From Acidobacteriota bacterium (GTDB lineage Bacteria > Acidobacteriota > Terriglobia > Acidiferrales > UBA7541): a stretch of DNA of 64,000 bases. The stretch lies in the NCBI GenBank assembly GCA_003225295.1, contig QHYZ01000047.1, positions 1-64,000 of the forward strand, read 5' to 3'. The notes below the pieces were generated by a model. That model worked only from the letters and a program-made list of their open reading frames with translations, was not told the origin of the DNA and did not search any database. The position numbers and the translations under genes are program-made. This document shows positions 1 to 64,000 of the stretch, piece by piece (positions within the stretch are counted from its first letter, which is position 1; each line of letters begins with the position of its first letter).

Positions 1-2
1 TC

Positions 3-179
3 AATAAAATCGAGCAATGGGAAGCGCTACCCCCGAACCTTCCCAGTTGTGGGGCGAAGCCATCTTGGTCCTGCAACCGTATCAATACCTATGCCCGTCC
101 TGGGCAAAAGGTAGCCGAAGTCAGAGTTTATGAAGTCCAATCCAATGATCAAGTTGTACTTTTGGAATATGTAAAATGA
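3..179 (+). CDS. C-terminal end of an unknown protein (partial)
   Basis: An open frame enters from the window edge and runs 58 codons to a TGA at 177-179. It ends in EVRVYEVQSNDQVVLLEYVK. The composition looks like real protein (charged, hydrophobic alternation at the end) and there is no other reading frame with better support. I do not recognise the family, and the start lies outside the window. The first tRNA-Gly remnant begins about 40 bases after its stop, so this may be the last gene before the accessory region. Confidence 0.45.
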   Translation, partial: NKIEQWEALPPNLPSCGAKPSWSCNRINTYARPGQKVAEVRVYEVQSNDQVVLLEYVK

Positions 180-217
180 GGCGGTAACTTAAGTTCTTTA
201 GAATGTTGGATCGTCCC

Positions 218-247
218 ATCGGGATCGAACCGACACCTGAACCTTGG
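218..247 (-). repeat. Remnant of tRNA-Gly 3' part (att-like)
   Basis: Thirty bases match the T-arm and the start of the anticodon arm of the intact tRNA-Gly at 12362-12432 with a single difference, in the same orientation. The acceptor-stem part (about 209-217) is only loosely similar. This is the pattern left when an integrative element duplicates the 3' end of its target tRNA. It is the outermost of four such copies. Confidence 0.65.
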
Positions 248-250
248 AGC

Positions 251-740
251 GCAGCAAAATCAACACCATCCAACCGTCCATCCGGAAAATGGAGGCAACC
301 ACAGGAAAATACAAAAGGCTCTTTCTATCCTGCGGCTCTTTAGCGAGGTGATGATCAGTTTGTTCATCGCTGGTATCGTAGTTCCGAGCTCTCTTAGTTC
401 GGGGACGGCCACGAACCATGCCGTGGCAGGTGGTTCACTGCGTGCTCTCCATGCCCTGACAATCGGCGGAGTTACGTTCTTGTACACGCTCCAGAACCTC
501 GCTTCCGCCATATTGCGTGGCTTTTTTGGGCTCGCTAATAGCACTGGCGATCGAAATCCCAGACCATGGTCGCCAAGAGATCCAGAAATTTGCTTATGTT
601 TCGGCAAGTGCATGATGGATGGCCATGGCTTTCTCGAAATGATTCACGGAATCGGCAGCTCGCTGAACCCGATCGTGGATCGTTTCCAACGTAGAACCGT
701 GCCTTCTGGATCGAGTTCAAGCATGAACTGTAACGGCCTC
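251..740. other. Intergenic stretch without a convincing gene
   Basis: Several overlapping open frames on both strands (for example 260-613 minus and 348-752 plus) fill this stretch, but none has a recognisable motif, a clear ribosome-binding site or a plausible neighbour relationship. The plus-strand frame runs into the end of the VCBS gene. It may be decayed accessory DNA between the tRNA remnant and the operon. Confidence 0.4.
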
Positions 741-2024
741 TCAACGTTGTGACGCCAGATTCTCGAAAAGGAAGAGACCGGATTTCCCGGCGACGATTAC
801 ATCCTGGTCGCCGTCGCCATCGATATCCGCCACAGCGATTTGCATTCCCCCGCCTGTGCGCGTGCTGTAGTCCAGGACATGCCTTTTCCATTTCAGCGTG
901 CCGTCCACGATCATTCGCTCGTACCAATAGACTCCCAGCGGCTCATTGGCACCTGGATCGTGGTCGTGCGCATAGTAGCGTTTGCCCGTGATTAGTTCGA
1001 GTTGCCCGTCCCCGTTCAAATCCGCCAGTGTCAACGCGTGCGCCTGTGACCAGCTATTGTCGATCAGGTGCTTGGTCCACACACGGTTGCCCAGGGCATC
1101 CTTTTTCTGTTCATACCAGAAGATGCCATAATCGTGCGCCAAACTGGTGATCAGGTCCGGTAATCCATCGCCATCCACGTCCTCCACGTGGATAAATCCA
1201 GTGGCGCCTAACTCGAACTCCGCGTGAAAGACCCACTGACCGTTCCTGGGGTCGGGCGGCGCCTCGAACCAGCCTTGGGGCGTGACGATGTCAATACGCC
1301 CGTCACCGTTGACGTCGCCCGCGCCGATGCCGTGCCCGTAACTCCGAGGGCTGATTGCATGCCGCACCCACGGGTCCCGAGCGCCCCGCTCTGCCAGTTC
1401 ATACCACGTCAAGGGGAAGTCGCGATTGCCGAACTGAGGCAGAAGCTGAAGGGGACGGCCGGTATTAAGGATGTCCACTAAAAAGACAAACTCCACCGCA
1501 GAACCTGACTCGATCAAGTGTTCACGCCAAGGCCGGCCGGATCTGCCAGGGTTCTCCCACCAAGTCAGAGGCTTCGTCCAATAGGAGCAACTGACGATGT
1601 CCGGATAGCCGTCCCCGTTAACGTCGATGGCTAGATCGCTCAGATTTTCCTGGTAGTCAAAAGTGTAGGGCAAGTCGCGGAATTTGTGCTTGATGAATCG
1701 CGGGCCGATCCCGATTTCCGGGGGTCCTTGCTCGTACCAGTTCTCTCCTGAGATGATATCGAATCTCCCGTCCTTATTCATGTCAGCGACAGCCACAGTT
1801 TCGCTGATCCCCAGATCGAGCGTATGCTTGCGGAAAGGGATGGCATCATCTCCTGCCGCCACCGTTGCGATATGGATGTAACGGCCGGACTCCTCTTCCG
1901 CCGTTACTACGGATCCGCTCCGTGCGGTATCTTTGCTTCGCGTATTACTGAACACGGCGGCAGGAACCCCAGCGCCCACTGATTTCAGAAACTGTCTTCG
2001 TCCGCCCTTTCCGCCATGGTCCAA
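741..2024 (-). CDS. Tat-exported VCBS/FG-GAP repeat protein
   Basis: A 427-residue protein with a twin-arginine signal (GGRRQFLKSVGAGVPAAVFS, RR at residues 9-10) and at least six FG-GAP/VCBS calcium-loop motifs of the D-x-[ND]-x-DG form, near residues 81, 132, 235, 278, 328 and 402 (for example DVNGDGYPDIV and DIDGDGDQDVI). Such repeats fold as a beta-propeller in exported proteins. The role is not known and may be sugar or surface binding. The start is TTG, seven bases after an AGGAGG. It is the last gene of a four-gene minus-strand operon and starts two bases after the isomerase stop, which suggests it travels with the sugar-oxidation enzymes. Confidence 0.85.
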   Translation of the reverse strand: MDHGGKGGRRQFLKSVGAGVPAAVFSNTRSKDTARSGSVVTAEEESGRYIHIATVAAGDDAIPFRKHTLDLGISETVAVADMNKDGRFDIISGENWYEQGPPEIGIGPRFIKHKFRDLPYTFDYQENLSDLAIDVNGDGYPDIVSCSYWTKPLTWWENPGRSGRPWREHLIESGSAVEFVFLVDILNTGRPLQLLPQFGNRDFPLTWYELAERGARDPWVRHAISPRSYGHGIGAGDVNGDGRIDIVTPQGWFEAPPDPRNGQWVFHAEFELGATGFIHVEDVDGDGLPDLITSLAHDYGIFWYEQKKDALGNRVWTKHLIDNSWSQAHALTLADLNGDGQLELITGKRYYAHDHDPGANEPLGVYWYERMIVDGTLKWKRHVLDYSTRTGGGMQIAVADIDGDGDQDVIVAGKSGLFLFENLASQR

Positions 2025-2026
2025 CG

Positions 2027-2914
2027 TTAATCCTCCTCTCGGTTGCGTCGGGTATGTATAGCGCGGGCATCGATCTCCTCGCTTTGCGCCTTGATGAATC
2101 GAAACCCCTCCCTTGCAAGCTCGTCGCCTGAACTAGCCAGGTCGCGCCAGATGGCGGCCGCGGCAGCCAGCTCCGGTTCAGGCTGGGCGAAGGATTCGAT
2201 CGTCAGCCAGCCGTCGTACCGGCTCTCCTTTAGCGCCGCGAAGATACCTTGCCAGTCAGTGTGACCTGTGCCCGGAATACCTCGATCATTTTCGGAGATA
2301 TGCACATGCCCTAGTTCCTTGGCCACGGCGCGAAGTGAATCCGCCGGATTACTTTCTTCAATGTTGGCGTGGAATGTGTCGAAATGAATCAGCACATTCG
2401 GCTCCCCCACATCGTGGACCAATCGGGCCGCATCACTCAGGGTGTTGAGGAAATAGGTCTCGAAACGATTGAGGGGCTCAACACAAAGGGTGACACCGAG
2501 TTTGCGGGCTCGTTGCGCGGCCACCTGCAGGCCTTCTACTCCCCATTTCCATTCGTCCGCCGTTCTGCGATTCCCGGTCATTACTCCCAAGCCCGCATAC
2601 AGTGGGCCACAAATGATTTTGCCTCCGAGTTCCGCTGTCCGCTCAATGCATTGCTTCAAGAACTCCGCCCCTCGCGCGCGTATCTGCGCATCCGCATCTA
2701 TCAGGCTGGCTGCTCGTGGTAAGACGCTGCAGGTGGTGCGTTCGAGACCAACTCCATCAAGGATCCGTTTGACTGCCGGAAGGCCGGAAGGTTCCGTCGG
2801 CGATAAAAAAAGCTCGACACCGTCGAAACCCCATTCCCGGATGCGAGAAAACAGCGGCGCATGCCGTTCGCCCACATGCGTGGTCCACACCATGGTATTC
2901 ACGCCATATTTCAT
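2027..2914 (-). CDS. Sugar isomerase/epimerase, TIM-barrel family
   Basis: A 295-residue protein of the xylose-isomerase-like TIM-barrel family (AP-endonuclease-2 clan), close in layout to tagatose/psicose 3-epimerases: it opens with KYGVNTMVWT. The usual metal ligands are visible: Glu in CVEPLNRFE (near 142), Asp in HFDTFHANIEES (near 180), His in HVHISENDRG and Glu in WLTIESFA. There is no signal peptide, so it is cytoplasmic. Its ATG overlaps the stop of the upstream subunit-3 gene by four bases (ATGA), so the two are translationally coupled. The context suggests it handles the keto-sugar made by the neighbouring dehydrogenase. The substrate is inferred, not shown. Confidence 0.85.
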   Translation of the reverse strand: MKYGVNTMVWTTHVGERHAPLFSRIREWGFDGVELFLSPTEPSGLPAVKRILDGVGLERTTCSVLPRAASLIDADAQIRARGAEFLKQCIERTAELGGKIICGPLYAGLGVMTGNRRTADEWKWGVEGLQVAAQRARKLGVTLCVEPLNRFETYFLNTLSDAARLVHDVGEPNVLIHFDTFHANIEESNPADSLRAVAKELGHVHISENDRGIPGTGHTDWQGIFAALKESRYDGWLTIESFAQPEPELAAAAAIWRDLASSGDELAREGFRFIKAQSEEIDARAIHTRRNREED

Positions 2915-3546
2915 GTCTTCAAATCCTGTGCGGCCTTATTCAATTCGTTCCCCTGCTCGTCGGAAACATGCCTCGGCGCCCGAGGCTGCTGCGCCTTTTC
3001 GCGTTGTTCCCCGGCCTGATTGGCTGGGATCTGATGCCGAGCACAACCCGGGAAGGCGGTAAGGTAAGTGTTTCCCTGATATTGCAGGTCTTGGTGAATG
3101 CCGATGGCCGACGTATAGTACCCATTCACCGTCATCAGCTTCAGGGCTCGAAAGAATCGCTGGAGATCCGTTGTGGGATGGCCTTCATTGAATGCTGATT
3201 TTGCGAGCGCCTCTGCGAGCGATGATTTTGCAGCCTCGCTTTGTACCTGTATCAACCCTTCGCGCCACTGCTTTTGGATCGCAACACTGCTGGCGGCGAG
3301 CATTGAATCTGCAAAAAGACTCACCTGCGCAGCGTGCGCACCGGGGGAGTGACTATCAGCGGGAATGATCATTTCCATAAGCCGATCGAGCAGCTCGTTT
3401 TCTTCTGAGGTAAAGAATCGCAATTTGTAATTGCCTGCCGACCAGCCCACGGCGCCAGTTGAATGGCACATACCGGCTGCCACGACATCGAGTTTCGAGG
3501 CCAAGGTGCCTAGCGCGACGATTCTGATGGCCGTCCTACGTTCCAT
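2911..3546 (-). CDS. Gluconate 2-dehydrogenase subunit 3-like Tat protein
   Basis: A 211-residue protein that starts MERRTAIRIVALG, a short twin-arginine-type signal, followed by the helical body typical of gluconate 2-dehydrogenase subunit 3 (FTSEENELLDRLMEMIIPAD near residue 50). In known complexes this small subunit carries its GMC partner through the Tat system to the periplasm. It lies 82 bases downstream of the GMC gene and overlaps the isomerase. The tail after about residue 170 is charged and low-complexity. The family call is good; the exact substrate is unknown. Confidence 0.85.
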   Translation of the reverse strand: MERRTAIRIVALGTLASKLDVVAAGMCHSTGAVGWSAGNYKLRFFTSEENELLDRLMEMIIPADSHSPGAHAAQVSLFADSMLAASSVAIQKQWREGLIQVQSEAAKSSLAEALAKSAFNEGHPTTDLQRFFRALKLMTVNGYYTSAIGIHQDLQYQGNTYLTAFPGCARHQIPANQAGEQREKAQQPRAPRHVSDEQGNELNKAAQDLKT

Positions 3547-3628
3547 ACAACCTCAGGGTTTTCTTTCCGGCTGCTGCGCGATTAGGAGTTCAATTCTTGG
3601 ACCCCGCGCCAGACCCTCAGGCGCAGAC

Positions 3629-5275
3629 TCAAAGCTCACCTCTCCGCCGCTGTTCCTTGATATAGTCTGCCGCCCGAAGCGAAAGCGCCATGATGGTAAG
3701 CGTGGGGTTTTTTTCGCTGGAGCTGGTGAAGCAGCTTCCGTCGGTCACGAAGAGATTTTTCACTTCTCTCGCCTGGCAAAAACCGTTCAGGACCGAGGTT
3801 CTCGGATTTTTTCCCATGCGAATTGTGCCTACCTCATGGCTGGCAAATCCTCCAGGAGCTTCACCGAAATCAGGAAACACTTCCCCCTTCAAATTGGAGC
3901 AAATCTCCATTAGGCTTCGATTCTTGTCGCGCCACAGGGCAAAATCGTTCTCGCTAAACCGGAAATGGACTACTGGGATCGAAATGCCGTTCTCATCCAC
4001 CTGATGCGGTTCCACGGTGACGTAGTTTTCCGGCCGGGCCTCAGTTTTCCCAAATGCGCCAAGCATCAAATAGCCCGGCTGCATCTTGCGCACGCGCTCT
4101 TTATACGCAACACCGTAGCCGCCGATGCGCGAGGCGTGATTGGGAAACATGTAGCTTGAAAAATTAACCTGAAGTCCCCAACCGCCGGCGTAGTCCTTTT
4201 CTCCTGCGAGATGATTGTAGCGCGGTATATAAACGTGGTCCGTCGCACCGTCTTGGTTAAACGGAGGAGCGCCTTCAAGCTCCTTCAGAAAAATATCGAC
4301 CCCTCCCCCCAGATGACCGTGAAGGTAGCGCCCAACGACACCGTTGGAGTTGGCCAGCCCGTTCGGATGCCGCGGCGAGCGTGAATTCAAGAGCAGCCTG
4401 GCGGACTCCACCGTAGCGCAGCAAACGACGACGACTCTTGCTTTTACTTCTTGCTCTCGCTTGGCTTGTGTGTCCACAAAGGACACTCCGCGCGCTAGCC
4501 CTTCCCGGTCCACCAAGATTTCACGTGCCAGCGCATTCTGACGCAGGGTAAAGTTCCCGGTCCTCTGAGCTTTAGGCAGCATGGCCACCGCACTGTTGAA
4601 CAGCGCCCCCACATCACAGCCGCTCATGCAATGGCCGCAGTAGTGACATGGCGGGCGGCTGTCATAAACGGTAGTGAGGACGGCTTTGCGCACGGAGATG
4701 AGAGGGATTCCCATGCCGTTCGTAGCTCTGTGCAAGATGTGTTCGCTGCACCGCCACGGAAGCGGGGGCAAATAGTGTTTCCCTGCAGGCACAATCTCGA
4801 GCCCGTCGTCCTGGCCGCAGACGCCGATCATCTGCTCAATCCGCTCGTAGTAGGGTTCCAATTCGTCGTACGTCAGCGGCCAGTCTTCCTCGATGCCGTC
4901 CGCTGACCATCCCTTGAAATCTCGCTGCGCGTAGCGGAGCACCACGGCATTCCAGTGCACGGTCCGGCCGCCCAGCACACGTATCCGGTCCACACTGACG
5001 GAATCGCAGTCCTCATAGCGGATCGAGGTGGATACACCTCCCTGGTAGAAAGGTGCTTGCTTCTCACCGCGCAACCCTCGATAAGGCAGTTCGTAAGGCC
5101 ATTTGTGCGAGAGGAATTTGCCAGGCGGAACTTCCCTGCCTGCCTCAAGCATGATGACCTTCGCCCCACCCTCGCATAACTCTTTGGCCACTACGCCACC
5201 CGCCGCTCCCGAGCCAATGATGCAAGCGTCATAAGTAGGTGTCTGGCTCAACGTGTCCCCTTCGACCACTCCCAT
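3629..5275 (-). CDS. GMC-family FAD-dependent dehydrogenase
   Basis: A 548-residue flavoprotein with an N-terminal Rossmann motif GSGAAGGVVAKEL and LEAGR (residues 20-48) and the GMC C-terminus: His in SHEVGTIRMG and Asn in EKNPTLTIMALSL. A cysteine-rich insert CHYCGHCMSGCDVG near residue 205 is typical of the gluconate/sorbitol-dehydrogenase-like branch. It has no signal of its own, consistent with piggyback export by the subunit-3 protein next to it. It is the first gene of the operon GMC, subunit 3, isomerase, VCBS protein. The annotated ATG has a weak ribosome-binding site; a TTG 36 bases downstream (LSQTPTYDAC) follows AAGGGGA and may be the real start. Confidence 0.9.
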   Translation of the reverse strand: MGVVEGDTLSQTPTYDACIIGSGAAGGVVAKELCEGGAKVIMLEAGREVPPGKFLSHKWPYELPYRGLRGEKQAPFYQGGVSTSIRYEDCDSVSVDRIRVLGGRTVHWNAVVLRYAQRDFKGWSADGIEEDWPLTYDELEPYYERIEQMIGVCGQDDGLEIVPAGKHYLPPLPWRCSEHILHRATNGMGIPLISVRKAVLTTVYDSRPPCHYCGHCMSGCDVGALFNSAVAMLPKAQRTGNFTLRQNALAREILVDREGLARGVSFVDTQAKREQEVKARVVVVCCATVESARLLLNSRSPRHPNGLANSNGVVGRYLHGHLGGGVDIFLKELEGAPPFNQDGATDHVYIPRYNHLAGEKDYAGGWGLQVNFSSYMFPNHASRIGGYGVAYKERVRKMQPGYLMLGAFGKTEARPENYVTVEPHQVDENGISIPVVHFRFSENDFALWRDKNRSLMEICSNLKGEVFPDFGEAPGGFASHEVGTIRMGKNPRTSVLNGFCQAREVKNLFVTDGSCFTSSSEKNPTLTIMALSLRAADYIKEQRRRGEL

Positions 5276-5775
5276 TCCAAATGGAAATCACTCCGCTGCG
5301 ATAGATTCGGTTTTGGTTTCACACGCATCACAAAAACCTAGCCAAGGGCTTCGCCCTTGAAATCCCAACGACTTCCGAACAGCGAAGTAACAGCGTTACA
5401 TTGCCTCGGTATACGCAAAATTTGTTGAAGTGGTTCTGTTCATGAATTCGCAGCTAAGAATCTAGCGACGTTGAATTTCAAAGCTGACGAAGGGCGTCGG
5501 GAATCTCAGTGAGCTATTGCAGCAACGTTCAAAAACAACAGCGGTGCTAACGAAGTCATTCCGCAGATGCAAATGAATGCTTGCGCCCATCATACATGGT
5601 CCCGCGCGCCCCGCTTTTTTCGCTCAGTTTGCCATCAATCGAGGTTAAGCGATAGCCACAAATGGGCCATAGCTCATCGGCGATGACGGAACGATACCAC
5701 GGGAACCGGTTCGAGCCGTGTATTCCAAGGCCAGAACCAGAAACGGGTTGTTGGGAACAAATGAAAAATAATGTT
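5276..5775. other. Upstream region of the GMC operon and decayed DNA
   Basis: About 500 bases with no gene. The left part must hold the promoter of the GMC operon but no hexamers stand out. A short hairpin AAGGGCTTCGCCCTT lies at about 5343-5357. The right end (5779-5794) shares GGTAAGTGATTGATT with the end of the integrase fragment at 9240-9254, so it may be an even more decayed copy of the same integrase tail. Confidence 0.4.
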
Positions 5776-6825
5776 TCAGGTAAGTGATTGATTAGTTAAG
5801 AGAACTATCGGAATCGAACCGACACCTGAGTTCGAAGAGCGAGGTTCCCACCCTTCATCCGCGGGGACAAATTGGAGGATTTCTGAGACACAAAGAAAGT
5901 GTCCCAGGTCGAGGTCCTCAGCCTTGAGGACATGGTTAACGTAACGTTGAATAGCGACAGGGGCATGTTGGTAATCGTCTATGGAGTCAGCAGGTCCACC
6001 TTGGATCAAAGCCCGAATGATTCCCGCGGCCCCATTGAGCAGTGGCCGATCAATTTCAGCTCTATCCAGCGCTAGATGGAGGTTTCCGGTTCGCGCGCAG
6101 ATTCCAGCAAGATAGCTATCCATCACTTCATTCCGAGGGCCTTCGCGCAGCATCCACGCCTGAATTTCCTGCTTGCGCGTTTCGTTCGGTCGCTCCACAA
6201 CTTGTATGCGTCCCCAGCCGCGAACTCGTTGCGCAATATTCCACAATGTTCCCTCGCGGTCATCGGTGACATGGGGCAGCGCGAGCGCGGCAAACAGGGT
6301 GAATTCGTCGTGAAGCACGAGCGTTTCCAAGAGAGGAGCATCGGCTCGGTTGCCACACACTCCCAGTAACAGAATCCCAAACTTGGTCGCTTCTCTCCGG
6401 TCTGCCTCGGTGGCGAAGTATCGGCCAATTTGCGCGAGTTTCGATTTGTGCGAAGGTAGAATCTTCGACAGTTCTGACTGGAACGCATCGGCGATGGGAA
6501 GAATTGATTCTTCGACTACTGCATCGTACAGCGACTTGAGGTTCGTATCGGTGGCATCTCGCACTAATCGCTCAAGCGGATTCAGCATTTTCTGAACTCG
6601 GCAACTGACTTCCTCAGGCTTCGCTGAGGCCATATGGTGACCGAATACACCGTCGAGCGCCCCCGAACTCCAGGTCAACTCGTTCGGTTTCCTCGGCCTG
6701 GGAGCGTCGGGAAGTTCTGCAGCCTTTGGGTTGTCGCGAATATGGATGTAGATCGAAACCCCGCTGCCCCAGGGTGGGGTGAGGTTGTCGAGAGACCACT
6801 GGAAGGACTTAAAGAAGTCAAACAA
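5776..6825 (-). CDS. Unknown protein whose 3' end runs into a tRNA remnant
   Basis: A 349-residue predominantly helical protein. The middle (residues 140-300) has HEAT-like alternation (LLLGVCGNRADAPLLETLVL, then TLFAALALPHV). No signal peptide, membrane segment or catalytic motif was seen, and I do not recognise the family. The last residues (GVGSIPIVLL) are encoded by the tRNA-Gly remnant at 5805-5829, so the native C-terminus was probably replaced when an element inserted or excised there. It sits alone, on the same strand as hipBA. Confidence 0.6.
   Translation of the reverse strand: MFDFFKSFQWSLDNLTPPWGSGVSIYIHIRDNPKAAELPDAPRPRKPNELTWSSGALDGVFGHHMASAKPEEVSCRVQKMLNPLERLVRDATDTNLKSLYDAVVEESILPIADAFQSELSKILPSHKSKLAQIGRYFATEADRREATKFGILLLGVCGNRADAPLLETLVLHDEFTLFAALALPHVTDDREGTLWNIAQRVRGWGRIQVVERPNETRKQEIQAWMLREGPRNEVMDSYLAGICARTGNLHLALDRAEIDRPLLNGAAGIIRALIQGGPADSIDDYQHAPVAIQRYVNHVLKAEDLDLGHFLCVSEILQFVPADEGWEPRSSNSGVGSIPIVLLTNQSLT
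5805..5829 (-). repeat. Remnant of tRNA-Gly 3' part (att-like)
   Basis: Twenty-five bases (CTATCGG...CACCTGA) are identical to the T-arm and variable-region part of tRNA-Gly at 12362-12432, in the same orientation. After it the match breaks, though GAGGTTCC reappears 15 bases on. Just outside its acceptor end lies GGTAAGTGATTGATT, also found at the same place beside the 9260 copy, so both copies carry the same integrase-side junction. Confidence 0.7.
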
Positions 6826-7000
6826 TTCGGCACTCGCAGACCAATCCGAATCAGTTTAACTCAAAGGAACGTTGGCAGTGAGCCGCGGAGTCAGGCAATG
6901 GCGCCCGAGCGATTGAAGATGGCCCCGCCGATCCGACAGACGGCTCCACTTACCGCCTGACATTTTGTTACGGTTGCCGCGCCCATTCGAACCTTGCATT

Positions 7001-8290
7001 TCATACCGGACGAAAGTCTGCAGCGACTTTTTCGGAAGCCGATGGACTGAGTCCCCCTTCTTTCGCGTGGTTCGGCCAATTCTCTAGCGCAGTACGCACG
7101 TCGGCGAGCAAATCACTCGCTCGTCGCACACCGAAGCGGTCCGCGTCAGCAAGTAAGTCGGCCCGGGTAATGTCCTTGAATTTGCCGTTCACACTCATCA
7201 AGTGCTGGAACGTCCATTCGCCTTTGGGATTGTAAGCGTGGGTCACATCGTAGGCAGGGGCGAGCTCCCAAGTGCCGCCTTCCTTGAGAAGGAACCCGAA
7301 GTTTTTGGTGTGGTCATCGCAGTTGCGCGCCATCACGTTGAACGCCAATCGTCGAAACACTTGGTTCGTTGCGTCATCCCCAAGCCCTAGGCTGGGTAAC
7401 ACCATGAAGAGCTGGGCATACGCGTGCGTTGCCCGCTGCTTAAAATCAAGATCATTTAGCGCGCACAGCGTTTGCACATGATGCTTCACCGTCCGTCCCT
7501 TGACTACGTCACGGTCAAAGCGCCGCGTCATAAAATGCGCACGGCCACTTTCCTCGAGCAGACGACATTCCGTCATGACGATGCCCGCCTGCCTTGCCAT
7601 CTTGTAGTACGCATACTCAATCCGACCGTAGTCGGCGCCTGTTCCCAGATCGGCATACTTACCGACGGCGTCAAACTTCAAAATCCACGGCTCGAAACCA
7701 GGAGCAAGATCGAACTGGCCACTGCGGATCTGCTGCGCCTTCCGGTTCCAAGCCACCACCGCTTTTGCACGAGCGCCACCCGCGGAAGTACCGACCCGGA
7801 TGATGTTGGCGAGCGCGGCCGCAGCGTGCGCATCTTCCGAGAGGTCCCCTTCAATCGCCTTTCTCGCTTCTTCGACCAGCGCCTTCATCTGAAGGGGAGC
7901 CGAGCTCTCTTTGTGCGCGCCCAAGGTGGGCCGGAATTCGAGTGCACCCACACCGCGCTTGCCCATATAGGCTAACCGGTCAAGCGTGGTGACGTCCTTC
8001 TTGAGAATGCCGTGCCGCGCCATCCAGGCGTCAATCAAGGCGTTCCCGAACTCATCCGGCAGGGCGTCCGCCAACATTCCAGGCAGCCGTTGAAAAGTCG
8101 CCTCCGGCAGGTTCGAGAATACAAATGTTTCGCGCCCATCTCTGAGAGGCATCGTGAGTGGCGCCAACTCGATACCCGTGCGACGCCAAGAAGGTTCGTA
8201 CGCGAACGCATAGAAACCTAGCTTGGGATCTGGCGCGATCGCTCCCACGCGCTTTCCCCACGCGCGGACTTCGATGACCGGCACGCTCAA
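7001..8290 (-). CDS. hipA: HipA-type serine/threonine kinase toxin
   Basis: A 429-residue HipA-family kinase. In the family it phosphorylates a cytoplasmic target (glutamyl-tRNA synthetase in E. coli HipA) and is held by HipB. Visible: the HipA N-terminal subdomain (residues 1-110), and the kinase catalytic segment ARNCDDHTKNFGFL near residue 330 with the N-x-DD-H-x-KN signature, then the PAYDVTHAYNPKG segment that follows the metal-binding site. The TTG start overlaps the hipB stop (TTGA). A GTG six bases downstream is an alternative start. It appears intact. Confidence 0.9.
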   Translation of the reverse strand: MSVPVIEVRAWGKRVGAIAPDPKLGFYAFAYEPSWRRTGIELAPLTMPLRDGRETFVFSNLPEATFQRLPGMLADALPDEFGNALIDAWMARHGILKKDVTTLDRLAYMGKRGVGALEFRPTLGAHKESSAPLQMKALVEEARKAIEGDLSEDAHAAAALANIIRVGTSAGGARAKAVVAWNRKAQQIRSGQFDLAPGFEPWILKFDAVGKYADLGTGADYGRIEYAYYKMARQAGIVMTECRLLEESGRAHFMTRRFDRDVVKGRTVKHHVQTLCALNDLDFKQRATHAYAQLFMVLPSLGLGDDATNQVFRRLAFNVMARNCDDHTKNFGFLLKEGGTWELAPAYDVTHAYNPKGEWTFQHLMSVNGKFKDITRADLLADADRFGVRRASDLLADVRTALENWPNHAKEGGLSPSASEKVAADFRPV

Positions 8291-8619
8291 GAGCTTTTCT
8301 TCCTTGGCTTATTGAGCAGCCGTGAACGCCACACCCGCTGCCGCGGTTTCGTGCTTCGCAATAAAGCGAGCGGATTCACCGTGGGTTCGGGTGCCAACAT
8401 TTCTATACCTTCTAGGTAGTTCAGTGCCTTCAGCGTCCGTACCAGTGTCCGAACGGTCGACCCACGACCCGCCTCAAGCTTTTGCAGTGCCGTCAGCGCG
8501 ACGCCTGCCTTCTCAGCAAGAGTTCGCTGATCGATATTGCGTTGAAGGCGCAATCTTCGTAGTCTTTTCCCTAGTTCGATCTGCAACTCAGCAGGGGACT
8601 TGAACTCGAGTCCACTCAT
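8287..8619 (-). CDS. hipB: HipB-like XRE antitoxin
   Basis: A roughly 110-residue protein with a Cro/C1-type helix-turn-helix (residues 11-70 from this start: GKRLRRLRLQRNIDQRTLAE then GVALTALQKLEAGRGSTVRT) and a basic C-terminal tail. It binds its own operator and HipA in known systems. It lies directly upstream of hipA with a four-base overlap, the usual antitoxin-first order. The ATG at 8619 was chosen; a GTG at 8634 in the same frame is possible. Neither has a strong ribosome-binding site. Confidence 0.85.
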   Translation of the reverse strand: MSGLEFKSPAELQIELGKRLRRLRLQRNIDQRTLAEKAGVALTALQKLEAGRGSTVRTLVRTLKALNYLEGIEMLAPEPTVNPLALLRSTKPRQRVWRSRLLNKPRKKSS

Positions 8620-8697
8620 AGTGTCTAATTGCACCTGTTATCGACGAGAAACCTGCAATTCCACACCTTCTATATTACTGACCAGATCGCGTACAAT

Positions 8698-8753
8698 GCG
8701 TGTAAAAGAAAGTATTAAGTACAACACTCGAGATAATACATCGATTTACACGC
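8698..8753. promoter_or_regulatory. Spaced inverted repeat upstream of hipB
   Basis: GCGTGTAAA at 8698-8706 is repeated as its reverse complement TTTACACGC at 8745-8753, in the AT-rich region 80-135 bases upstream of hipB. HipB-type repressors bind paired palindromic operators, so this is a candidate autoregulatory site. That role is inferred from position only. Confidence 0.35.
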
Positions 8754-8798
8754 TTTATGTAACTATCTTCGATTGATGATGAGGCAGCTCTTTGGCAT

Positions 8799-8836
8799 CC
8801 TGGTGGCGTTAGGTATGTATACCTAACGCCACCAGG
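8799..8836. repeat. Perfect 18-bp palindrome with 2-base centre
   Basis: CCTGGTGGCGTTAGGTAT, then GT, then the exact reverse complement. There is no T-run, so it is not a terminator on either strand. Its central AGGTAT/ATACCT half-sites recur as a 14-bp palindrome at 8909-8922. It lies between hipB and the integrase remnant and may be an operator or recombination site. Confidence 0.7.
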
Positions 8837-8908
8837 AATGCAAGCCGGGAGTCTCCTGGAAGCTACTGCTTTTCAATAGATTAGGAGAGCAGCGGAAGTT
8901 CTAAAGCT

Positions 8909-8922
8909 AGGTATATATACCT
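8909..8922. repeat. Second AGGTATATATACCT palindrome
   Basis: A perfect 14-bp palindrome that differs from the core of the 8799-8836 palindrome by one central base. It is about 85 bases from it, immediately upstream of the integrase fragment. The shared half-sites suggest two binding sites for the same dimeric protein. Confidence 0.5.
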
Positions 8923-8940
8923 CGCTTCAGATGCTCCTAG

Positions 8941-9252
8941 GACTCCCCCAGGACTTCAAGTGCCACGTTCAAGCCCGCGGCAAAACGCCTGGGCATCACG
9001 AAGCAAATCGGCTGGCGCTCCTTCCGTAGAACCTTTGCAACACTTCTAGGCGGAAGCGAAGACGTTAAGACGGTGCAGGAACTGATGTGCTACGCGAACA
9101 GCAGGCTGACGCTCGACCTCTACGCACAGACGCTCACTCCAGCAAAGGGGGCGGCACATCGAAGGTTGGTTGGACTGATTCAGGGGCAGGGGGAAAGGCA
9201 GTTGGTCCCATGTGGTCCCACGCAGAAGGAATCAGTGCCGGTAAGTGATTGA
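8941..9252 (+). pseudogene. C-terminal fragment of a tyrosine integrase
   Basis: An open frame of 103 codons with no start, preceded by in-frame stops at 8902, 8908 and 8938, encodes the catalytic end of a tyrosine recombinase: GWRSFRRTFATLLGG (box II), VKTVQELMCYANSRLTLDLY (second half of box II and the nucleophile Tyr). The usual histidines are changed (RSFR for HxxR, CY for GH), while the Arg and Tyr remain. The N-terminal two-thirds is missing. It stops eight bases before the tRNA-Gly remnant at 9260, the normal place for an integrase gene next to its att site. Confidence 0.85.
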
Positions 9253-9259
9253 TTTGATG

Positions 9260-9305
9260 GAGCGGCCTATCGGAATCGAACCGACACTTCAACCTTGGCA
9301 AGGTT
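9260..9305 (-). repeat. Remnant of tRNA-Gly 3' half (att-like)
   Basis: The longest partial copy: from the acceptor 3' strand through the T-arm and most of the anticodon arm (GAGCGGCCTATCGG...), with three base differences from the intact gene, then divergence. It cannot be a functional tRNA because the 5' half is absent. The adjacent integrase fragment marks it as an attachment-site copy. Confidence 0.8.
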
Positions 9306-9521
9306 GGAGAAGTTAAATCTAACACGCTGGGAACGGCGGCACTTAGCATTTTGGAACAGGGCCTTATTTGGAAAATGATGGAAAACAAAAGCGCGTAGTT
9401 CTCTCTATTGTCAAAATCGATGCTCTCGAGGCCTAGTTCGGGTATTCTCAGAGCGACAGCACATCACGCGGAGAGCTTATCAAACACTCGCTGGTGCCTG
9501 TCTAGAAAAGGCGAAAAACAG

Positions 9522-9755
9522 ATGGAGAAACTCGAGCGAATCACGACTGATCCTGCTCGCATGAACGGCGAGCCCTGCATACAGGACCTCCGTCTTACCG
9601 TCCGCCGAGTGCTTGAAGCACTCGCCATCTATCCTGACCGTGCCGAACTGAAGCGCGAATACCCACAGCTAGAGGACGAAGATATCCGGCAAGCGCTGGC
9701 CTTCGCGGCGGCTGTGGTTGACGACAAGGTCTTGCCTCTTCCCCACGCCCGATGA
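9522..9755 (+). CDS. DUF433-family antitoxin
   Basis: A 77-residue protein with the DUF433 layout: ITTDPARMNGEPCIQDLRLT, then a winged helix-like segment (VRRVLEALAIYPDRAELKRE) and EDIRQALAFAA. These small proteins are usually the antitoxin to a DUF5615 PIN-like toxin encoded immediately after, which is exactly the arrangement here: its stop overlaps the next ATG by four bases. The ATG at 9522 follows a weak AAAACAG; an upstream in-frame extension looks non-coding. Confidence 0.8.
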   Translation: MEKLERITTDPARMNGEPCIQDLRLTVRRVLEALAIYPDRAELKREYPQLEDEDIRQALAFAAAVVDDKVLPLPHAR

Positions 9756-9850
9756 GGCTGCTGCTCGATCAGGGCCTCTCGCGTTCCACAATCCACCAAC
9801 TCCGTGCCGTAGGGGTCTTCTCTTGCAGCTGGATCACCTGGACAGTCTCA
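9752..9850 (+). pseudogene. Truncated DUF5615/PIN-like toxin
   Basis: The frame begins MRLLLDQGLSRSTIHQLRAV, the characteristic first strand and helix of DUF5615 PIN-like toxins (MRxLLDxxLP...). The protein then loses similarity after about 25 codons; the downstream frame to 10150 is only the shadow of relBE. The 3' end of relE begins at 9860. The toxin was therefore cut off, most likely when the relBE block arrived, and the antitoxin above has no partner. Confidence 0.65.
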
Positions 9851-9859
9851 GGTAACGCG

Positions 9860-10129
9860 CTACCGATAGATTTCCTTGCGATCTCCGATGCGCAGGAGCA
9901 GAACCACCAGACGGTCGTCTTCGATCTTGCAGATGAGCCGGTAATCGCCCACGCGATATTTCCAGAACTCTCCAAGCCGCGAGCCGTGCAGCGCTTGTCC
10001 GATGCTGCGTGGATCGTCCAGCTTGGCAACCCGCTCATAAAGGAACTTCAGGATGCGCTTGCTGTGTTGCGGGTCGAGTTTGCCGAGTTCCCGGTCAACC
10101 TCGGCTGTCAACTCAACGCTGTAGGCCAT
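9860..10129 (-). CDS. relE: RelE/ParE-family toxin
   Basis: An 89-residue protein with the RelE fold pattern: YSVELTAEVDRELGKLDPQH at the N-terminus, then FWKYRVGDYRLICKIEDDR and the closing RIGDRKEIYR. RelE toxins cleave mRNA at the ribosomal A site. The ATG overlaps the end of relB by 17 bases, so the pair is coupled. It looks intact. It ends only ten bases or so from the truncated PIN toxin on the other strand. Confidence 0.9.
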   Translation of the reverse strand: MAYSVELTAEVDRELGKLDPQHSKRILKFLYERVAKLDDPRSIGQALHGSRLGEFWKYRVGDYRLICKIEDDRLVVLLLRIGDRKEIYR

Positions 10130-10337
10130 GACGTTTCAGGACGTCCTTGAGCGGGATGGTCTGCTCTTTACCGCTACGGACGCGTTCCAGCGCGCCTTCG
10201 GCCAGATACATATCCTCGAGATCCTCCAAGTGTTCGAGGATAGCTTCACGGACATAGTAGGTTTTGGTGCGCCCGGTGCGCCGGGCCAGCTTCTCAAGGC
10301 GTTTTTCAATGGACTGCGGCAGTCGAATGGCCAGCAT
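10113..10337 (-). CDS. relB: RelB/CopG-type ribbon-helix-helix antitoxin
   Basis: A 74-residue protein with a ribbon-helix-helix DNA-binding N-terminus (MLAIRLPQSIEKRLEKLARR, TKTYYVREAILEHLEDL) and an acidic helix followed by a basic C-terminus that would wrap RelE. It precedes relE in the usual order. The ATG at 10337 was chosen because the upstream frame extension contains no domain and this start gives the standard RHH beginning. Confidence 0.9.
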   Translation of the reverse strand: MLAIRLPQSIEKRLEKLARRTGRTKTYYVREAILEHLEDLEDMYLAEGALERVRSGKEQTIPLKDVLKRHGLQR

Positions 10338-10611
10338 AAGCACCTCGCTATACAAGTATAGCATCCGTGAAGGTGGAACACGAACAGCATCTCGCTGCAG
10401 CCGGTAGACTTTCCCGCGGAGATACCGACCTGAAGTCTGCAAATGGGGACTCCGGCGAAGCCGAACGGCATTCCGGAATGATCCCCAACACCATCGGAGC
10501 GTAGCGATGCTGGCATCTCGGGTCTTGCAAGAAGGGTTCGGCTTCGTCAAGAGAAACCTGTCCGGAGCGCAGCGAAGGAAGGATGCCGCTAGCGGAGAAA
10601 GGGGAGCACAC

Positions 10612-10646
10612 AGCGAACCGGAGCGCGAACAGCGCTCCGGTTCGCT
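10612..10646. terminator. Strong hairpin after the SDR gene
   Basis: AGCGAACCGGAGCGC and its exact reverse complement flank a five-base loop, 11 bases past the stop of the SDR gene. The 15-bp stem is strong, but neither side has a good T-run, so it could be a weak terminator or an mRNA 3'-end stabiliser. The rest of the 10338-10657 gap shows no gene. Confidence 0.5.
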
Positions 10647-10657
10647 GTTGTTCCGGC

Positions 10658-11737
10658 TTAGTGGGCGCTCGTCAGCGTACTGCGGCCAGCCTCGGTCTTC
10701 GTCTGTGGTAGCTGAGTGAGAAAGTGCTTCGTCTTCCGCCGCAGTTCGCTCAACCATCGAAGCTGTATCTCCGAACCAGTCCTCAGTCGCTGGAGCAACT
10801 GCTCCGGATGCTTCGAGAAGTCGATTTTAAGAGCGCCCCAGTCCGGTCGCCGTCCGTCGGCATCCGTGAATCGGTACTCACGGCCGAGTTCCCAGGAGCT
10901 GAAGAGCTGTCCCGAACGCTCTAATATCGCCGGGTCTCCTGCCAAAGCTACAACAGCGCGACCCACGAACAACGGGGACTCTGATTCCAGGAAGTTCTGG
11001 TCCTTCTTCCCCCCTTCGCTCCAGGTCTCCTCTGTGACGCTGAATCGCTCCAGCATCGTCTCCGATCTCAGAAACCCGGGAGTAATCGCGACCGCAGCTA
11101 CGCCATGTGGTCGCAGTTCTGCCGCCATGTTGAGCGCTAACCCTTTGAGCGCGAGCTTCACAGTCTGAGTCACCGGATTACCTCCGGCGCTGAGCACGTC
11201 GTTCTCTGTCACTTCGACAATGAGGCCTCGGCGGTTGCGAATCAAGTATGGAGCCGCATACTTGGCGGTGATGATGTGAGAGAGGAGCGACTGCCGGAAC
11301 GCAGCTTCCGCGTTCTTCAAGTCTGTCTTCCAAAAAGAACACCATTGCGCCATCAACGGGTTTTCGCCAGCGATGCTGTTCACTAGCAAGTCCAGTCTCC
11401 CGCATTCGCGGTCCACACGCTGGAAGAGGGCCTCCACCTCTGCTTCTACCGTGTGATCCACTCGAAGGGCGACGGCGGAACCGCCGGCCGCGCTGATCAT
11501 TTCGGCTGTCTCTTCGATCGTTTCAGGCCGATTGTACGGTGACGGGTTGCCGCGCAAGCTGCGCCCGGTGCAATAGACTTTCGCACCGGCTTCCGCAAGT
11601 GCCCGCGCGATTCCACGCCCAGCGCCACGCGTCGCACCGGCCACGACCGCGATGGTCCCCGCTAGCTTCTGCCCTCTTGCATCGAAGCGCCCTTGCGCAT
11701 CGCGACCACTGGTTGACCGTTGAGGCTTCCTAGGCAT
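10658..11737 (-). CDS. SDR-family oxidoreductase-like protein lacking the catalytic Tyr
   Basis: About 359 residues. The Rossmann segment is clear (VAGATRGAGRGIARALAEAG, with the TGxxxGxG-type loop; then DLLVNSIAGEN). It resembles the DHRS1-like SDR branch. The position of the YxxxK motif reads TQTVK (VTQTVKLALKGLALNMAAEL), so Lys is present but the catalytic Tyr is Thr. A 60-residue C-terminal extension follows. The ATG at 11737 follows GGGGGG and is preferred over the TTG 15 bases upstream. It stands alone inside the tRNA-Gly region. It may bind NAD(P) without normal dehydrogenase activity. Confidence 0.8.
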   Translation of the reverse strand: MPRKPQRSTSGRDAQGRFDARGQKLAGTIAVVAGATRGAGRGIARALAEAGAKVYCTGRSLRGNPSPYNRPETIEETAEMISAAGGSAVALRVDHTVEAEVEALFQRVDRECGRLDLLVNSIAGENPLMAQWCSFWKTDLKNAEAAFRQSLLSHIITAKYAAPYLIRNRRGLIVEVTENDVLSAGGNPVTQTVKLALKGLALNMAAELRPHGVAAVAITPGFLRSETMLERFSVTEETWSEGGKKDQNFLESESPLFVGRAVVALAGDPAILERSGQLFSSWELGREYRFTDADGRRPDWGALKIDFSKHPEQLLQRLRTGSEIQLRWLSELRRKTKHFLTQLPQTKTEAGRSTLTSAH

Positions 11738-11870
11738 ATGCCCCCCATGCAAAAGATTCTATGCGAGTGAATCTGACGACTCAACCAATCTGGCGTACGA
11801 TTTCACGCCCAGTTTCGAATTGCGTCGCGCCCTGTCGCATAGCGTTTACCGATCCCGCTTTGTTAAGGCT

Positions 11871-12090
11871 CTATGCGTTCGGCTTCCCGCGATTCTTACG
11901 CATCGAGTCGCCGCGCATCTCAATGCGGTGGGCGTAGTGGACCAGCCGGTCGAGGATGCCATCGGCCAAAGTGGGATCGCCAAGCTGTTCGTGCCAGCGC
12001 GAGACTGGCAGTTGCGAAGTCAGGATCGTCGAACGCACCCGGTAGCAGTCTCGATCCAAGTGCGAGCGCGTTCTCCAACAGCAATTAGGA
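11871..12090 (-). pseudogene. istB: IS21-family IstB remnant
   Basis: About 70 codons encode the C-terminus of the IstB helper ATPase: [40 protein letters not shown] and MRGDSMRK. A full IstB has about 250 residues with Walker motifs; those and istA are absent. The frame upstream of about 12090 is not IstB-like. It is a leftover of an IS21 insertion between the SDR gene and the tRNA. Confidence 0.85.
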
Positions 12091-12140
12091 GAACTATATG
12101 GAAAACGGGCGGCGTAAGCCCTTGAGAGACTATGAGAAGA

Positions 12141-12180
12141 CAATCGGAATCGAGCCAACATCTGAACCCTGACGAGGTTC
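12141..12180 (-). repeat. Degenerate tRNA-Gly 3' remnant
   Basis: Forty bases (CAATCGGAATCGAGCC...GAGGTTC) align end to end with the T-arm and anticodon arm of the intact tRNA about 220 bases further on, with roughly seven differences. It is the most diverged copy, hence probably the oldest attachment event. Confidence 0.6.
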
Positions 12181-12361
12181 AGTAGCAGATCACAATGATG
12201 CTCACCAGAAACTATAAGGCGATGGACGCACGGGACTTAGGCAATTCTCGCTGTGCTGAGTTAGAAGAGTAATGCGACCGGACCGGGTCCAAGAGGCATC
12301 ATTCACGGTGCTGTGGAAAATAGGAAGAACTGGGCTGCGGCGTAAAGCCTTTGGAATCTGG

Positions 12362-12432
12362 AGCGGCCTATCGGAATCGAACCGACACCTGAACCTTGGC
12401 AAGGTTCCGTACTACCACTATACTAAGGCCGC
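12362..12432 (-). tRNA. tRNA-Gly (GCC)
   Basis: The reverse strand folds as a tRNA: acceptor stem GCGGCCT/AGGCCGC, D-arm with AGTGGTAGT, anticodon stem GAACC/GGTTC around the loop TTGCCAA (anticodon GCC, glycine), and T-arm GTCGG-TTCGATT-CCGAT. About 71 bases; CCA is not encoded. It is the intact member of the family of partial copies to its left, and so the original target of the integrative elements. Confidence 0.95.
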
Positions 12433-12506
12433 TCAACAACCTTCTTTTTATAGCACGACGGCGCGACTGCGACAAGTCTTCCAAAACACTCTGCAGCCGG
12501 GGATGA

Positions 12507-12734
12507 TCAGGAAACCTGCGTAATCCGAGCGGACTTTACGACCGGGGAGCGGCGCTGGCGCTCCGCGAAGCGCGTAGCTTTACCCTTGTCCGTGTAAACG
12601 CGGCCGAATTTTTCCCCGTCGGCGTAGTAAACACTAACGAGATAATGGTGATGTTTGCGGCGACGATCCTTGCCAAAGGAAGTCTTACCTCTAATGGAGC
12701 TTTTTTTCGTCACACCTTTTGTCACGTTCGCCAC
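12507..12734 (-). CDS. Small basic conserved-looking protein
   Basis: A 75-residue protein rich in Lys and Arg, with a lysine/serine N-terminus and a compact C-terminal half (HHHYLVSVYYADGEKFGRVY, then a helix KGKATRFAERQRR). No known domain is recognised. The initiation codon would be GTG, and a later internal start is possible. It sits beside the tRNA on the same strand and has the look of a small house protein rather than a shadow, because no better frame overlaps it. Confidence 0.5.
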   Translation of the reverse strand: MANVTKGVTKKSSIRGKTSFGKDRRRKHHHYLVSVYYADGEKFGRVYTDKGKATRFAERQRRSPVVKSARITQVS

Positions 12735-13053
12735 CCCGTCTGAAGAGGATACTCACGGCACTATCTCAAGGGAGTGGGCGCCGCACAAGTACCAGAGAAG
12801 ATAGTAACACGCGCTCCATTACAGCAGAAAAAGGGCTGCCGCAGGAACCGAGAACTTCACGGCGGGTGACCGCGAAACAAGACGGCTCTTTCCCAATTTT
12901 ACGGAATATTCATATAACTTCCAGTGTCAAAGAGTGGTTCCAGTCCCAGGAATGATGGAACCAGGAGGCCAATTTGTCAGGGAAAAATTGTTGCGAGCGA
13001 TGAAACATTTTTCGATTTTCCACGTCTTTACTACTGTGGAGAATATAAGCTGA
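12735..13053. other. Intergenic stretch, nothing recognised
   Basis: About 320 bases between divergent small genes. It is AT-richer than its surroundings towards the right end and should hold promoters for both sides. No repeat, RNA or gene stands out. Confidence 0.4.
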
Positions 13054-13344
13054 ATGTGGCCGAGAAACATAATCATGATTGACGTTCCAAAACAACCGCC
13101 CCTCGTGGAAGATCTGCGGAACCATTCGCAGGAACAGATCGCTGAATTGCGTCAACTTCTCGCTGCGGGAGCGCCCGCGCGGCCAGATCCGCGCCGGCCG
13201 GGCTTTTATGAAGTGCAAGGCCTTTCGAACACGTACTACGTGTTTAAGTATCCGACTGGCGCGAAAGTGCTGCTGCTCGGGGTATGGGAGAGCGCGATCG
13301 ACCCGGTAGCCTCCATCGTTGCCTGCACCTGTCCGGCCGCATAA
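13054..13344 (+). CDS. Small unknown protein
   Basis: Up to 96 residues. The body begins IDVPKQPPLVEDLRNHSQEQ, a helix ending in QLLAAGAPARPDP, then an alternating segment (GFYEVQGLSNTYYVFKYPTG, KVLLLGVWE) and a Cys-x-Cys near the end. The first ATG (13054) has GGAG upstream; a second ATG at 13075 is possible. I do not recognise the family. It is followed by a perfect hairpin terminator shared with msrB, which supports it as a real transcription unit. Confidence 0.6.
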   Translation: MWPRNIIMIDVPKQPPLVEDLRNHSQEQIAELRQLLAAGAPARPDPRRPGFYEVQGLSNTYYVFKYPTGAKVLLLGVWESAIDPVASIVACTCPAA

Positions 13345-13380
13345 TTCCCTTTTTGCTAGACTCCTGATTGCCGGCAACTG

Positions 13381-13416
13381 AAGAAAGCGTCCCGGTGACA
13401 ACCGGGACGCTTTCTT
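13381..13416. terminator. Bidirectional intrinsic terminator
   Basis: A perfect 16-bp inverted repeat (AAGAAAGCGTCCCGGT, loop GACA) with A-runs and T-runs at the stem ends on both strands. It lies between convergent genes, and the msrB stop codon is at its edge, so it probably terminates both transcripts. Confidence 0.85.
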
Positions 13417-13810
13417 AGTCTTCTTCCAGCTGCAGGGCGGCGGAGTTGATGCAATAGCGCATCCCGGTGGGTTGTGGTCCATCGTCAAAGACGTGCCCGA
13501 GGTGGGCGTCGCACCGGCGGCACTTCACCTCCGTCCGTCGCATCCCGTGACTCGTGTCGCTCTCCGCCTCGACGGCCTCCTCGCTGGCAGGGGCGTAAAA
13601 GCTGGGCCACCCGGAGCCTGAGTGGTATTTTGTTTCGGAACGAAACAGGGGCTGCCCGCAGCAAACGCACTTGTAGGTTCCGGCCGTTTTAGTATCCTCG
13701 TATTCACCGGTAAACGGCGGCTCCGTTCCCTTTTGCCTGGTTACAAGATATTGATTCTGCGTGAGTTGTTTCTTCCAGGCCGAATCATCCTTGCGAAGCT
13801 TCTCTTCCAT
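13415..13810 (-). CDS. msrB: Peptide-methionine (R)-S-oxide reductase
   Basis: A 131-residue MsrB, the normal family length. It reduces the R-sulfoxide of methionine in oxidised proteins. Visible: SGSGWPSF, the catalytic Cys in RYCINSAAL, and two zinc-binding CxxC pairs (CVCCGQPLF and [14 protein letters not shown]). The ATG at 13810 was chosen since GAAAGGG stands six bases upstream; the longer frame adds a non-homologous stretch. No signal peptide from this start, so it is cytoplasmic. The stop overlaps the terminator hairpin. Confidence 0.95.
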
Positions 13811-13935
13811 GACCATCCCTTTCTTCGGTTGCGCTTTGATGCATCCCGTGCACAATAAGATTCAGCGCACTGGCCTGACGTTTCAACCTTTAGCCCGCAT
13901 GGGGGTCCCAGCGAAAGCTTGTCGCCAAAGCCACC

Positions 13936-14313
13936 ATGCCAGAAACCGTCGCCAACGAGTACGCCGTTAAACGGAGCAGCCGCAGGGCGAGAATCGCCCG
14001 GCCGGTCCGTGTGCGTCCGCCTGATCCCCGAGATGAACACTTCGAAGACCTACCGGTCAGCGTGAATGCCTCCAAGGATGGAATCTATTTCACCTCACGA
14101 CGGAAATCGTACTACAAGGGCCGGCGCGTTTTCGTGACTTTTCCCTTCCGTTCACCACACGATCCGATGAACTGCGAATATGTGGCGGTCGTGCGCGTGG
14201 AGGAATTGCCGAATAGCAAGATCGGCGTGGCCGTACACCTGAAGTTGTCTATGAATTACAGTGGCAGCTCGGCGTTCGCGCGAGAGAGGTTTCCCGAATC
14301 GATCCGTCTATGA
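13936..14313 (+). CDS. PilZ-domain protein
   Basis: A 125-residue PilZ-type protein. It has the arginine pair that begins the c-di-GMP motif (SSRRARIARPVRVRPPDP, residues 14-31) and the second motif as NASKDGIYF (residues 44-52), near the D/NxSxxG consensus. The beta-barrel pattern continues to about residue 110. Its stop overlaps the next frame (ATGA), so it may be co-transcribed with the PQQ-propeller gene. Whether it binds c-di-GMP is inferred, since the first motif RRxxR is present but the second has Lys and Asp inserted. Confidence 0.75.
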   Translation: MPETVANEYAVKRSSRRARIARPVRVRPPDPRDEHFEDLPVSVNASKDGIYFTSRRKSYYKGRRVFVTFPFRSPHDPMNCEYVAVVRVEELPNSKIGVAVHLKLSMNYSGSSAFARERFPESIRL

Positions 14314-14333
14314 GGAGACCGGAGGCATTGCTC

Positions 14334-15635
14334 ATGAAACGGTTTCTCTTGCTTGCTCTTCTTGCCTCGCCTTTGCCCACGCTTGCGCAAGACGTCATGT
14401 TTCGCGGCAATCCGGAGCACACCGGTGTTTATGGAGCTGCCGGCGTTCCCCAGTTCACCGGAGTCAAGTGGCAATTTCACACCCAGGGACAAATCCTCTC
14501 GTCCCCGGCGATTGCGGGCGACAAACTCTACTTTGGCAGCAGTGATCATTCTCTCTATGCTCTGGATCTCGCCACCGGGGCGCTCAAGTGGAAATTCAAG
14601 TCCGCAGGGCGCATCACCTCTTCGCCCGCGCTTTCCGCAGGTGTTGTTTATTTCGGGAGTTTTGATGGCAACTTCTATGCCTTGGACGCCGCGACCGGCC
14701 AATTGAAATGGAAGTTTCAGACTGGGGGCGAGCGCCGCTTCGCCGCAAAACACCTCCATGGGGCGGAGCCCGCTGCAGATACGATGCCGGATCCGTTCGA
14801 TTTTTACCTCTCCTCCCCGGTCGTTTGGAACAGCGGAGTCTATTTTGGCAGCGGAGACACTAACGTCTACGCGCTGGAGGCCGCTTCCGGCAACTTGAAA
14901 TGGAAATTCAAGACGGGAGACGTCGTTCACGGCTCGCCTGCAATCTCCGATGGCAACTTGTATGTCGGAAGCTGGGACAGCTATTTCTATGCTCTGGACG
15001 CCAGCAGCGGGAAAGAGATGTGGCGTTTCAAGACGGGCGAGGATCCTGACATCCATAATCAGGTCGGCATCCAGTCGTCCGCAGCGGTGGCGGACCGCGT
15101 GGTGTACTTCGGTTGCCGCGATTCCAAGTTTTACGCCGTGGACGCCGCCACTGGCAAGGAACGGTGGTCCTTCTCGAACAAGGGATCGTGGGTCATTTCT
15201 TCCCCCGCCACGGTGGATGGCAGAGTTTATTTCGCAACTTCGGATACGGGCTTGCTCCATGCTTTCGATGCCAAGTCCGGAGCTCCGCTTTATTCCGTTG
15301 ACTTCAAGCATTGGCCGATGTTCTCTTCGCCGGCGATTGCCGGCGAGACCCTGTACATTGGCTCGCATCAGGGCAGGCTCAACGCCGTCGACCTCCAGAG
15401 ACAAAAAGTCGCGTGGACTTTCGAAACCGAAGATTCCAAGAAGAACGGCCCCACCTACACCAAACCGGACGGTACTCCAAACTACGAAGCGGCCTTCTCC
15501 GACTTTTTCTATGACGACATGGTTACGGGCGTCCAGAAGCTGATGTCTGTAGGGGCCATTCTTTCCTCCCCCGCGGTGGCAGGGAACAGTGTGTATGTGG
15601 GCAGCACCGACGGCAATGTCTACGCTCTGAGGTAG
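14334..15635 (+). CDS. Secreted PQQ-type beta-propeller protein
   Basis: About 433 residues: a signal peptide (MKRFLLLALLASPLPTLAQ) followed by seven or so quinoprotein-type blades, each with a form of VYFGSxDxxFYALDAATGxxKWKF. No catalytic PQQ-dehydrogenase residues or heme motif were seen, so it is probably a structural propeller similar to BamB rather than an enzyme. The ATG at 14334 is seven bases after GGAGG and starts the signal peptide; the frame's first ATG at 14310 overlaps the PilZ stop. The opposite-strand open frame of 478 codons is only its shadow. Confidence 0.9.
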   Translation: MKRFLLLALLASPLPTLAQDVMFRGNPEHTGVYGAAGVPQFTGVKWQFHTQGQILSSPAIAGDKLYFGSSDHSLYALDLATGALKWKFKSAGRITSSPALSAGVVYFGSFDGNFYALDAATGQLKWKFQTGGERRFAAKHLHGAEPAADTMPDPFDFYLSSPVVWNSGVYFGSGDTNVYALEAASGNLKWKFKTGDVVHGSPAISDGNLYVGSWDSYFYALDASSGKEMWRFKTGEDPDIHNQVGIQSSAAVADRVVYFGCRDSKFYAVDAATGKERWSFSNKGSWVISSPATVDGRVYFATSDTGLLHAFDAKSGAPLYSVDFKHWPMFSSPAIAGETLYIGSHQGRLNAVDLQRQKVAWTFETEDSKKNGPTYTKPDGTPNYEAAFSDFFYDDMVTGVQKLMSVGAILSSPAVAGNSVYVGSTDGNVYALR

Positions 15636-15720
15636 TCCCTTCGATGCTGCGCCCAAGTCCATCCCTGGGGCCACTACGCCTGGCAGCGGCATCTCGTACG
15701 CGGATGGAAGAATACTTTCG

Positions 15721-15747
15721 TTGACATGCGGCCAAAATTCTTATAAT
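15721..15747 (+). promoter_or_regulatory. Sigma70-type promoter of the his operon
   Basis: TTGACA (15721-15726) and TATAAT (15742-15747) are both exact consensus hexamers, with a 15-base spacer that is shorter than the ideal 17. It stands 14 bases before the leader-peptide ATG. Confidence 0.7.
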
Positions 15748-15760
15748 TTCCTGTCTTGTA

Positions 15761-15838
15761 ATGTGTGGCACCCTCACCATCCGGGCGCGTCATCATCATC
15801 ATCACGGCCACGAGCCGCGCCTGCTGAGGTGTGCATAG
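15761..15838 (+). CDS. hisL: His-operon leader peptide
   Basis: A 25-codon frame from ATG to TAG. Residues 11-15 are five consecutive histidines (codons CAT x4, CAC) and residue 17 is another, six of 25. It lies between a consensus promoter and a terminator hairpin upstream of hisI. In enterobacteria an analogous peptide stalls the ribosome when charged tRNA-His is scarce, preventing the terminator from forming. The ribosome-binding site is weak. Too short for automatic gene finding, but the His run in this exact position is hard to explain otherwise. Confidence 0.85.
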   Translation: MCGTLTIRARHHHHHGHEPRLLRCA

Positions 15839-15865
15839 CGATTCGCTAAAAAGAGCACTCTTCAG

Positions 15866-15904
15866 CCCGCTGGCGCGACAAGCCCCAGCGGGATTTTTAT
15901 TTTT
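15866..15904 (+). terminator. Attenuator terminator of the his operon
   Basis: CCCGCTGG (15866-15873) pairs with CCAGCGGG (15885-15892), followed by ATTTTTATTTTT. It begins 27 bases after the leader stop and ends 28 bases before hisI. A second small palindrome AAGAGCACTCTT (about 15851-15862) lies between and may belong to an alternative fold. Confidence 0.8.
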
Positions 15905-15932
15905 CGGTTCATTTTGTTCAGGAGACGACATC

Positions 15933-16322
15933 GTGGAGATCGACTTTCAGAAAAGCGGCGGGCTAGTGCCGGCCATCATCCAGGACGAGCGCAGCGGCGA
16001 TGTTCTGATGCTCGGCTTCATGAATCCAGAGTCGCTCGCGGAAACGCAACGCACAGGAGAAGTCGTGTTCTTCAGCCGCTCACGAAACAAGCTCTGGAAG
16101 AAAGGCGAGTCGAGCGGCCACGTTCTGCGGGTTCGCGAAATGCGCGTGGATTGCGACTCCGATGCGCTCCTCGTGCGCGTCGAAGTGGCCGGGCCGGGTG
16201 TCTGTCATGAAGGTTACCTGAGTTGCTTCTTCCGAGAAGTGGGGCCGGACGGAAGCACCAAAGTCATCGCCGAGCGCACGTTCTCGCCCAAAAAGGTTTA
16301 CGGATCGGAGAAAACTCAATGA
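15933..16322 (+). CDS. hisI: Phosphoribosyl-AMP cyclohydrolase
   Basis: A 129-residue PRA-CH enzyme, which opens the adenine ring of PR-AMP (third step of histidine synthesis). It has [28 protein letters not shown] and the metal-binding segment [12 protein letters not shown] followed by CHEG. There is no HisE domain at the C-terminus. The GTG at 15933 was chosen because AGGAGA stands eight bases upstream; the open frame runs further upstream through the attenuator and is not coding there. First structural gene of the operon; the stop overlaps hisG (ATGA). Confidence 0.95.
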
Positions 16323-17191
16323 GTCGGCTGAAGCTGGGAATCCCCAAAGGCAGCCTGCAGGACGCGACGCTCGATCTTTTTTCGCGTGCTGGCTGGAAGA
16401 TCACGCTGGGCTCGCGAAGTTACGTTCCAGCGATTGACGACGCGGAAATCGAGTGTCTCCTGGTGCGCGCGCAGGAGATGGCGCGTTACGTCGAGTCTGG
16501 CGTGCTGGACGCGGGGATCACCGGTCACGACTGGGTGGTGGAAACTGGTGCGGCCGTGGACGAATTGTCGGAGCTGGTCTACGCAAAGCAGAGGCTGGCA
16601 CGCGTCCGCTGGGTCCTGGCGGTCCCGGAAGACTCCGCCATTCAGGAACCGCGACACTTGAATGGAAAAGTTATCGCCACCGAAGTCGTGCACATTACGG
16701 AAAACTACCTCGCCAAGCACGGCGTAAAAGCCCGCGTGGAATTTTCCTGGGGCGCCACGGAGGTCAAAGTACCGCAACTTGCGGATGCCATTGTGGAGGT
16801 GACGGAAACTGGCTCGTCGCTGCGGGCGAATCGTTTGCGCATCGTCGATACCGTGCTGGAATCGGCGACGGTGTTCATCATGAACCGCGCCGCCGCCGCC
16901 GATTCCTGGAAGCGCGAGAAAGCGGAGAACCTAATTCTGATGCTCCAAGGCGCGATCGCCGCGGCCAGCAAAGTGGGTCTGCTGCTGAACGTCCATCGCG
17001 ACGATCTGCAAGCTGTCCTAGGAGTTCTCCCCGCACTCAAGAAGCCGACGATTTCCGCTTTGAGTGACCCGGATTGGGTCGCTGTCAACACCATCATTGA
17101 AGAAGCGGTAGTCCGGCAGATTCTGCCGAAGCTCAAAGCCGCCAAGGCCCAGGGGATCGTCGAATATCCCTTGAACAAGATCGTGCTGTGA
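16319..17191 (+). CDS. hisG: ATP phosphoribosyltransferase, long form
   Basis: A 290-residue HisG catalysing the committed step. It starts [20 protein letters not shown]; the central part has [15 protein letters not shown] and the PRPP loop region [15 protein letters not shown]. Length and the C-terminal segment (about residues 215-290) match the long form with a built-in regulatory domain, so no HisZ is needed and feedback inhibition by histidine is expected. It overlaps hisI and hisD by four bases on each side. Confidence 0.95.
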
Positions 17192-18444
17192 TGCGTATCG
17201 TGAGACTAACGCCGGCCATAGAGAAGAAGCTTCTGGGTGCGCGCCAGGAGCATGACGAGAAAGCACAAAGGATCGCCGCGGAAATCATCCGCGATATTCG
17301 GCGGCGCGGAGACGCGGCACTGTTAGCGTGGGTGAAGAGACTCGACGGCGTCGATCTGCAGCGAGAGAGTTTGTGGATTGGAGAAGACGAAATTCGTGCC
17401 GCCTCGAAGCAAGTGACCAGCGAGTTCCTTGGCGCTCTGAAACAGGCCGCCCGCAATGTTCGCCGCGTCGCGGAAAAGCAGTTGCCGAGACCGTGGACGA
17501 TGGAAGTCGAACCTGGTGTGAAAATCGGCCAGCTGGTGCGTCCCATCGATTCCATCGGCTGCTACATCCCGGGTGGACAGTTTGCGCTCGTTTCCACCTT
17601 GGTGATGACCGTTGTTCCAGCCCAAGTTGCGGGGGTCCGCCATATCCACGTGGCATGCCCGCGGTCGAACGCCGCACTTCTCGCGGCCGCCGGTGTTCTC
17701 GGCGTCACGCGCGTGGCCCGCATGGGCGGCGCGCAAGCCATCGCGGCTCTGGCTTACGGCACGAAGCGGGTGGTCCGTGTTGAAAAAATCTTCGGGCCGG
17801 GTAATCGCTTTGTTACCGCCGCCAAGCAACTGGTCAGCAGCGATTGCGCGATCGATCTGCCTGCCGGGCCGACCGAAGCAATTGTCCTGGCGGCAAAAGG
17901 CAATCCCTGCTGGATCGCCGCGGATCTGCTCGCGCAAGCCGAACACGCTCCCGATGCCGGGAGCTATCTGGTGACGAGTTCAACCGGGCTGGCCCGACAG
18001 GTGCAAACCGAAGTGGGGCGGCAACTACAACGATTGCCAACCACGAACCCGGCGCAAATTTCGATGAAGCGCGCGGGCGCGATTCTGGTCGCGCCATCCA
18101 TCCGTGCCGCCTGTGAATTCGTAAATCGATTCGCGCCGGAGCACCTCAGTCTGCCCGATAACGGGGAGGCACTCTTAAAGCAGATTCACGCCACCGGAAC
18201 CGTTTTTCTTGGTCCTTGGGGCGCGCAACCGCTTGGCGACTACGCCAGCGGAAGCAATCATGTGCTCCCCACCGGCGGGTGGGCTCGCAGAAGGGGTGGA
18301 CTCTCCACGGCGGATTTTGTGAAATGCATCGCCGTTCAAACCATCGGCCGGCAGGGTTTTAACAGTCTGGCCGACGCCGTTGAAACACTAGCTGCCTCCG
18401 AGGGACTCATCGCACATCGCAACGCCGTGAGGGTCCGCCGATGA
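17188..18444 (+). CDS. hisD: Histidinol dehydrogenase
   Basis: A 418-residue NAD-dependent enzyme for the last two oxidations. Catalytic Glu-His is in [10 protein letters not shown] (near 315) and the zinc/substrate region is [14 protein letters not shown] (near 250); ANPxGG-like [20 protein letters not shown] follows. GTG at 17188 (overlapping the hisG stop) or ATG at 17191 may start it. Full length, no defect seen. Confidence 0.95.
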
Positions 18445-19505
18445 AAGTTCGCTTGCCAGTGCGCGAAGCGATTCTGAACCGCCGCACGTACGAGGCGCCC
18501 GCCGAAGGGCGGTCCGGCAAATTGCGCCTGGACTTCAACGAGAACACTGCGGGCTGCTCACCGGCGGTGCGGCGCGCGCTCGCCAAGCTCACGACCAAAC
18601 AACTGGCGATGTACCCCGAATATCAGGCTCCCACGCAACGGGTGGCGCGCTACTTCGGCATCCGCCCGGAAGAATTGCTGCTCACCAATGGCGGTGACGA
18701 CGCGCTGCGCGTTTTCTTCGATACCTTCGTGGAGTCCGGCAGCCGCATCCTGATTTGCCAGCCGACTTTTCCGATGTACCGCTACTACGCGGAGATTTAC
18801 GGCGCTCGGATCAGCGTCCTGCACTACGGCAGCGAAATGGAATTCCCGCTGCAGGAGGTCATCGCTGCGCTGCGAAAGAAGCCGCGCGTTCTTTTCATCG
18901 CCAATCCCAATAATCCAACGGGTACTCTGCTCCACCAAGAAGCGTTGCGAGGAATCTTGAGAGCCGCCACGCACACCGCGGTGGTGATGGATGAAGCCTA
19001 TGCGGAGTTTTCAGGCTTCACCGCGGTGCCGTCGATCCGGAAGTATCCGCAGTTGTTTGTGGCCAGAACCTTTTCGAAAGTTGCCGGGCTTGCGGCCTTG
19101 CGCCTCGGCGCCGTGATTGCCTGCGAAGAGTCGCTCGCTCTGGTGCGCCGCGCCATGCCGCCCTTTCCCGTGAATCTCGCCGCTCTGGTAGCGGCAGAAG
19201 CGGCCCTGAACGACCGGGCTACGATGCAGCGTTACGTGAACGGAGTGAAGCGGCTGCGCGCCTGGTTCGCGGCAGAATTGGAAAAGCTCGATGTGAAGGC
19301 CTACCCCAGCGCCGGAAATTTTCTTCTCGTGAATTTCGGGCCAAGCGGGCCGGTATTGTTTCGAAGGCTAGAGAAGCAAGGGATTCTTCTCCGCGAGCGA
19401 AGCAAGGACATCAGGCCCGGATTTGTGCGCATCACCATTGGAACGCAATCCGAAATGCGGCGCTTGCTGAAAACAATTCGAAACGAATGGAAAACTCCGT
19501 TCTGA
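18441..19505 (+). CDS. hisC: Histidinol-phosphate aminotransferase
   Basis: A 354-residue fold-type I PLP aminotransferase. Seen: [14 protein letters not shown] at the start, NPNNPTGT (near 155), DEAYAEFSG (near 185), the PLP lysine in [15 protein letters not shown] (near 212) and [10 protein letters not shown] at the C-terminus. ATG overlaps the hisD stop. It transfers the amino group from glutamate to imidazole-acetol phosphate. Confidence 0.95.
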
Positions 19506-19531
19506 ATGCCCGCGCCAGAGAGAAATCCACC

Positions 19532-20122
19532 ATGCCCAGAACCGCAACCATTCATCGCAAGACAAACGAGACGGATATCCGCCTGAAGCTGAATCTGGAT
19601 GGGTGCGGAAAGGCGCGCATCGCAACGGGAATCCGCTTCTTCGACCACATGCTTCAGCTGGTTGCCAGGCACGGCGCGTTTGATCTGGACGTGGACGCGC
19701 GCGGTGATCTCGATGTGGACCAGCATCACACGGTAGAAGATGTGGGAATTACTCTGGGCCAGGCAGCGCGGAAAGCCCTCGGCTCAAAGCGCGGCATTTT
19801 GCGCGCGGGCTATTTCCTGATGCCCATGGACGAAACGCTGGCCGCCGCTGCTGTGGATCTTGGCGGAAGGCCCTACTGCGTCGTGAAGGCCAAGATCGCG
19901 GCAAGACGCGTCGGCGACTTCCAGGTAGAGCTGGTGGAGGATTTTTTCCAGGGCTTTTCGCAGGCGGCCAAAGCCAATGTCCATCTCCGCGCTCTATACG
20001 GGCGCTCGTCACATCATCAGGTTGAAGCCATGTTCAAGGCGTTCGCGCGGGCCTTGCGCTTCGCAGTGACGCGCGACAAACGCTTGCGAAAGATCTTGCC
20101 CAGTACAAAGGGGCTTCTATGA
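19532..20122 (+). CDS. hisB: Imidazoleglycerol-phosphate dehydratase
   Basis: A 196-residue monofunctional IGPD (no phosphatase domain). The two metal-binding repeats are visible: [13 protein letters not shown] then [16 protein letters not shown], and [17 protein letters not shown]. The ATG at 19532 is preceded by GAGAGAAA; the frame's earlier start overlaps hisC and adds a non-homologous stretch. Since no HisN-type domain is present, histidinol phosphatase must be encoded elsewhere. Confidence 0.95.
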
Positions 20123-20724
20123 GAGTAACCATCGTCGACTACGGCGCGGGAAATGTGCCTTCCGTGGAGCGTGCGCTCGAACGTCTCGGGGCGGAATCGC
20201 AGCGAACCCCTTCGCCGGACGATATTTCAAAGGCAGAGGCTTTGCTGCTGCCCGGGGTGGGACATTACGCCGCTTTGGTTCGGGCTCTCGACGAACAAAA
20301 TATGCGCGCGGCTCTGATTGGCGCCATCCAGCGTGGTGTGCCTTTTTTGGGTATCTGCCTGGGGCTGCAGGTGCTGTACCAATCCAGCGAGGAAGCGCCC
20401 CAACTGGGCGGTCTGGATTTGCTACCGGGCACAGTGTGCGCGTTACCATCAAACGTGAAACTCCCGCACATGGGCTGGAACCAAGTCGCGGCAAGGCGTT
20501 CTTCACGTCTGCTCGATGGCATTGAATCCAGCGCCTACTTCTACTTTGCTCACTCCTACGCGGTCCGCGATTCGCAGGAAGCTTCGGCGGCAACTTGCTG
20601 GCATGGAGCGACATTCGCCGCCGTCGTCGAAAAGCACAATATTTTCGCCGTGCAATTCCATCCGGAGAAAAGCGGCGACGCGGGCGCGCGTCTCTTGCAG
20701 AATTTTCTGAAGATTGCGGCATGA
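20119..20724 (+). CDS. hisH: IGP synthase glutaminase subunit
   Basis: A 201-residue class I glutamine amidotransferase. The triad is in place: Cys in [15 protein letters not shown] (near 80), and His-x-Glu in [14 protein letters not shown] (near 182). It feeds ammonia to HisF. ATG overlaps the hisB stop and its own stop overlaps hisF, so HisH and HisF would be made together. Confidence 0.95.
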
Positions 20725-21485
20725 GCCTAGCACATCGCATCATTCCCTGCCTGGATACTGATGGCCAGCGCGTCGTCAAGGGAGTCAACTTCGTCGGACT
20801 GCGCGATGCTGGGGATCCCGTCGCGCTGGCGGCACGTTACAACCGAGAAGGCGCCGACGAACTGGTGGTGCTGGATATTGCCGCGTCGCGTGACCGCCGC
20901 CCGACTTTCCTCGAAACCATCCGGCGCGTCGCCGCAGAATTGGCCATTCCCCTCACCGCTGGAGGCGGCATTCGCACGCGGGAAGACGGCCGTGCCGTGG
21001 TGCGCGCCGGCGCGGACAAAATCACTGTGAACACGGCCGCGGTGGAACGACCCGAACTCATTTCCGAATTGTCGCTAGAATTTGGCGCGCAAGCCGTGGT
21101 CCTGGCGATTGATGCGAAGCGTGCCGGCGGTCACTGGGATGTCATGGTTCGCGGCGGGCGGGAATCCGCGTCTCTCGATGCCATCGAGTGGGCCAAGAAG
21201 GGCGTTCAATTTGGCGCAGGAGAAATTCTGCTGACCTCCGTCGATCGCGACGGAACACAGATGGGCTTCGACACCACGCTTACCTCCGCAATTTCCAGAG
21301 CCGTGTCTGTCCCGGTGATTGCTTCCGGCGGAGCCAAATTGCCGGAACATTTCGTCGACGTTTTCAAGGAAGGCGCGGCGGATGCTGCGCTGGCGGCCTC
21401 GATTTTTCACGATGGCGTGCAATCCATTCGAACGTTGAAGGAATTCCTCGCAGCACGCGGCGTCGAGGTTCGCCTGTCGTGCTAA
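20721..21485 (+). CDS. hisF: IGP synthase cyclase subunit
   Basis: A 254-residue (beta/alpha)8 barrel starting [20 protein letters not shown], with the catalytic aspartates in IPCLD (residue 11) and VLAIDAKRAGG (near 130). It makes IGP and AICAR with HisH. It lies before hisA here, the reverse of the common hisA-hisF order. Confidence 0.95.
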   Translation: MSLAHRIIPCLDTDGQRVVKGVNFVGLRDAGDPVALAARYNREGADELVVLDIAASRDRRPTFLETIRRVAAELAIPLTAGGGIRTREDGRAVVRAGADKITVNTAAVERPELISELSLEFGAQAVVLAIDAKRAGGHWDVMVRGGRESASLDAIEWAKKGVQFGAGEILLTSVDRDGTQMGFDTTLTSAISRAVSVPVIASGGAKLPEHFVDVFKEGAADAALAASIFHDGVQSIRTLKEFLAARGVEVRLSC

Positions 21486-22168
21486 TTCCCTGTATCGACT
21501 TACAAGGTGGGCAAGCCGTGCAACTAGTTCGCGGGCGGAAGCGCGAGCTTGCCGTCGCCGCTGTCTTCGGCCTGCTGAGGAAATTCAAGAGGTATCCGTG
21601 GCTGCACGTGATTGACCTGGACGCGGCCATGGGAAAAGGCCAGAACGGCGAGCTGGTACGCGAGCTGTGCACGACTGCACGTAAGGATTTCGGCATGCAG
21701 GTGCGCGTTGGCGGTGGGATTCGAACCGTTTCTCGTGCCGAAGAAATTGTCGGATGGGGTGCGAGTCAGATCATTGTTGGAAGTGCCGCTTTCCGCCATG
21801 GAAAAGTAAACATCGGATTCCTGCAGCAGCTGGCAAAAACGGTCCGTCGGAAACAAATCATCATCGCTCTCGACACGGCCGGAGGAAACATCACCATTCA
21901 CGGCTGGCGGAAGCGCATCGCCCTTCAGGCTGACAAAGTGATGACCCAGCTCGAACACTTCTGCGCGGGATTCTTGTGCACCGACGTGGACCGCGAAGGC
22001 ACGATGACGGGCGCGAACCTCGCATGGTTTCGCAGGCTGCGCGACGCGACTTCCCATCCGATTATCGCCGCGGGCGGTATCAAAACGCGGCGCGAGATTG
22101 CCGCACTGGAAAAGATGGGAATGGATGCCGCCGTCGGCATGGCCATGTACAAGAACCGGCTGCGCTGA
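21479..22168 (+). CDS. hisA: ProFAR isomerase
   Basis: A 229-residue (beta/alpha)8 barrel. It begins LIPCIDLQGGQAVQLVRGRK (catalytic Asp), continues WLHVIDLDAAMGKGQN, VRVGGGIRT, IIIALDTAGGNITIHGW (second catalytic position) and TDVDREGTMTGANLAW. It is slightly short for the family and has lost the usual segment after the first strand. GTG at 21479 starts seven bases inside hisF. Last gene of the operon. Confidence 0.9.
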   Translation: MLIPCIDLQGGQAVQLVRGRKRELAVAAVFGLLRKFKRYPWLHVIDLDAAMGKGQNGELVRELCTTARKDFGMQVRVGGGIRTVSRAEEIVGWGASQIIVGSAAFRHGKVNIGFLQQLAKTVRRKQIIIALDTAGGNITIHGWRKRIALQADKVMTQLEHFCAGFLCTDVDREGTMTGANLAWFRRLRDATSHPIIAAGGIKTRREIAALEKMGMDAAVGMAMYKNRLR

Positions 22169-22232
22169 CTCGCTCGATCGACTGGTCTGGTCTTCGCTGG
22201 AAGCCCGTGATTGGCAAGTGCATTCCGCCGCG

Positions 22233-24017
22233 TCAGCGCAGATACGCGTCGGTGATGTACTGCTGCACCATGCGTTGCGTGTTGAAGAACGATCCGTTGA
22301 TGGCAATAGCGTGCTGCATGACGGCCAGAAACTTGGCGCGATCGTTGTAGTACATCGGAAGAATAACGCCCTCCAGCTGGTTATAAAGCGATTCGGCCTC
22401 GGCGGCATTGTCGGTCGCAGCGCTGCCGGCAGCGCTGCGCCGCGATTCGCCGATGCACCAGCCGGTAACGCCTTCAATGTGGCCTTCCACCCACCAGCCG
22501 TCAAGAATGCTCAGACTTGGCACGCCATTCAGCGCGGCCTTCATACCGCTGGTGCCTGAAGCTTCCAAGGGAAATTGAGGCGTATTAAGCCAGAGGTCCA
22601 CGCCGGAAGTCATTTTCCCGCCCAGCTCGAGATTGTAATCATCGAGGAAAACCACGGGAACCGTTCTGCGCAGCGCTCTTTTCGCCTGGAAGATTCGCCG
22701 AATGATGTCCTTTCCGCCGCCATCATTCGGATGCGCCTTGCCAGCATAAATAATCTGGAAGGAGCCTGCGTTCTTGACAATTTGTCGGAGACGATCGAGA
22801 TCAGCCAGGATGAGGTCGGCGCGCTTGTAGCCCGTCGCGCGGCGCGCGAAACCGATCGTGAAAGCCTCGGGATCAAACTGCAGTCCGGTTTTTTCGCGAA
22901 CCATCTCGAGCAAATCGTGCTTGGCGATCAGATGGGCGGCCCACACTTCCTCCGCAGGCAAACCCAGCGCGCTCCGCAAACTGTAATTGTCCTCTCGCCA
23001 CGAGGGGATGTAACGATCAAAGAGTTGCTGAAACGCAGGAGAAGTCCAGGTACCCGCGTGGACACCATTGGTGATGGCCTCGATCCGCGCTTCCGGAAAC
23101 ATCTGGCGTGAAGTTTCGCCGTGCTGCTTGGCCACACCATTGACGTAGGTGCTGAGGCTTAGAGCCAGCTGAGTCATGTTGAGGGATGCGCCGTGTTTCG
23201 CGGCCTCCTGCAAGTCCGGGAACCTCTGGTCCGCCCGAAGTACCCTCTTCACCAAATCTGCCGATGATGAATCGCTCAAATCGAATAGCGCCGTCTGCGT
23301 CGGAAAGGCCCGGGTCAGAAATTCCATTGGGAATGCGTCATGCCCCGCCGGTACCGGGGTGTGCGTCGTAAAAACGCACTTGCTTCGTACTTTTTCCATG
23401 TCCTCCCCGCTAAACGTTTTGCGCCCGGTTTTTTGGGCCTCTTCGCCCAGCAGTTCGAGCGACAGTAGCGCCGCGTGTCCTTCATTCATGTGGTATCGCG
23501 TCAGTTCCGTGTAACCCAGCGCGCGCAGCATGCGCACCCCGCCGATTCCCAGGAGCACTTCTTGGCAAAGCCGGTAGTAGGAGTCGCCCCCGTAAAGGCT
23601 GCCTGTCAGGTTACGGTCCGCTTCCGCGTTGGAGGGAAGATGTGCATCCAGAAAATACACCGGCACTTCAAATCCGCGTACACCCTTCACGTCATACTTC
23701 CAGCACCTCAATTCCACCCGCCGGTTTTCCAGAGGCAAGCTGGCGCGCGCGGGCTCTTCTTGCAAGAAATCTTCCATGCGCCACTCAACGGCCTCTTCAG
23801 TTTGCGAGCCGTCATCGGCGAGGCGCTGGGTGAAGTATCCTTTCCGGTAAAGCAGGGAGATGGCCACCATAGGCAGGCGCAGGTCCGCAGCGGCACGAAT
23901 GGTATCGCCGGCAAGAACGCCTAGCCCGCCGCTGTAGCTCGGCATGGCGTTCTCCAATGCAATCTCCATCGAAAAATAAGCGACCAGTCGCTTTACGGAA
24001 TTCATGTGACTTGCCAT
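22233..24017 (-). CDS. glgP: Alpha-glucan phosphorylase (GT35), short form
   Basis: A 594-residue phosphorylase of the short, roughly 600-residue type. It releases glucose 1-phosphate from glycogen or maltodextrin. Seen: [20 protein letters not shown] at the N-terminus, [20 protein letters not shown] (near 190), [15 protein letters not shown] (near 385) and the PLP-lysine segment [14 protein letters not shown] (near 480). The ATG at 24017 (MASHMNS) follows AGAGAAG; a second Met four residues in is possible. It is convergent with the his operon and has no glycogen-gene neighbours. Confidence 0.9.
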
Positions 24018-24311
24018 TTCACTCGCTTCTCTTTTGGGTGCGGGCAACCGCTACCGTGCGGAAAAACACATATCTTTAAACCTTAGATTGTCAGGGATTC
24101 GCGACGTGCAAGCAAGTGCTGAGGATACGGCGTGTGTCCATTCGTCCCGTTCGGGTGTTCCATCGAGAAACACGCCTGGGGGTTGGACCTGCGGCCTCAC
24201 GGTTAAAGCGCAGGCGCATCAGACGACACGAACGGAGGAGAATGGCCAAGGGGCCCAGAGTTGGAACTGAACTCTGCGGTCCGGAGCGCACCCGAGTAGC
24301 GCAAGGCCCGG

Positions 24312-25382
24312 TTATTGCGTGACGGTTTTTACGGCGTCGCCGACTTTGAAGCCCGTACCGGATACGGCGACGGCCACAGAGGAAATGTCGTCCACCTCGG
24401 TGATTTTCACCACGCCGACAGGCGACGCCAAACGGCGGATGACCTGCCCCGTGGCGGGATCCTTGATCTCGCGGGTGACCCGCTCGACATTGAGCTGATC
24501 ACCGACCTTCAGGCCAGCCTTGCCGCCAACGTTTAGAATGACTTGTCCGCCTTCGACGGCCGCTACCAGACCGGAAACGTTGATGGTGCGAGTTTGCAAC
24601 TTGGTGTTGTTGGCCACGAGCCCGGTACTCATCTGATCGACCGCGTTCTTCACGGCTTCCCCAAGAATCGTTTGCTGGAAGTCGCTGCTGCCGAAGTTGG
24701 CGCCGCCGGCACCGAAGCCATGCCAGTTGCCGCCACCGCCGAGCAACGACGTGCTTTCCCTCGCAGATTCCCCCTTGCCGTCGGCCACACCGAGAATCTC
24801 CCCGCTATCGATGTCCACCATGCGAGCGTTGACGGCGACGATGGCCTTGCTCTTTTTCTTTCCGAAGCCGCCGATGCCGAATCCGCCGAGACCGCCGCCG
24901 GTGCCACCGATATTGGTGTTCTTGGTTTCGTTGCCGAACTGCGTGATGCTGCCAACAATGATGGCGTCCACGCCCAGGAGCTTCCCGATCTTGGCGGCAG
25001 AGGTTGCGTTGGCGCGATCGCTATTGGAGAAATTTTGCTCGGTGAGAATCTTGTCCAGTGCTTTGCGCTCAATGACGGAATAGGTGCCGTCCTTGACGAG
25101 ATCGGTGACCAGCAAGTCGGAGATACCCTTGCCGACGTCCACATTGGTGCCGAAGAGCGCTGCGGTGGAGGTCTGCACGGTGGCATAGTCGAAATCGAAA
25201 ATGGCCACGCGTTTTTTGCGTCCTTGCGGCGCGGCAGGTGCAGCCGCTTGCGCCGGGGCGGCAGCGGGCGCAGGAGCCGCAGCGGGAGCGGGCGCCGCGG
25301 GCTTTGCCTGGGCGTTCGATGCGGGCGCCGCGACCAGGAGGCTGAAAGCCAAAACCAGGGCAGACCACACTAGCTTTTTCAT
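24312..25382 (-). CDS. CsgG/HfaB-like secreted protein
   Basis: A 356-residue protein with a signal peptide (residues 1-24), an Ala/Pro-rich linker (25-53), then a CsgG-type domain: RVAIFDFDYATVQTSTAALF, GISDLLVTDLVKDGTYSVIE and LGVDAIIVGSITQFG. A Gly-rich loop (GTGGGLGGFGIGGFG) and a C-terminal beta-rich domain (LNVGGKAGLKVGDQLNVERV) follow. CsgG forms the curli secretion pore in E. coli; no csg genes are near, and there is no lipobox cysteine at the signal end, so it may be a periplasmic or outer-membrane relative with another task. Confidence 0.8.
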   Translation of the reverse strand: MKKLVWSALVLAFSLLVAAPASNAQAKPAAPAPAAAPAPAAAPAQAAAPAAPQGRKKRVAIFDFDYATVQTSTAALFGTNVDVGKGISDLLVTDLVKDGTYSVIERKALDKILTEQNFSNSDRANATSAAKIGKLLGVDAIIVGSITQFGNETKNTNIGGTGGGLGGFGIGGFGKKKSKAIVAVNARMVDIDSGEILGVADGKGESARESTSLLGGGGNWHGFGAGGANFGSSDFQQTILGEAVKNAVDQMSTGLVANNTKLQTRTINVSGLVAAVEGGQVILNVGGKAGLKVGDQLNVERVTREIKDPATGQVIRRLASPVGVVKITEVDDISSVAVAVSGTGFKVGDAVKTVTQ

Positions 25383-25633
25383 GATGGACCTCACAGTTGG
25401 GACTGTTTTCCTCAAGAGACAAAATACCGCAAAGTGAGATGAATGTTACTGGCCTGCAGTTGCGGGTGTCAATCCTAGTCTCAGCATTGCTGCGACTTTA
25501 TAACGTGGAGGAACCGCCAGATTCGATGAGCACTTCGCAAGCGTGGCAAGAGAGGCTTCCTGTCGAGAACGCGTAGGTGATGGAGTTATGGAATTTGCGA
25601 GTTGGACAGCCACAATCGGTGCCCCTATCCCCG

Positions 25634-25666
25634 AAAAACAAAGAGGGACGCCGAAGCACCCCTCTT
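25634..25666 (-). terminator. Terminator of the TonB receptor gene
   Basis: On the minus strand the RNA folds as an 11-bp stem (AAGAGGGGTGC, loop TTCG) followed by TTTGTTTTT. Two of its pairs are G-U wobbles that would be A-C mismatches on the plus strand, so the structure is selected for the minus-strand transcript. It lies about 35 bases past the receptor stop. Confidence 0.85.
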
Positions 25667-25701
25667 CTTGGCAAAAATTATTGCCGTGCGTCGCCGCTTC
25701 C

Positions 25702-28700
25702 CTAGAACTGGAAGCGTACCGACAGTTGTGCTTCACGCGGATCGCCCACGCCCTGCCGGATGAACCCGTCGAAATCAAACAATGGCGTGCCGCTGCCACT
25801 GATTGTGTTTATGTTGTTTTTGTTATTGAACAAGTTGAAGACCTCCACCTTGGGGATGATCTGGAACCGCTCTCCCAGGTGAAATGGTCTTGCCGCCCCG
25901 AAGTTAAACGCAAAGTAGCCGTTATCCTTGCGAAGGAAGTTCCTTCCGCAATCGACGTTCGTTCCGCCTGGGCCAAGGCCAACTTGCACGCGATGCGCAG
26001 CTTCTGTGTTACTACAAAGAGGCCCGGCACCAGTGGCATTGGGATTGGCGCTATAGGGCTGGGCCGAGTGCGCCTGCATTCGCACGTCAACAGCAACCTT
26101 CCAAGGCAATTCGGCGTGCGTGACGAGGTTGAATTTATGCTTTTCGTCGCGGTCGGAATAGGAATACTCCTTCGCAAGATTATAAATGTCATAGTAGTGA
26201 AAGCTGAAAGGATCTCTTTCGTTAGAATCATCGTCCAGATCTTCTGACCAGACGTAATTCGCATCCAGTTGGAATCGATTGTTAAAGCGCTTGCGCACCC
26301 CAATCGTTGCGCCGCGATAGAGTGACTTTGCGGAACTAACCGTGTCGGTGATCGCTCCCAAATTCGGGAATGGGGCGGGACCCGTGTAGGATGGTCCGCT
26401 ACCGAGATTCACATCGGCGGTGGTGACCAAATCCGCAGTGGAGCAGCAAACGTTGGGATTAGTAAACCGGGTCAGATGAACTCCCTTGGAGACTGTGAAG
26501 TCAACGTAGCCGGCCCAGCCCGACGCGATCTGCTGCTCGTAACCAACGTTTCCAGTATAAATTCGGGGGTTCGCATAGTTCTTGTCAAATACTTGCACCG
26601 CGGCAAATGGTGGCGGTGGTGAGCCTTTCGCCGGGGGGTTATTGATAGGTCCCGCATTTTGGCCGAACACCGGTTCCGGGCAGCATGGCCCGACAAACAA
26701 GCCCGCCGCGAACGACTGCTGTTGCACTCCGTTCGTCGTGATGGACCCGACCTGCGTAAGCATATTCTGCCTGGCGTTGTAGATCCCCCAGCTCGCACGC
26801 AGGGCGGACTTGCCATTACCGCGAATGTCCCAAGCGAAGCCGACCCGCGGCTGAAACATCTTGTTCTGGTTGTGCAATGTTCCATCGGAAGGAAACTTCG
26901 GGTCGCTCAAGTTCGGGCCGTACGCAGTCTGTGCAGGAGGAATAACCGGATTTGGAAAGCGTTGTGCCTCCCAACGCAGGCCCAGATTTACAGTTAGGTT
27001 GCGCGTAACCTTCCAAGTATCCTGTGCAAACAGCGCGAAATCTTCATTATTGATGGACGACGCCCCAGACTGGTCAAAGGTCTCTCCTTGGGTCGCAGGC
27101 CCATGTTGGAGGAACAGGAATAGCGGTGTCCCTGTAGACGTGGCCACTCCTCCGCAAGTGGTCACGGTAAATGTTCCGTCCGAGCACCCTTGCACGGCGG
27201 GCCCATCCGTCACGTAATGCATAAAGCCCACGGCGTTATCGAAAAAGTACAATCCTTTGAAAAACCCGCGAAACACCTGCGTGTTATTGCTGTGAATCCA
27301 CTCCCCACCGGCCTTTATGGTGTGTTTGCCATTTATGACGGTAAAGTTGTCCCTCACATCGGTCCGCCAAAAGATTTCGTCAATCGTAGGCTCGAGGAAG
27401 AAAGGCTGGCCGAACCGGAAAGCGAAGGCCGTTGGGCTGTTCGCCGAACCGATATTTGTGTCAGGCACTGCAGTTGCACCGACCGCGTTGCGCGGCCGGT
27501 TTTCGCGCGCGTAGGTGAAATGCGCCTCGTTGAGTCTGCTGCTGGAAATGGTGCTAAACCAGTTTGTATTGGCCGCCTGAATTTTTGACGGTCCTTCGAT
27601 GCCGTTCGCTGTCGTTCCATAGGCGGGAACGTCAAACGTCTGATTTGAGTTCTTTGAATAATCGTAGTTGTACGAACCAAAGATTTGGTTCTTGGAATTC
27701 AGGTTATAGTCGATCCTGCCAAACGCCGCACCATTGCGTATCGCATGATTTATCGGTGCGCCATCCTTCTCACTGAAAGTGCTCTGCATGAAGTTCACAA
27801 GCGCTACGCGCTGACAGTCCGGACTAGCCAGAATCTGGGCGTCAGTGGCGGGAGTGCCGTCGAACACGATATTTGACCCACATGGAGTGCCGATGGCCGC
27901 GCTGAGATTCTGGCGGGTGAGATTCTCGCGAATGCCCTCCGCTGCACCGAAGAAAAAGAGCTTGTCCTTGTAAATGGGCCCACCGAAGCTTCCGCCAAAT
28001 TGATTGCGGCGAAAATCCTGCAGCGGCTTCCCATCCGACGTGTTGGCGGATAAAGCTTCCGTGCGGAAGTACTCAAAAGCGCTGCCGTGGATATCGTTCG
28101 TTCCAGACTTGGTGATGACGTTGATAACCCCTCCGGCCGTGCGCCCGAATTCCGCATTGGCGCCGCTGGCCACTACCTGGAACTCCTTCACCGCGTCCAG
28201 CGTAATGTCGATCGCCGCGCGCTGCCCGCCCTCCTGCTCTCCGAAGAATCCGTTGTTGTAGTCGCCACCGTCCAAGCTCACGTTGTTAAAGATTCCACGC
28301 TGGCCATTGAAGGTGATCTCGTCGCCGTCGGGACCCTGGGTAATTGAGACGCCGGGGGTCAAAGTAAGCAGGTCTTCAAACTTGCGGCCGAGTACAGGCG
28401 TGGAGCTGACCGTAAGTTCATTCAGCGTCGAAGAGGATTCCGTCTTCGTGACTTCCACGATGGGCACGTCTGTGACGACGATCTGCTGTGAAACGGAAGA
28501 TACCTTCATCGTGACAGGCAGCGAGATGGTTTGCCCGACGGTGAGGTTCACATTTTCCTGAACGATGGTGGCGAACCCGGCTTTGCTGATGGTGAGGGTG
28601 TAGCGCCCCGGCGCAAGACTCAGGAAGGCAAAATGGCCGTCCGTGTTGGTGGTATCCGTCTGTGCGAAATTGGTCGCTAGATTCTTGGCTTCGACGGTTG

Positions 28701-28839
28701 CGCCCGCGACGCTCCCACCCTTCTCATCGAGAACATCTCCCTGCACCGTCCCGCTAGTGATCTGCGACTGCCCCCACCCGGATGAGGCAAGCACCAGCGC
28801 GAGTGTCAAGACAAAGAACGCACTCAACATTTTTCTCAT
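25702..28839 (-). CDS. Oar-like TonB-dependent receptor
   Basis: A 1045-residue outer-membrane protein of the acidobacterial type: signal peptide (1-23), a carboxypeptidase-regulatory-like domain (about 28-115; GTVQGDVLDEKGGSVAGATV, GHFAFLSLAPGRYTLTI), a plug (about 130-270; FNGQRGIFNNVSLDGGDYNN, GRTAGGVINVITKSG) and a long beta-barrel ending in LSVRFQF with a terminal Phe. Such receptors take up large polymers or carry surface proteins. No TonB box could be fixed. A clear terminator follows; no substrate-specific genes adjoin. Confidence 0.95.
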   Translation of the reverse strand: MRKMLSAFFVLTLALVLASSGWGQSQITSGTVQGDVLDEKGGSVAGATVEAKNLATNFAQTDTTNTDGHFAFLSLAPGRYTLTISKAGFATIVQENVNLTVGQTISLPVTMKVSSVSQQIVVTDVPIVEVTKTESSSTLNELTVSSTPVLGRKFEDLLTLTPGVSITQGPDGDEITFNGQRGIFNNVSLDGGDYNNGFFGEQEGGQRAAIDITLDAVKEFQVVASGANAEFGRTAGGVINVITKSGTNDIHGSAFEYFRTEALSANTSDGKPLQDFRRNQFGGSFGGPIYKDKLFFFGAAEGIRENLTRQNLSAAIGTPCGSNIVFDGTPATDAQILASPDCQRVALVNFMQSTFSEKDGAPINHAIRNGAAFGRIDYNLNSKNQIFGSYNYDYSKNSNQTFDVPAYGTTANGIEGPSKIQAANTNWFSTISSSRLNEAHFTYARENRPRNAVGATAVPDTNIGSANSPTAFAFRFGQPFFLEPTIDEIFWRTDVRDNFTVINGKHTIKAGGEWIHSNNTQVFRGFFKGLYFFDNAVGFMHYVTDGPAVQGCSDGTFTVTTCGGVATSTGTPLFLFLQHGPATQGETFDQSGASSINNEDFALFAQDTWKVTRNLTVNLGLRWEAQRFPNPVIPPAQTAYGPNLSDPKFPSDGTLHNQNKMFQPRVGFAWDIRGNGKSALRASWGIYNARQNMLTQVGSITTNGVQQQSFAAGLFVGPCCPEPVFGQNAGPINNPPAKGSPPPPFAAVQVFDKNYANPRIYTGNVGYEQQIASGWAGYVDFTVSKGVHLTRFTNPNVCCSTADLVTTADVNLGSGPSYTGPAPFPNLGAITDTVSSAKSLYRGATIGVRKRFNNRFQLDANYVWSEDLDDDSNERDPFSFHYYDIYNLAKEYSYSDRDEKHKFNLVTHAELPWKVAVDVRMQAHSAQPYSANPNATGAGPLCSNTEAAHRVQVGLGPGGTNVDCGRNFLRKDNGYFAFNFGAARPFHLGERFQIIPKVEVFNLFNNKNNINTISGSGTPLFDFDGFIRQGVGDPREAQLSVRFQF

Positions 28840-29066
28840 TTTCTCTCCCCCCAGACATCACAACCCCGATTCGCACGAGCCATGGAGTTCCTCAAAAGGT
28901 TGAGGCGGCTCGCAAAAACACATGCTGCGAGGAAGTTTATGCCGGGACGGTGCTAAAGCACAAGAGTCGTGCCTGTGGAAACCTTCAGCGCTTCCAACTA
29001 AGTTTTGGATGCAGTTAATCGTTTTACGGAAATGGACGCTGGGATGCCGGAGGATGGCGAGGTGCG

Positions 29067-30284
29067 ATGTCAGTTATAATCGCGGCCGTGGAAACCATTC
29101 TCGATTCGATTCGCGTCGTGGAAATGACGGAGGCGCTCGCCGGACCGTATTGCGCCATGCTGCTCGGAGATTTTGGCGCGGAGGTGATCAAGGTGGAGCG
29201 GCCGGGAACCGGCGACCAGTCGCGCGGATGGGGTCCGCCGTTTGTGGGCAGCGAATCCGCTTACTATCTCGCGGCGAATCGCAACAAACGATCGATTACT
29301 CTCAACTACGATCATCCGCGCGGCGCGGAAGCCTTGCAGAAACTCCTCGCAAGCGCCGACGTTTTCATTGTCAACCAGCCGTCACTGGCATCGCTTCAAA
29401 AACGCGGCATCGATCCGGATTCGCTGTGCGCGAAATATCCGCGGCTCATCTATTGCAGCATCACCGGGTACGGATTCACTGGCCCGAAAGCGGGCATGCC
29501 CGGCTACGACATTCTCGCGCAAGCGGAAGCTGGCGTGATGAGCTTCACCGGTGAGCCAGGAGGCGGGCCGATGCGTTATCCGATCGCGATTGCGGATATG
29601 ACTTGCGGGATGTATGCGGCTATGGGGATTCTCGCAGCGCTTTTTTCGAGGGAAAGAAGCGGGCGCGGGCAGTTCATCGACATGGCGCTTTTCGATTCGC
29701 AACTGACGTGGCTGGCCAACGCGGGGAGCAGTTATCTGAACGCCAGTGTGTCTCCCGAGCGCTGGGGAAACGCCCACCCGAATATCGTGCCCTATGAGGC
29801 GTATCGCGGGGGCGACCACAAGTATTTTGTGGTCGGAGTGGGGACTGAGGCACTGTGGAAGAGATTCGCGCAAGTGTTGAACATTCAAGACGGCATTGGA
29901 AGGGATGAACGATTCGCCACCAATGCGCTGAGAATCAAACACCGGGCAATCCTCGTGCCGTTGCTGCAAAACGTTATTCAGCAAAAGCCAGCCGCAGCGT
30001 GGCTGGATAAGTTCGGGGAAGCGGACATTCCCGCCGCGCCGATCAACACGGTTGCGGAAGCGGTTGAGGATGTACAGACGCGCGCGCGGGGCTTGATCGT
30101 GCAACTCGAGCACCCTGCGATTGGCACGGCAAAGAGCATCGCAAATCCCATCCGGTTTTCAGACACCCCGGTGAGCTTCCGCTTGCCGCCGCCGTTACTC
30201 GGGGAGCACACCGCTGAAATCCTGCGGGGTCTCGGCTATTCGGCCGAGGATATGCAGACCATGGCGGTCGAGTCCGCGACCTGA
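29067..30284 (+). CDS. Class III CoA-transferase (CaiB/BaiF)
   Basis: A 405-residue family III CoA-transferase: MTEALAGPYCAMLLGDFGAE (near 20), VERPGTGDQSRGW, the catalytic Asp region IADMTCGMYAAMGILAALF (near 177) and PAAPINTVAEAVED (near 325). These enzymes move CoA between carboxylic acids. ATG at 29067 has GGAGG 11 bases upstream; a GTG seven codons later is possible. It stands alone between divergent and convergent neighbours, so the substrate cannot be guessed. Confidence 0.9.
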   Translation: MSVIIAAVETILDSIRVVEMTEALAGPYCAMLLGDFGAEVIKVERPGTGDQSRGWGPPFVGSESAYYLAANRNKRSITLNYDHPRGAEALQKLLASADVFIVNQPSLASLQKRGIDPDSLCAKYPRLIYCSITGYGFTGPKAGMPGYDILAQAEAGVMSFTGEPGGGPMRYPIAIADMTCGMYAAMGILAALFSRERSGRGQFIDMALFDSQLTWLANAGSSYLNASVSPERWGNAHPNIVPYEAYRGGDHKYFVVGVGTEALWKRFAQVLNIQDGIGRDERFATNALRIKHRAILVPLLQNVIQQKPAAAWLDKFGEADIPAAPINTVAEAVEDVQTRARGLIVQLEHPAIGTAKSIANPIRFSDTPVSFRLPPPLLGEHTAEILRGLGYSAEDMQTMAVESAT

Positions 30285-30402
30285 GGCCAACGCCTGAGGT
30301 GACGCCGTTTATTCAGGAGCAATTTATTGCATAGGAGAAAGAAAGATCAACCGGAAATGAACCGAGAACAGAGATTCGTTCCGATTTGGTGCGCTGTGCA
30401 GG

Positions 30403-31860
30403 TTAGAACAGGGATGGCCGTCCGCCACCACCAAGCAACGATGGATTTACGTTCGCGATGGTGTGTGTGCCTTCATTTCCGCCCCAGGAGAACAGCAGGA
30501 ACACCTGAGGGAAACCCCCGGCACGGAGGGTCAGGCCCGCGGAAAAGCTGTGGACCCAGGGATTAGAACCGAGATCGCCGCGAATCAAGGCCACCTTGCC
30601 TTCGTCGGCCATGAACGCAACACCCAGGGGCAAATTCCAGACGGAATGCTCGAAGCTCTGACGGAGCAGCATGACATTGGGTGCACGAAAGCGGAGGTCT
30701 TGATAGCTGCCCAGCGAGGGATTGCTGTTGATATCTGCTCCACCAAGTGTTGGTTGAAAGTAGAACGGAACCAAGTTTCCTCCGGGAGTCATGGATGCGG
30801 CAAGGAAAAAGCGGAAGCCGATGGTGCCTTCGAAGTTCCGCGTCACATAGGCGCACGGATGTTCTTTGGCCTTATTCTTTTCCTCCTCCGTCATTTTTGA
30901 TTCGTCTCGGCCAGGGTCGTCGCATGCGTCGGGACCGTTGGGGTTATTGTCCCGGGGCAACAAGTAGGGCCGAATCGACTTGCTGTGGAGTACGTACTCC
31001 TGTAACAGATCGGCGGTCAATCGTTGGAAAGAGAATGTTGAATTTCCTGGCGTGAAGAATTGCTGATAAGCAAGGCTGTAGTTCAGGCGGAATACATCAT
31101 CGAAGTACGCCGGCCGAATCCGCAGGCCCTCCCCGAGTTGCAGCGTTCCGGGCTGGCTGGTCAAGCCCGGAGCCGTGGCTTCCGTGTAAAGCATTCCAAT
31201 CGAAGGGCTTGGCTGGCCGGTGCTTGGACGAATGTTGACAAAGCGGCCGTTGATTTCGCCATAAAGGCTGGCATTCAGCCGTGCATTGAACGGCTTCACC
31301 GCGCTTCCACCCACAATCGTCTGTGTCATACCGTAGAAGGTGCGACCCGCTAGTGTCGTAGCCGGACCCAAGCCGAAGTATAGGAGCTTGTTGAGGGAGA
31401 TGGCCTGGGCATACAAATTGAAGACCGGGTGTTCCGGAAGCTCGCTGAGAACACGCGGCTTCTTCCTTCCTTTTGTCCCCAAGCCACCGCCGATCGGCTT
31501 CTCATAGGTATCAACAAACTTTAGGTAGAAGCCCGCGCGCCACGATCCGTTGATCGACGCGACGGCGTCCGAGTTCCAGGTAACACGCCAGTTTTCCGTG
31601 GTCTTGTGACCCAGGTAGGCGAGACCCGCACCAAAGCCGTTCTGTGGAGCGAAGCTGGCGACGGCGATATGCACGGGCTGTCCGGTGAAGAGTTCCTCGG
31701 CACACGGAGCAATTTTGAAAGCCCCGCAACTCTCTTTCAGCCTGTCGACTTCGCCGGAAGGGTCAATCTTGGGCGGGGCGGGAGGCCGCTGAGGGAGATT
31801 CTCCTGAGCTCGAGCTGATCCGGCTGCCAACAAAAGAACGGTCAACACTATGCGACGCAC
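30403..31860 (-). CDS. Outer-membrane beta-barrel protein
   Basis: A 485-residue protein with a signal peptide (RRIVLTVLLLAAGSARAQ), a short Pro-rich segment, then a barrel of alternating strands resembling the surface-antigen/BamA C-terminal barrel (GFGAGLAYLGHKTTENWRVT, RLNASLYGEINGRFVN, GTIGFRFFLAASMTPGGN). It ends in a terminal Phe (GGGRPSLF). No POTRA domain was seen. It follows the basic-tailed gene by ten bases and should be in the same transcript as the phosphoesterase. Confidence 0.75.
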   Translation of the reverse strand: MRRIVLTVLLLAAGSARAQENLPQRPPAPPKIDPSGEVDRLKESCGAFKIAPCAEELFTGQPVHIAVASFAPQNGFGAGLAYLGHKTTENWRVTWNSDAVASINGSWRAGFYLKFVDTYEKPIGGGLGTKGRKKPRVLSELPEHPVFNLYAQAISLNKLLYFGLGPATTLAGRTFYGMTQTIVGGSAVKPFNARLNASLYGEINGRFVNIRPSTGQPSPSIGMLYTEATAPGLTSQPGTLQLGEGLRIRPAYFDDVFRLNYSLAYQQFFTPGNSTFSFQRLTADLLQEYVLHSKSIRPYLLPRDNNPNGPDACDDPGRDESKMTEEEKNKAKEHPCAYVTRNFEGTIGFRFFLAASMTPGGNLVPFYFQPTLGGADINSNPSLGSYQDLRFRAPNVMLLRQSFEHSVWNLPLGVAFMADEGKVALIRGDLGSNPWVHSFSAGLTLRAGGFPQVFLLFSWGGNEGTHTIANVNPSLLGGGGRPSLF

Positions 31861-31870
31861 AAAGCCTCCT

Positions 31871-32218
31871 TCACCGACTTTTCCGCTTACCCCGCCTACT
31901 CTTTGTCTTACCCTTGCCCTTGCTCTTCGCGGCTTTCGCGCGTTTCCTGGTTTTCCTGGGCGGAGCGACTCTTCGTGGCTTTTCAGCGCCCTGTGGATGC
32001 AAGAGGGCCGTCATCTTTTTCAAGTATTCGCTGGCCTGAAGCTCGGTTTTGATCTTGGTGATGTCAGTAAGTTCTTGTCCGGGCTTCAAGAGTAACTTCT
32101 CGATTTCGTGGAAATGCTTGATTTGATGTTCGATCAGGCTGGAGATGAATCGGCCATGATCGTAGGCGCTCTTTGGCGTTTTGGGGACCTTGGCAACCAA
32201 CTTATATTTTTTTTCCAT
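31871..32218 (-). CDS. Unknown protein with histone-like basic tail
   Basis: A 115-residue protein: residues 1-75 are helical (GRFISSLIEHQIKHFHEIEK, LKPGQELTDITKIKTELQAS) and the last 35 or so are Lys/Arg/Pro-rich (RRVAPPRKTRKRAKAAKSKG), like histone H1-type tails. It may bind nucleic acid or phosphate-rich surface. No signal peptide. ATG 32218 follows GAGGAAA. It is sandwiched between the phosphoesterase and the outer-membrane protein, each within about ten bases. I do not recognise the family. Confidence 0.6.
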   Translation of the reverse strand: MEKKYKLVAKVPKTPKSAYDHGRFISSLIEHQIKHFHEIEKLLLKPGQELTDITKIKTELQASEYLKKMTALLHPQGAEKPRRVAPPRKTRKRAKAAKSKGKGKTKSRRGKRKSR

Positions 32219-32226
32219 ATTTTTCC

Positions 32227-33450
32227 TCACACGTCAAAAACCCAGCAATCATCATCCGGCCGCAAGATGTCGGTCAGTGGCGCGAGAAAATTGTTGGAAT
32301 TCTTCTCGCGGGACGTGCGCTGATCGTAATTCTTCAAGAAGAAGTTCGTGACCGTGCCGGGAATGCAAGCGTGTTCGAAAATGCGACCGTTCGGATCTTC
32401 CGTACCCGGCACCACGGTGCCCCGGGGAATATAGGGCGAGACAAGAATGGCCGGCACGCGCACGCCAAGACGGTCAAAGTTGAACGGCGCTGCTGTTCCC
32501 GTTTTATCTGCCGGGGCACTCTTACCGTCCGCTTCACAAGCCGGGGGCACGACGTGGTCGTAGATTCCGCCGTGCTCGTCATAGACGACCAGCATCGCGG
32601 TCGTTTCCCAAAGCTCTTGTTTTGTGCGGATGGCGTTGTAAGTGTTGGCGATGAATCTTTCGCCCTCTTGCACGTTGTGATCGGGGTGCTGGTCTGAAGC
32701 AAGAATCTGGCCGCCGCCCGGCCCCGGATGATCGTTGTAACATGGCTCGATAAAGCTGTATTCGGGGAGAGTGTTGCCCTTGCAATCGCCGATGAATTGG
32801 CTGTAGCTGCCAAAGATCCGCGGCTGGTTTTTCAGGAGGTTCACAATCTCCATCGTCGAGCTCTGCTGGTCGTAGTAGTAAATCTTGGCCGTGTGGCCAG
32901 CCTGCACCATGCGCTCGTAAATACTCTGAATCGGGTCCTGAATGTAGAACAGGTTCATATCCACGTTGCCGAAGGAAGTGCCGTAATGCGCGAACGCACG
33001 ATTGCAGATGGTCGGTCCGGGTATCGAGGAAAACCAGCCGTTGAAGACGGCATACTCCGTCGCGAGCCTAGTGAGCACCGGCAGCCTCTCCGGAGGAAAA
33101 TACGACATGATGGCGTGGGAAGCATTGATGCCGGTGCCCTGCGTGGCGTAGCTCTTGATGAACCCCTGCATATTTGCGACGCGGCCGGGCCTCGGAGGCG
33201 TGCCGCCGAATATCTGGAGGTCGACGCCGGGAAAGTGGTGATCGGGGTCATGATCCAGCTGGCCCTGAAATTTCGCATTCGGCTGCACGGGAACCATGGT
33301 GCCGTTCATGTCGGGATTGGATTCATTGCCCGTCAAGCCATTGATTTTCGGATATTTCTTCATCAAGCCGCCCAGCATGTGGTCGAAGGAGCGGTTCTCC
33401 ATCATGAGGACGACGATGTGTTTGAGGTTATCTAGTCCGGCTGGTGGCAT
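32227..33450 (-). CDS. Phospholipase C/acid phosphatase-family phosphoesterase
   Basis: About 407 residues of the phosphoesterase family that includes bacterial phospholipase C and AcpA: IVVLMMENRSFDHMLGGL near residue 12 (metal-binding Glu-Asn), DHDPDH, PTICNRAFAHYGTSFG, and VVYDEHGGIYDHVVPP near residue 275, with RVPAILVSPYIPRGTV after it. No signal peptide is visible, unusual for this normally exported family. The ATG at 33450 follows GGGGGTG; a TTG 12 bases upstream is in frame. First gene of a three-gene minus-strand unit. Confidence 0.85.
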   Translation of the reverse strand: MPPAGLDNLKHIVVLMMENRSFDHMLGGLMKKYPKINGLTGNESNPDMNGTMVPVQPNAKFQGQLDHDPDHHFPGVDLQIFGGTPPRPGRVANMQGFIKSYATQGTGINASHAIMSYFPPERLPVLTRLATEYAVFNGWFSSIPGPTICNRAFAHYGTSFGNVDMNLFYIQDPIQSIYERMVQAGHTAKIYYYDQQSSTMEIVNLLKNQPRIFGSYSQFIGDCKGNTLPEYSFIEPCYNDHPGPGGGQILASDQHPDHNVQEGERFIANTYNAIRTKQELWETTAMLVVYDEHGGIYDHVVPPACEADGKSAPADKTGTAAPFNFDRLGVRVPAILVSPYIPRGTVVPGTEDPNGRIFEHACIPGTVTNFFLKNYDQRTSREKNSNNFLAPLTDILRPDDDCWVFDV

Positions 33451-33938
33451 ATACACCCCCAATGGCGTTGCGGAAATGGGCTAGCTTTGTAAGATTGGTG
33501 AGGCTTAGGCGAAAATCGTATCACTCTGTTTGGTCATGTGTCTAGAAAACGCGGCCAAAGGGCCGTCTCGCCGGTGCAATGTTCGGGAAAAAGCCGCAGC
33601 GGTTCTGCCCGTGGCTTGCCTTCACCTCAAGAGCTGGATGTGGTCGCGCTTTGTGCCCTCGCGCTCAGGATCTCCACGGCGCGCTGAAGAAGGCTTTCGA
33701 ATTCGCACGGTTCGACGCGCATGCGCGAATCAATTTCTTCGGGAAGATCCCGCTGAGATGCAAAATTGTTTCCTGATGGCTTCGTTGTCTTGTCGCTCAA
33801 ATTCATGGATGCCTGACTCTCCGGGGAAGCGGTTCCCTCACAAGTGGTGATCTTGTGTGCGAAATCGTTTCACCAAGAATGACCGCCTCAACAGCCCTCG
33901 AGCAGTCCCACCCCGTTCCAGAGTTTCCCGCGCATCGA
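33451..33938. other. Intergenic stretch, nothing recognised
   Basis: About 490 bases between the phosphoesterase start and the CHAT gene end. Short frames occur on both strands but none has motifs or a plausible ribosome-binding site. It should contain the phosphoesterase promoter. Confidence 0.4.
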
Positions 33939-36452
33939 CTACGAGCCGGCGTACAACTGGAAGGGGGCCCAGTAGAAGGGCTTCCTGAAGACGGAGTCAG
34001 GGTCGGCGGAACGCAGGAGCCCGAGTTTGGCTTCGCGCAGGGCCGCGGCGGGGTCCTTGCCCTGAAATAGTTCGCGGTAAAACGCATCCATTAACTGCGG
34101 AGTGGAGGCATCGCTCACTTCCCAGAGCGCGCCAATGACGTTGTGGGCACCGGCGCGGAGGAAGGCCCAGGAGAGACCCACCAGACCCTCGCCGGAATAG
34201 GCGCGTGTTCCGGCACCGTTGCAGGCAGAGATGGTCACGAGACTGGCGTTCAAGCGGTGCTGGACGATATCGCGAGCGTAAAGCTTGTACGAGTCACCTT
34301 CCAGGCTGAGAATCACGGCGGACTCGAGGGGACGGATGTGGCTGGCGGTTCCATGGGTAACAAAGTGGAGATAGGAATACTGCTCGGGATTGCTTTTGAG
34401 GAATGCCGTGGGAGTGGCGCTGCTTCCTTCCAGGACTCTCGTTTGCGCTCCGGGGAAATATTTTCTGACCTGCTTCATTTCCTCGGCGGCTTGCGGGAGC
34501 GGGGCAAAGGGAGGGTTGGGAGGCTTGGTATCGCCGACGAGGAAAAGAGTCTTGTCACTGGGCGTAGGCCGATTGGCGGACGCGGCCAGCATGGTGAGCG
34601 AACTACCCGTCGTCAAAGTAACATCCTCGATCCAGAAGTGCGGCTGCGGATCGGGCACGACCAAGGTTTCAAAGTTCAACCCGTAGAGACCCTCCGACGG
34701 CAAGACAATGACTCGTGAGCCGGGAGGAATCAGCTTCTTGGCCGGCTCGACCAGCATGGCGTATAGCCTTTTCCCTTCGGTGCTGCCGTCGTCTTGCACG
34801 TCGCGCATCCTCAGAAGCGCTTTGCGATACTCTGAAACCACAGGCTCAATCACCGAAGCCGAGGGCAGTTTGAAATAGCTCATCTTCGCGGGAGTGATAA
34901 CCCAAAGATAGGATTGTTCGTGTCCGACCCAATAGAAGAGCAGCGAGGCATTTAGTTTCCGCGCAGTCTGCTGCGGATCAAACTTGCTGGGCGCGCTTAG
35001 GTCGTCGGCCGCCGTGGATGCCAAACCTTCCGTTAGAGTTCTCGCACGGCTCAATTCAGCAATGTTTAACGCGTCGTTCGATCGGCCGTGGGCAACCAGG
35101 AAATCAACATAATCGTCGTAGAATTCGATTGCGCTCGAAAGAAACGTCAGGCGAAATTCATCGCGATTCAGAGACTGTCTCACCGCTTCGACCGTGCCAA
35201 TCGCTTCCCGGTATTCTCTCTGCGCTTGAACCGACTTCCCCGCTTTGTCGGACGTCTTAGCCAATCGCGCTTGCGCCTCCCAGACAAGAGGCTTATCTGC
35301 CTTTGGGCTTTGGATGACTACGCGAAAAAGCCGCTCAGCATCAAGGAAATGGCCCCGGAACGCTCGAATCCGAGCCTGCAGAAGCTGTGAGTTCAGCGTG
35401 CCGGACTTGTCAGAGCCATTCCTTTCAATCTCCAAAGCTTCATTTGTGTATCGTTCGGCAAGGTCCACGCGGCCTAATTGCATTTCGACGGCGGACAGAT
35501 CATTAAGACACTTGGTGAGTATGCTCTTCTCGTCCAGACCCCCGGCAATTTTCAGGGCTTGCTCAAGAATTGCCCGCGCAGATTCGTAATCGTGCATTGA
35601 GTAGTGAGAATTGGCCACCCCGGCGAGCCAGTAGGCCTGAGTCGCTGGGATTTTGCGTAGCGCCGAATCCTCCGCTGCTTCCTTGTAGAGAGACATGGCA
35701 TTTTCGAAATCCCCTAAGTCGAAATAGTTCCAACCCATGTTTCCAAGGATCACCCCCACCGTGTCTTTCATTCCCAGCGAGCGAGAGAGTTTCAACGCCG
35801 ACTGGTTCCAGTCGACGGCTTCGTCGAAATGTCCCTGTTTCGTCGCGACAAGGCCCAGATTTCCCAGAGCGTTCGCTTCCTGGACCTGATCCTTTTCTCT
35901 TCGGGCGAGTAGAAGCCCACGGTGAAAGGTTTCTTGGGCAGCCGGATATCTTACTTCTTCCACTTCAAGCGCGCCTCGATTATTCAGGATCTCTCCCATG
36001 ATTCGTGGTTGATAGGAGGAAGCCAGCCGTTCTGCTTCTATGAATTTTTTCTCTGAGTCTTCAAACTGTTGAGCGTACCTGTAAGCCACACCTTCGACCA
36101 TAGCCTTGCGCGCCGCTATGCCCGTCGAGGCCAATACAGGAGGGAGATCTTCATTGAGGACTACTAAGGCTTCTTTGTATTCCCTGCGGAAAACAAGAAA
36201 TTGTGCCTTCAGGACACGAAAGCGCCAAGCCCATTCTTCATTCTTGGACCCGTATTCTTCGGATGCCCGATCTATGTCGGCCCTGGCAGCGTCCAGTTCG
36301 CCATGTCGAATCTCTTGGACAATATGGTCATAAACGGCTTGCGGCCCTGCAACGGAATGGCAGGCCCAAATATAGAAGCAGGATAAGAACTGGCAAAGTA
36401 AAATTAGGTTCCGCTGGGTGTGGGCGGCATGGGCTGGCCGTTGGTGGTGCAC
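33939..36452 (-). CDS. TPR-CHAT protease (locus A)
   Basis: About 837 residues: a possible lipoprotein-like signal (LCQFLSCFYIWAC), many tetratricopeptide repeats (ANALGNLGLVATKQGHFDEA, GVILGNMGWNYFDLGDFENA), then a C-terminal CHAT peptidase of the caspase/separase clan with His in YLHFVTHGTASH and Cys in VTISACNGAGTR. The start is unsure: a GTG at 36452 overlaps the upstream gene, and no ATG fits between 36404 and the first TPR. Last gene of sigma, anti-sigma, unknown, CHAT. It could be a stress-sensing protease acting on that sigma/anti-sigma pair (inference). Confidence 0.85.
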   Translation of the reverse strand: MHHQRPAHAAHTQRNLILLCQFLSCFYIWACHSVAGPQAVYDHIVQEIRHGELDAARADIDRASEEYGSKNEEWAWRFRVLKAQFLVFRREYKEALVVLNEDLPPVLASTGIAARKAMVEGVAYRYAQQFEDSEKKFIEAERLASSYQPRIMGEILNNRGALEVEEVRYPAAQETFHRGLLLARREKDQVQEANALGNLGLVATKQGHFDEAVDWNQSALKLSRSLGMKDTVGVILGNMGWNYFDLGDFENAMSLYKEAAEDSALRKIPATQAYWLAGVANSHYSMHDYESARAILEQALKIAGGLDEKSILTKCLNDLSAVEMQLGRVDLAERYTNEALEIERNGSDKSGTLNSQLLQARIRAFRGHFLDAERLFRVVIQSPKADKPLVWEAQARLAKTSDKAGKSVQAQREYREAIGTVEAVRQSLNRDEFRLTFLSSAIEFYDDYVDFLVAHGRSNDALNIAELSRARTLTEGLASTAADDLSAPSKFDPQQTARKLNASLLFYWVGHEQSYLWVITPAKMSYFKLPSASVIEPVVSEYRKALLRMRDVQDDGSTEGKRLYAMLVEPAKKLIPPGSRVIVLPSEGLYGLNFETLVVPDPQPHFWIEDVTLTTGSSLTMLAASANRPTPSDKTLFLVGDTKPPNPPFAPLPQAAEEMKQVRKYFPGAQTRVLEGSSATPTAFLKSNPEQYSYLHFVTHGTASHIRPLESAVILSLEGDSYKLYARDIVQHRLNASLVTISACNGAGTRAYSGEGLVGLSWAFLRAGAHNVIGALWEVSDASTPQLMDAFYRELFQGKDPAAALREAKLGLLRSADPDSVFRKPFYWAPFQLYAGS

Positions 36453-37210
36453 TCGACGACGGTGCCGTTGGCTGCCTGAGGGGACCCCAGCTTGAGGCGC
36501 AGCATCGTCAGCGTGCGCGTACCAAAGGCGGCGAAGACCTCCGCGAAAGAGATTTCTCCAAAATGATCGATCTTCAGGATGTGGCCCTCCTTGTGAAGGC
36601 CAGGAAACTGGACGTTGATATCTTCCGCAAGCGAGCACAAGGCGACCCCGTCAGTGGTGACGGATATTTTGTCTGGTTTCTTGTCTTTTGCAAGCCTATC
36701 GCGCAGGGTAGCGAAAGTCCTGCATTCGACCATCAAGTCGTGGCGCAGAGTAACCGTCACGGCGTGACCGGCAATCTTCAGGCCTTCGAACGTGCTTCCG
36801 AGGGCGATGAAGTGGCCCTCCCGCTCCCCAACGTGATGCTCCGAGGTCAGTCGCGCAACGATGCGGTCGGCGGTTATGAAGTCCAGAATATTGAGGCCCT
36901 CAATGACGGCGGTGGCGTGCGTGGTGACGATCTCATCGTTCTGCCAACTGCCGGAGACGTGGCTAGAGGCGGCAGTGAAGCGCACGAGACCATCGACGCG
37001 GAAGTTTTCCACGCGCGAGTGGGCGTGGCCTCCGATCGTCGGCAGCGACACAGACGCCTGCGCCGCAATCGGGTAAAGAACCGGCCGATGAAAAGTGCCG
37101 CTGAAGGCGTGCGCCTCAGCATGAAAGTGGAACGGGATGCGCTGCTTCGATTCGTTCGCACTCGCCGTTTTCGTGGTCTTAGTGGTCTTCTTGGAGCGCT
37201 TCGCGGGCAT
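36404..37210 (-). CDS. Unknown beta-rich protein of the sigma-CHAT locus
   Basis: A roughly 268-residue protein with a basic Lys/Thr-rich N-terminus (PAKRSKKTTKTTKTASANES) and a beta-rich body containing many His and Thr (HFHAEAHAFSGTFHRPVLYP, LPTIGGHAHSRVENFRVDGL). No signal peptide, membrane segment or known domain. Its 3' end overlaps the likely start of the CHAT gene by up to 49 bases. Lying between anti-sigma and protease, it is a candidate substrate, adaptor or inhibitor. Confidence 0.7.
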   Translation of the reverse strand: MPAKRSKKTTKTTKTASANESKQRIPFHFHAEAHAFSGTFHRPVLYPIAAQASVSLPTIGGHAHSRVENFRVDGLVRFTAASSHVSGSWQNDEIVTTHATAVIEGLNILDFITADRIVARLTSEHHVGEREGHFIALGSTFEGLKIAGHAVTVTLRHDLMVECRTFATLRDRLAKDKKPDKISVTTDGVALCSLAEDINVQFPGLHKEGHILKIDHFGEISFAEVFAAFGTRTLTMLRLKLGSPQAANGTVVECTTNGQPMPPTPSGT

Positions 37211-37255
37211 GGACGTCACCTCGATTATCTAATTCGGAGGCTAATAATCTTTCAT

Positions 37256-37957
37256 CTACGGGAGAAACTCAATAGCAAAGCTGAGACGCAGGACTTCGTC
37301 CTGGGCAGGCTGTCCCTTGGACCCCGGCTCGCCGGTGAAGACCAGCGTGTATTGCCCGGGCTTGACCAGACTTGCTGGAACCACCAAATTCAGTTCCTTG
37401 TTGGTGAACGATCCCGGGACCCGGACCTGCAGCACGGACCGGCCAGACCGATCCTGAAGCCGGCAAAGGTAGGCGTCAAAAGATGTCTTAGGGGTGAAGT
37501 CGAATTTGAGCGGAAGGCTCTCGTTTGGGCGAACAGAAAGCTTTATTTCTTCGCTGCCGCGTGTGACTGCCATTTTTGGCGCATGAGAGGAAACAAATAG
37601 CTGCGCCGCACCGGAAGCGGCTTCTTCCCTCGCTTGAGGAATGGTGACCGTATTCTGATAAGCGATGATCAGCAGCAGAGCCGCGAGCGCCGGTATCGCC
37701 GTATTGGGCTGGAACCAGCGCAGCCATCCGCCAAGCGCCGGAACGGAATCTGACGCGAGCTGGTTGGCCTTCTCTTGCCGCCAGACTTGGCGCGTCGTGT
37801 CGGCAAACGTAGCCAGCGCCTTCAGATCGATGGCACATTCCGCGCATTCGAAATAATGTTCTTCGTATTCCTCCCGCTGGATCTGGGAGAGTTCGCCGAG
37901 CACATACTTTACTGCCGCTTGCAGTTGTATTGCCTCGTTGTGATCCATATTTGCCAT
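37256..37957 (-). CDS. Membrane anti-sigma factor with zinc-finger motif
   Basis: About 233 residues. N-terminus: zinc-binding anti-sigma motif H-x3-C-x2-C in EEHYFECAECAIDL (near 35). One transmembrane helix follows (TAIPALAALLLIIAYQNTV, near 90-110), then an exported beta-rich domain (LKFDFTPKTSFDAYLCRLQD, GQYTLVFTGEPG). That is the plan of a transmembrane anti-sigma factor. ATG at 37957 (MANMDHNEA) or three codons later. It begins 34 bases after the sigma gene. Confidence 0.85.
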   Translation of the reverse strand: MANMDHNEAIQLQAAVKYVLGELSQIQREEYEEHYFECAECAIDLKALATFADTTRQVWRQEKANQLASDSVPALGGWLRWFQPNTAIPALAALLLIIAYQNTVTIPQAREEAASGAAQLFVSSHAPKMAVTRGSEEIKLSVRPNESLPLKFDFTPKTSFDAYLCRLQDRSGRSVLQVRVPGSFTNKELNLVVPASLVKPGQYTLVFTGEPGSKGQPAQDEVLRLSFAIEFLP

Positions 37958-37990
37958 CCGAAGGGTAGTGCAGGGGGGCACTAGAACGTT

Positions 37991-38656
37991 TCACTGTTTT
38001 CCCAGGCCAGCCGCCTGTTTGGCCATCCCCCTCTGGCCTTTCTCATAGAGGGCCTTGAACTTATCCTTGGCGCGGTGGACTAGCACCCTCAGGTACTCGC
38101 GATCGACCCCCAGTTCCCGGCATATCATGTCCTTCTCCTTATCTTCTAAGAAGATAGCGCGAAGAAGCGCGCGGTCCCGTTTTGGCATTCCGTCGAGGAT
38201 CCGCCGCACATGCTCCCCGGATTGTTTGGTGACCAGCATGCCCTCCAGATCCAATGTTTTGTCCGGTATATCCTGGTGCGCGTCCTCCATCGGCTGGCTC
38301 TTAGCGGAAGATCTGTAGTACTCCAGTAAGATGTTGTTACAAATGGAGTTAACGAAAGCTCCGAAGCGCTCCGGCTGGCGCACACCGCCGTCTTTGCGCA
38401 CGACGCCAATGACTCGAATAAAAGTCTCCTGCTGCAAGTCTTCTACTTTGTCTGGGGGAATTCTCCTGGACCGGAGCTTGATACGCAGGAGTTGCTCAAA
38501 ATAAGCGACAAAGTGTTGCTCGGTCGACGGGTCCCCCTCCCGCAGCCGTTCCACATACGCTTGGCTAAAAGTGAAGAACTCCACGCTGGCCTCGGATTCT
38601 TGGCGGAGGAGTATAGCGTCGCACCCCCTGTTGGGGCAATGAGACTTATGATTCAT
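37991..38656 (-). CDS. ECF-like sigma-70 factor (locus A)
   Basis: A 221-residue sigma-70 family protein: region 2 (FVAYFEQLLRIKLRSRRIPP, VEDLQQETFIRVIGVVRKDG, FVNSICNNILLEYYRS) and region 4 (MPKRDRALLRAIFLEDKEKD, CRELGVDREYLRVLVHRAKD). No region 1.1 or 3. It presumably directs transcription of its own locus under control of the anti-sigma factor just downstream. Two in-frame ATGs (38662, 38656) are possible. Confidence 0.9.
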   Translation of the reverse strand: MNHKSHCPNRGCDAILLRQESEASVEFFTFSQAYVERLREGDPSTEQHFVAYFEQLLRIKLRSRRIPPDKVEDLQQETFIRVIGVVRKDGGVRQPERFGAFVNSICNNILLEYYRSSAKSQPMEDAHQDIPDKTLDLEGMLVTKQSGEHVRRILDGMPKRDRALLRAIFLEDKEKDMICRELGVDREYLRVLVHRAKDKFKALYEKGQRGMAKQAAGLGKQ

Positions 38657-38772
38657 CAACATTCCGCTGAAACGGATTCGCGGACAGATGCACTACTCGT
38701 TTGTAGGAACCCCCGTAGGCTCGGGAGTCCTTATCCGTGGGGAACCCTCCCCGGTCCCCATGTGCCCCAGTG

Positions 38773-38811
38773 GGCGCATTCTGGCCCGCCCTGAACGGGC
38801 GAGGATGCGCC
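38773..38811. other. Structured GC-rich hairpin upstream of 38839 gene
   Basis: GGCGCAT (38773-38779) pairs with ATGCGCC (38805-38811), and inside it CGCCC pairs with GGGCG around a five-base loop (38787-38801). It lies 28 bases before the next ATG on the plus strand. No T-run follows. It may be a leader structure or a remnant element. Confidence 0.4.
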
Positions 38812-38838
38812 TCCCCTCTCCGAAGGGTGGGCCAATTG

Positions 38839-39348
38839 ATGGGAGGAACTTTGACAAGTCCGGCGAGTTACGTAGGCAGTACAAAAAATGCCGCTCATCA
38901 CTTCCCCCAACCTACCGAGCTAAGATCGCAGCCGCCGGCGACCACCGGGAGATCGGGTGTTCCCCCGGTGACTGCCCTGAGTGTGGAATTTGTCGCCAAG
39001 CCCCAGGAAGCTCACCGAGTGCAAGGGGCGATTCCGGCCGCCATTGCCGGGGCGCTGAAGGATGTAACCGGATTCGCCGGATGCCTGGTAATGATTGCAG
39101 ATCAGGAAGCCCGGCTGGTAACCGTGGTCACGCTCTGGTGCGGGGATGATCGGGTGCAACGATGCGGCGAAAACGTCCCCTGGGTGCGCGCGCTGTTGGC
39201 GCCGTATCTGGATCGCTGCCTGCGGGTGCAAACCATGGTCGCGCACGTGCCGTTGTTGCCAGCGATTCGGCCGGAAACAATTGCGGCCCGTGAGTGCTCG
39301 GTGATAGAGGACCTTCTTTGCGAAGATGAAACCGTTTGTGTGGCGTAG
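38839..39348 (+). CDS. Unknown protein, ABM-like dimeric-barrel candidate
   Basis: About 169 residues. The first 55 look unstructured; the rest (VTALSVEFVAKPQEAHRVQG, VTGFAGCLVMIADQEARLVT, VVTLWCGDD) has the strand-helix-strand pattern of antibiotic-biosynthesis-monooxygenase-type ferredoxin-like folds. No catalytic residue is known for such a weak match. The ATG at 38839 follows AAGGGTGG. It is divergent from the sigma gene, with a structured leader between. Confidence 0.55.
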   Translation: MGGTLTSPASYVGSTKNAAHHFPQPTELRSQPPATTGRSGVPPVTALSVEFVAKPQEAHRVQGAIPAAIAGALKDVTGFAGCLVMIADQEARLVTVVTLWCGDDRVQRCGENVPWVRALLAPYLDRCLRVQTMVAHVPLLPAIRPETIAARECSVIEDLLCEDETVCVA

Positions 39349-39420
39349 TTCTTATGGTTAAAGAAAGATTCGGAGAAGAATGAGATCGATCGTGGAGTTA
39401 AATCAACGGGCCGGGGTGGA

Positions 39421-39816
39421 ATGGATACGATGCTTGCGAAACGAAACTGCCGGATGGGTTCTTGTGGTGGCTCCGCGATTACTGCATTGGATCACCAGGC
39501 TCTTTGCCTGAAACACTTCCTGCTGTGTTGTTATGAAAGGCTTGAGGGCCTTGATCCGCGGGGCCGCAAGTTCAGCGCTGAACCCGTCGACGTGGTCTCC
39601 ATGCGCGCTTTCGTTGAGGAATGCTCGCGCAAGGCGCTCGACGTCAGCCTGCAATCTAAGAACTTGAACAATCTTGAGCGCGGACGTTTGCTGGATATTT
39701 TGCTCTGGGCAGGTGAACTGTTCCTCTTGTTGCGAGCCCCATGCCTAACACTCGCCCAATCGCTAGCTTCCTGTGAAGGGCAGCTTGCGGTCCGCGCGGC
39801 TTCTCAGAGTTTCTGA
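39421..39816 (+). CDS. Small cysteine-rich unknown protein
   Basis: A 131-residue protein with several cysteines near the start (NCRMGSCGGSAITALDHQAL, CLKHFLLCCYERLE) and a helical body (VEECSRKALDVSLQSKNLNN, LERGRLLDILLWAGEL). The Cys/His pattern could bind a metal. No known domain is recognised. It is 72 bases after the previous gene on the same strand and may be co-transcribed. The ORF quality is better than any overlapping frame. Confidence 0.55.
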   Translation: MDTMLAKRNCRMGSCGGSAITALDHQALCLKHFLLCCYERLEGLDPRGRKFSAEPVDVVSMRAFVEECSRKALDVSLQSKNLNNLERGRLLDILLWAGELFLLLRAPCLTLAQSLASCEGQLAVRAASQSF

Positions 39817-39888
39817 GTTTCGCAATTCTCCGATTTCCATTTACCTTTTTCTCGGCGGTGTGCCGTCCGAACGGCAAAGGGTGCGCCA

Positions 39889-42800
39889 TTAATCGTTGTC
39901 GGACGGGCGCACGGAGCTGCGGGCGCGGCCAAGCAGTCGAGCTGCCCATTCAGCCCAAGGCGCGGCTTCGAACTCTGCCAGGTAGGAATACGCCACCGGT
40001 ACCACCAACAAGGTGAGCAGCAAACAAAGTGTCTGTCCGCCGATAATCGTTACCGCGATCGAGGCGCGCTGCTCCGAACCTGCCCCGATGCCGATGGCCA
40101 CCGGAATCAGCCCCGCGATGATGGAAAGCGTAGTCATCAGGATGGGCCGCAGGCGCACGCGATTCGCCTCCATGATCGCCTCGCGCACCGGCATCCCTTG
40201 GGTCCGCAGTCGATTGGTGTAATCCACTTGTAAGATGCCGTTCTTTTTCACGATACCGAGCAGCAGGAACATTCCCAAGGCGCTCCACAGGCTCAGGGCG
40301 CGTCCGGTGATCCACAACGAGAAGAGCGCGAACGGCACGCTCAGCGGAAGCGTCAGCATGATGATGAAGGGATAGGTGAAACTCTCGAACTGTGCCGCCA
40401 GCACCATGTACATGAAGATAGAGGCCAGCAACATCGCTAGCAGGAGATTCCAGGTGGTCTCCTCCAGGACTTTCACCTGTCCGGAAAATAAGTAGGAGTA
40501 CCCGGCGGGCAAACCGACTTCCTTGATGGACTGCACGGTGTGCGCGGCAGCCAGGTCCAGCGGATAGCCGGTAGCTACGTTAGCGTAGACGCTGACTTGA
40601 AATTCGCGATTGTAACGCTGGAGGGACGCAGGGCCGGCGCCGCGCCCGATGGTGGCGACATTTTCCAGACGCACCTGCCCAAGTTTCGTTGAGGGAACCA
40701 TCATGCGAGCGAGAACATCGGGATTGTCCCGCTGCTCGGGCAACAATTGCATGGTGACCGGATACTGTTCCGAGCCCTCTTTAAACCGGGTAATCTCGTC
40801 CTCGCCGGAATAGAACAGTCTAACGGCATCGCTGACGTCGGTCATGCGCACGCCGATATCCGCAGCGCGCTGCCGATCCACCTTCACCTGCAACTCCGGA
40901 GTATTCAGGTTGAGGCTGGGGTTGACGTCCACCAGGTCGGGATACTTCATCATCCGGCTGGCGGCTTGCTTGCTGAGCTCCGCCAGTTGCACGAGCTCCG
41001 GACCGCGAATTACCGCGGCAATGGGAAAATAAATTTCACCGCCCAGAACGGAAGGCAGGCGTACGTTGTAGGTCATGTTTCGGTAGCTCGAAAGAATTCC
41101 ACGAACGGCGGTGGCCATCTGCGCGTGCGTGCGGTTTCGCTCGCTGCGCGGCACCAGCACGATGAAAAAGTGGGCGTGATTGGTCGGCCCGTGCGTAAAC
41201 GATTGGACCAGGGCCACCTCCGGCAGGGCAATGATGCGCTCGGCCATGTCCTCGGCGAGCTTGGTGGTTTTGTCGAGCGAGGTGCCTTCGGGAAGCGTGT
41301 AGGAACTGATCAATTCGGATTGGTCGTCGGCGGGAATCCAGTCGCGTCCCACCAGATGATAGAAACCGAATGTGGAAAAAAAAGTCGCCACACAAATCAG
41401 GATAATCACGCGCCGGTGCGACAGGGACCAATCTAACATCCTCAGATAACGCACTTCGACCGAGTGCAGGAAACCCTGAGTGTGCGCTTTCTTTTCTGCG
41501 CCCCCCAACTTGAGGAAACGCGAACTCAACATCGGCGTCAGCGTGAAGGCCACCAACAGTGAGACGAGAATGGCCATGGCCATGGTCCATCCGAAAGAAT
41601 TGACGTACTTGCGGGCGTATCCGGTCATGAACGCGATGGGCAGGAAGATGATCACCAAGGAGAGTGTGGTGGCCATCACCGCCAGCCCAATTTCCTTGGT
41701 GGCCTCGACCGCGGCAAGAACGCGGTCTCTTCCCTTTTCGTCCATGAATCTAAAAATGTTTTCGAGGACAATGATGGCATCGTCGATGACGATTCCTACA
41801 GCGAGGGTCAGCGCCAGGAGCGTTATATTGTTGAGAGAGAAGTCCATGCCCCGCATCAAAGTGAAAGTAGCAATGATGGAAGCGGGGATGGCCACCGCAG
41901 CGATCAGCACCGCACGCCAGTTGCGAATGAAGAGCCAAACGACCATGCTCGCGAGAACGCTGCCCAGAATCAGGTGCTCGATCAGCGAATGCACGGAAGC
42001 TTTGATGAAATCGGAAATGTCGTGGACTACTTGGAGTTGAATGCCAGGAGGCATCTGCGCGCGCAAATCATCAAGCTTGCTCCTCACGTCGTCCGCAACG
42101 CGTACGGTGTTGGCGCCGGATTGGCGGAGAACCTGAATGGCCACGACGTCTTGTGCCGCCGTGCCCTTCCGAAAGAGTGCCGACCAAGTGCGCAGTTCCT
42201 GGGCGCCATCCTCGACTCGCGCCACATCGCGGATGCGCACGGGCGTGCCTCCGCGCGTCCCGAGCACGATCTCGCCGAATTGCTCCGCGGAAGTCACCCG
42301 CCCCAGAGTGCGCAGCCCCAGTTCCTGAGGGCCGGTGATCATGCGCCCGCCCGGCGCTTCAATGTTTTCGCGCTGCAGCGCCTCGCGCACGTCCAGGACC
42401 GTGAAGTTGTGAGCGGTGAGCTTTTGCGCGTCCAGGAGGACGCGAATTTGCCGCTCTTGCCCTCCGTTAAGCTCGACACTGCCGACTCCGTCCACCGTTT
42501 GAACGACGCGGCGCACTTGCTTGTCGGCGATCTCCGTCAGCTCGCGGCGGCTCATGGGGCCGCTCACGAGGAGTGTCATGATGGGATCAGACTGCGGGTC
42601 CTGCTTTGTGATGATTGGCGGAAGAGTGTCGCGTGGCAGCCGATCAATGGCTCCCGCAACTTTTTCTCGGATGTCCTGAGCGGCACCTTCGATGTCGCGC
42701 TCGAGCACAAATGTACAGGTGATATAGGCAAAACCTTCGAAGGAATAAACGCTGATCTCATCGATGCCACTGACCGAGGAGATGGCATCCTCGAGTGGCA

Positions 42801-42993
42801 AGACGACTCCGGTGACAACTTCTTCGGGAGTTGCCCCGGGCAGCCGTACTTCCACGTTTACCGTGGCGGGGTCCGCTTTGGGAAAAAGGTCGACGGCCAG
42901 CCCGCGGTAGGAAAACACACCCAGCGTCACGAGAAACGCAATCAGCATCACCGTGAAGACGGGATACTTTACGCAGGTTTCGGCGAGCTTCAT
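39889..42993 (-). CDS. RND efflux permease (HAE1/AcrB-type)
   Basis: A 1034-residue inner-membrane RND transporter. It starts KLAETCVKYPVFTVMLIAFL (TM1), with the periplasmic loop LPGATPEEVVTGVVLPLEDA and the TM4 Asp pair region LALTLAVGIVIDDAIIVLEN (near 400), GRDWIPADDQSEL, and the second half WSALGMFLLLGIVKKNGILQ (near 930). It is a full-length proton-driven exporter and needs the periplasmic adaptor encoded next to it. No outer-membrane TolC-type gene is adjacent. It begins 46 bases after the adaptor. Confidence 0.95.
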   Translation of the reverse strand: MKLAETCVKYPVFTVMLIAFLVTLGVFSYRGLAVDLFPKADPATVNVEVRLPGATPEEVVTGVVLPLEDAISSVSGIDEISVYSFEGFAYITCTFVLERDIEGAAQDIREKVAGAIDRLPRDTLPPIITKQDPQSDPIMTLLVSGPMSRRELTEIADKQVRRVVQTVDGVGSVELNGGQERQIRVLLDAQKLTAHNFTVLDVREALQRENIEAPGGRMITGPQELGLRTLGRVTSAEQFGEIVLGTRGGTPVRIRDVARVEDGAQELRTWSALFRKGTAAQDVVAIQVLRQSGANTVRVADDVRSKLDDLRAQMPPGIQLQVVHDISDFIKASVHSLIEHLILGSVLASMVVWLFIRNWRAVLIAAVAIPASIIATFTLMRGMDFSLNNITLLALTLAVGIVIDDAIIVLENIFRFMDEKGRDRVLAAVEATKEIGLAVMATTLSLVIIFLPIAFMTGYARKYVNSFGWTMAMAILVSLLVAFTLTPMLSSRFLKLGGAEKKAHTQGFLHSVEVRYLRMLDWSLSHRRVIILICVATFFSTFGFYHLVGRDWIPADDQSELISSYTLPEGTSLDKTTKLAEDMAERIIALPEVALVQSFTHGPTNHAHFFIVLVPRSERNRTHAQMATAVRGILSSYRNMTYNVRLPSVLGGEIYFPIAAVIRGPELVQLAELSKQAASRMMKYPDLVDVNPSLNLNTPELQVKVDRQRAADIGVRMTDVSDAVRLFYSGEDEITRFKEGSEQYPVTMQLLPEQRDNPDVLARMMVPSTKLGQVRLENVATIGRGAGPASLQRYNREFQVSVYANVATGYPLDLAAAHTVQSIKEVGLPAGYSYLFSGQVKVLEETTWNLLLAMLLASIFMYMVLAAQFESFTYPFIIMLTLPLSVPFALFSLWITGRALSLWSALGMFLLLGIVKKNGILQVDYTNRLRTQGMPVREAIMEANRVRLRPILMTTLSIIAGLIPVAIGIGAGSEQRASIAVTIIGGQTLCLLLTLLVVPVAYSYLAEFEAAPWAEWAARLLGRARSSVRPSDND

Positions 42994-43039
42994 CGCTTTA
43001 TCGCTTCAACCACGGACGCGCGTGAGCTTCACACCCGGA

Positions 43040-44308
43040 TTACTTCGCTGCCGGCGTGGTCCCTTCAGCCTGTTCTCGCACGACGGAGCCCTCGTGCAAA
43101 TCGCCGGAAATGGCCACGGCAACCCGGTCACCCGGCTTCAACCCCTCGGCCACTTCAAAACGCCGCCCCCGCTCATCTTCCGTCTGGCCGGCGGGGCGAA
43201 TCTGCCGCTCCGAGACGCGATTACCGTTCAGCAGAAAGACTTTGTAGACGCCGTAGCGATAGTTTACGGCTCTCTCCGGCACAAAGATGGTTTTCTCTTC
43301 TTTCTCACTGGGGATAGAGGCTTCGAGAAAGAAGCCGGGTTTCAGGCGCCCATCGAGATTCACAAGGAGTGCTTCCGCTTCAAAGGTACGCGAATCCTGT
43401 GCCACCACCGGATTGATGCGGGAGATTTTTCCTTGAAAGGTTTCGCCGGGAAAAGCCTCCACGTGCAAATCGACCGTGGCTCCGTCTTTCACCCATCCGG
43501 CCCAGCGCTCCGGCACCGCCAGTCGCGCGCGCAAGCGGTCCGTGCGAACCAGCACCATTACCGGACTTTGGACGCGCAGGTATTCGCCGGGATGCACGTT
43601 TCGCGTCTTGATGGCGCCCGGAAATGGCGCGCGAATGGCCGCGTCAGCGAGCTTTTTTTCGGCCAGGTTCTCGCTGGCTTCGCTGGAAATCAGCAGCGCC
43701 TTCAGTCGATCCACTTCCTGCAGCGCAACATTGTAAGTCGCTTTCGTGCTCTGGAAGCGGCTTGCCGCTTCGTCGAGTTGCTGCTGCGAAATCAGGTTGT
43801 CCTTGAACATTTGCTGCGCGCGGCCGTACTTGTGATCCGCGTCAAAGAGATCGGCTTCCGCGCGCTGCACGGAGGCAAGTCTTTTTGGATCGGACGGCGG
43901 CGGATCGTTCGGTCCGATCCCCAGCTGCGCACGCACCTGCGTCACCAGGCCGCGCTGGCGGTCCACTTCGAATTGCAGCTCCTGCGGATCGATGGTGATG
44001 AGCGCCTGACCTTCTTTGACATTGTCGCCGACGTCGGCAAGCACTTCGGCCACTCGGCCATCCACCTGTGAACTCAAAATGCTTTCTTCAAACGCATAGA
44101 GGGAGCCCACCGTCTGGATGCGCCGCCGGGCGGTTTCCTCGGCAACGGTGTAGAAGTGCACCGGCGTGGGGTGAGCCGCGTCTCCCAACACGCTGGCCGT
44201 TTGCGTCTTGGAACACCCTGCGCCGAACACCGTGGCCAGCAGAACGAACGGGACGAGGCAGTCGTGCCCTCGCCGAAAATCCCGTTTTCGGTATATTTTC
44301 TGACGCAC
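43040..44308 (-). CDS. RND periplasmic adaptor (lipoprotein)
   Basis: A 422-residue membrane-fusion protein with a lipoprotein signal (LVPFVLLATVFGAGCSKTQT, lipobox GAGC), a biotinyl-lipoyl-like half (VDGRVAEVLADVGDNVKEGQ), a coiled-coil hairpin (near residues 120-210), the second lipoyl half (AIRAPFPGAIKTRNVHPGEY) and a beta-barrel (QGKISRINPVVAQDSRTFEA). It links the permease to an outer-membrane channel. The start is GTG. First gene of the pair. Confidence 0.95.
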   Translation of the reverse strand: MRQKIYRKRDFRRGHDCLVPFVLLATVFGAGCSKTQTASVLGDAAHPTPVHFYTVAEETARRRIQTVGSLYAFEESILSSQVDGRVAEVLADVGDNVKEGQALITIDPQELQFEVDRQRGLVTQVRAQLGIGPNDPPPSDPKRLASVQRAEADLFDADHKYGRAQQMFKDNLISQQQLDEAASRFQSTKATYNVALQEVDRLKALLISSEASENLAEKKLADAAIRAPFPGAIKTRNVHPGEYLRVQSPVMVLVRTDRLRARLAVPERWAGWVKDGATVDLHVEAFPGETFQGKISRINPVVAQDSRTFEAEALLVNLDGRLKPGFFLEASIPSEKEEKTIFVPERAVNYRYGVYKVFLLNGNRVSERQIRPAGQTEDERGRRFEVAEGLKPGDRVAVAISGDLHEGSVVREQAEGTTPAAK

Positions 44309-44655
44309 AGTGACTGCCGATCCCCCGTCCTTTTGTTTTGACGCACGACTATAGCCAAGCGTTTCGACTTATGCGCAACCCTAAAGATTGTACCAGCGCT
44401 CGGCAAGAATTTAGGTCACAAACTGGCCATCGCCTTCTTATTTCGCGGCATGCTGTGGCGGCGCACCACTCGACCCAATCAAGCAATACGTTGCGACACT
44501 CTATAGCTGTGGCTTACCCCGGCCCGAAGCCCTGGCTTGCGCCACTCGCGGGGTCATCCTGACCCTAACGGCCGGTCTTTCGCGGGCTCGCTCCTAGCGC
44601 ATTCAAAGTGGTATAACTTCTCAGAATTTGAGGTTGAAGAATTCCGGAGCCGGCG
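44309..44655. other. Divergent promoter region
   Basis: About 350 bases between the RND adaptor (minus) and the decarboxylase (plus). It must contain both promoters. No TetR-like operator or clear hexamers were identified and no gene was seen. Confidence 0.4.
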
Positions 44656-46272
44656 TTGAGCACGGTCAGAGAAGTTACCTACGAAGTTCTGCGCAATTTA
44701 GGGATGACGGTGATCTTCGGGAATCCCGGCTCGACGGAACTGCCCTTTCTCCGCGACATGCCCTCTGATTTTCGATATGTCCTGGGACTCCACGAGCGAT
44801 CTGCGGCCGGCATGGCGGTTGGATACGCCTTGGCGCGGGGAAAAGCCGCTTTCGCCAACCTGCACTCCGTCGCCAGTGCGGGCAATGGGCTCTCTGCCAT
44901 CATCGATTCTGCCTACAGCCACGCACCGCTAGTGGTAACCACGGGGCAGCAGGATCGCCGCCAGGTATTGGCGGAACCGTTTCTTGTGAGCCGGGCCGTG
45001 GATGTCGTCAAGCCTTACGTGAAATGGGCCTGCGAACCGCTGCGGGCGGAAGACGTACCTGCCGCCATTGTGCGTGGACATCACCTCGCCATGCAGCCGC
45101 CCAGGGGGCCGGTATTTATTTCCATTCCCATGGACGACTGGACGCACGAATGCCGGTCCATGGATCCCCGCCAAGTGCACGGAACTGTCTTGGCCGATCC
45201 TGCGGCGCTCGATGCCGTTGTTCGCGCGCTCGATTCCAGCAGCAATCCCGCCATCGTCGCCGGCTCGCAGATTGAAGAAGACCAGGGTTGGAAGGAGGTT
45301 ATCGAGCTCGCGGAACATCTCAACGCGGATGTTTATCAGGAACCTATTGCGCCGAGGGTGACGTTCCCGCGGAGGCATCCGCTCTTTCGGGGAAATCTCT
45401 TGCCCGCGCAGCAGCCGCTGGCAGATCAGCTGGCCACTTATGACACGATTGTGGTTCTGGGTGCGCCCATTTTTCTTTATTACGCCTACGTGCCCGGAAA
45501 TCCGATTCAGCCGGGAACGAAACTTTTCCAGATCACCAATTCCCCGCTCGACGCTTCTGCCGCACTCGCCGGAACCAGCATGGTCGGCAATCTGGCTTGC
45601 GCGATGAAGTACATTCGCAGTCGTACCAAGAAAAGAAAAAGTAATCCGATTTCGCCCCAGTCTCCGCCGCCCGAACCCCCACCCGAATATCCCATTACTC
45701 CTGGCTTTCTTTTCAGCGTCCTGAACCGCGTCATGCCGAGCGATGCGGTCATCTGTGAAGAATGTCCGTCGTCAAAAGGGGATCTCGACCGGTATGTTCG
45801 CCTGGATCAGCCGGGCTCGTTCTACTCTGTGCGCACAGGAATTCTCGGCTTCGGTGTGCCTGCCTCCGTTGGTCTGCAACTTGCGCATCCGGAGAGGAGA
45901 GTGGTTTGCCCGGTCGGTGACGGCTCCATCCAGTACTCGATTCAAGCGCTTTGGAGCGCCGTGCAATACAACGCCGGGGTGATTTTTGTCGTGCTCCGTA
46001 ATGCCGACTATTCCGCCTTGAAAGGGTTCTGCGATTTCACAAATGTCGGACGAAATGTTCCTGGCATGGACTTGCCTGGCATCAACATGGTGAAGCTCGC
46101 TCAGGGTTACGGCATGACGGCGCAGGAAGTCGACCGACCGGAAGACCTCGAGATCGCTCTGAGAGAGGCGTTCGAGTCGCCCGGACCGCGATTGATCAGC
46201 GTCAATGTTGCAAGAGGCGGACAGACTTGCATGGGGATGGATCAGTCCGTAAATCCGCCAAACTACGCCTGA
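44656..46272 (+). CDS. Benzoylformate decarboxylase-like ThDP enzyme
   Basis: A 538-residue ThDP-dependent enzyme closest in layout to MdlC. Seen: NPGSTELPFLRDMP (Ser of MdlC Ser26), catalytic Glu in LHERSAAGMAVG, the His70 equivalent in ANLHSVASAGNG, and the ThDP motif GDGSIQYSIQALWS...VVLRNADYSALKGF near 425-460. The second catalytic His of MdlC (RYHQYDPG) is replaced by Tyr (LYYAYVPG). TTG start at 44656 after GGAG. It is followed by a subunit-3 and a GMC gene, so it may act before or after an alcohol/aldehyde oxidation. The substrate is unknown. Confidence 0.85.
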   Translation: MSTVREVTYEVLRNLGMTVIFGNPGSTELPFLRDMPSDFRYVLGLHERSAAGMAVGYALARGKAAFANLHSVASAGNGLSAIIDSAYSHAPLVVTTGQQDRRQVLAEPFLVSRAVDVVKPYVKWACEPLRAEDVPAAIVRGHHLAMQPPRGPVFISIPMDDWTHECRSMDPRQVHGTVLADPAALDAVVRALDSSSNPAIVAGSQIEEDQGWKEVIELAEHLNADVYQEPIAPRVTFPRRHPLFRGNLLPAQQPLADQLATYDTIVVLGAPIFLYYAYVPGNPIQPGTKLFQITNSPLDASAALAGTSMVGNLACAMKYIRSRTKKRKSNPISPQSPPPEPPPEYPITPGFLFSVLNRVMPSDAVICEECPSSKGDLDRYVRLDQPGSFYSVRTGILGFGVPASVGLQLAHPERRVVCPVGDGSIQYSIQALWSAVQYNAGVIFVVLRNADYSALKGFCDFTNVGRNVPGMDLPGINMVKLAQGYGMTAQEVDRPEDLEIALREAFESPGPRLISVNVARGGQTCMGMDQSVNPPNYA

Positions 46273-46326
46273 GGGCGGGCCAGCCATTTCAGCCCGTTAG
46301 GCAGTCTGCCGTAAGACGGAACATTC

Positions 46327-46881
46327 ATGGATGATCTCGTAAATCTGAACCGCCGGGAACTCCTCAAAACTACTACCGGGCTGCTGACCGGCTTGGTTGT
46401 CGCGGGAAGCCCCTTGGCCTTGGTCGCGCGGGGGCGTGCCTGGGCCGTCGATCTGACGGCCCTGACGAGCACCGAGGGCACCAAACTTATGGCCGTGGCA
46501 CGCACGATTGTGCCGCACGACAAGCTGGATGATGCGGCCTATGCGATGGTTATCAAGGCCATCGACAGCGATGCAGGGAAAGACGAGAGCAATCGCAAGA
46601 TGCTCAAAGAGGGTCTCGCTGCACTCGGCCCGGAATTCGCAGCCAGCTCGGAGAGCGACCGCGTTGCGGCTCTGAAGAAAATGGAATTCTCCGCATTTTT
46701 TCAAGCGATGCGGCTGAAGACGGTGCAGGTTCTCTATGCCACGCCCATGGCCTATGTCTACTTTGGTTACGAGGGCGAGGCATTCTCCAAAGGCGGGTAT
46801 CTCCAGCGCGGATTCAACGATCTGCGCTGGTTGCCGGAAGTGCCTGTCGAGGACGGCGGGCCGCTGCCGGTCAGCTCATAG
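46327..46881 (+). CDS. Gluconate 2-dehydrogenase subunit 3-like Tat protein
   Basis: A 184-residue protein with a Tat signal (NRRELLKTTTGLLTGLVVAG, RR at residues 9-10) and a helical body of the subunit-3 type (AVARTIVPHDKLDDAAYAMV; FNDLRWLPEVPVEDGG). It would export the GMC partner that starts 18 bases later. Second such protein in the window; it is distinct in sequence from the one at 2911-3546. Confidence 0.85.
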   Translation: MDDLVNLNRRELLKTTTGLLTGLVVAGSPLALVARGRAWAVDLTALTSTEGTKLMAVARTIVPHDKLDDAAYAMVIKAIDSDAGKDESNRKMLKEGLAALGPEFAASSESDRVAALKKMEFSAFFQAMRLKTVQVLYATPMAYVYFGYEGEAFSKGGYLQRGFNDLRWLPEVPVEDGGPLPVSS

Positions 46882-46899
46882 GTAGTGGAGAACTCCGAC

Positions 46900-48468
46900 A
46901 TGAGTCACATCGATCTTCATGACTCCGGCGCTGTGGTCATCATCGGCTCCGGTGCTGGAGGCGGCACGCTGGCGCATGAACTGACCCGCCGCGGCATCAG
47001 AGTCGTTTTACTGGAGGCCGGCAGGCGGCAATCTACGGAGACGTTTTCACAGGTGCCCGGAGAAGCCTTTGCTCAATTGACCTGGCTCGATCGACGCACG
47101 CAGAGCGGCAATTGGGGCGTCGCGCGGGACTTCCCGGCTCTGCCAGTGTGGCACTGCAAGACCGTGGGCGGCACCACGGTTCACTGGACCGCGTCTGCGC
47201 CGCGGCTTCAGCCCTGGGAACTTCGTGCAAGAACGACTTATGGAAATATTGGCGGCGCTTCGCTGATCGACTGGCCGATCTCCTACGAAGAACTCGAGAA
47301 GTATTATGAAATCGCGGAAAACCGTCTCGGCGTGACACGCCGCAATGGCGTTCCCGGCCTGCCTGCCTCGAACAATTTCAAGGTCATGTACGCGGGAGCG
47401 AAGAAGCTCGGCTACCAGCAGGTGCACACCGGCCACATGGCCATCAATTCGCGCGCCTTCGACGGGCGGGGCTACTGCATCCAACAAGGTTTTTGCGTGC
47501 AGGGCTGCAAGATGGGCGCGAAGTGGAGCACGCTTTACACGGAAATCCCGCGAGCCGAAGCGACCGGGAATCTAGACCTGCGGATCGAATCCATGGCCAC
47601 AAAAATTGAACATGGCGCCGACGGCCGCGTCAACGCCGTCGTGTACCGGGATAATCATGGCAAAGAACAGCGACAACAGGCCCGCCTGGTCTGCGTGGCG
47701 GGCAACGCCATCGAGACGGCTCGTCTGCTGCTGCTTTCTGCTTCTTCGAAATTTCCGCAAGGTCTCGGCAACACTTCCGGCCAGGTGGGCCGCAACTATT
47801 GTCACCATATCACTGGCTTTGTCTGGGGGATCTTTGACAAGCCCGTCTATTCTTGGCGTGGAGCCACGCTGGCAGGAGTGGTCGAAGACGAAGTGCGCAA
47901 CGATCCGCGCCGCGGTTTTGTCGGCGGATACCGCCTTGAACTCCTCACCCTGGATCTTCCGACGTTTCCCCTGGTGGGCTTGCCCTACGGATGGGGCCGG
48001 GATTTCGCCTCCATCATGGAAAGCTACAGGAATCTGGCCGGCATGTTCATCAATGGCGAGGATCTGCCCCGCTCCGACAACCGCGTCACGTTGAATTTCG
48101 CAGTGAAGGACGACCATGGTTTGCCGGTGGCCAATGTCCATGTCGACGAGCATGTGAACGACCAGGCCATGCGCAAACATGCGCAAGGACAAATGAGTAA
48201 GCTGTACGATGCCGTCGGGGCCAAGCGCATCGTCCTCGGCCCGACTCCTCCTGCCACCCATAATCTCTGCACCGCGCGCATGAGCGTCGCGCCGCGCGAC
48301 GGCGTCACGAACGCCTGGGGCCAGACACACGATATCAAGAATCTGTTTATTTCCGACGGTAGTGTCTTAAGCAGTCCTGGCGCAGCGAATCCCACCTTAA
48401 CCATTGTGGCGCTGGCGCTGCGACAGGCGGAGTACATCAGGCAGCAGATGAGAGCGCACCGCGTCTGA
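46900..48468 (+). CDS. GMC-family FAD-dependent dehydrogenase
   Basis: About 522 residues. FAD motif GSGAGGGTLAHELTRRGIRV and LEAGRRQS at the start; the cysteine segment CIQQGFCVQGCKMGAKWS near 210; C-terminal His in THNLCTARMSV and Asn in AANPTLTIVALALR. ATG at 46900 is nine bases after GGAG; a GTG 15 bases upstream is in frame. It lies last in the operon ThDP decarboxylase, subunit 3, GMC, and would act in the periplasm if carried by its partner. Confidence 0.9.
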   Translation: MSHIDLHDSGAVVIIGSGAGGGTLAHELTRRGIRVVLLEAGRRQSTETFSQVPGEAFAQLTWLDRRTQSGNWGVARDFPALPVWHCKTVGGTTVHWTASAPRLQPWELRARTTYGNIGGASLIDWPISYEELEKYYEIAENRLGVTRRNGVPGLPASNNFKVMYAGAKKLGYQQVHTGHMAINSRAFDGRGYCIQQGFCVQGCKMGAKWSTLYTEIPRAEATGNLDLRIESMATKIEHGADGRVNAVVYRDNHGKEQRQQARLVCVAGNAIETARLLLLSASSKFPQGLGNTSGQVGRNYCHHITGFVWGIFDKPVYSWRGATLAGVVEDEVRNDPRRGFVGGYRLELLTLDLPTFPLVGLPYGWGRDFASIMESYRNLAGMFINGEDLPRSDNRVTLNFAVKDDHGLPVANVHVDEHVNDQAMRKHAQGQMSKLYDAVGAKRIVLGPTPPATHNLCTARMSVAPRDGVTNAWGQTHDIKNLFISDGSVLSSPGAANPTLTIVALALRQAEYIRQQMRAHRV

Positions 48469-48833
48469 TACTCAACCAACGATCTTCAAGTAAACGGGCA
48501 GGAATTGGTAATGCAATTCCCAGACCGTGTTTTGCCTTCTCAAGGCGCGCCCCCCTTGATCTGCGGACAAACGCACAGTAATTTGAGAGAAATTTGCACC
48601 ACCATCATGGCCGCGAAAGAAGCAAAAAGAGAAACGGCCGAAGATTTCGCATCCCGAGCGAACAACGAGCCCCAAAGATCCTTATATTTTTCTGTTCGTG
48701 GGCATCCCTTATACCATGGGCTGGAAACGGCCTGCGGAAGAGCGGGCGTTCCTGTACCCAGTCTGCTGGTCCGAGCGCATGACGCATTCATTTTGCGGTC
48801 TGCCGGAAGTAACAAGCGCTTTCTCGGAGGGCA
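48469..48833. other. Intergenic stretch, nothing recognised
   Basis: About 365 bases. A 110-codon frame (48505-48837) exists but has no motif and no ribosome-binding site and is likely spurious. It should contain the promoter of the small secreted protein. Confidence 0.4.
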
Positions 48834-48836
48834 ATG

Positions 48837-49274
48837 ATGAAAATTGGGATGGTTGCAATTCTCACTTTCGCAACGACGATGGGCATGCAGGCCAAAGATG
48901 CGCCGGCATACGAAAAAGGCGTGCTGCTTCAGATGGATTCTTCATCTTGTGGTTACGCCGAAAAAGATGGCAAGACCATTGCCGGCGAAATCTTTGGAAC
49001 CGACGGCCAGCACAAGAACACCAAGGTAGTCATGTGCCAGGAATACATATTGCAGGCGGAGCGGGTCAGCTATCGGATCAGGCCGAAAGACGACAAACAT
49101 CCGGTGCTTCTGCCGGTGGGCGAAACCGCTCAATTCCGGATTCACAAGGACAAGCTAGTGCTTCGAGTTCCCGAAACCGACGGTAAGGAACGCGAATATT
49201 TTGTTCTTTCGATGACTCCTCGATCGGATGTCGCCGTGGCACGGAAACCGTTGCAGCGGGGAGAAGTTCGCTAG
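48837..49274 (+). CDS. Small secreted unknown protein
   Basis: A 145-residue protein with a signal peptide (MKIGMVAILTFATTMGMQAK) and a beta-rich mature part (VLLQMDSSSCGYAEKDGKTI, KVVMCQEYILQAERVSYRIR, PVGETAQFRIHKDKLVLRVP). Two cysteines (near 40 and 65) could form a disulfide. ATG follows GGAGGGC. The type is common in soil acidobacterial genomes, but I cannot name a function. It stands alone. Confidence 0.7.
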   Translation: MKIGMVAILTFATTMGMQAKDAPAYEKGVLLQMDSSSCGYAEKDGKTIAGEIFGTDGQHKNTKVVMCQEYILQAERVSYRIRPKDDKHPVLLPVGETAQFRIHKDKLVLRVPETDGKEREYFVLSMTPRSDVAVARKPLQRGEVR

Positions 49275-49591
49275 CCGCCGAAGGCCAAGCGCGAATCGCC
49301 CATAGCTGGAGTCCCCGATGTACTAGCCGAGTTCGGCACAAGTGCGGGATTGCAAGGATTCCCCATCCCCAACTCCCTTGAATCCCCCCACTTGGCTTGG
49401 GCTCTGGCATTCAGATTTGCCTTGTTTGCCCAATCCCGGGGACCTCCGCACTCCACCACCCCTTCCCCCGAAGTTGACGGTGCACTTGAGGGTTTTACCC
49501 TTGGTGCGCGAGCGATCACGTTTGACTTGTTCCGCCCCATGATCCTGCCGCAACATGAATCGCGGGGGATGGGCCAAAGCAGGCCCGGCGC
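49275..49591. other. Promoter region of the peptide importer run
   Basis: About 320 bases upstream of the importer operon. No gene, hairpin or operator stands out; CT-rich in the middle (49370-49470). The promoter for the whole 49.6-59.5 kb run is expected here. Confidence 0.35.
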
Positions 49592-50575
49592 ATGGCATCC
49601 GTTCTTGAAATACAGAATCTTCAGGTCTCATATCGGTCACGCGAGGGTATCTTGTCGTCGGCGTTAGCCGGCGTCAGTTTTGATCTCATGCCCGGCGAGA
49701 TCATCGGCGTCCTCGGCGAATCCGGATCAGGCAAGAGCACGCTCGCCGTATCGCTGGTGCGGCTGCTTCCCCGGAATGGGGAGATCATTCGCGGGGCTGT
49801 CCACTTTGAGGGGCAAGATCTTCTCCGGGCCACACCGGATGAACTGCAGCAAATCCGTGGCCGGTGCATTTCGCTGATTTTCCAGGAGCCCTCTCTGGCG
49901 CTCCATCCAACCCTGCGCGCGGGTGAACAGGTTCGTCAGGTGCTGGCGGCGCACAGCGCTCCGGGAAAAAGCGCGCTGAACGAGCGGACGCGTCAAGTTT
50001 TCGCACAACTCTTTCCTGAAGACGCGGACCGCATTTCGCGCTCCTATCCACACCAGCTGAGCGGAGGACAACGGCAACGCGTGCTCATCGCGCAAGCGAT
50101 TGCCTGCGGTCCATCCGTTGTGATTGCTGATGAACCTACCGCATCGCTCGACTCCGCGACACAAATGGAACTCCTCGCCGTGTTTCGAACGCTCCGGGAA
50201 AGAATGGGTCTGGCAATGATCTTCATCACTCATAACCCAGCCCTGCTCTCCGGCTTTGCCGACCGTGTGCTGGTCCTCTATGGCGGCCAGGTTGTCGAAT
50301 GTGGACCGGCTGCAACCGTGCTCGCGTCGCCCCGGCATCCCTACACCAAGGCTTTGTTCCAGTCCATTCCGGCGATATTCGAGGAGCGTGGGAGCGGTCG
50401 TAAGACGAAACTGCCGGTAATCCTTGGCGATTCAGCGCGCTCGTCCCTGCCCCGCGGTGGTTGTCCCTTCGAACCGAGGTGCACGGAAAGAATGAGCGTG
50501 TGCAGAGAGCGTGAGCCCTCATTGGTGAACTTGAGCGCGTCTCATGAGGTTTCGTGTTTCAAGTATGAAAGTTGA
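49592..50575 (+). CDS. dppD: Peptide ABC transporter ATPase (DppD/OppD-type)
   Basis: A 327-residue ATPase: Walker A GESGSGKSTLAV (near 38), Q-loop LIFQEPSLALHP, signature LSGGQRQRVLIAQ (near 155), Walker B VVIADEPTAS, and the family-specific Cys-rich C-terminus (RGGCPFEPRCTERMSVCREREP) that can bind an Fe-S cluster in some members. It pairs with the next gene to drive di/oligopeptide import. First gene of the run; the stop overlaps dppF. Confidence 0.9.
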   Translation: MASVLEIQNLQVSYRSREGILSSALAGVSFDLMPGEIIGVLGESGSGKSTLAVSLVRLLPRNGEIIRGAVHFEGQDLLRATPDELQQIRGRCISLIFQEPSLALHPTLRAGEQVRQVLAAHSAPGKSALNERTRQVFAQLFPEDADRISRSYPHQLSGGQRQRVLIAQAIACGPSVVIADEPTASLDSATQMELLAVFRTLRERMGLAMIFITHNPALLSGFADRVLVLYGGQVVECGPAATVLASPRHPYTKALFQSIPAIFEERGSGRKTKLPVILGDSARSSLPRGGCPFEPRCTERMSVCREREPSLVNLSASHEVSCFKYES

Positions 50576-51404
50576 AGCATCAGCTGGCAGCCAAAACATG
50601 CCGCCACTCTTGAAGGTCGAAAATCTCGTGAAGTGCTATGCCCGGCGGAGTCTCGTTGGCAGGGGGGAAGAGTTGCTGGCTTTGAATGGAGTATCGTTCA
50701 CGGTTTTCCCGGGAACCACGCTGGCGGTCGTCGGAGAATCGGGATCCGGCAAGAGTACGCTGGCGTCGTGCCTCGCCTGTCTGGAATCTCCTACGGCGGG
50801 AAACATTTGGTTTGAAGGAAAAGACATCGTCAAGGTCGAGGAACGCGTGCGTCGGCAACTTCGCCCGCAAATCCAGCTCATATTTCAAGATCCCGCAAGC
50901 TCCTTGAATCCCAGATGGAGCGTGCTCGAGATCCTCCTTGAGCCGCTGATTTTGCGGCGCAAATTCACTCGCGAAGAAATGAAGCAGTGCGCCAGTTCTC
51001 TGCTCGAACGAGTTGGTCTTTCGCCAGACTTTGTGGAGCGGCCTCCAACCGAGTTGAGCGGCGGTCAACGCCAAAGACTGGCCATTGCTCGAGCATTGGC
51101 ACTCCAGCCGAAGCTCTTGATTCTGGATGAAGCGCTTTCGGCTCTCGATTGTTCGGTGCAGGCGCAAATCGCCAATCTCCTGAGGGAGCTGCAAAGCTCT
51201 CTGGGGATGACGTATTTGTTCATCACGCATGACCTGGCCATGGCTGTCTATCTTGCCGACGAGATCGCCGTGATGAGTCGCGGCCGAATCGTGGAGTTGG
51301 GCTCGGCAGAGCAAATATTGGACCAGCCCCAGCATGAAACTACTCGCCAGCTGCTCAGGGCTTTGCCCCGAATGACGCGCGCGCTGCCAGCGCCGGAGCA
51401 ATGA
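50565..51404 (+). CDS. dppF: Peptide ABC transporter ATPase (DppF/OppF-type)
   Basis: About 279 residues with Walker A GESGSGKSTLAS, Q-loop LIFQDPASSLNPRWSVLEIL, signature LSGGQRQRLAIARAL and Walker B LLILDEALSALD, where the usual Glu is kept. It lacks the Cys-rich tail, like other OppF ATPases, whose shorter C-terminus matches. ATG at 50565 overlaps the end of dppD; a first ATG at 50544 is possible. Its stop overlaps the permease ATG. Confidence 0.9.
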   Translation: MKVEASAGSQNMPPLLKVENLVKCYARRSLVGRGEELLALNGVSFTVFPGTTLAVVGESGSGKSTLASCLACLESPTAGNIWFEGKDIVKVEERVRRQLRPQIQLIFQDPASSLNPRWSVLEILLEPLILRRKFTREEMKQCASSLLERVGLSPDFVERPPTELSGGQRQRLAIARALALQPKLLILDEALSALDCSVQAQIANLLRELQSSLGMTYLFITHDLAMAVYLADEIAVMSRGRIVELGSAEQILDQPQHETTRQLLRALPRMTRALPAPEQ

Positions 51405-52378
51405 TGCGCTACCTGCTGCGCCGGCTAAGTCACGCTTTGTTTTTACTGGCCGGAGTGTCCATTCTCGCCTTCCTCTTCACGGCGTTGGCCCCGGGAACGT
51501 ACTTCGACGAAATGCGCTTGAATCCGCAGATTGCGCCGGAGACGGTAACGGCGCTGCGTGCCCAATACGGTTTCGACAAGCCGCTGCCGGTCCGTTATGC
51601 ATCCTGGCTCCGTTCAGTAATTCACGGCGAGATGGGATTCTCGTTTGCCTATAACGGTCCGGTAGCGCCGCTTCTGCTGGTACGCGCACGGAACACCCTG
51701 CTCCTGACAATTACCGCCACGCTGCTTGCCTGGGGGATTGCCCTACCACTCGGTGTATGGAGCGCGGACCGGCTCGGGCGCCTGCCGGACCGTTTGCTAT
51801 CGTGGGCAACCGCAGGGCTGCTGGTTATTCCTGACCTGGCGGTTGCTCTGGGACTCTTAGTGCTTGCAGTGAGAAGTGGATGGTTTCCGACAGGAGGGAT
51901 GGCTTCCGTCGATTTTGAAACGCTTTCACCCTTCAACAAGCTGCGCGATTTGGCGCTGCACATGATTCTGCCAGTGACGGCACTCGTGTTATCATCTCTG
52001 CCTCTGCTCGTCCGTCATGTGCGCGCAGCCGTGGCGGACGTGCTCAACGCTCCGTTTCTGTTGGCTGCCGTGGGGCATGGCATCCGCAAACGCACACTTC
52101 TATATCGATATGCACTTCCGGCGGCGGCGAATCCTTTGATCTCCCTCTTTGGTTTCAGCATCGGTGTATTGTTGAGCGGATCGCTGCTCATCGAAGTGGT
52201 GATGAGCTGGCCGGGACTCGGCCCGCTGTTACTGGAGGCCGTCCTGGCGCGTGATCTCTACGTAGTCGTCGGTGGAATCCTGGGTTCGACGCTTTTCTTG
52301 GTCGGAGGAAATTTATTGGCCGACTTGCTTCTTTACTGGGCTGATCCGCGGATCCGGACCGAGAGTGGCGCAAGATGA
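51401..52378 (+). CDS. dppB: Peptide ABC transporter permease (DppB-type)
   Basis: A 325-residue inner-membrane protein with the N-terminal signature of DppB/OppB (MRYLLRRLSHALFLLAGVSI), about six TM helices, and the EAA-type loop near residue 215 (RHVRAAVADVLNAPFLLAAV). The usual ALYNRQVRAS-type loop is degenerate. ATGs overlap on both sides, so the operon is tightly coupled. Confidence 0.9.
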   Translation: MMRYLLRRLSHALFLLAGVSILAFLFTALAPGTYFDEMRLNPQIAPETVTALRAQYGFDKPLPVRYASWLRSVIHGEMGFSFAYNGPVAPLLLVRARNTLLLTITATLLAWGIALPLGVWSADRLGRLPDRLLSWATAGLLVIPDLAVALGLLVLAVRSGWFPTGGMASVDFETLSPFNKLRDLALHMILPVTALVLSSLPLLVRHVRAAVADVLNAPFLLAAVGHGIRKRTLLYRYALPAAANPLISLFGFSIGVLLSGSLLIEVVMSWPGLGPLLLEAVLARDLYVVVGGILGSTLFLVGGNLLADLLLYWADPRIRTESGAR

Positions 52379-53424
52379 GAGTGCGGCGCACGTTCGCGAA
52401 ATGGCTGGTGGTCCTTGGCGTGCTGCATGGGATGGTGGTCTGTGCGGGTTTTTTCGCACCCTACGATCCGGTCGAGCAGGACCGCCAAAGCCCGTATCTA
52501 CCGCCCATGCGGCTTCATCTCCTAGATGCACACGGTCATCTCCACGTGCGGCCCTTTGTGTATGCGCTGAGATTGCGCGAAAGTTCGTTCGACCAATTTG
52601 AGGAAGACACCACGGAGCCTCATCCCGTGAAGTTCTTCCTGCGTGGGGCTCGTTACCGATTGTTGGGATTCCTGCCGCTCCGCATGCACTTTTTCGGCGG
52701 CGAGAACACGCGCATCTATCTTCTCGGTACCGATGCTTATGGCCGCGACCAGTTTTCGAGACTCCTCTTTGGTGGCCAGGTGTCGCTGTTCGCTGGCCTG
52801 CTGGGAGCGGGAGTTACGTTATTCATCGGCTGGTCGATCGGTGCGGTGGCGGGTTACTACGGCGGTTGGAGAGATAGCCTGCTCATGCGAGTCGCCGAGC
52901 TGTTTCTCGCCCTGCCTTGGTTGTATCTGCTCTTCGCCCTCCGCGCTTTCCTGCCCCTGGCGGTCAGCCCGCTGGAAGCCTTCTTTCTCATCACCGCGGT
53001 CCTGGGAGCAGTAGGCTGGGCCCGTCCGGCGCGACTCGTTCGTGGCGTCGTACTTAGTGCCAAAGAGCGCGACTTCGTTCGCGCCGCCCGAGGCTTCGGA
53101 GCATCAAATGGATACTTGCTCCGGCGCCATATTCTGCCGGAAACTTCCAGTGTGCTTTTGACACAAGCAGCGATTCTGATACCGCAATATGTCCTGGCGG
53201 AGATGACCCTTTCGTTTCTTGGTCTGGGCGTCCCCGAGCCGGTGCCAAGCTGGGGAAATCTTCTCTCCGGCTTGCAGCAATACAGCGTGCTGGTCTCTTA
53301 TTGGTGGATGTATTTGCCCGCGCTGGCAATGGTTCCGTTCTTCCTAGGATACTTGGGCCTGGCGAGCTCGTTCGAGGAGCGAGGAGCGGTCTACAAGATA
53401 GAATCGAGAATCTGGGGAATGTAA
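52375..53424 (+). CDS. dppC: Peptide ABC transporter permease (DppC-type)
   Basis: A 349-residue permease. After the first TM helix there is an unusually long insert (residues 40-115, rich in charged residues) before LGTDAYGRDQFSRLLFGGQV, the hallmark DppC segment (near 118). The EAA loop reads SAKERDFVRAARGFGASNGY (near 225). Five to six TM helices follow. It overlaps dppB by four bases. Confidence 0.9.
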   Translation: MRVRRTFAKWLVVLGVLHGMVVCAGFFAPYDPVEQDRQSPYLPPMRLHLLDAHGHLHVRPFVYALRLRESSFDQFEEDTTEPHPVKFFLRGARYRLLGFLPLRMHFFGGENTRIYLLGTDAYGRDQFSRLLFGGQVSLFAGLLGAGVTLFIGWSIGAVAGYYGGWRDSLLMRVAELFLALPWLYLLFALRAFLPLAVSPLEAFFLITAVLGAVGWARPARLVRGVVLSAKERDFVRAARGFGASNGYLLRRHILPETSSVLLTQAAILIPQYVLAEMTLSFLGLGVPEPVPSWGNLLSGLQQYSVLVSYWWMYLPALAMVPFFLGYLGLASSFEERGAVYKIESRIWGM

Positions 53425-53425
53425 C

Positions 53426-55225
53426 GTGAAAAAAACGACAGCAAATTGCAAATGCTGTGGGATGCGCTCGATCGTGCTCCTGCTGCTTTTCGTGTTTGTC
53501 GGCCACCAGGCGATTGCCTTTCCTCAAGAGAAAATTGGAAAAGAAGAATTACTGGTGCTCCCGGGAGAAGTGGGCCGGGCAGGAGGGCGCCTGGTCGTAT
53601 CGCTCCGCGGCGAACCGAAGACTTTGAATCCCTTGATCGCCGCTGATGCGCGATCCCGCGAAGTGATTGGCGTAATGCAGGCCGACCTCGTCCATATTAA
53701 CCGCGCGACGCAACAAACGGAACCTGCACTGGCCAAGTCCTGGAAGATCTCGCCAGACGGCCTGTCGTACACAATCGTGCTCCGGCGGGGATTGAAATTT
53801 TCGGACGGGCAGCCGCTCGATGCGGATGATGTGCTCTTCACTTTTCGGGTCTATCTCGATGAAAATGTGCATGCCCCGCAACGAGATCTGTTGATGGTTG
53901 GCGGGAAACCGATCACCGTGCGCAAGGTAGACGAACATACCGTCGTTTTTCAATTGGCGAAGACTTACGGTGTGGGCGAAAGGCTGTTCGATGGCTTGGC
54001 GATTCTCCCCCGGCATCTCCTGGAAAAACGCTACGAGGAGGGGAAGCTGGGGCAGATCGGATCCTTGGCCACGGCCGCGGATCAATGGGCGGGACTCGGC
54101 CCGTTCCGGTTGAAGGAGTACGTCGCGGGGCAACGATTGGTCCTGGAGCGGAATCCTTACTATTGGAAATCGGATGCCCAGGGCGGTCGCCTGCCTTATC
54201 TGGATGAACTCGTGTTTCTATTCGTGCCAAACGCGGATGCCCAGGTCTTAAAGTTCCAATCGGGCGAAACCGATATGATCAGCCAGGTGGGGGCGGAGAA
54301 TTTCTCCGTGTTATCGAAGCAGCAGCATGGTTATACGATGGTGGATGCCGGACCCGGCCTCGAGTACAACTTTCTTTTCTTCAATCTGAATGACTCCATC
54401 GAAAAAACATCGCCGGATATCCAGCGGAAGCAAAAATGGTTCCGCGAGGTGAACTTCCGGCAGGCAGTTTCCGCTGCGGTGGACCGCGAAGCCATCGTTC
54501 GGCTCGTTTACCAGGGACGCGGTGCCGCCCTGTGGGGCTTGGTCGCACCGGGCAATCGCCGATGGGGAAATGAGAAACTCCCCCATCCCGCGCGGTCGCT
54601 TGATCGCGCACGAACACTGCTCAAGGAGGCTGGTTTTTCCTGGAGCAATGGTCCTGACGGAGGATCAACGCTCCTGGATTCCGATGGAAAATCCGTCGAG
54701 TTCTCCATCCTCACGAGTTCTACGAACGCAGACCGCGCAAAGATGGCGGCGCTCATCCAGGACGACTTGAAGCAACTCGGGATGCGCGTCCAGGTAGTGC
54801 CGCTCGAGTCTCGTTCTCTCCTCGATCGGGTCACCCAGAGCAGGGACTACGATGCCTGTATCATGGGGATAGCCAGCTACGATGCGGACGCGAATTCCGA
54901 TATCAGTGTCTGGCTATCGAGCGGCGGATTACACTTGTGGAGTCCCTCGCAGGCGCATCCCGCCACATCATGGGAAGCGGAAATTGATCGGTTGATCGAA
55001 GAACAAATGTCTGCGCGTACTTTCGAACAACGGAAGAAACTGTATGATCGCGCGCAAGAAATTCTTGCCGAGAATCAGCCCATGATTTTTCTCGCGAGCC
55101 CGAATATTCTTGCCGGCGCCAAAAACTCCATCGGCAATTTCCATCCCGCCGTTCTGGAACCCTACGTACTCTGGAATGTGGAGCAGCTCTATCTCAAGAA
55201 CGGGATGGAGAATGCCACCCGATGA
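53426..55225 (+). CDS. dppA: Peptide-binding protein (SBP family 5)
   Basis: A 599-residue solute-binding protein with a signal peptide (IVLLLLFVFVGHQAIAFPQE) and the family-5 signature region (WKISPDGLSYTIVLRRGLKF, near 110; GQPLDADDVLFTFRVYLDEN). GTG start. The stop overlaps the ATG of the sigma factor (ATGA), so the importer and the sigma-CHAT genes are one translation chain. It binds peptides or nickel-chelates in other members; the ligand here is unknown. No lipobox was seen. Confidence 0.9.
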   Translation: MKKTTANCKCCGMRSIVLLLLFVFVGHQAIAFPQEKIGKEELLVLPGEVGRAGGRLVVSLRGEPKTLNPLIAADARSREVIGVMQADLVHINRATQQTEPALAKSWKISPDGLSYTIVLRRGLKFSDGQPLDADDVLFTFRVYLDENVHAPQRDLLMVGGKPITVRKVDEHTVVFQLAKTYGVGERLFDGLAILPRHLLEKRYEEGKLGQIGSLATAADQWAGLGPFRLKEYVAGQRLVLERNPYYWKSDAQGGRLPYLDELVFLFVPNADAQVLKFQSGETDMISQVGAENFSVLSKQQHGYTMVDAGPGLEYNFLFFNLNDSIEKTSPDIQRKQKWFREVNFRQAVSAAVDREAIVRLVYQGRGAALWGLVAPGNRRWGNEKLPHPARSLDRARTLLKEAGFSWSNGPDGGSTLLDSDGKSVEFSILTSSTNADRAKMAALIQDDLKQLGMRVQVVPLESRSLLDRVTQSRDYDACIMGIASYDADANSDISVWLSSGGLHLWSPSQAHPATSWEAEIDRLIEEQMSARTFEQRKKLYDRAQEILAENQPMIFLASPNILAGAKNSIGNFHPAVLEPYVLWNVEQLYLKNGMENATR

Positions 55226-55815
55226 GCCCGGTGGTGACAAAAACCCGGAAGAAACCGCCGGCCGCCTGGAGCGACACGCGGCTCGTCAAAGCATGTCTCT
55301 CCGGCGATGAAGAAGCGTGGTCATTGCTCATTGATAAGTACAAGGCGCTGATCTATTCCATTCCCGTGAAGTACGGTTTGTCGCGTCAGGAAGCCGCCGA
55401 CGTCTTTCAAGCGACCTGCACGGAGCTTCTCGTGCGGCTGCCCGAACTGCGCGAACCACGCGCGCTGCCCAAATGGTTGATGCAGGTAGCGCACCACGAA
55501 AGTTACCGGTGGAAGCGGCAAAGCCAGCGCACAGTGAGCCGCGATGCGGAGAGGGATTTACCGGAACCGACAACACCGGCCATCGCCGAGAGCCTCTTTC
55601 AGCAGACGCAGGAAGAGCAGATGCTGCGAGAGGCCATGACCGTGTTGACGCCGCAATGTCGCCGGCTCGTGGAGTTGCTGTTCTTTGAAACGCCGTCGCG
55701 GCCTTACACGGAAGTCGCGGCGGAACTTGGTCTGGCTGTGGGCTCCATTGGATTCACCCGCCAGAAATGCCTCGAACGGTTGCGGGTGCAACTCGACGAA
55801 CTGGGTTTTAACTGA
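55222..55815 (+). CDS. ECF-like sigma factor (locus B)
   Basis: A 197-residue sigma-70 family protein: region 2 (LVKACLSGDEEAWSLLIDKY, KALIYSIPVKYGLSRQEAAD, VFQATCTELLVRLPELRE, LPKWLMQVAHHESYRWKRQS) and region 4 (VLTPQCRRLVELLFFETPSR, YTEVAAELGLAVGSIGFTRQ). The ATG overlaps the dppA stop, and the stop overlaps the CHAT start (TGATG). It is not close to the locus A sigma in sequence. Confidence 0.9.
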   Translation: MSPVVTKTRKKPPAAWSDTRLVKACLSGDEEAWSLLIDKYKALIYSIPVKYGLSRQEAADVFQATCTELLVRLPELREPRALPKWLMQVAHHESYRWKRQSQRTVSRDAERDLPEPTTPAIAESLFQQTQEEQMLREAMTVLTPQCRRLVELLFFETPSRPYTEVAAELGLAVGSIGFTRQKCLERLRVQLDELGFN

Positions 55816-58700
55816 TGCCGGCAACCCTCAGGAAAAATTCGCGGGATTCCCTCATCGCAAAATTGGGGCAACTCTCCGGCGATGCGGCCCGCCGCGGATT
55901 TTTTGCCCGACACAAGACGCTGATTCGCAAAGAGGTTGTCGAACAGCTCGCGCAGTTGGTCCTCGAGAGGGTCCGCGTGAGCACGCGCGAGGCGCTCCAC
56001 CTTGCCGAAGCAGCCGTGCTCATCGCGAAAAAACTGAAGCGCAAAGAGTTCCTGGCGCTGGCCTTGCGCCAGAAGGCCAACGCCCTGTATTCCTCCGGGG
56101 ACAATCGTGCCGCGGTCGAATATCACGAACAAGCTTTCCGGCTTTACGAATCGCAGGGGCATTGGAAAGAAGCGGCACGCACGTTGAGCACCTCCATCCA
56201 GCCGATGATCCTGCTGGGAGAGTACGACAAGGCGTTTCAGGCCGCGGAGCGTGCGCGAGAAATCTTTACCCGCCTGAACGATCCGTGGCGCTTGGCGCGG
56301 TTGGAAATCAACGTCGGCAACATCTATCACCGTCAAGACCGGTTCGAAGAATCGATTGCACACTACGAGCGTGCTTATGCCGACCTGATGCCATACAAAG
56401 ACGCCGAAGGGATCGCCGTGGTCCTTAGCAATATGGCCGTTTGTCTGATCAGCCTCAACGATTTCCAGCGGGCCCTGGCAACCTATCAGGGGGCTCGTTC
56501 CTTCTGCCAGCAGAACAACATGCCCCTGCTGGTGGCCCAGGCCGATTACAACATTGCGTATCTCTATTACCTGCGCGGCGAGTACAGCCGCGCCATCGAG
56601 GCGCTCTATGCTGCGCGGCGCGCCTGCGAAGCCACTGGCGATGCCTATCACTTCGCGTTATGCCATTTGGATCTTTCCGACATCTATCTCGAGCTGAACC
56701 TTAGCGAAGAAGCCCGGGAAATAGCGCATGAAGGATTCCTCCGGTTCGAGAAGCTCGGGATGGGCTATGAGGCCGCCAAGACGCTGGCGAACGAAGCCAC
56801 GGCCTATGGCCAACAAGGGAAGACGGTCCAAGCTCTGGAGCGCTTTGCAAAAGCGCGAGACATGTTTGGACGGGAGAAAAATCTCGTTTGGCCCTGGCTC
56901 ATCGATTTGTACCAAGGCTTGCTGCTCTTCCACGAAGGACGTTACTTTGAAGCCCGGCGGCTGTGTGTTGCCGCCGCTGCTTTTTTCGATCAATCGGCGC
57001 TCTCCGGGAAAGCCGTACTCGTGCACCTGCTGCTCGCGCGCATTGCTCTGCAGGTGGGGGACTCGGCGGAAGCACAAAAGGAGACAAACGAATCGCTCGC
57101 GCGGCTGACTGGCCTTCAGACTCCAGTGCTTGCCTATCAAGCGCACTTACTCGAAGGACAGATCGCGCAAGCTCGCGACGACCGCGCGGCGGCGCACCAG
57201 GCCTACCTGGAAGCAAGGAAAGCGCTGGAAGCCCTGCGCAGCCGATTGCAAGGCGAAGAACTGAAGATCTCTTTTGTCAAGAATAGAATGCAGGTCTACG
57301 AAGCGCTGGTGGATTTGTACATTGCGGGAGATGGAACGGAGACCTCCACCGAAGAAGCGCTCGCCTGCATGGAAGCTGCGAAATCGCGCAGCATGATCGA
57401 AATGATATTTCAAAGCGGACAGAGTCTTCCGCTGGGTGAAGCGGGCCAGAGCGACCTCGTCCGCAGAATAAGAGACCTGCGCGAGGAACTCAACTGGTAC
57501 TACCACCGTATCGAACTCGAGCAGCTTCGTCCCGAAGAAAAATCCCACCAAAGACTCGGGAGTTTGCGGGAAAAGGCTCAATTGCAGGAGAAAGAACTGA
57601 TGCGAACGCTGCGCGAGCTCCCGGCGCACGAGCGGGAGAACGCCACGCTGGAAGCTCCCGCGGACTTTTCCCTCGCAAAGCTTCAAGCCCATCTTCCGCA
57701 GGACACCACCCTGGTCGAATACTTTTCGGCTGGCGAACGCCTCGTAGCCGCGGTCATTACCCGCAAGGATATCCAGATTCTGCCCGTGACCGTACTGTCC
57801 CGGGTTGCTCATTTTCTGCAATTGCTGCGATTTCAACTCTCCAAGTTTCGCATGGGCAACGAATATGTCCGGCGATTTGCAGAACCGCTTTTGAGTGCCA
57901 CCCATAGCCATCTGGAAACTCTCTACAGCGAACTCATCGCACCCCTGAGACCATTTTTCGAGGGAAGGCACCTCATTGTGGTGCCCCACGGGCTCCTCCA
58001 TTTTTTGCCATTCCATGCTCTGAGAAATGGAGAACAGTATCTTTGCGATGCCTTCACGGTTTCCTACGCTCCCAGTGCGACGGTTTTCTCCTGGTGTCAG
58101 GAGAAACCGGCAAGCGCAAACCTGAGTTCGCTCGTTTTTGGAATCGCCGACGAGCGAGCGCCGCAGATCCTCGAGGAAGCCCAGTCCGTGGCGGCGCTCC
58201 TGCCAAAATCTTCGCTCCACGTTGGAGACCGTGCAACGTCCTCGGTGCTTCGCGAAGAAGGTCCGCAGAGCGGCCTTCTTCATCTCGCTACTCACGGCAT
58301 CTACCGGCAGGACAACCCGATGTTTTCGGGCATCCGGCTAGGCGATGGGTACCTGAATCTGTATGACCTCTACCAGATGCGTTTGGACGCCCGGTTGGTG
58401 ACTCTGAGCGGCTGCGCCACAGGCATGAACTTCGTCGCAGCCGGCGACGAATTGCTCGGACTTCAGCGAGGCCTTTTCTGTGCCGGAGCGACAACACTGC
58501 TGCTATCGTTGTGGGACGTACACGATCAAAGCACTTCGCAATTAATGCAATTTTTCTATCGGGATTTCTTGCGCACCGGCAACATGGCAGGCGCACTCCA
58601 GCACGCCATGCAAGAACTTCGGCGCGAGAATCCCCATCCCTACTTCTGGGCACCCTTCGTCCTGGTCGGCAAACTCTCTGATTCTACAAGGCTTACCTAA
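55815..58700 (+). CDS. TPR-CHAT protease (locus B)
   Basis: A 961-residue protein, no signal peptide. Residues 40-490 are TPR-like repeats (EFLALALRQKANALYSSGDN, RLEINVGNIYHRQDRFEESI, AVVLSNMAVCLISLNDFQRA). A long helical/coiled segment (500-620) precedes the C-terminal CHAT domain with catalytic His in LLHLATHGIYRQ and Cys in VTLSGCATGMNF; it ends NPHPYFWAPFVLVGKL. The TPR-CHAT plan equals that of Csx29, the protease of type III-E CRISPR systems, and of separase-like proteases. It is made together with the sigma factor before it. Confidence 0.9.
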   Translation: MPATLRKNSRDSLIAKLGQLSGDAARRGFFARHKTLIRKEVVEQLAQLVLERVRVSTREALHLAEAAVLIAKKLKRKEFLALALRQKANALYSSGDNRAAVEYHEQAFRLYESQGHWKEAARTLSTSIQPMILLGEYDKAFQAAERAREIFTRLNDPWRLARLEINVGNIYHRQDRFEESIAHYERAYADLMPYKDAEGIAVVLSNMAVCLISLNDFQRALATYQGARSFCQQNNMPLLVAQADYNIAYLYYLRGEYSRAIEALYAARRACEATGDAYHFALCHLDLSDIYLELNLSEEAREIAHEGFLRFEKLGMGYEAAKTLANEATAYGQQGKTVQALERFAKARDMFGREKNLVWPWLIDLYQGLLLFHEGRYFEARRLCVAAAAFFDQSALSGKAVLVHLLLARIALQVGDSAEAQKETNESLARLTGLQTPVLAYQAHLLEGQIAQARDDRAAAHQAYLEARKALEALRSRLQGEELKISFVKNRMQVYEALVDLYIAGDGTETSTEEALACMEAAKSRSMIEMIFQSGQSLPLGEAGQSDLVRRIRDLREELNWYYHRIELEQLRPEEKSHQRLGSLREKAQLQEKELMRTLRELPAHERENATLEAPADFSLAKLQAHLPQDTTLVEYFSAGERLVAAVITRKDIQILPVTVLSRVAHFLQLLRFQLSKFRMGNEYVRRFAEPLLSATHSHLETLYSELIAPLRPFFEGRHLIVVPHGLLHFLPFHALRNGEQYLCDAFTVSYAPSATVFSWCQEKPASANLSSLVFGIADERAPQILEEAQSVAALLPKSSLHVGDRATSSVLREEGPQSGLLHLATHGIYRQDNPMFSGIRLGDGYLNLYDLYQMRLDARLVTLSGCATGMNFVAAGDELLGLQRGLFCAGATTLLLSLWDVHDQSTSQLMQFFYRDFLRTGNMAGALQHAMQELRRENPHPYFWAPFVLVGKLSDSTRLT

Positions 58701-58815
58701 TCGCTAAGACTCATATATTTCTTGGCCCTCTGCCTGCCCTTATGCCATGAGGATGCCAGACCGTCCCATTCACCGGGGATCGCTCGGGACGCGGAAAGAA
58801 ATTTGGGGGAAGAGT

Positions 58816-59451
58816 ATGGAACACTTTGCGACCGAGAAGTGGATCGATTTCGTGAATCAGGCAGTGGACACCAACGAGAAGCAGTTGATGGAGCGCCACC
58901 TCCAGCAAGGCTGCAAACGGTGTAGAAAGACAGTTTCGCTGTGGCAGAAAGTTCGGCAATCAGCGGCTTCGGAAGCGAACTACCAGCCTCCCGAGCACGC
59001 CGTGAGGCTCGCCAGGGCCGCCTTTGCGGAAGCCGGGTTGGCGGGTCAAAGAAAGGGAGCGGGCAGCCGCATCAAACTTCTCTTCGACAGCTTTCTTCAG
59101 CCGGCTTTCGAAGGAGCTCGATCGGCAGGCGCTGGCACAAGGCAGATGCTTTATCGCGCGGACCCATTTCAGATTGATATTCAGGTGGAGGCCGCGGCTG
59201 GCCGGAACCGCATCGTGGTTACCGGGCAGCTCCTGAACTTGAGCAATCCTGGAATCCTTGACCAAGGCACGAAAATCGCTCTTTCCAACATGCGCGGAAA
59301 AGTTGTGAATGCCATGACCAATCAGTTTGGCGAGTTTAGTGGAGAGATTGAGAACAGCGGAGACCTGCAGATGACGTTCGCAAACCCCAGCAGCCGGCCA
59401 ATCGTGATTTCGCTCCGGGATGCGCTTGGTAGTCTGTCTGGGAACGACTGA
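58816..59451 (+). CDS. Soluble zinc-finger protein, candidate anti-sigma
   Basis: A 211-residue protein. Near residue 30: RHLQQGCKRCRKTVSLW, a H-x4-C-x2-C motif like zinc-finger anti-sigma factors (usually H-x3-C-x2-C). The rest lacks a TM helix and instead has a beta-rich domain (RNRIVVTGQLLNLSNPGILD, VNAMTNQFGEFSGEIENSGD) resembling a carboxypeptidase-regulatory-like fold. ATG follows GGGGGAAG. It is 115 bases after the CHAT gene, and its stop touches the subtilisin fragment. It probably controls the locus B sigma; the protease may act on it (inference). Confidence 0.75.
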   Translation: MEHFATEKWIDFVNQAVDTNEKQLMERHLQQGCKRCRKTVSLWQKVRQSAASEANYQPPEHAVRLARAAFAEAGLAGQRKGAGSRIKLLFDSFLQPAFEGARSAGAGTRQMLYRADPFQIDIQVEAAAGRNRIVVTGQLLNLSNPGILDQGTKIALSNMRGKVVNAMTNQFGEFSGEIENSGDLQMTFANPSSRPIVISLRDALGSLSGND

Positions 59452-59885
59452 TGGCAACCGATTCATGCCCTTGCCGCACATCGCAGCCCTGGCACGAAGG
59501 TACCAAGGCCGCGGCCTTCAATGGCTCCGTCATGGGTATCGCCTCGACGACGGATTGGGACACCCCTTCTTCCTTTTCCAACTACGGCACCACGGACGCC
59601 TGGATCGCCGCCCCCGGCGACTACGTCATCAGCACCTTTCCTGGCGGAACCCATCCTAGCGCTTCTGGCACCTCGTTCAGCTCTCCGCTGGTCGCGGGCA
59701 CGGCCCCGCTGCTCATCAGTGCAAAACCGTCGCTAAACCAAAAGCAGGCCGCCAGCGCTTTGTCACATGCGGTACGGCTCACGCCTGACCTCAATCATGG
59801 CCGCCTCGATGTGTACCAGGCCATCGCTGCGTGGCTGAATAACTCCAGCTCAAATTCCGGTTCGTGCTCCTTGTTCTGCTGGTAA
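59451..59885 (+). pseudogene. Subtilisin-type (S8) peptidase fragment
   Basis: 145 codons cover only the C-terminal third of an S8 peptidase: SFSNYGTTDAWIAAPG, the catalytic Ser segment ASGTSFSSPLVAGTAPLLI and the last helix (ALSHAVRLTPDLNHGRLDVY). The catalytic Asp and His, and the prodomain, are missing, and the first 25 residues look unrelated. The start codon overlaps the zinc-finger stop. It may be a relic, or a decoy; at most it is inactive. Confidence 0.75.
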
Positions 59886-59920
59886 CTGCCGTGTCGAACA
59901 ACGAAATTCCGCCGCCCACC

Positions 59921-60592
59921 ATGAGTTCTTCATCCTCGCGTGCGCCGGACTTGCTTCGCATCAAGCAGCTCGAAGAACAGACTTCCGCGCTTCGTAAGTC
60001 GGTCATCTGCGCTTTCAACCAGCTTCTGGATTTAAAAGACCTAAATACCGGCGTGCACAGTACGCGGCTGGCGGAATGGGGCATGCGTGTCGGACGAGAA
60101 CTGGGCCTGGAAGAAGCCGAGCTTCAGAATCTCGAAGTTGCCGCGCTCCTGCACGACATTGGTAAAGTTGGCATCCCGGATTCCGTCCTCCTCAAGCCTG
60201 AGAGTCTGGACGCGGAAGAATACGCACTCATGAGAAAACACTCCGAGTACGGCTGGGCTGTCCTGCGCATGCTTCCAGGCTTCGAGCGCGCCGCTCTTGA
60301 TATTCTCCATCATCACGAATCTTTCAACGGAAAGGGATACCCGGCGGGACTAAAGAACACTGAGATTCCCGTAGTTTCGCGGATTGTCTGCGTCATCGAT
60401 GCCTTTGATGCGATGGTTTCATCTCGTCCTTATCGAAAAGGCCTGCCATACCAAGAAGCTGTGCGCCGGCTCAACGAGGCAAGTGGCACTCAGTTCGACC
60501 CTACTGTCGTCAAGTCCTTCCTGTCCTTCGCGGAATCAGAAATGTCCCGGGTCTTCGCCGCCGCCGGCACGTCGGTTTCATCAGCCCTTTGA
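59921..60592 (+). CDS. HD-GYP domain protein
   Basis: About 223 residues with a short N-terminal coiled segment and a single HD-GYP domain: EVAALLHDIGKVGIPDSVL (HD motif, near 80), HHHESFNGKGYPAGL (GYP motif, near 140) and IVCVIDAFDAMVSSRPYRKG. HD-GYP enzymes hydrolyse c-di-GMP. The ATG at 59921 was chosen; GTG codons at 59864 and 59891 in frame could extend it. It overlaps the subtilisin fragment only if the longest frame is used. No receiver or sensor domain. A PilZ protein lies elsewhere in the window. Confidence 0.85.
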   Translation: MSSSSSRAPDLLRIKQLEEQTSALRKSVICAFNQLLDLKDLNTGVHSTRLAEWGMRVGRELGLEEAELQNLEVAALLHDIGKVGIPDSVLLKPESLDAEEYALMRKHSEYGWAVLRMLPGFERAALDILHHHESFNGKGYPAGLKNTEIPVVSRIVCVIDAFDAMVSSRPYRKGLPYQEAVRRLNEASGTQFDPTVVKSFLSFAESEMSRVFAAAGTSVSSAL

Positions 60593-60935
60593 CATCCTCC
60601 TCCCCCCGAACGGAGAGAATTCCTGCGGCGTCTCGCTGGTTTTGCGAGGTCTTTTCGGTGGGTTCTTGGGCCGAGCGCCTTGCTGCGCCGCTCGCCGGGC
60701 GTCGCAAAGAATGTGGCGCAGTTCTTTGCTGCTAAAAACGAGATGAGCATGACCACCGAGCGACGCTGTTAGAGGCAGAGAACGATCAGGCAAGAAAGGT
60801 AGACATCAACTCCGCCCAACAAGTGGAACCACGCGATCTTGAGGAATTTGAAGTGCCGTTCCATCCGATGAACTGGCTGAGCATGGACGCTCCATCGGTA
60901 AACTGCATGTGCTTGTGGCAAAGCGCGCCCCGTCT
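60593..60935. other. Intergenic stretch, nothing recognised
   Basis: About 340 bases between convergent genes. Minus-strand frames (for example a tail ending HRMERHFKFLKIAWFHLL) have a protein-like look but no family I can name; they may be decayed DNA. Confidence 0.35.
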
Positions 60936-61670
60936 CTAAGGTACTACGGTAATATTCGTGACCGGATGTATTTCCATCCACTTCGCATGGAAAGTGTCTT
61001 GGACTAAAGTTCCAACAATTTGAACGTGAGAGCCCACCGGTGGCAACGAGACTTGATCGGTGTAGTTGGCACATGCCGCCTTGGCGTCCTGTTGGCTGAC
61101 GTGAAATCTGCAAACGATCTCAAAAACCAAATTGCCTTGCTCATCGCTTAGGTTCCCAGCGTTCAATAGATTCTCGAATTCCGGGTCTACCTTCAGCCAT
61201 CCGTGCGTGTCTCCATCAGCTTCATGGCGAACGCCATCAGGCTTCTTGCCGGCAGTAGCATCCACGATTGTTCCAGCGACAGTGATGCATGGTTGTTTCA
61301 CGATAAGGCGCAGCGGATGGTAAACGTGGTTCCACAAGCTCGCATCACACGGCGTTTCCGGTGTCGGAGAGGTTGGGGGCGTAGGAGTCGGTGGTGTTGA
61401 AGACGGTGAAACGATCACGAACTTCGACGAGACCCAACCGACTTGTTCGTCCTCCGTCCTAACGTGATAGAAGCCGTTATCTGGCGTCGCATCCACAAGA
61501 GTTAATCTTGCGCCCTTAGGGAGATGCGCCAGAGCTACACTTCCCTTCCAGGGATCACGCCGAAGGATTACATTTCCGTTGGTGGCGGCAGTCTGCGCCA
61601 AGACAGAGAATGGACAGACAAACAGAAAGAATAGCCCGACAAAGGTTCGCTTAGAACTTATCCTCATCAT
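60936..61670 (-). CDS. Secreted SH3-like domain protein
   Basis: A 244-residue protein: signal peptide (TFVGLFFLFVCPFSVLAQ), an SH3b-like domain with ILRRDPWKGSVALAHLPKGA and HVRTEDEQVGWVSSKFVIV (residues 34-85), a Ser/Thr/Pro linker (SSTPPTPTPPTSPTPETP), then a C-terminal domain with conserved-looking CITVAGTIVDATAGKKPDGV and HVQIVGTLVQDTFHAKWMEI. The C-terminal domain has an OB-fold-like strand pattern. No enzyme motif. It stands alone. Confidence 0.75.
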   Translation of the reverse strand: MMRISSKRTFVGLFFLFVCPFSVLAQTAATNGNVILRRDPWKGSVALAHLPKGARLTLVDATPDNGFYHVRTEDEQVGWVSSKFVIVSPSSTPPTPTPPTSPTPETPCDASLWNHVYHPLRLIVKQPCITVAGTIVDATAGKKPDGVRHEADGDTHGWLKVDPEFENLLNAGNLSDEQGNLVFEIVCRFHVSQQDAKAACANYTDQVSLPPVGSHVQIVGTLVQDTFHAKWMEIHPVTNITVVP

Positions 61671-61922
61671 GTCTCTGCTCCCTCCATTTTTTCATCTTGC
61701 TGATCGAACTGGGCCCATCGTGAACCATATCTACTTGGAGATAAGCATTCGGCCTTATTGGCGACTGAGTAGATATGCGATGTTACCAATTCAAGCTTAG
61801 CCGCCGCTTGATGTTTTGAAACTAAAAGTTCGGTGAACCGGGGAGGACTAAGAATCTCCAGACGTTGGCGGCGCGCGGAGACCGGCCGACCCGGCCTAAA
61901 CTCAACCGCTAGCTTACGCAAA

Positions 61923-63872
61923 ATGACTCACAACCTTATTTCTGCAGGAATTAGGCCTGCTCGCCGACTTTGTGCGAAGATGCCTTTTGGGGTCAAACGA
62001 TCCACTCGGGGCCTGATGCCATTCTCTCGATCCAGCCAATCCGCGGGCCTTCTCCGCGCGACTGCAGTACAAGCCATCTGTGTGACGCTGCTTCTGAACT
62101 CCGGGTTGGCCCAACAAAACCCCGCGGAAAAGGAACCCGTCCGAGGACAGCAGAGCGGCACGAGCACGGGCGGCGCGCACGCTCCGGTGAAGGACGCACT
62201 TTCGCGACCGATAACGGCCGGCGGCTTTGTTGACGGCGCACCGGTCATTTTTGTCGATATGACGCACACGGCTGGCCTCGACATTTTCCATCATCGCTCA
62301 GGAAGGCCCGAGAAAAGGACGATTGTCGAGACGCCCGGCTCCGGTGTGGCGTTGCTCGATTATGACAATGACGGCTGGCTTGATATTTATCTGCTAAACG
62401 GCTCAACATTTCCCGCGCTGAAGGGCAAAGAAGCTCCGCCGCGCGCGATGCTGCTGCACAACAACCATGACGGAACATTCACCGACGTCACAGATCAGGC
62501 CGGCGTAAGGAATGAACGATGGGGCTTCGGCGTGGCGGTCGGGGACTTCGATAACGACGGCTGGCCGGACATATACGTATCGAACTTCGGCAAGAATCGT
62601 CTTTATCATAACAATCACGACGGCACGTTTACCGACGTCGCGAAAACCGCTGGCGTGACGCTCGGCGGGTGGTCGACCGGCGCGACGTGGGGAGACTACG
62701 ATCGCGATGGTTACCTTGATCTATTTGTTCCGGGCTATGCGAAGGTCGACCCCGATAACCCTCCGATGGCCGGCAAAGGCGACCTACCGGCAGGGTTTTG
62801 CCAGTTTCGCGGGATCGAAGTCATGTGCGGTCCTCGAGGCCTGCCGGGAGAAAGCGATCACCTGTTTCACAACAATGGCGACGGCACCTTTACGGACGTG
62901 AGCGTGAAAGCGGGAGTCGCCGACGCGAAAAGATACTATGGATTTTCATCTGTGTTTGTGGACGTGGATGACGACGGGTGGGTCGATCTCTCGGTCGCGA
63001 ACGATTCCGTGCCGAAGTATCTCTACCGGAATAAGCACGACGGCACGTTTGAAGACATCAGCTATCTTTCGGGATTTGCTTTGAACGACGATGGGCGTGA
63101 GCAAGCCGCCATGGGCATGGCCGTCGGGGATTACAACCGTGACGGCAAAGTCGACTTCTACATCACAAATTTTTCAGACGATTACAACACACTCTACCGG
63201 AATGAAGGCGACGCGGCCTTCTCTGACGTCAGCTTTCGCGCCGAAATTGCGACACTGACGATACCGTTTCTGGGCTGGGGCACGGGCTTTCTCGACTACG
63301 ATAACGACGGGTTGCTCGACATATTCGTTGCCAATGGGCACGTCTATCCGGGTGTTGATGCACAAGACTGGGGCACAACCTGGGCGCAGCGGCCGCTGCT
63401 GCTGCGCAATCTGGACGGATCGAAATTCCAGGAGGTTCCGGCGGCAACGAGCAGCGGCCTGGCAGTTCTTGTGTCGGCACGAGGCGCGGCGTTCGGCGAC
63501 CTATTCAACGACGGTCATATCGACGTCGTTCTCAACAACATCGATTCGACGCCCACTTTGTTGCGAAACGTGGTCAAGAATTCGAATCACTGGATAACAC
63601 TAAGGCCTTTGGGAGGCCCCAAGAGCCCCCGCGATGCGATTGGAGCTAAGGTATTTGTCAGGACGGGAGGCGTGCGGCAACGCGGGGACGTCTTCAGCGG
63701 GGGAAGCTATGCATCGAGTTCCGATCAACGCCTGCACTTCGGCCTCGGAACAGCAGTGAAAGTCGACAAGGTGGAGATTCACTGGCCAAGTGGGGCAAAG
63801 GAAGAAATCACGATTCCTGCCGTCGACCGCATCTTTACCGTGAAGGAAGGCAAAGGAATCGTCGCGCCGTGA
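61923..63872 (+). CDS. FG-GAP/ASPIC-UnbV domain protein
   Basis: About 649 residues of the CRTAC1-like type. N-terminal hydrophobic segment (LLRATAVQAICVTLLLNSGL, about 42-62) likely for export; FG-GAP repeats (GVALLDYDNDGWLDIYLLNG, AVGDFDNDGWPDIYVSNFGK, NDGLLDIFVANGHVYPG); and a C-terminal ASPIC/UnbV domain (HWITLRPLGGPKSPRDAIGA, GSYASSSDQRLHFGLG). The start is unsure: ATG 61923 or a later ATG near 61980. The type is abundant in acidobacteria and related to extracellular matrix-like proteins; the role is unknown. Confidence 0.85.
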   Translation: MTHNLISAGIRPARRLCAKMPFGVKRSTRGLMPFSRSSQSAGLLRATAVQAICVTLLLNSGLAQQNPAEKEPVRGQQSGTSTGGAHAPVKDALSRPITAGGFVDGAPVIFVDMTHTAGLDIFHHRSGRPEKRTIVETPGSGVALLDYDNDGWLDIYLLNGSTFPALKGKEAPPRAMLLHNNHDGTFTDVTDQAGVRNERWGFGVAVGDFDNDGWPDIYVSNFGKNRLYHNNHDGTFTDVAKTAGVTLGGWSTGATWGDYDRDGYLDLFVPGYAKVDPDNPPMAGKGDLPAGFCQFRGIEVMCGPRGLPGESDHLFHNNGDGTFTDVSVKAGVADAKRYYGFSSVFVDVDDDGWVDLSVANDSVPKYLYRNKHDGTFEDISYLSGFALNDDGREQAAMGMAVGDYNRDGKVDFYITNFSDDYNTLYRNEGDAAFSDVSFRAEIATLTIPFLGWGTGFLDYDNDGLLDIFVANGHVYPGVDAQDWGTTWAQRPLLLRNLDGSKFQEVPAATSSGLAVLVSARGAAFGDLFNDGHIDVVLNNIDSTPTLLRNVVKNSNHWITLRPLGGPKSPRDAIGAKVFVRTGGVRQRGDVFSGGSYASSSDQRLHFGLGTAVKVDKVEIHWPSGAKEEITIPAVDRIFTVKEGKGIVAP

Positions 63873-64000
63873 CACGCTGGCCGAAAGCCGATGCTCAACA
63901 TTGCCGTTATCGCGACCTTCATTCCAGGCTTGCAATTGTATTTCTCTATTGCTGCTTTCGGTTCCTGATTCGATCGGGCTGGACTCATACCGCGCCCCGC

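Follow-up and report, generated by a model that had tools for sequence, protein, structure and literature searches.

Regulatory systems related to the locus

The association of an ECF sigma factor with genes encoding a CHAT protein, a subtilase, and a carboxypeptidase is already in print as ECF54, for which section 3.3 of the review PMC8999054 reports the lack of an anti-sigma factor and proposes proteolytic control, the model protein being actinobacterial. The Acidobacteriota locus analyzed here can be likened to ECF54 by the gene context given in that section, with a sigma factor, a CHAT protein, a subtilase (in relatives, only a remnant being left here), and a carboxypeptidase-type protein. 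Unlike in ECF54 as described there, the carboxypeptidase-regulatory-like protein starts with a ZAS-like domain and is a predicted anti-sigma factor; the ECF54 "carboxypeptidase" is presumably a CarboxypepD_reg-domain protein as well.

A TPR-CHAT protease, a sigma factor inhibitor (here a candidate), and an ECF-like sigma factor also make up the Csx29-Csx30-CASP-sigma branch of type III-E CRISPR systems, as outlined in PMC10028731, and a preliminary description of this DNA had proposed a CRISPR-free locus with the same logic. The likeness to Csx29 holds at the level of the predicted fold, as Csx29 is the best match of the AF2 model of the TPR-CHAT protein (pLDDT 81.5) with a Z of 32.6 over 529 residues, separase being found with a Z of 29.8. 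On the other hand, the protein scores 44.6 bits on NF041237, for which the Csx29 cut-off is 300, and the inhibitor here is a 211-aa ZAS-like candidate. No Csx30 chain occurs among the five PDB matches obtained by sequence only (E up to 10) with the A1 profile of the zinc protein family. The locus is CRISPR-free insofar as no match to the RAMP family (Cas7-type, PF03787) is found in its own draft genome of 385 contigs, in a search whose controls were positive in 4/14.

The CalpL-CalpT-CalpS system likewise combines a protease with an ECF sigma factor, and the protease cleaves the anti-sigma factor, but CalpL is a Lon-type protease with a SAVED domain that is activated by cA4, according to the account in PMC11417357. 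DdvA is the Myxococcus xanthus anti-sigma factor of DdvS (PDB 8rot, 8rw5, and 8rlz; portrayed in PMC4374960) and is transmembrane according to the PDB title. The TPR-CHAT model matches it with a Z of 21.7 over 542 residues, and its ZAS chain is weakly matched by the zinc-family profile (E 0.45). On this modeled fold, DdvA may contain a CHAT part; the CHAT sequence search gave no DdvA match. Unlike DdvA, whose ZAS, TM, TPR, and CHAT-like fold would lie on a single chain, the CHAT and zinc proteins studied here are separate and no TM segment is seen; DdvA resembles the fused chains reported below rather than our target. Finally, HetF of Anabaena is a CHAT protease. According to PMC12288457, the regulator HetZ is inhibited by PatU3, which HetF limits and "could degrade"; as described there, the HetF-PatU3 pair comes with neither a sigma factor nor a zinc anti-sigma protein.

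Gene arrangement and its recurrence in Acidobacteriota

The window is the whole stretch of DNA that was analyzed, i.e., positions 1 to 64,000 on the forward strand of contig QHYZ01000047.1 (Acidobacteriota bacterium, GCA_003225295.1), and its relevant features are collected in Table 1. The three genes singled out by the preliminary description, together with their motifs, are real as judged by profile matches and sequence. Indeed, the His in LATHG and the Cys in LSGCATG are both present, and the third gene carries the H-x4-C-x2-C motif with no hydrophobic membrane segment discernible by eye. The claim of one translation-coupled run stands for the sigma and CHAT genes, which overlap through TGATG at 55813-55817, but not for the third gene. 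The start of the latter is most likely at 58816 and not, as first assigned, at 58747, which is probably too early, because conservation in the relatives opens at M-[E/K/R]-H-F after a G-rich ribosome-binding site. A gap of 115 bp separates this start from the CHAT stop and, since it carries a conserved element of its own, the CHAT and zinc genes do not look translation-coupled. The overlapping genes are thus SBP, sigma, and CHAT only, the sigma start being placed on the SBP stop (ATGA, 55222-55225). One permease of the peptide-type ABC operon situated upstream has a match in relatives, and an SBP gene is found within 6 kb in 30 of the 40 CHAT loci that are flanked on either side by 4.5 kb or more.

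Table 1. Features of the window around the sigma, CHAT, and zinc protein genes
Feature	Positions	Strand	Basis
ATPases and permeases of an ABC transporter, upstream of the SBP gene	49592..53424	+	ORFs; named from sequence by eye
Peptide-type ABC solute-binding protein (SBP), SBP_bac_5	53426..55225	+	3.5e-85; overlaps sigma start
ECF-type sigma factor, 197 aa	55222..55815	+	TIGR02937 1.7e-20; Sigma70_r2 3.4e-8
TPR-CHAT cysteine protease, 961 aa	55815..58700	+	Pfam CHAT 1e-59
Catalytic His codon (LATHG), His827	58293..58295	+	sequence
Catalytic Cys codon (LSGC, within LSGCATG), Cys867	58413..58415	+	sequence
Soluble zinc-finger anti-sigma candidate, 211 aa	58816..59451	+	alignments
Predicted ZAS-type anti-sigma domain, residues 1-52 of zinc protein	58816..58971	+	profile matches
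Predicted C-terminal beta-sandwich, carboxypeptidase-regulatory-like, residues 87-200 of zinc protein	59074..59415	+	
S8 subtilase remnant, C-terminal	59451..59885	+	
HD-GYP-type phosphodiesterase gene	59864..60592	+	HD_5 3.5e-38; gene maps

In most relatives, the gene following the zinc gene, a feature absent from the preliminary description, encodes a subtilase of the S8 family, about 450 aa long and bearing a signal peptide recognized by eye. The remnant found here is devoid of about the first 325 residues, among them the signal peptide as well as the catalytic Asp and His; in the sister locus L093, a deletion stops at almost the same point. An HD-GYP-type gene adjoins the S8 gene in most loci of the genus. 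A defense-system reading finds no support in PADLOC, which reports the CHAT protein as a weak generic TPR match (5.6e-4) and has no match for the sigma factor or the zinc protein; a relative's S8 protein yields a "subtilase" match (7.7e-15) and the HD gene weak Cas3-HD matches. A regulon defined by the palindromic element between the zinc and S8 genes was also considered and rejected: 8 of 37 genomes contain a match to the element and, as all 8 matches are at this locus by their coordinates, no regulon follows from it. The element of the CHAT-zinc gap is matched in 7 of the 37 genomes, with two of its eight matches elsewhere, and the exact patterns of both elements have no match in the genome of the window itself.

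The set of three genes is not specific to this strain, as a co-occurrence search finds sigma and zinc genes on the CHAT strand within 6 kb at 77 of 86 distinct Acidobacteriota CHAT loci, a count that is inflated because many of these loci were picked through a match to the zinc gene. The 86 loci exclude L089, which has no C-terminus, the other CHAT of the window, and CHAT rows covering fewer than 700 model positions. Among 95 genomes of the order, read from lists, a CHAT orthologue is present in 42, the zinc gene in 42, and both in 39, and the gene order sigma-zinc-CHAT is found in deeper lineages. The recurrence of the arrangement across the phylum exceeds chance, and many soil Acidobacteria apparently carry the gene set, CRISPR-free. 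A plasmid search for the zinc-family protein found none, and a further one returned general CHAT proteins only (56 records, of which 3 were opened and 2 profile-scanned); the Nonomuraea and Paraburkholderia loci are matched for CHAT, but not for sigma, the zinc family, or S8. Two apparent CHAT-zinc fusions were discarded: the single 1276-aa frame of L155 contains a stretch of N, and at L156 the ZC match lies in a 1305-aa frame and the CHAT in a different one.

The TPR-CHAT protein and its candidate anti-sigma partner

The His/Cys dyad is invariant in the 18 rows of alignment A4, and in the first table of 74 distinct CHATs the His is present in 73 and the Cys in all 74, broken copies having turned up later. 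With this dyad and the modeled fold, the protein, which has no signal peptide by eye, is predicted to be a genuine CHAT (caspase/separase-like) protease.

ZAS domains follow a consensus of four ligands (H/C, H, C, and C) within a short helical N-terminal domain. In the zinc protein, an upstream His extends the motif to H-x24-H-x4-C-x2-C, a full ZAS-like ligand set for which zinc binding is predicted. H3, H28, C33, and C36 are invariant in the 16 rows of alignment A1, C33 is nearly invariant in the 28 rows of A3, and the model places helices at residues 6-13, 19-30, and 34-52. Searched against PDB, the A1 profile matches, with weak E values, RsiW (0.025), 3hug (0.043), which we take to be an anti-sigma factor and which is listed as a membrane protein, and then DdvA as given above. 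Furthermore, zf-HC2 is matched in 1 of 28 family members (best 0.0054), and the proteins matched by the ZN profile adjoin ECF sigma genes at all five of the fetched N-terminal-only loci. The C-terminal part forms strands in the AF2 model, with matches to Ig-like folds (Z about 8) that cover the sandwich only (residues 86-210), a common arrangement; CarboxypepD_reg is detected in 8 of the 28 members (best 0.0038) and not in the zinc protein of the window. Altogether, the latter looks like an anti-sigma factor with a ZAS-type N-terminus and a carboxypeptidase-regulatory-like sandwich, and the "anti-sigma-type" designation proposed earlier gains support from the ligand set, the ZAS profile matches, and the sigma-adjacent relatives.

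Neighboring CHAT families display other topologies. Eleven of 20 other CHAT loci have a neighboring zinc-motif gene with a predicted hydrophobic TM segment, and an ECF sigma gene is also present at nine of these 11. In three of the 20 (L230, L233, and L235), a double zinc motif, a TM segment, and TPR-CHAT are found in one single chain, with an ECF sigma gene adjacent in every case. Six of the 20 yielded no zinc gene, L219 and L220 reaching contig ends, and two fetched CHAT loci unmatched by the CHAT profile (L191 and L234) stand outside this neighbor count. These topologies and natural fusions match the pairing of a protease with an anti-sigma factor.

Active-site loss and the proposed switch

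In the 86 tabulated loci, the CHAT active site is kept only beside a sigma and/or a zinc gene. The dyad is intact in all 82 loci with at least one partner (0/82 broken), while catalytic residues are broken in 4 of the 4 loci without sigma and zinc gene within 4 kb (L076, H to E; L195, H to R and C to T; L209, H to R and C to W; L212, H to Q), where lax searches found no sigma or zinc gene either. These pseudo-CHATs, next to S8 and HD-GYP genes, have kept a long open frame, and the genomes of L209 and L212 also hold an intact set. The association falls short of significance because the two independent catalytic losses demanded by the tree are too few (sign test, p 0.5). Nevertheless, the joint loss of the pair and of the active site suggests that activating the pair is what the protease is for, while the losses do not discriminate between the sigma factor and the zinc protein as substrate.

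A CRISPR-free cytoplasmic protease/anti-sigma/sigma switch is therefore the reading that we favor as likely, with moderate confidence; it is supported by the linkage of the genes, the intact catalytic residues and zinc ligands, catalytic loss in the absence of the pair, the topologies and fusions, the profile matches to solved and sigma-adjacent anti-sigma proteins, and the Csx29-like fold. We infer sigma binding, cleavage and its site, the direction of control, the signal, and the output as follows. The ZAS helices of the 211-aa zinc protein would hold the ECF sigma factor inactive until a signal received by the TPR superhelix of CHAT renders the His827/Cys867 protease active. The latter would then free the sigma factor by cutting the zinc protein, the most likely site being the weakly conserved stretch that links the ZAS domain to the beta-sandwich (residues about 55-88). 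The exported subtilase and the HD-GYP protein may join the output in most relatives.

It is improbable that the zinc protein is instead an anti-sigma factor of the classical type, which senses redox state or zinc and releases the sigma factor by itself, CHAT being an effector of the regulon and not the trigger. Some soluble ZAS proteins, ChrR and RshA among them, do respond to oxidants, by the account of PMC8999054, and the [H/C]HCC ligands, kept in 65 of the 74 zinc-family members that are linked to sigma as well as CHAT, are gone in the five orphans without sigma, CHAT, and S8 (0/5). The ligands are also retained in three further proteins (L114, L158, and L160) whose fetched piece shows neither sigma nor CHAT, two of them lying on short contigs. 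However, 9 of the 74 linked proteins, including a group of short forms, are without the full ligand set and remain with sigma and CHAT. The contrast between 65/74 and 0/5 also favors the proposed switch, against which count these nine proteins, the three just named, the weak E values of the profile matches, the two catalytic losses being so few, the intact sets in the genomes of L209 and L212, the inflated linkage count, and the six other CHAT loci with no zinc gene. Broken catalysis in long open frames at the four loci without the pair, as well as the fused and topology-matched forms of neighboring families, also speaks against a self-releasing sensor.

The persistence of pseudo-CHATs as long frames, where TPR-CHAT may have a non-catalytic role, and the fold match to the anti-sigma factor DdvA would rather suit a partner switch in which CHAT serves as a TPR scaffold for the zinc protein or the sigma factor, its catalysis having a different target, possibly proteins of the host during a stress or suicide response. 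We hold this to be unlikely, as such a scaffold alone predicts no joint loss of catalysis, sigma, and zinc gene. Degradation of the sigma factor by the protease to keep it off, in the style of ECF54 and with no anti-sigma factor involved, shares the gene context of the ECF54 description in PMC8999054 and fits the loss of sigma alongside catalysis, but is very improbable given the conserved ZAS-like domain within the set and a subtilase whose signal peptide (by eye) in most loci makes a cytoplasmic sigma factor hard to meet. The subtilase as cutter of the cytoplasmic pair was rejected as the main idea, since most copies have that signal peptide and are unlikely to meet the sigma factor easily, and only a remnant is left here.

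Beyond the cytoplasmic switch itself, we put forward only tentatively, as a possibility, that TPR-CHAT/ZAS is a widespread CRISPR-free device with three topologies, from which the type III-E Csx29-Csx30-sigma circuit was recruited, and that the TPR part here reads a peptide imported by the peptide-type ABC transporter encoded alongside, as RRNPP regulators do. The three topologies are both proteins cytoplasmic, a membrane-anchored anti-sigma factor with an exported CHAT, and one fused chain.

If the proposed switch is true, a caspase-like protease would head an ordinary bacterial transcription switch outside CRISPR, which would hint at the origin of Csx29 and its sigma circuit. It would also fill the place of the anti-sigma factor that ECF54 is described as lacking, and offer a CHAT protease outside CRISPR that is tractable and has a predicted substrate, with the pseudo-CHATs as ready natural controls.

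Organization and conservation of the gene set

The ECF sigma factor, TPR-CHAT protease and zinc-finger genes reported in the preliminary description are all present at positions 55222-59451 of the window, which belongs to a draft genome of 8.13 Mb in 385 contigs, closely related to Acidobacteria MAGs of which many bear the label gp2 and one the name Candidatus Acidiferrum. The translation-coupled three-gene run proposed there holds for the sigma and CHAT genes, which overlap by TGATG, but not for the zinc gene, which is separate and most likely starts at 58816, 115 bp beyond the CHAT stop, where comparison with relatives places the beginning of conserved sequence, preceded by a G-rich ribosome site. 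The sigma start overlaps the preceding SBP gene via ATGA, and downstream of the zinc gene come the C-terminal portion of a subtilase (S8) gene and an HD-GYP-type gene. The CHAT-zinc gap holds a conserved element (TATTTTT ... CCCTTAT ... GAG), which might serve the zinc gene as promoter or attenuator. In the genus, the gap between the zinc and S8 genes carries a conserved palindrome, GGTAC-N4-GTACC, about 40 bp upstream of CGTAC[T/C]ATT; all 8 of its exact matches fall at this locus, and it is decayed in the window, where the subtilase is broken.

Loci of relatives, drawn from searches, were mapped with one profile per family, giving a set of 86 that omits identical CHATs, CHATs with fewer than 700 model positions, locus L089 (no C-terminus) and the window's other CHAT. 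The anticipated co-occurrence of the three families outside this strain was borne out, the sigma and zinc genes both lying no more than 6 kb from the CHAT gene and on its strand at 77 of the 86 loci, a count biased by the zinc gene having been the route to many of them. The order sigma-CHAT-zinc-S8 is the most frequent (42 loci); deeper lineages show sigma-zinc-CHAT-S8 (11 loci) and sigma-zinc-CHAT (7). Furthermore, whole-genome searches of 95 genomes of the order (CHAT orthologue at E up to 5e-144, zinc gene at E under 1e-40, counts read from lists) detected the CHAT orthologue in 42, the zinc gene in 42 and both in 39. CHAT occurs without the zinc gene in genomes G036 and G475, whose CHATs are broken and in which no zinc gene was found anywhere at E up to 1e-20, and in G481, where CHAT extends off the contig; the zinc gene occurs without CHAT in G482, at a contig start, and in G013 and G028, where the matches lack the N-terminus. 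Of the 40 loci with 4.5 kb or more of flanking sequence on each side, 30 have a peptide-type SBP gene no farther than 6 kb away, strand disregarded; for comparison, ten genomes have between 1 and 13 SBP_bac_5 matches each.

By eye, the subtilase has a signal peptide at most loci. The window copy lacks its first ~325 residues, and the sister locus L093 carries a deletion with nearly the same end point. Because the sigma, CHAT and zinc genes stay intact next to this remnant, the subtilase is probably an output rather than part of the core.

Coordinates of features (own genome, the draft genome carrying the window)
Feature	Sequence	Positions	Strand	Remark
CHAT-zinc gap element	window	58701-58815		
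Zinc-S8 gap palindrome	G014, contig C4	15721-15782		example from the genus
Second set	window	33942-38662	-	sigma, zinc-TM, CHAT
ECF sigma, second set	window	37994-38662	-	
zf-HC2-like protein with TM, second set	window	37259-37981	-	zf-HC2 3.5e-4, slightly below its cut-off
271-aa ORF, second set	window		-	within 33942-38662
TPR-CHAT protein, second set	window	33942-36638	-	hydrophobic N-terminus
Orphan zinc-protein paralogue L085	own genome, contig C184	1907-2551		
~285-aa protein	L090	7420-8280		
~285-aa protein	L119	7497-8381		
Zinc-TM and TPR-CHAT pair L190	own genome, contig C374	532-3959		

The zinc protein

Residues H3, H28, C33 and C36 are invariant in 16 aligned proteins, of which the 15 others are 25-77% identical to the window protein; when the set is widened to 28, C33 falls just short of invariance. 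Their spacing is H-x24-H-x4-C-x2-C, which we take to be the ligand set of a zinc anti-sigma (ZAS) domain. Searched against the PDB at E up to 10, the family profile gave five matches, the top one being 4v4c (5e-5), in the C-terminal half; RsiW (0.025), 3hug (0.043) and DdvA (0.45) are among the others. 3hug, listed in the PDB as a probable membrane protein, is presumably an M. tuberculosis anti-sigma factor. With an N-terminus-only profile, the matched protein adjoins an ECF sigma gene at all five N-terminal-only loci (L185, L188, L189, L193 and L194), which are those retrieved from a list with many more weak matches. The AF2 model (pLDDT 74.5) shows helices, then a beta-sandwich that reaches a Z of only ~8 against Ig-like folds, and CarboxypepD_reg is matched by 8 of 28 family members, the window's own protein not among them.

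The C-terminal domain is present in 91 distinct proteins; 65 of the 74 that are linked to sigma and CHAT retain [H/C]HCC, as against none of the 5 orphans, which lack sigma, CHAT and S8. Against this pattern count the nine linked proteins, a short-form group included, that miss the full ligand set, and three (L114, L158 and L160, two of them on short contigs) of five proteins with S8 and without sigma or CHAT on the retrieved piece, which retain HHCC. The orphan paralogues that lost the ligands and retain the C-terminal domain are L085, L070, L086, L087 and L088. This domain also occurs in the ~285-aa proteins of L090 and L119, which adjoin an exported subtilase without CHAT and have a different N-terminus, receiver-like by eye (no Pfam match in L090).

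The TPR-CHAT protein and its catalytic losses

The AF2 model of the CHAT protein (pLDDT 81.5) resembles type III-E Csx29 in fold (Z 32.6, 529 residues) and also separase (Z 29.8), but it scores 44.6 bits with the NCBI Csx29 model, whose cut-off is 300. It further matches Myxococcus DdvA, itself an anti-sigma factor, with Z 21.7, a match that depends on its length of 542 residues because TPR-only proteins score Z ~20 in the same fold search. No RAMP protein was found in the 385 contigs of the draft genome and there is therefore no sign of Cas7-11, in agreement with the CRISPR-free locus initially proposed.

With the same two omissions (L089 and the window's other CHAT), and a partner defined as a sigma or zinc gene within 4 kb, His and Cys are retained in 82/82 CHAT loci with at least one partner, and catalytic residues are lost in all four loci with neither: L076 (H to E), L195 (H to R, C to T), L209 (H to R, C to W) and L212 (H to Q). 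Lax searches of these four loci detected neither sigma nor zinc domains. S8 and HD-GYP are retained in all four, SBP in two, and the long, open CHAT frames suggest a non-catalytic role of TPR-CHAT there. G501 and G502, the genomes of L209 and L212, hold further copies with partners. A quick tree with the catalytic columns removed requires two independent losses, with the partners lost in both; two such pairs cannot reach significance (p 0.5). CHAT catalysis is thus retained in the company of the sigma/zinc pair, a pattern compatible with either of the two proteins as the putative substrate.

Neighbouring CHAT families and the proposed switch

Twenty-two further CHAT loci came from the own genome and 22 relatives; the CHAT profile recovered 20, which form the tested set. 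In 11 of the 20, an H-x3,4-C-x2-C protein with a hydrophobic TM segment is encoded nearby; nine of these loci also have an ECF sigma, one of the nine being a second set in the window. In all eleven CHATs, visual inspection suggests a hydrophobic segment close to the N-terminus that resembles a signal or lipoprotein peptide, though several lack an ordinary start codon just upstream of it; if these are such signals, protease and anti-sigma factor would share a compartment, like the soluble pair at the target locus. At three of the 20 (L230, L233 and L235), a single chain combines two H-x3-C-x2-C motifs, TM, TPR and CHAT, each with an adjoining ECF sigma gene, an architecture like that implied by the DdvA fold match. 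In 6/20 loci the search near the CHAT yielded no zinc gene, L219 and L220 among them hitting contig ends. An arrangement similar to the second set occurs in seven genus relatives (L223, L224, L225, L226, L228, L229 and L231), and at L190 an H-x3-C-x2-C protein with TM immediately precedes a TPR-CHAT with a signal peptide by eye.

Csx29-Csx30-CASP-sigma (PMC10028731) and CalpL-CalpT-CalpS (PMC11417357) are known protease/anti-sigma/sigma triads, and a review (PMC8999054) reports a proposal for ECF54 of proteolytic control with no anti-sigma factor, based on the carboxypeptidase, subtilase and CHAT genes that accompany it. The ECF54 'carboxypeptidase' is likely this carboxypeptidase-regulatory-like protein, its zinc domain overlooked. 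Among the papers listed by searches of an open-access library, none describes, by its title and the beginning of its abstract, a CHAT protease outside CRISPR together with a zinc anti-sigma factor. Gene linkage and concerted loss are established observations. On balance, and with moderate confidence, we consider this locus most likely to be a CRISPR-free switch, in which a putative signal would activate the TPR-CHAT protease and the latter, by cleavage at a presumed site, would disable a soluble zinc anti-sigma factor predicted to bind the sigma factor.
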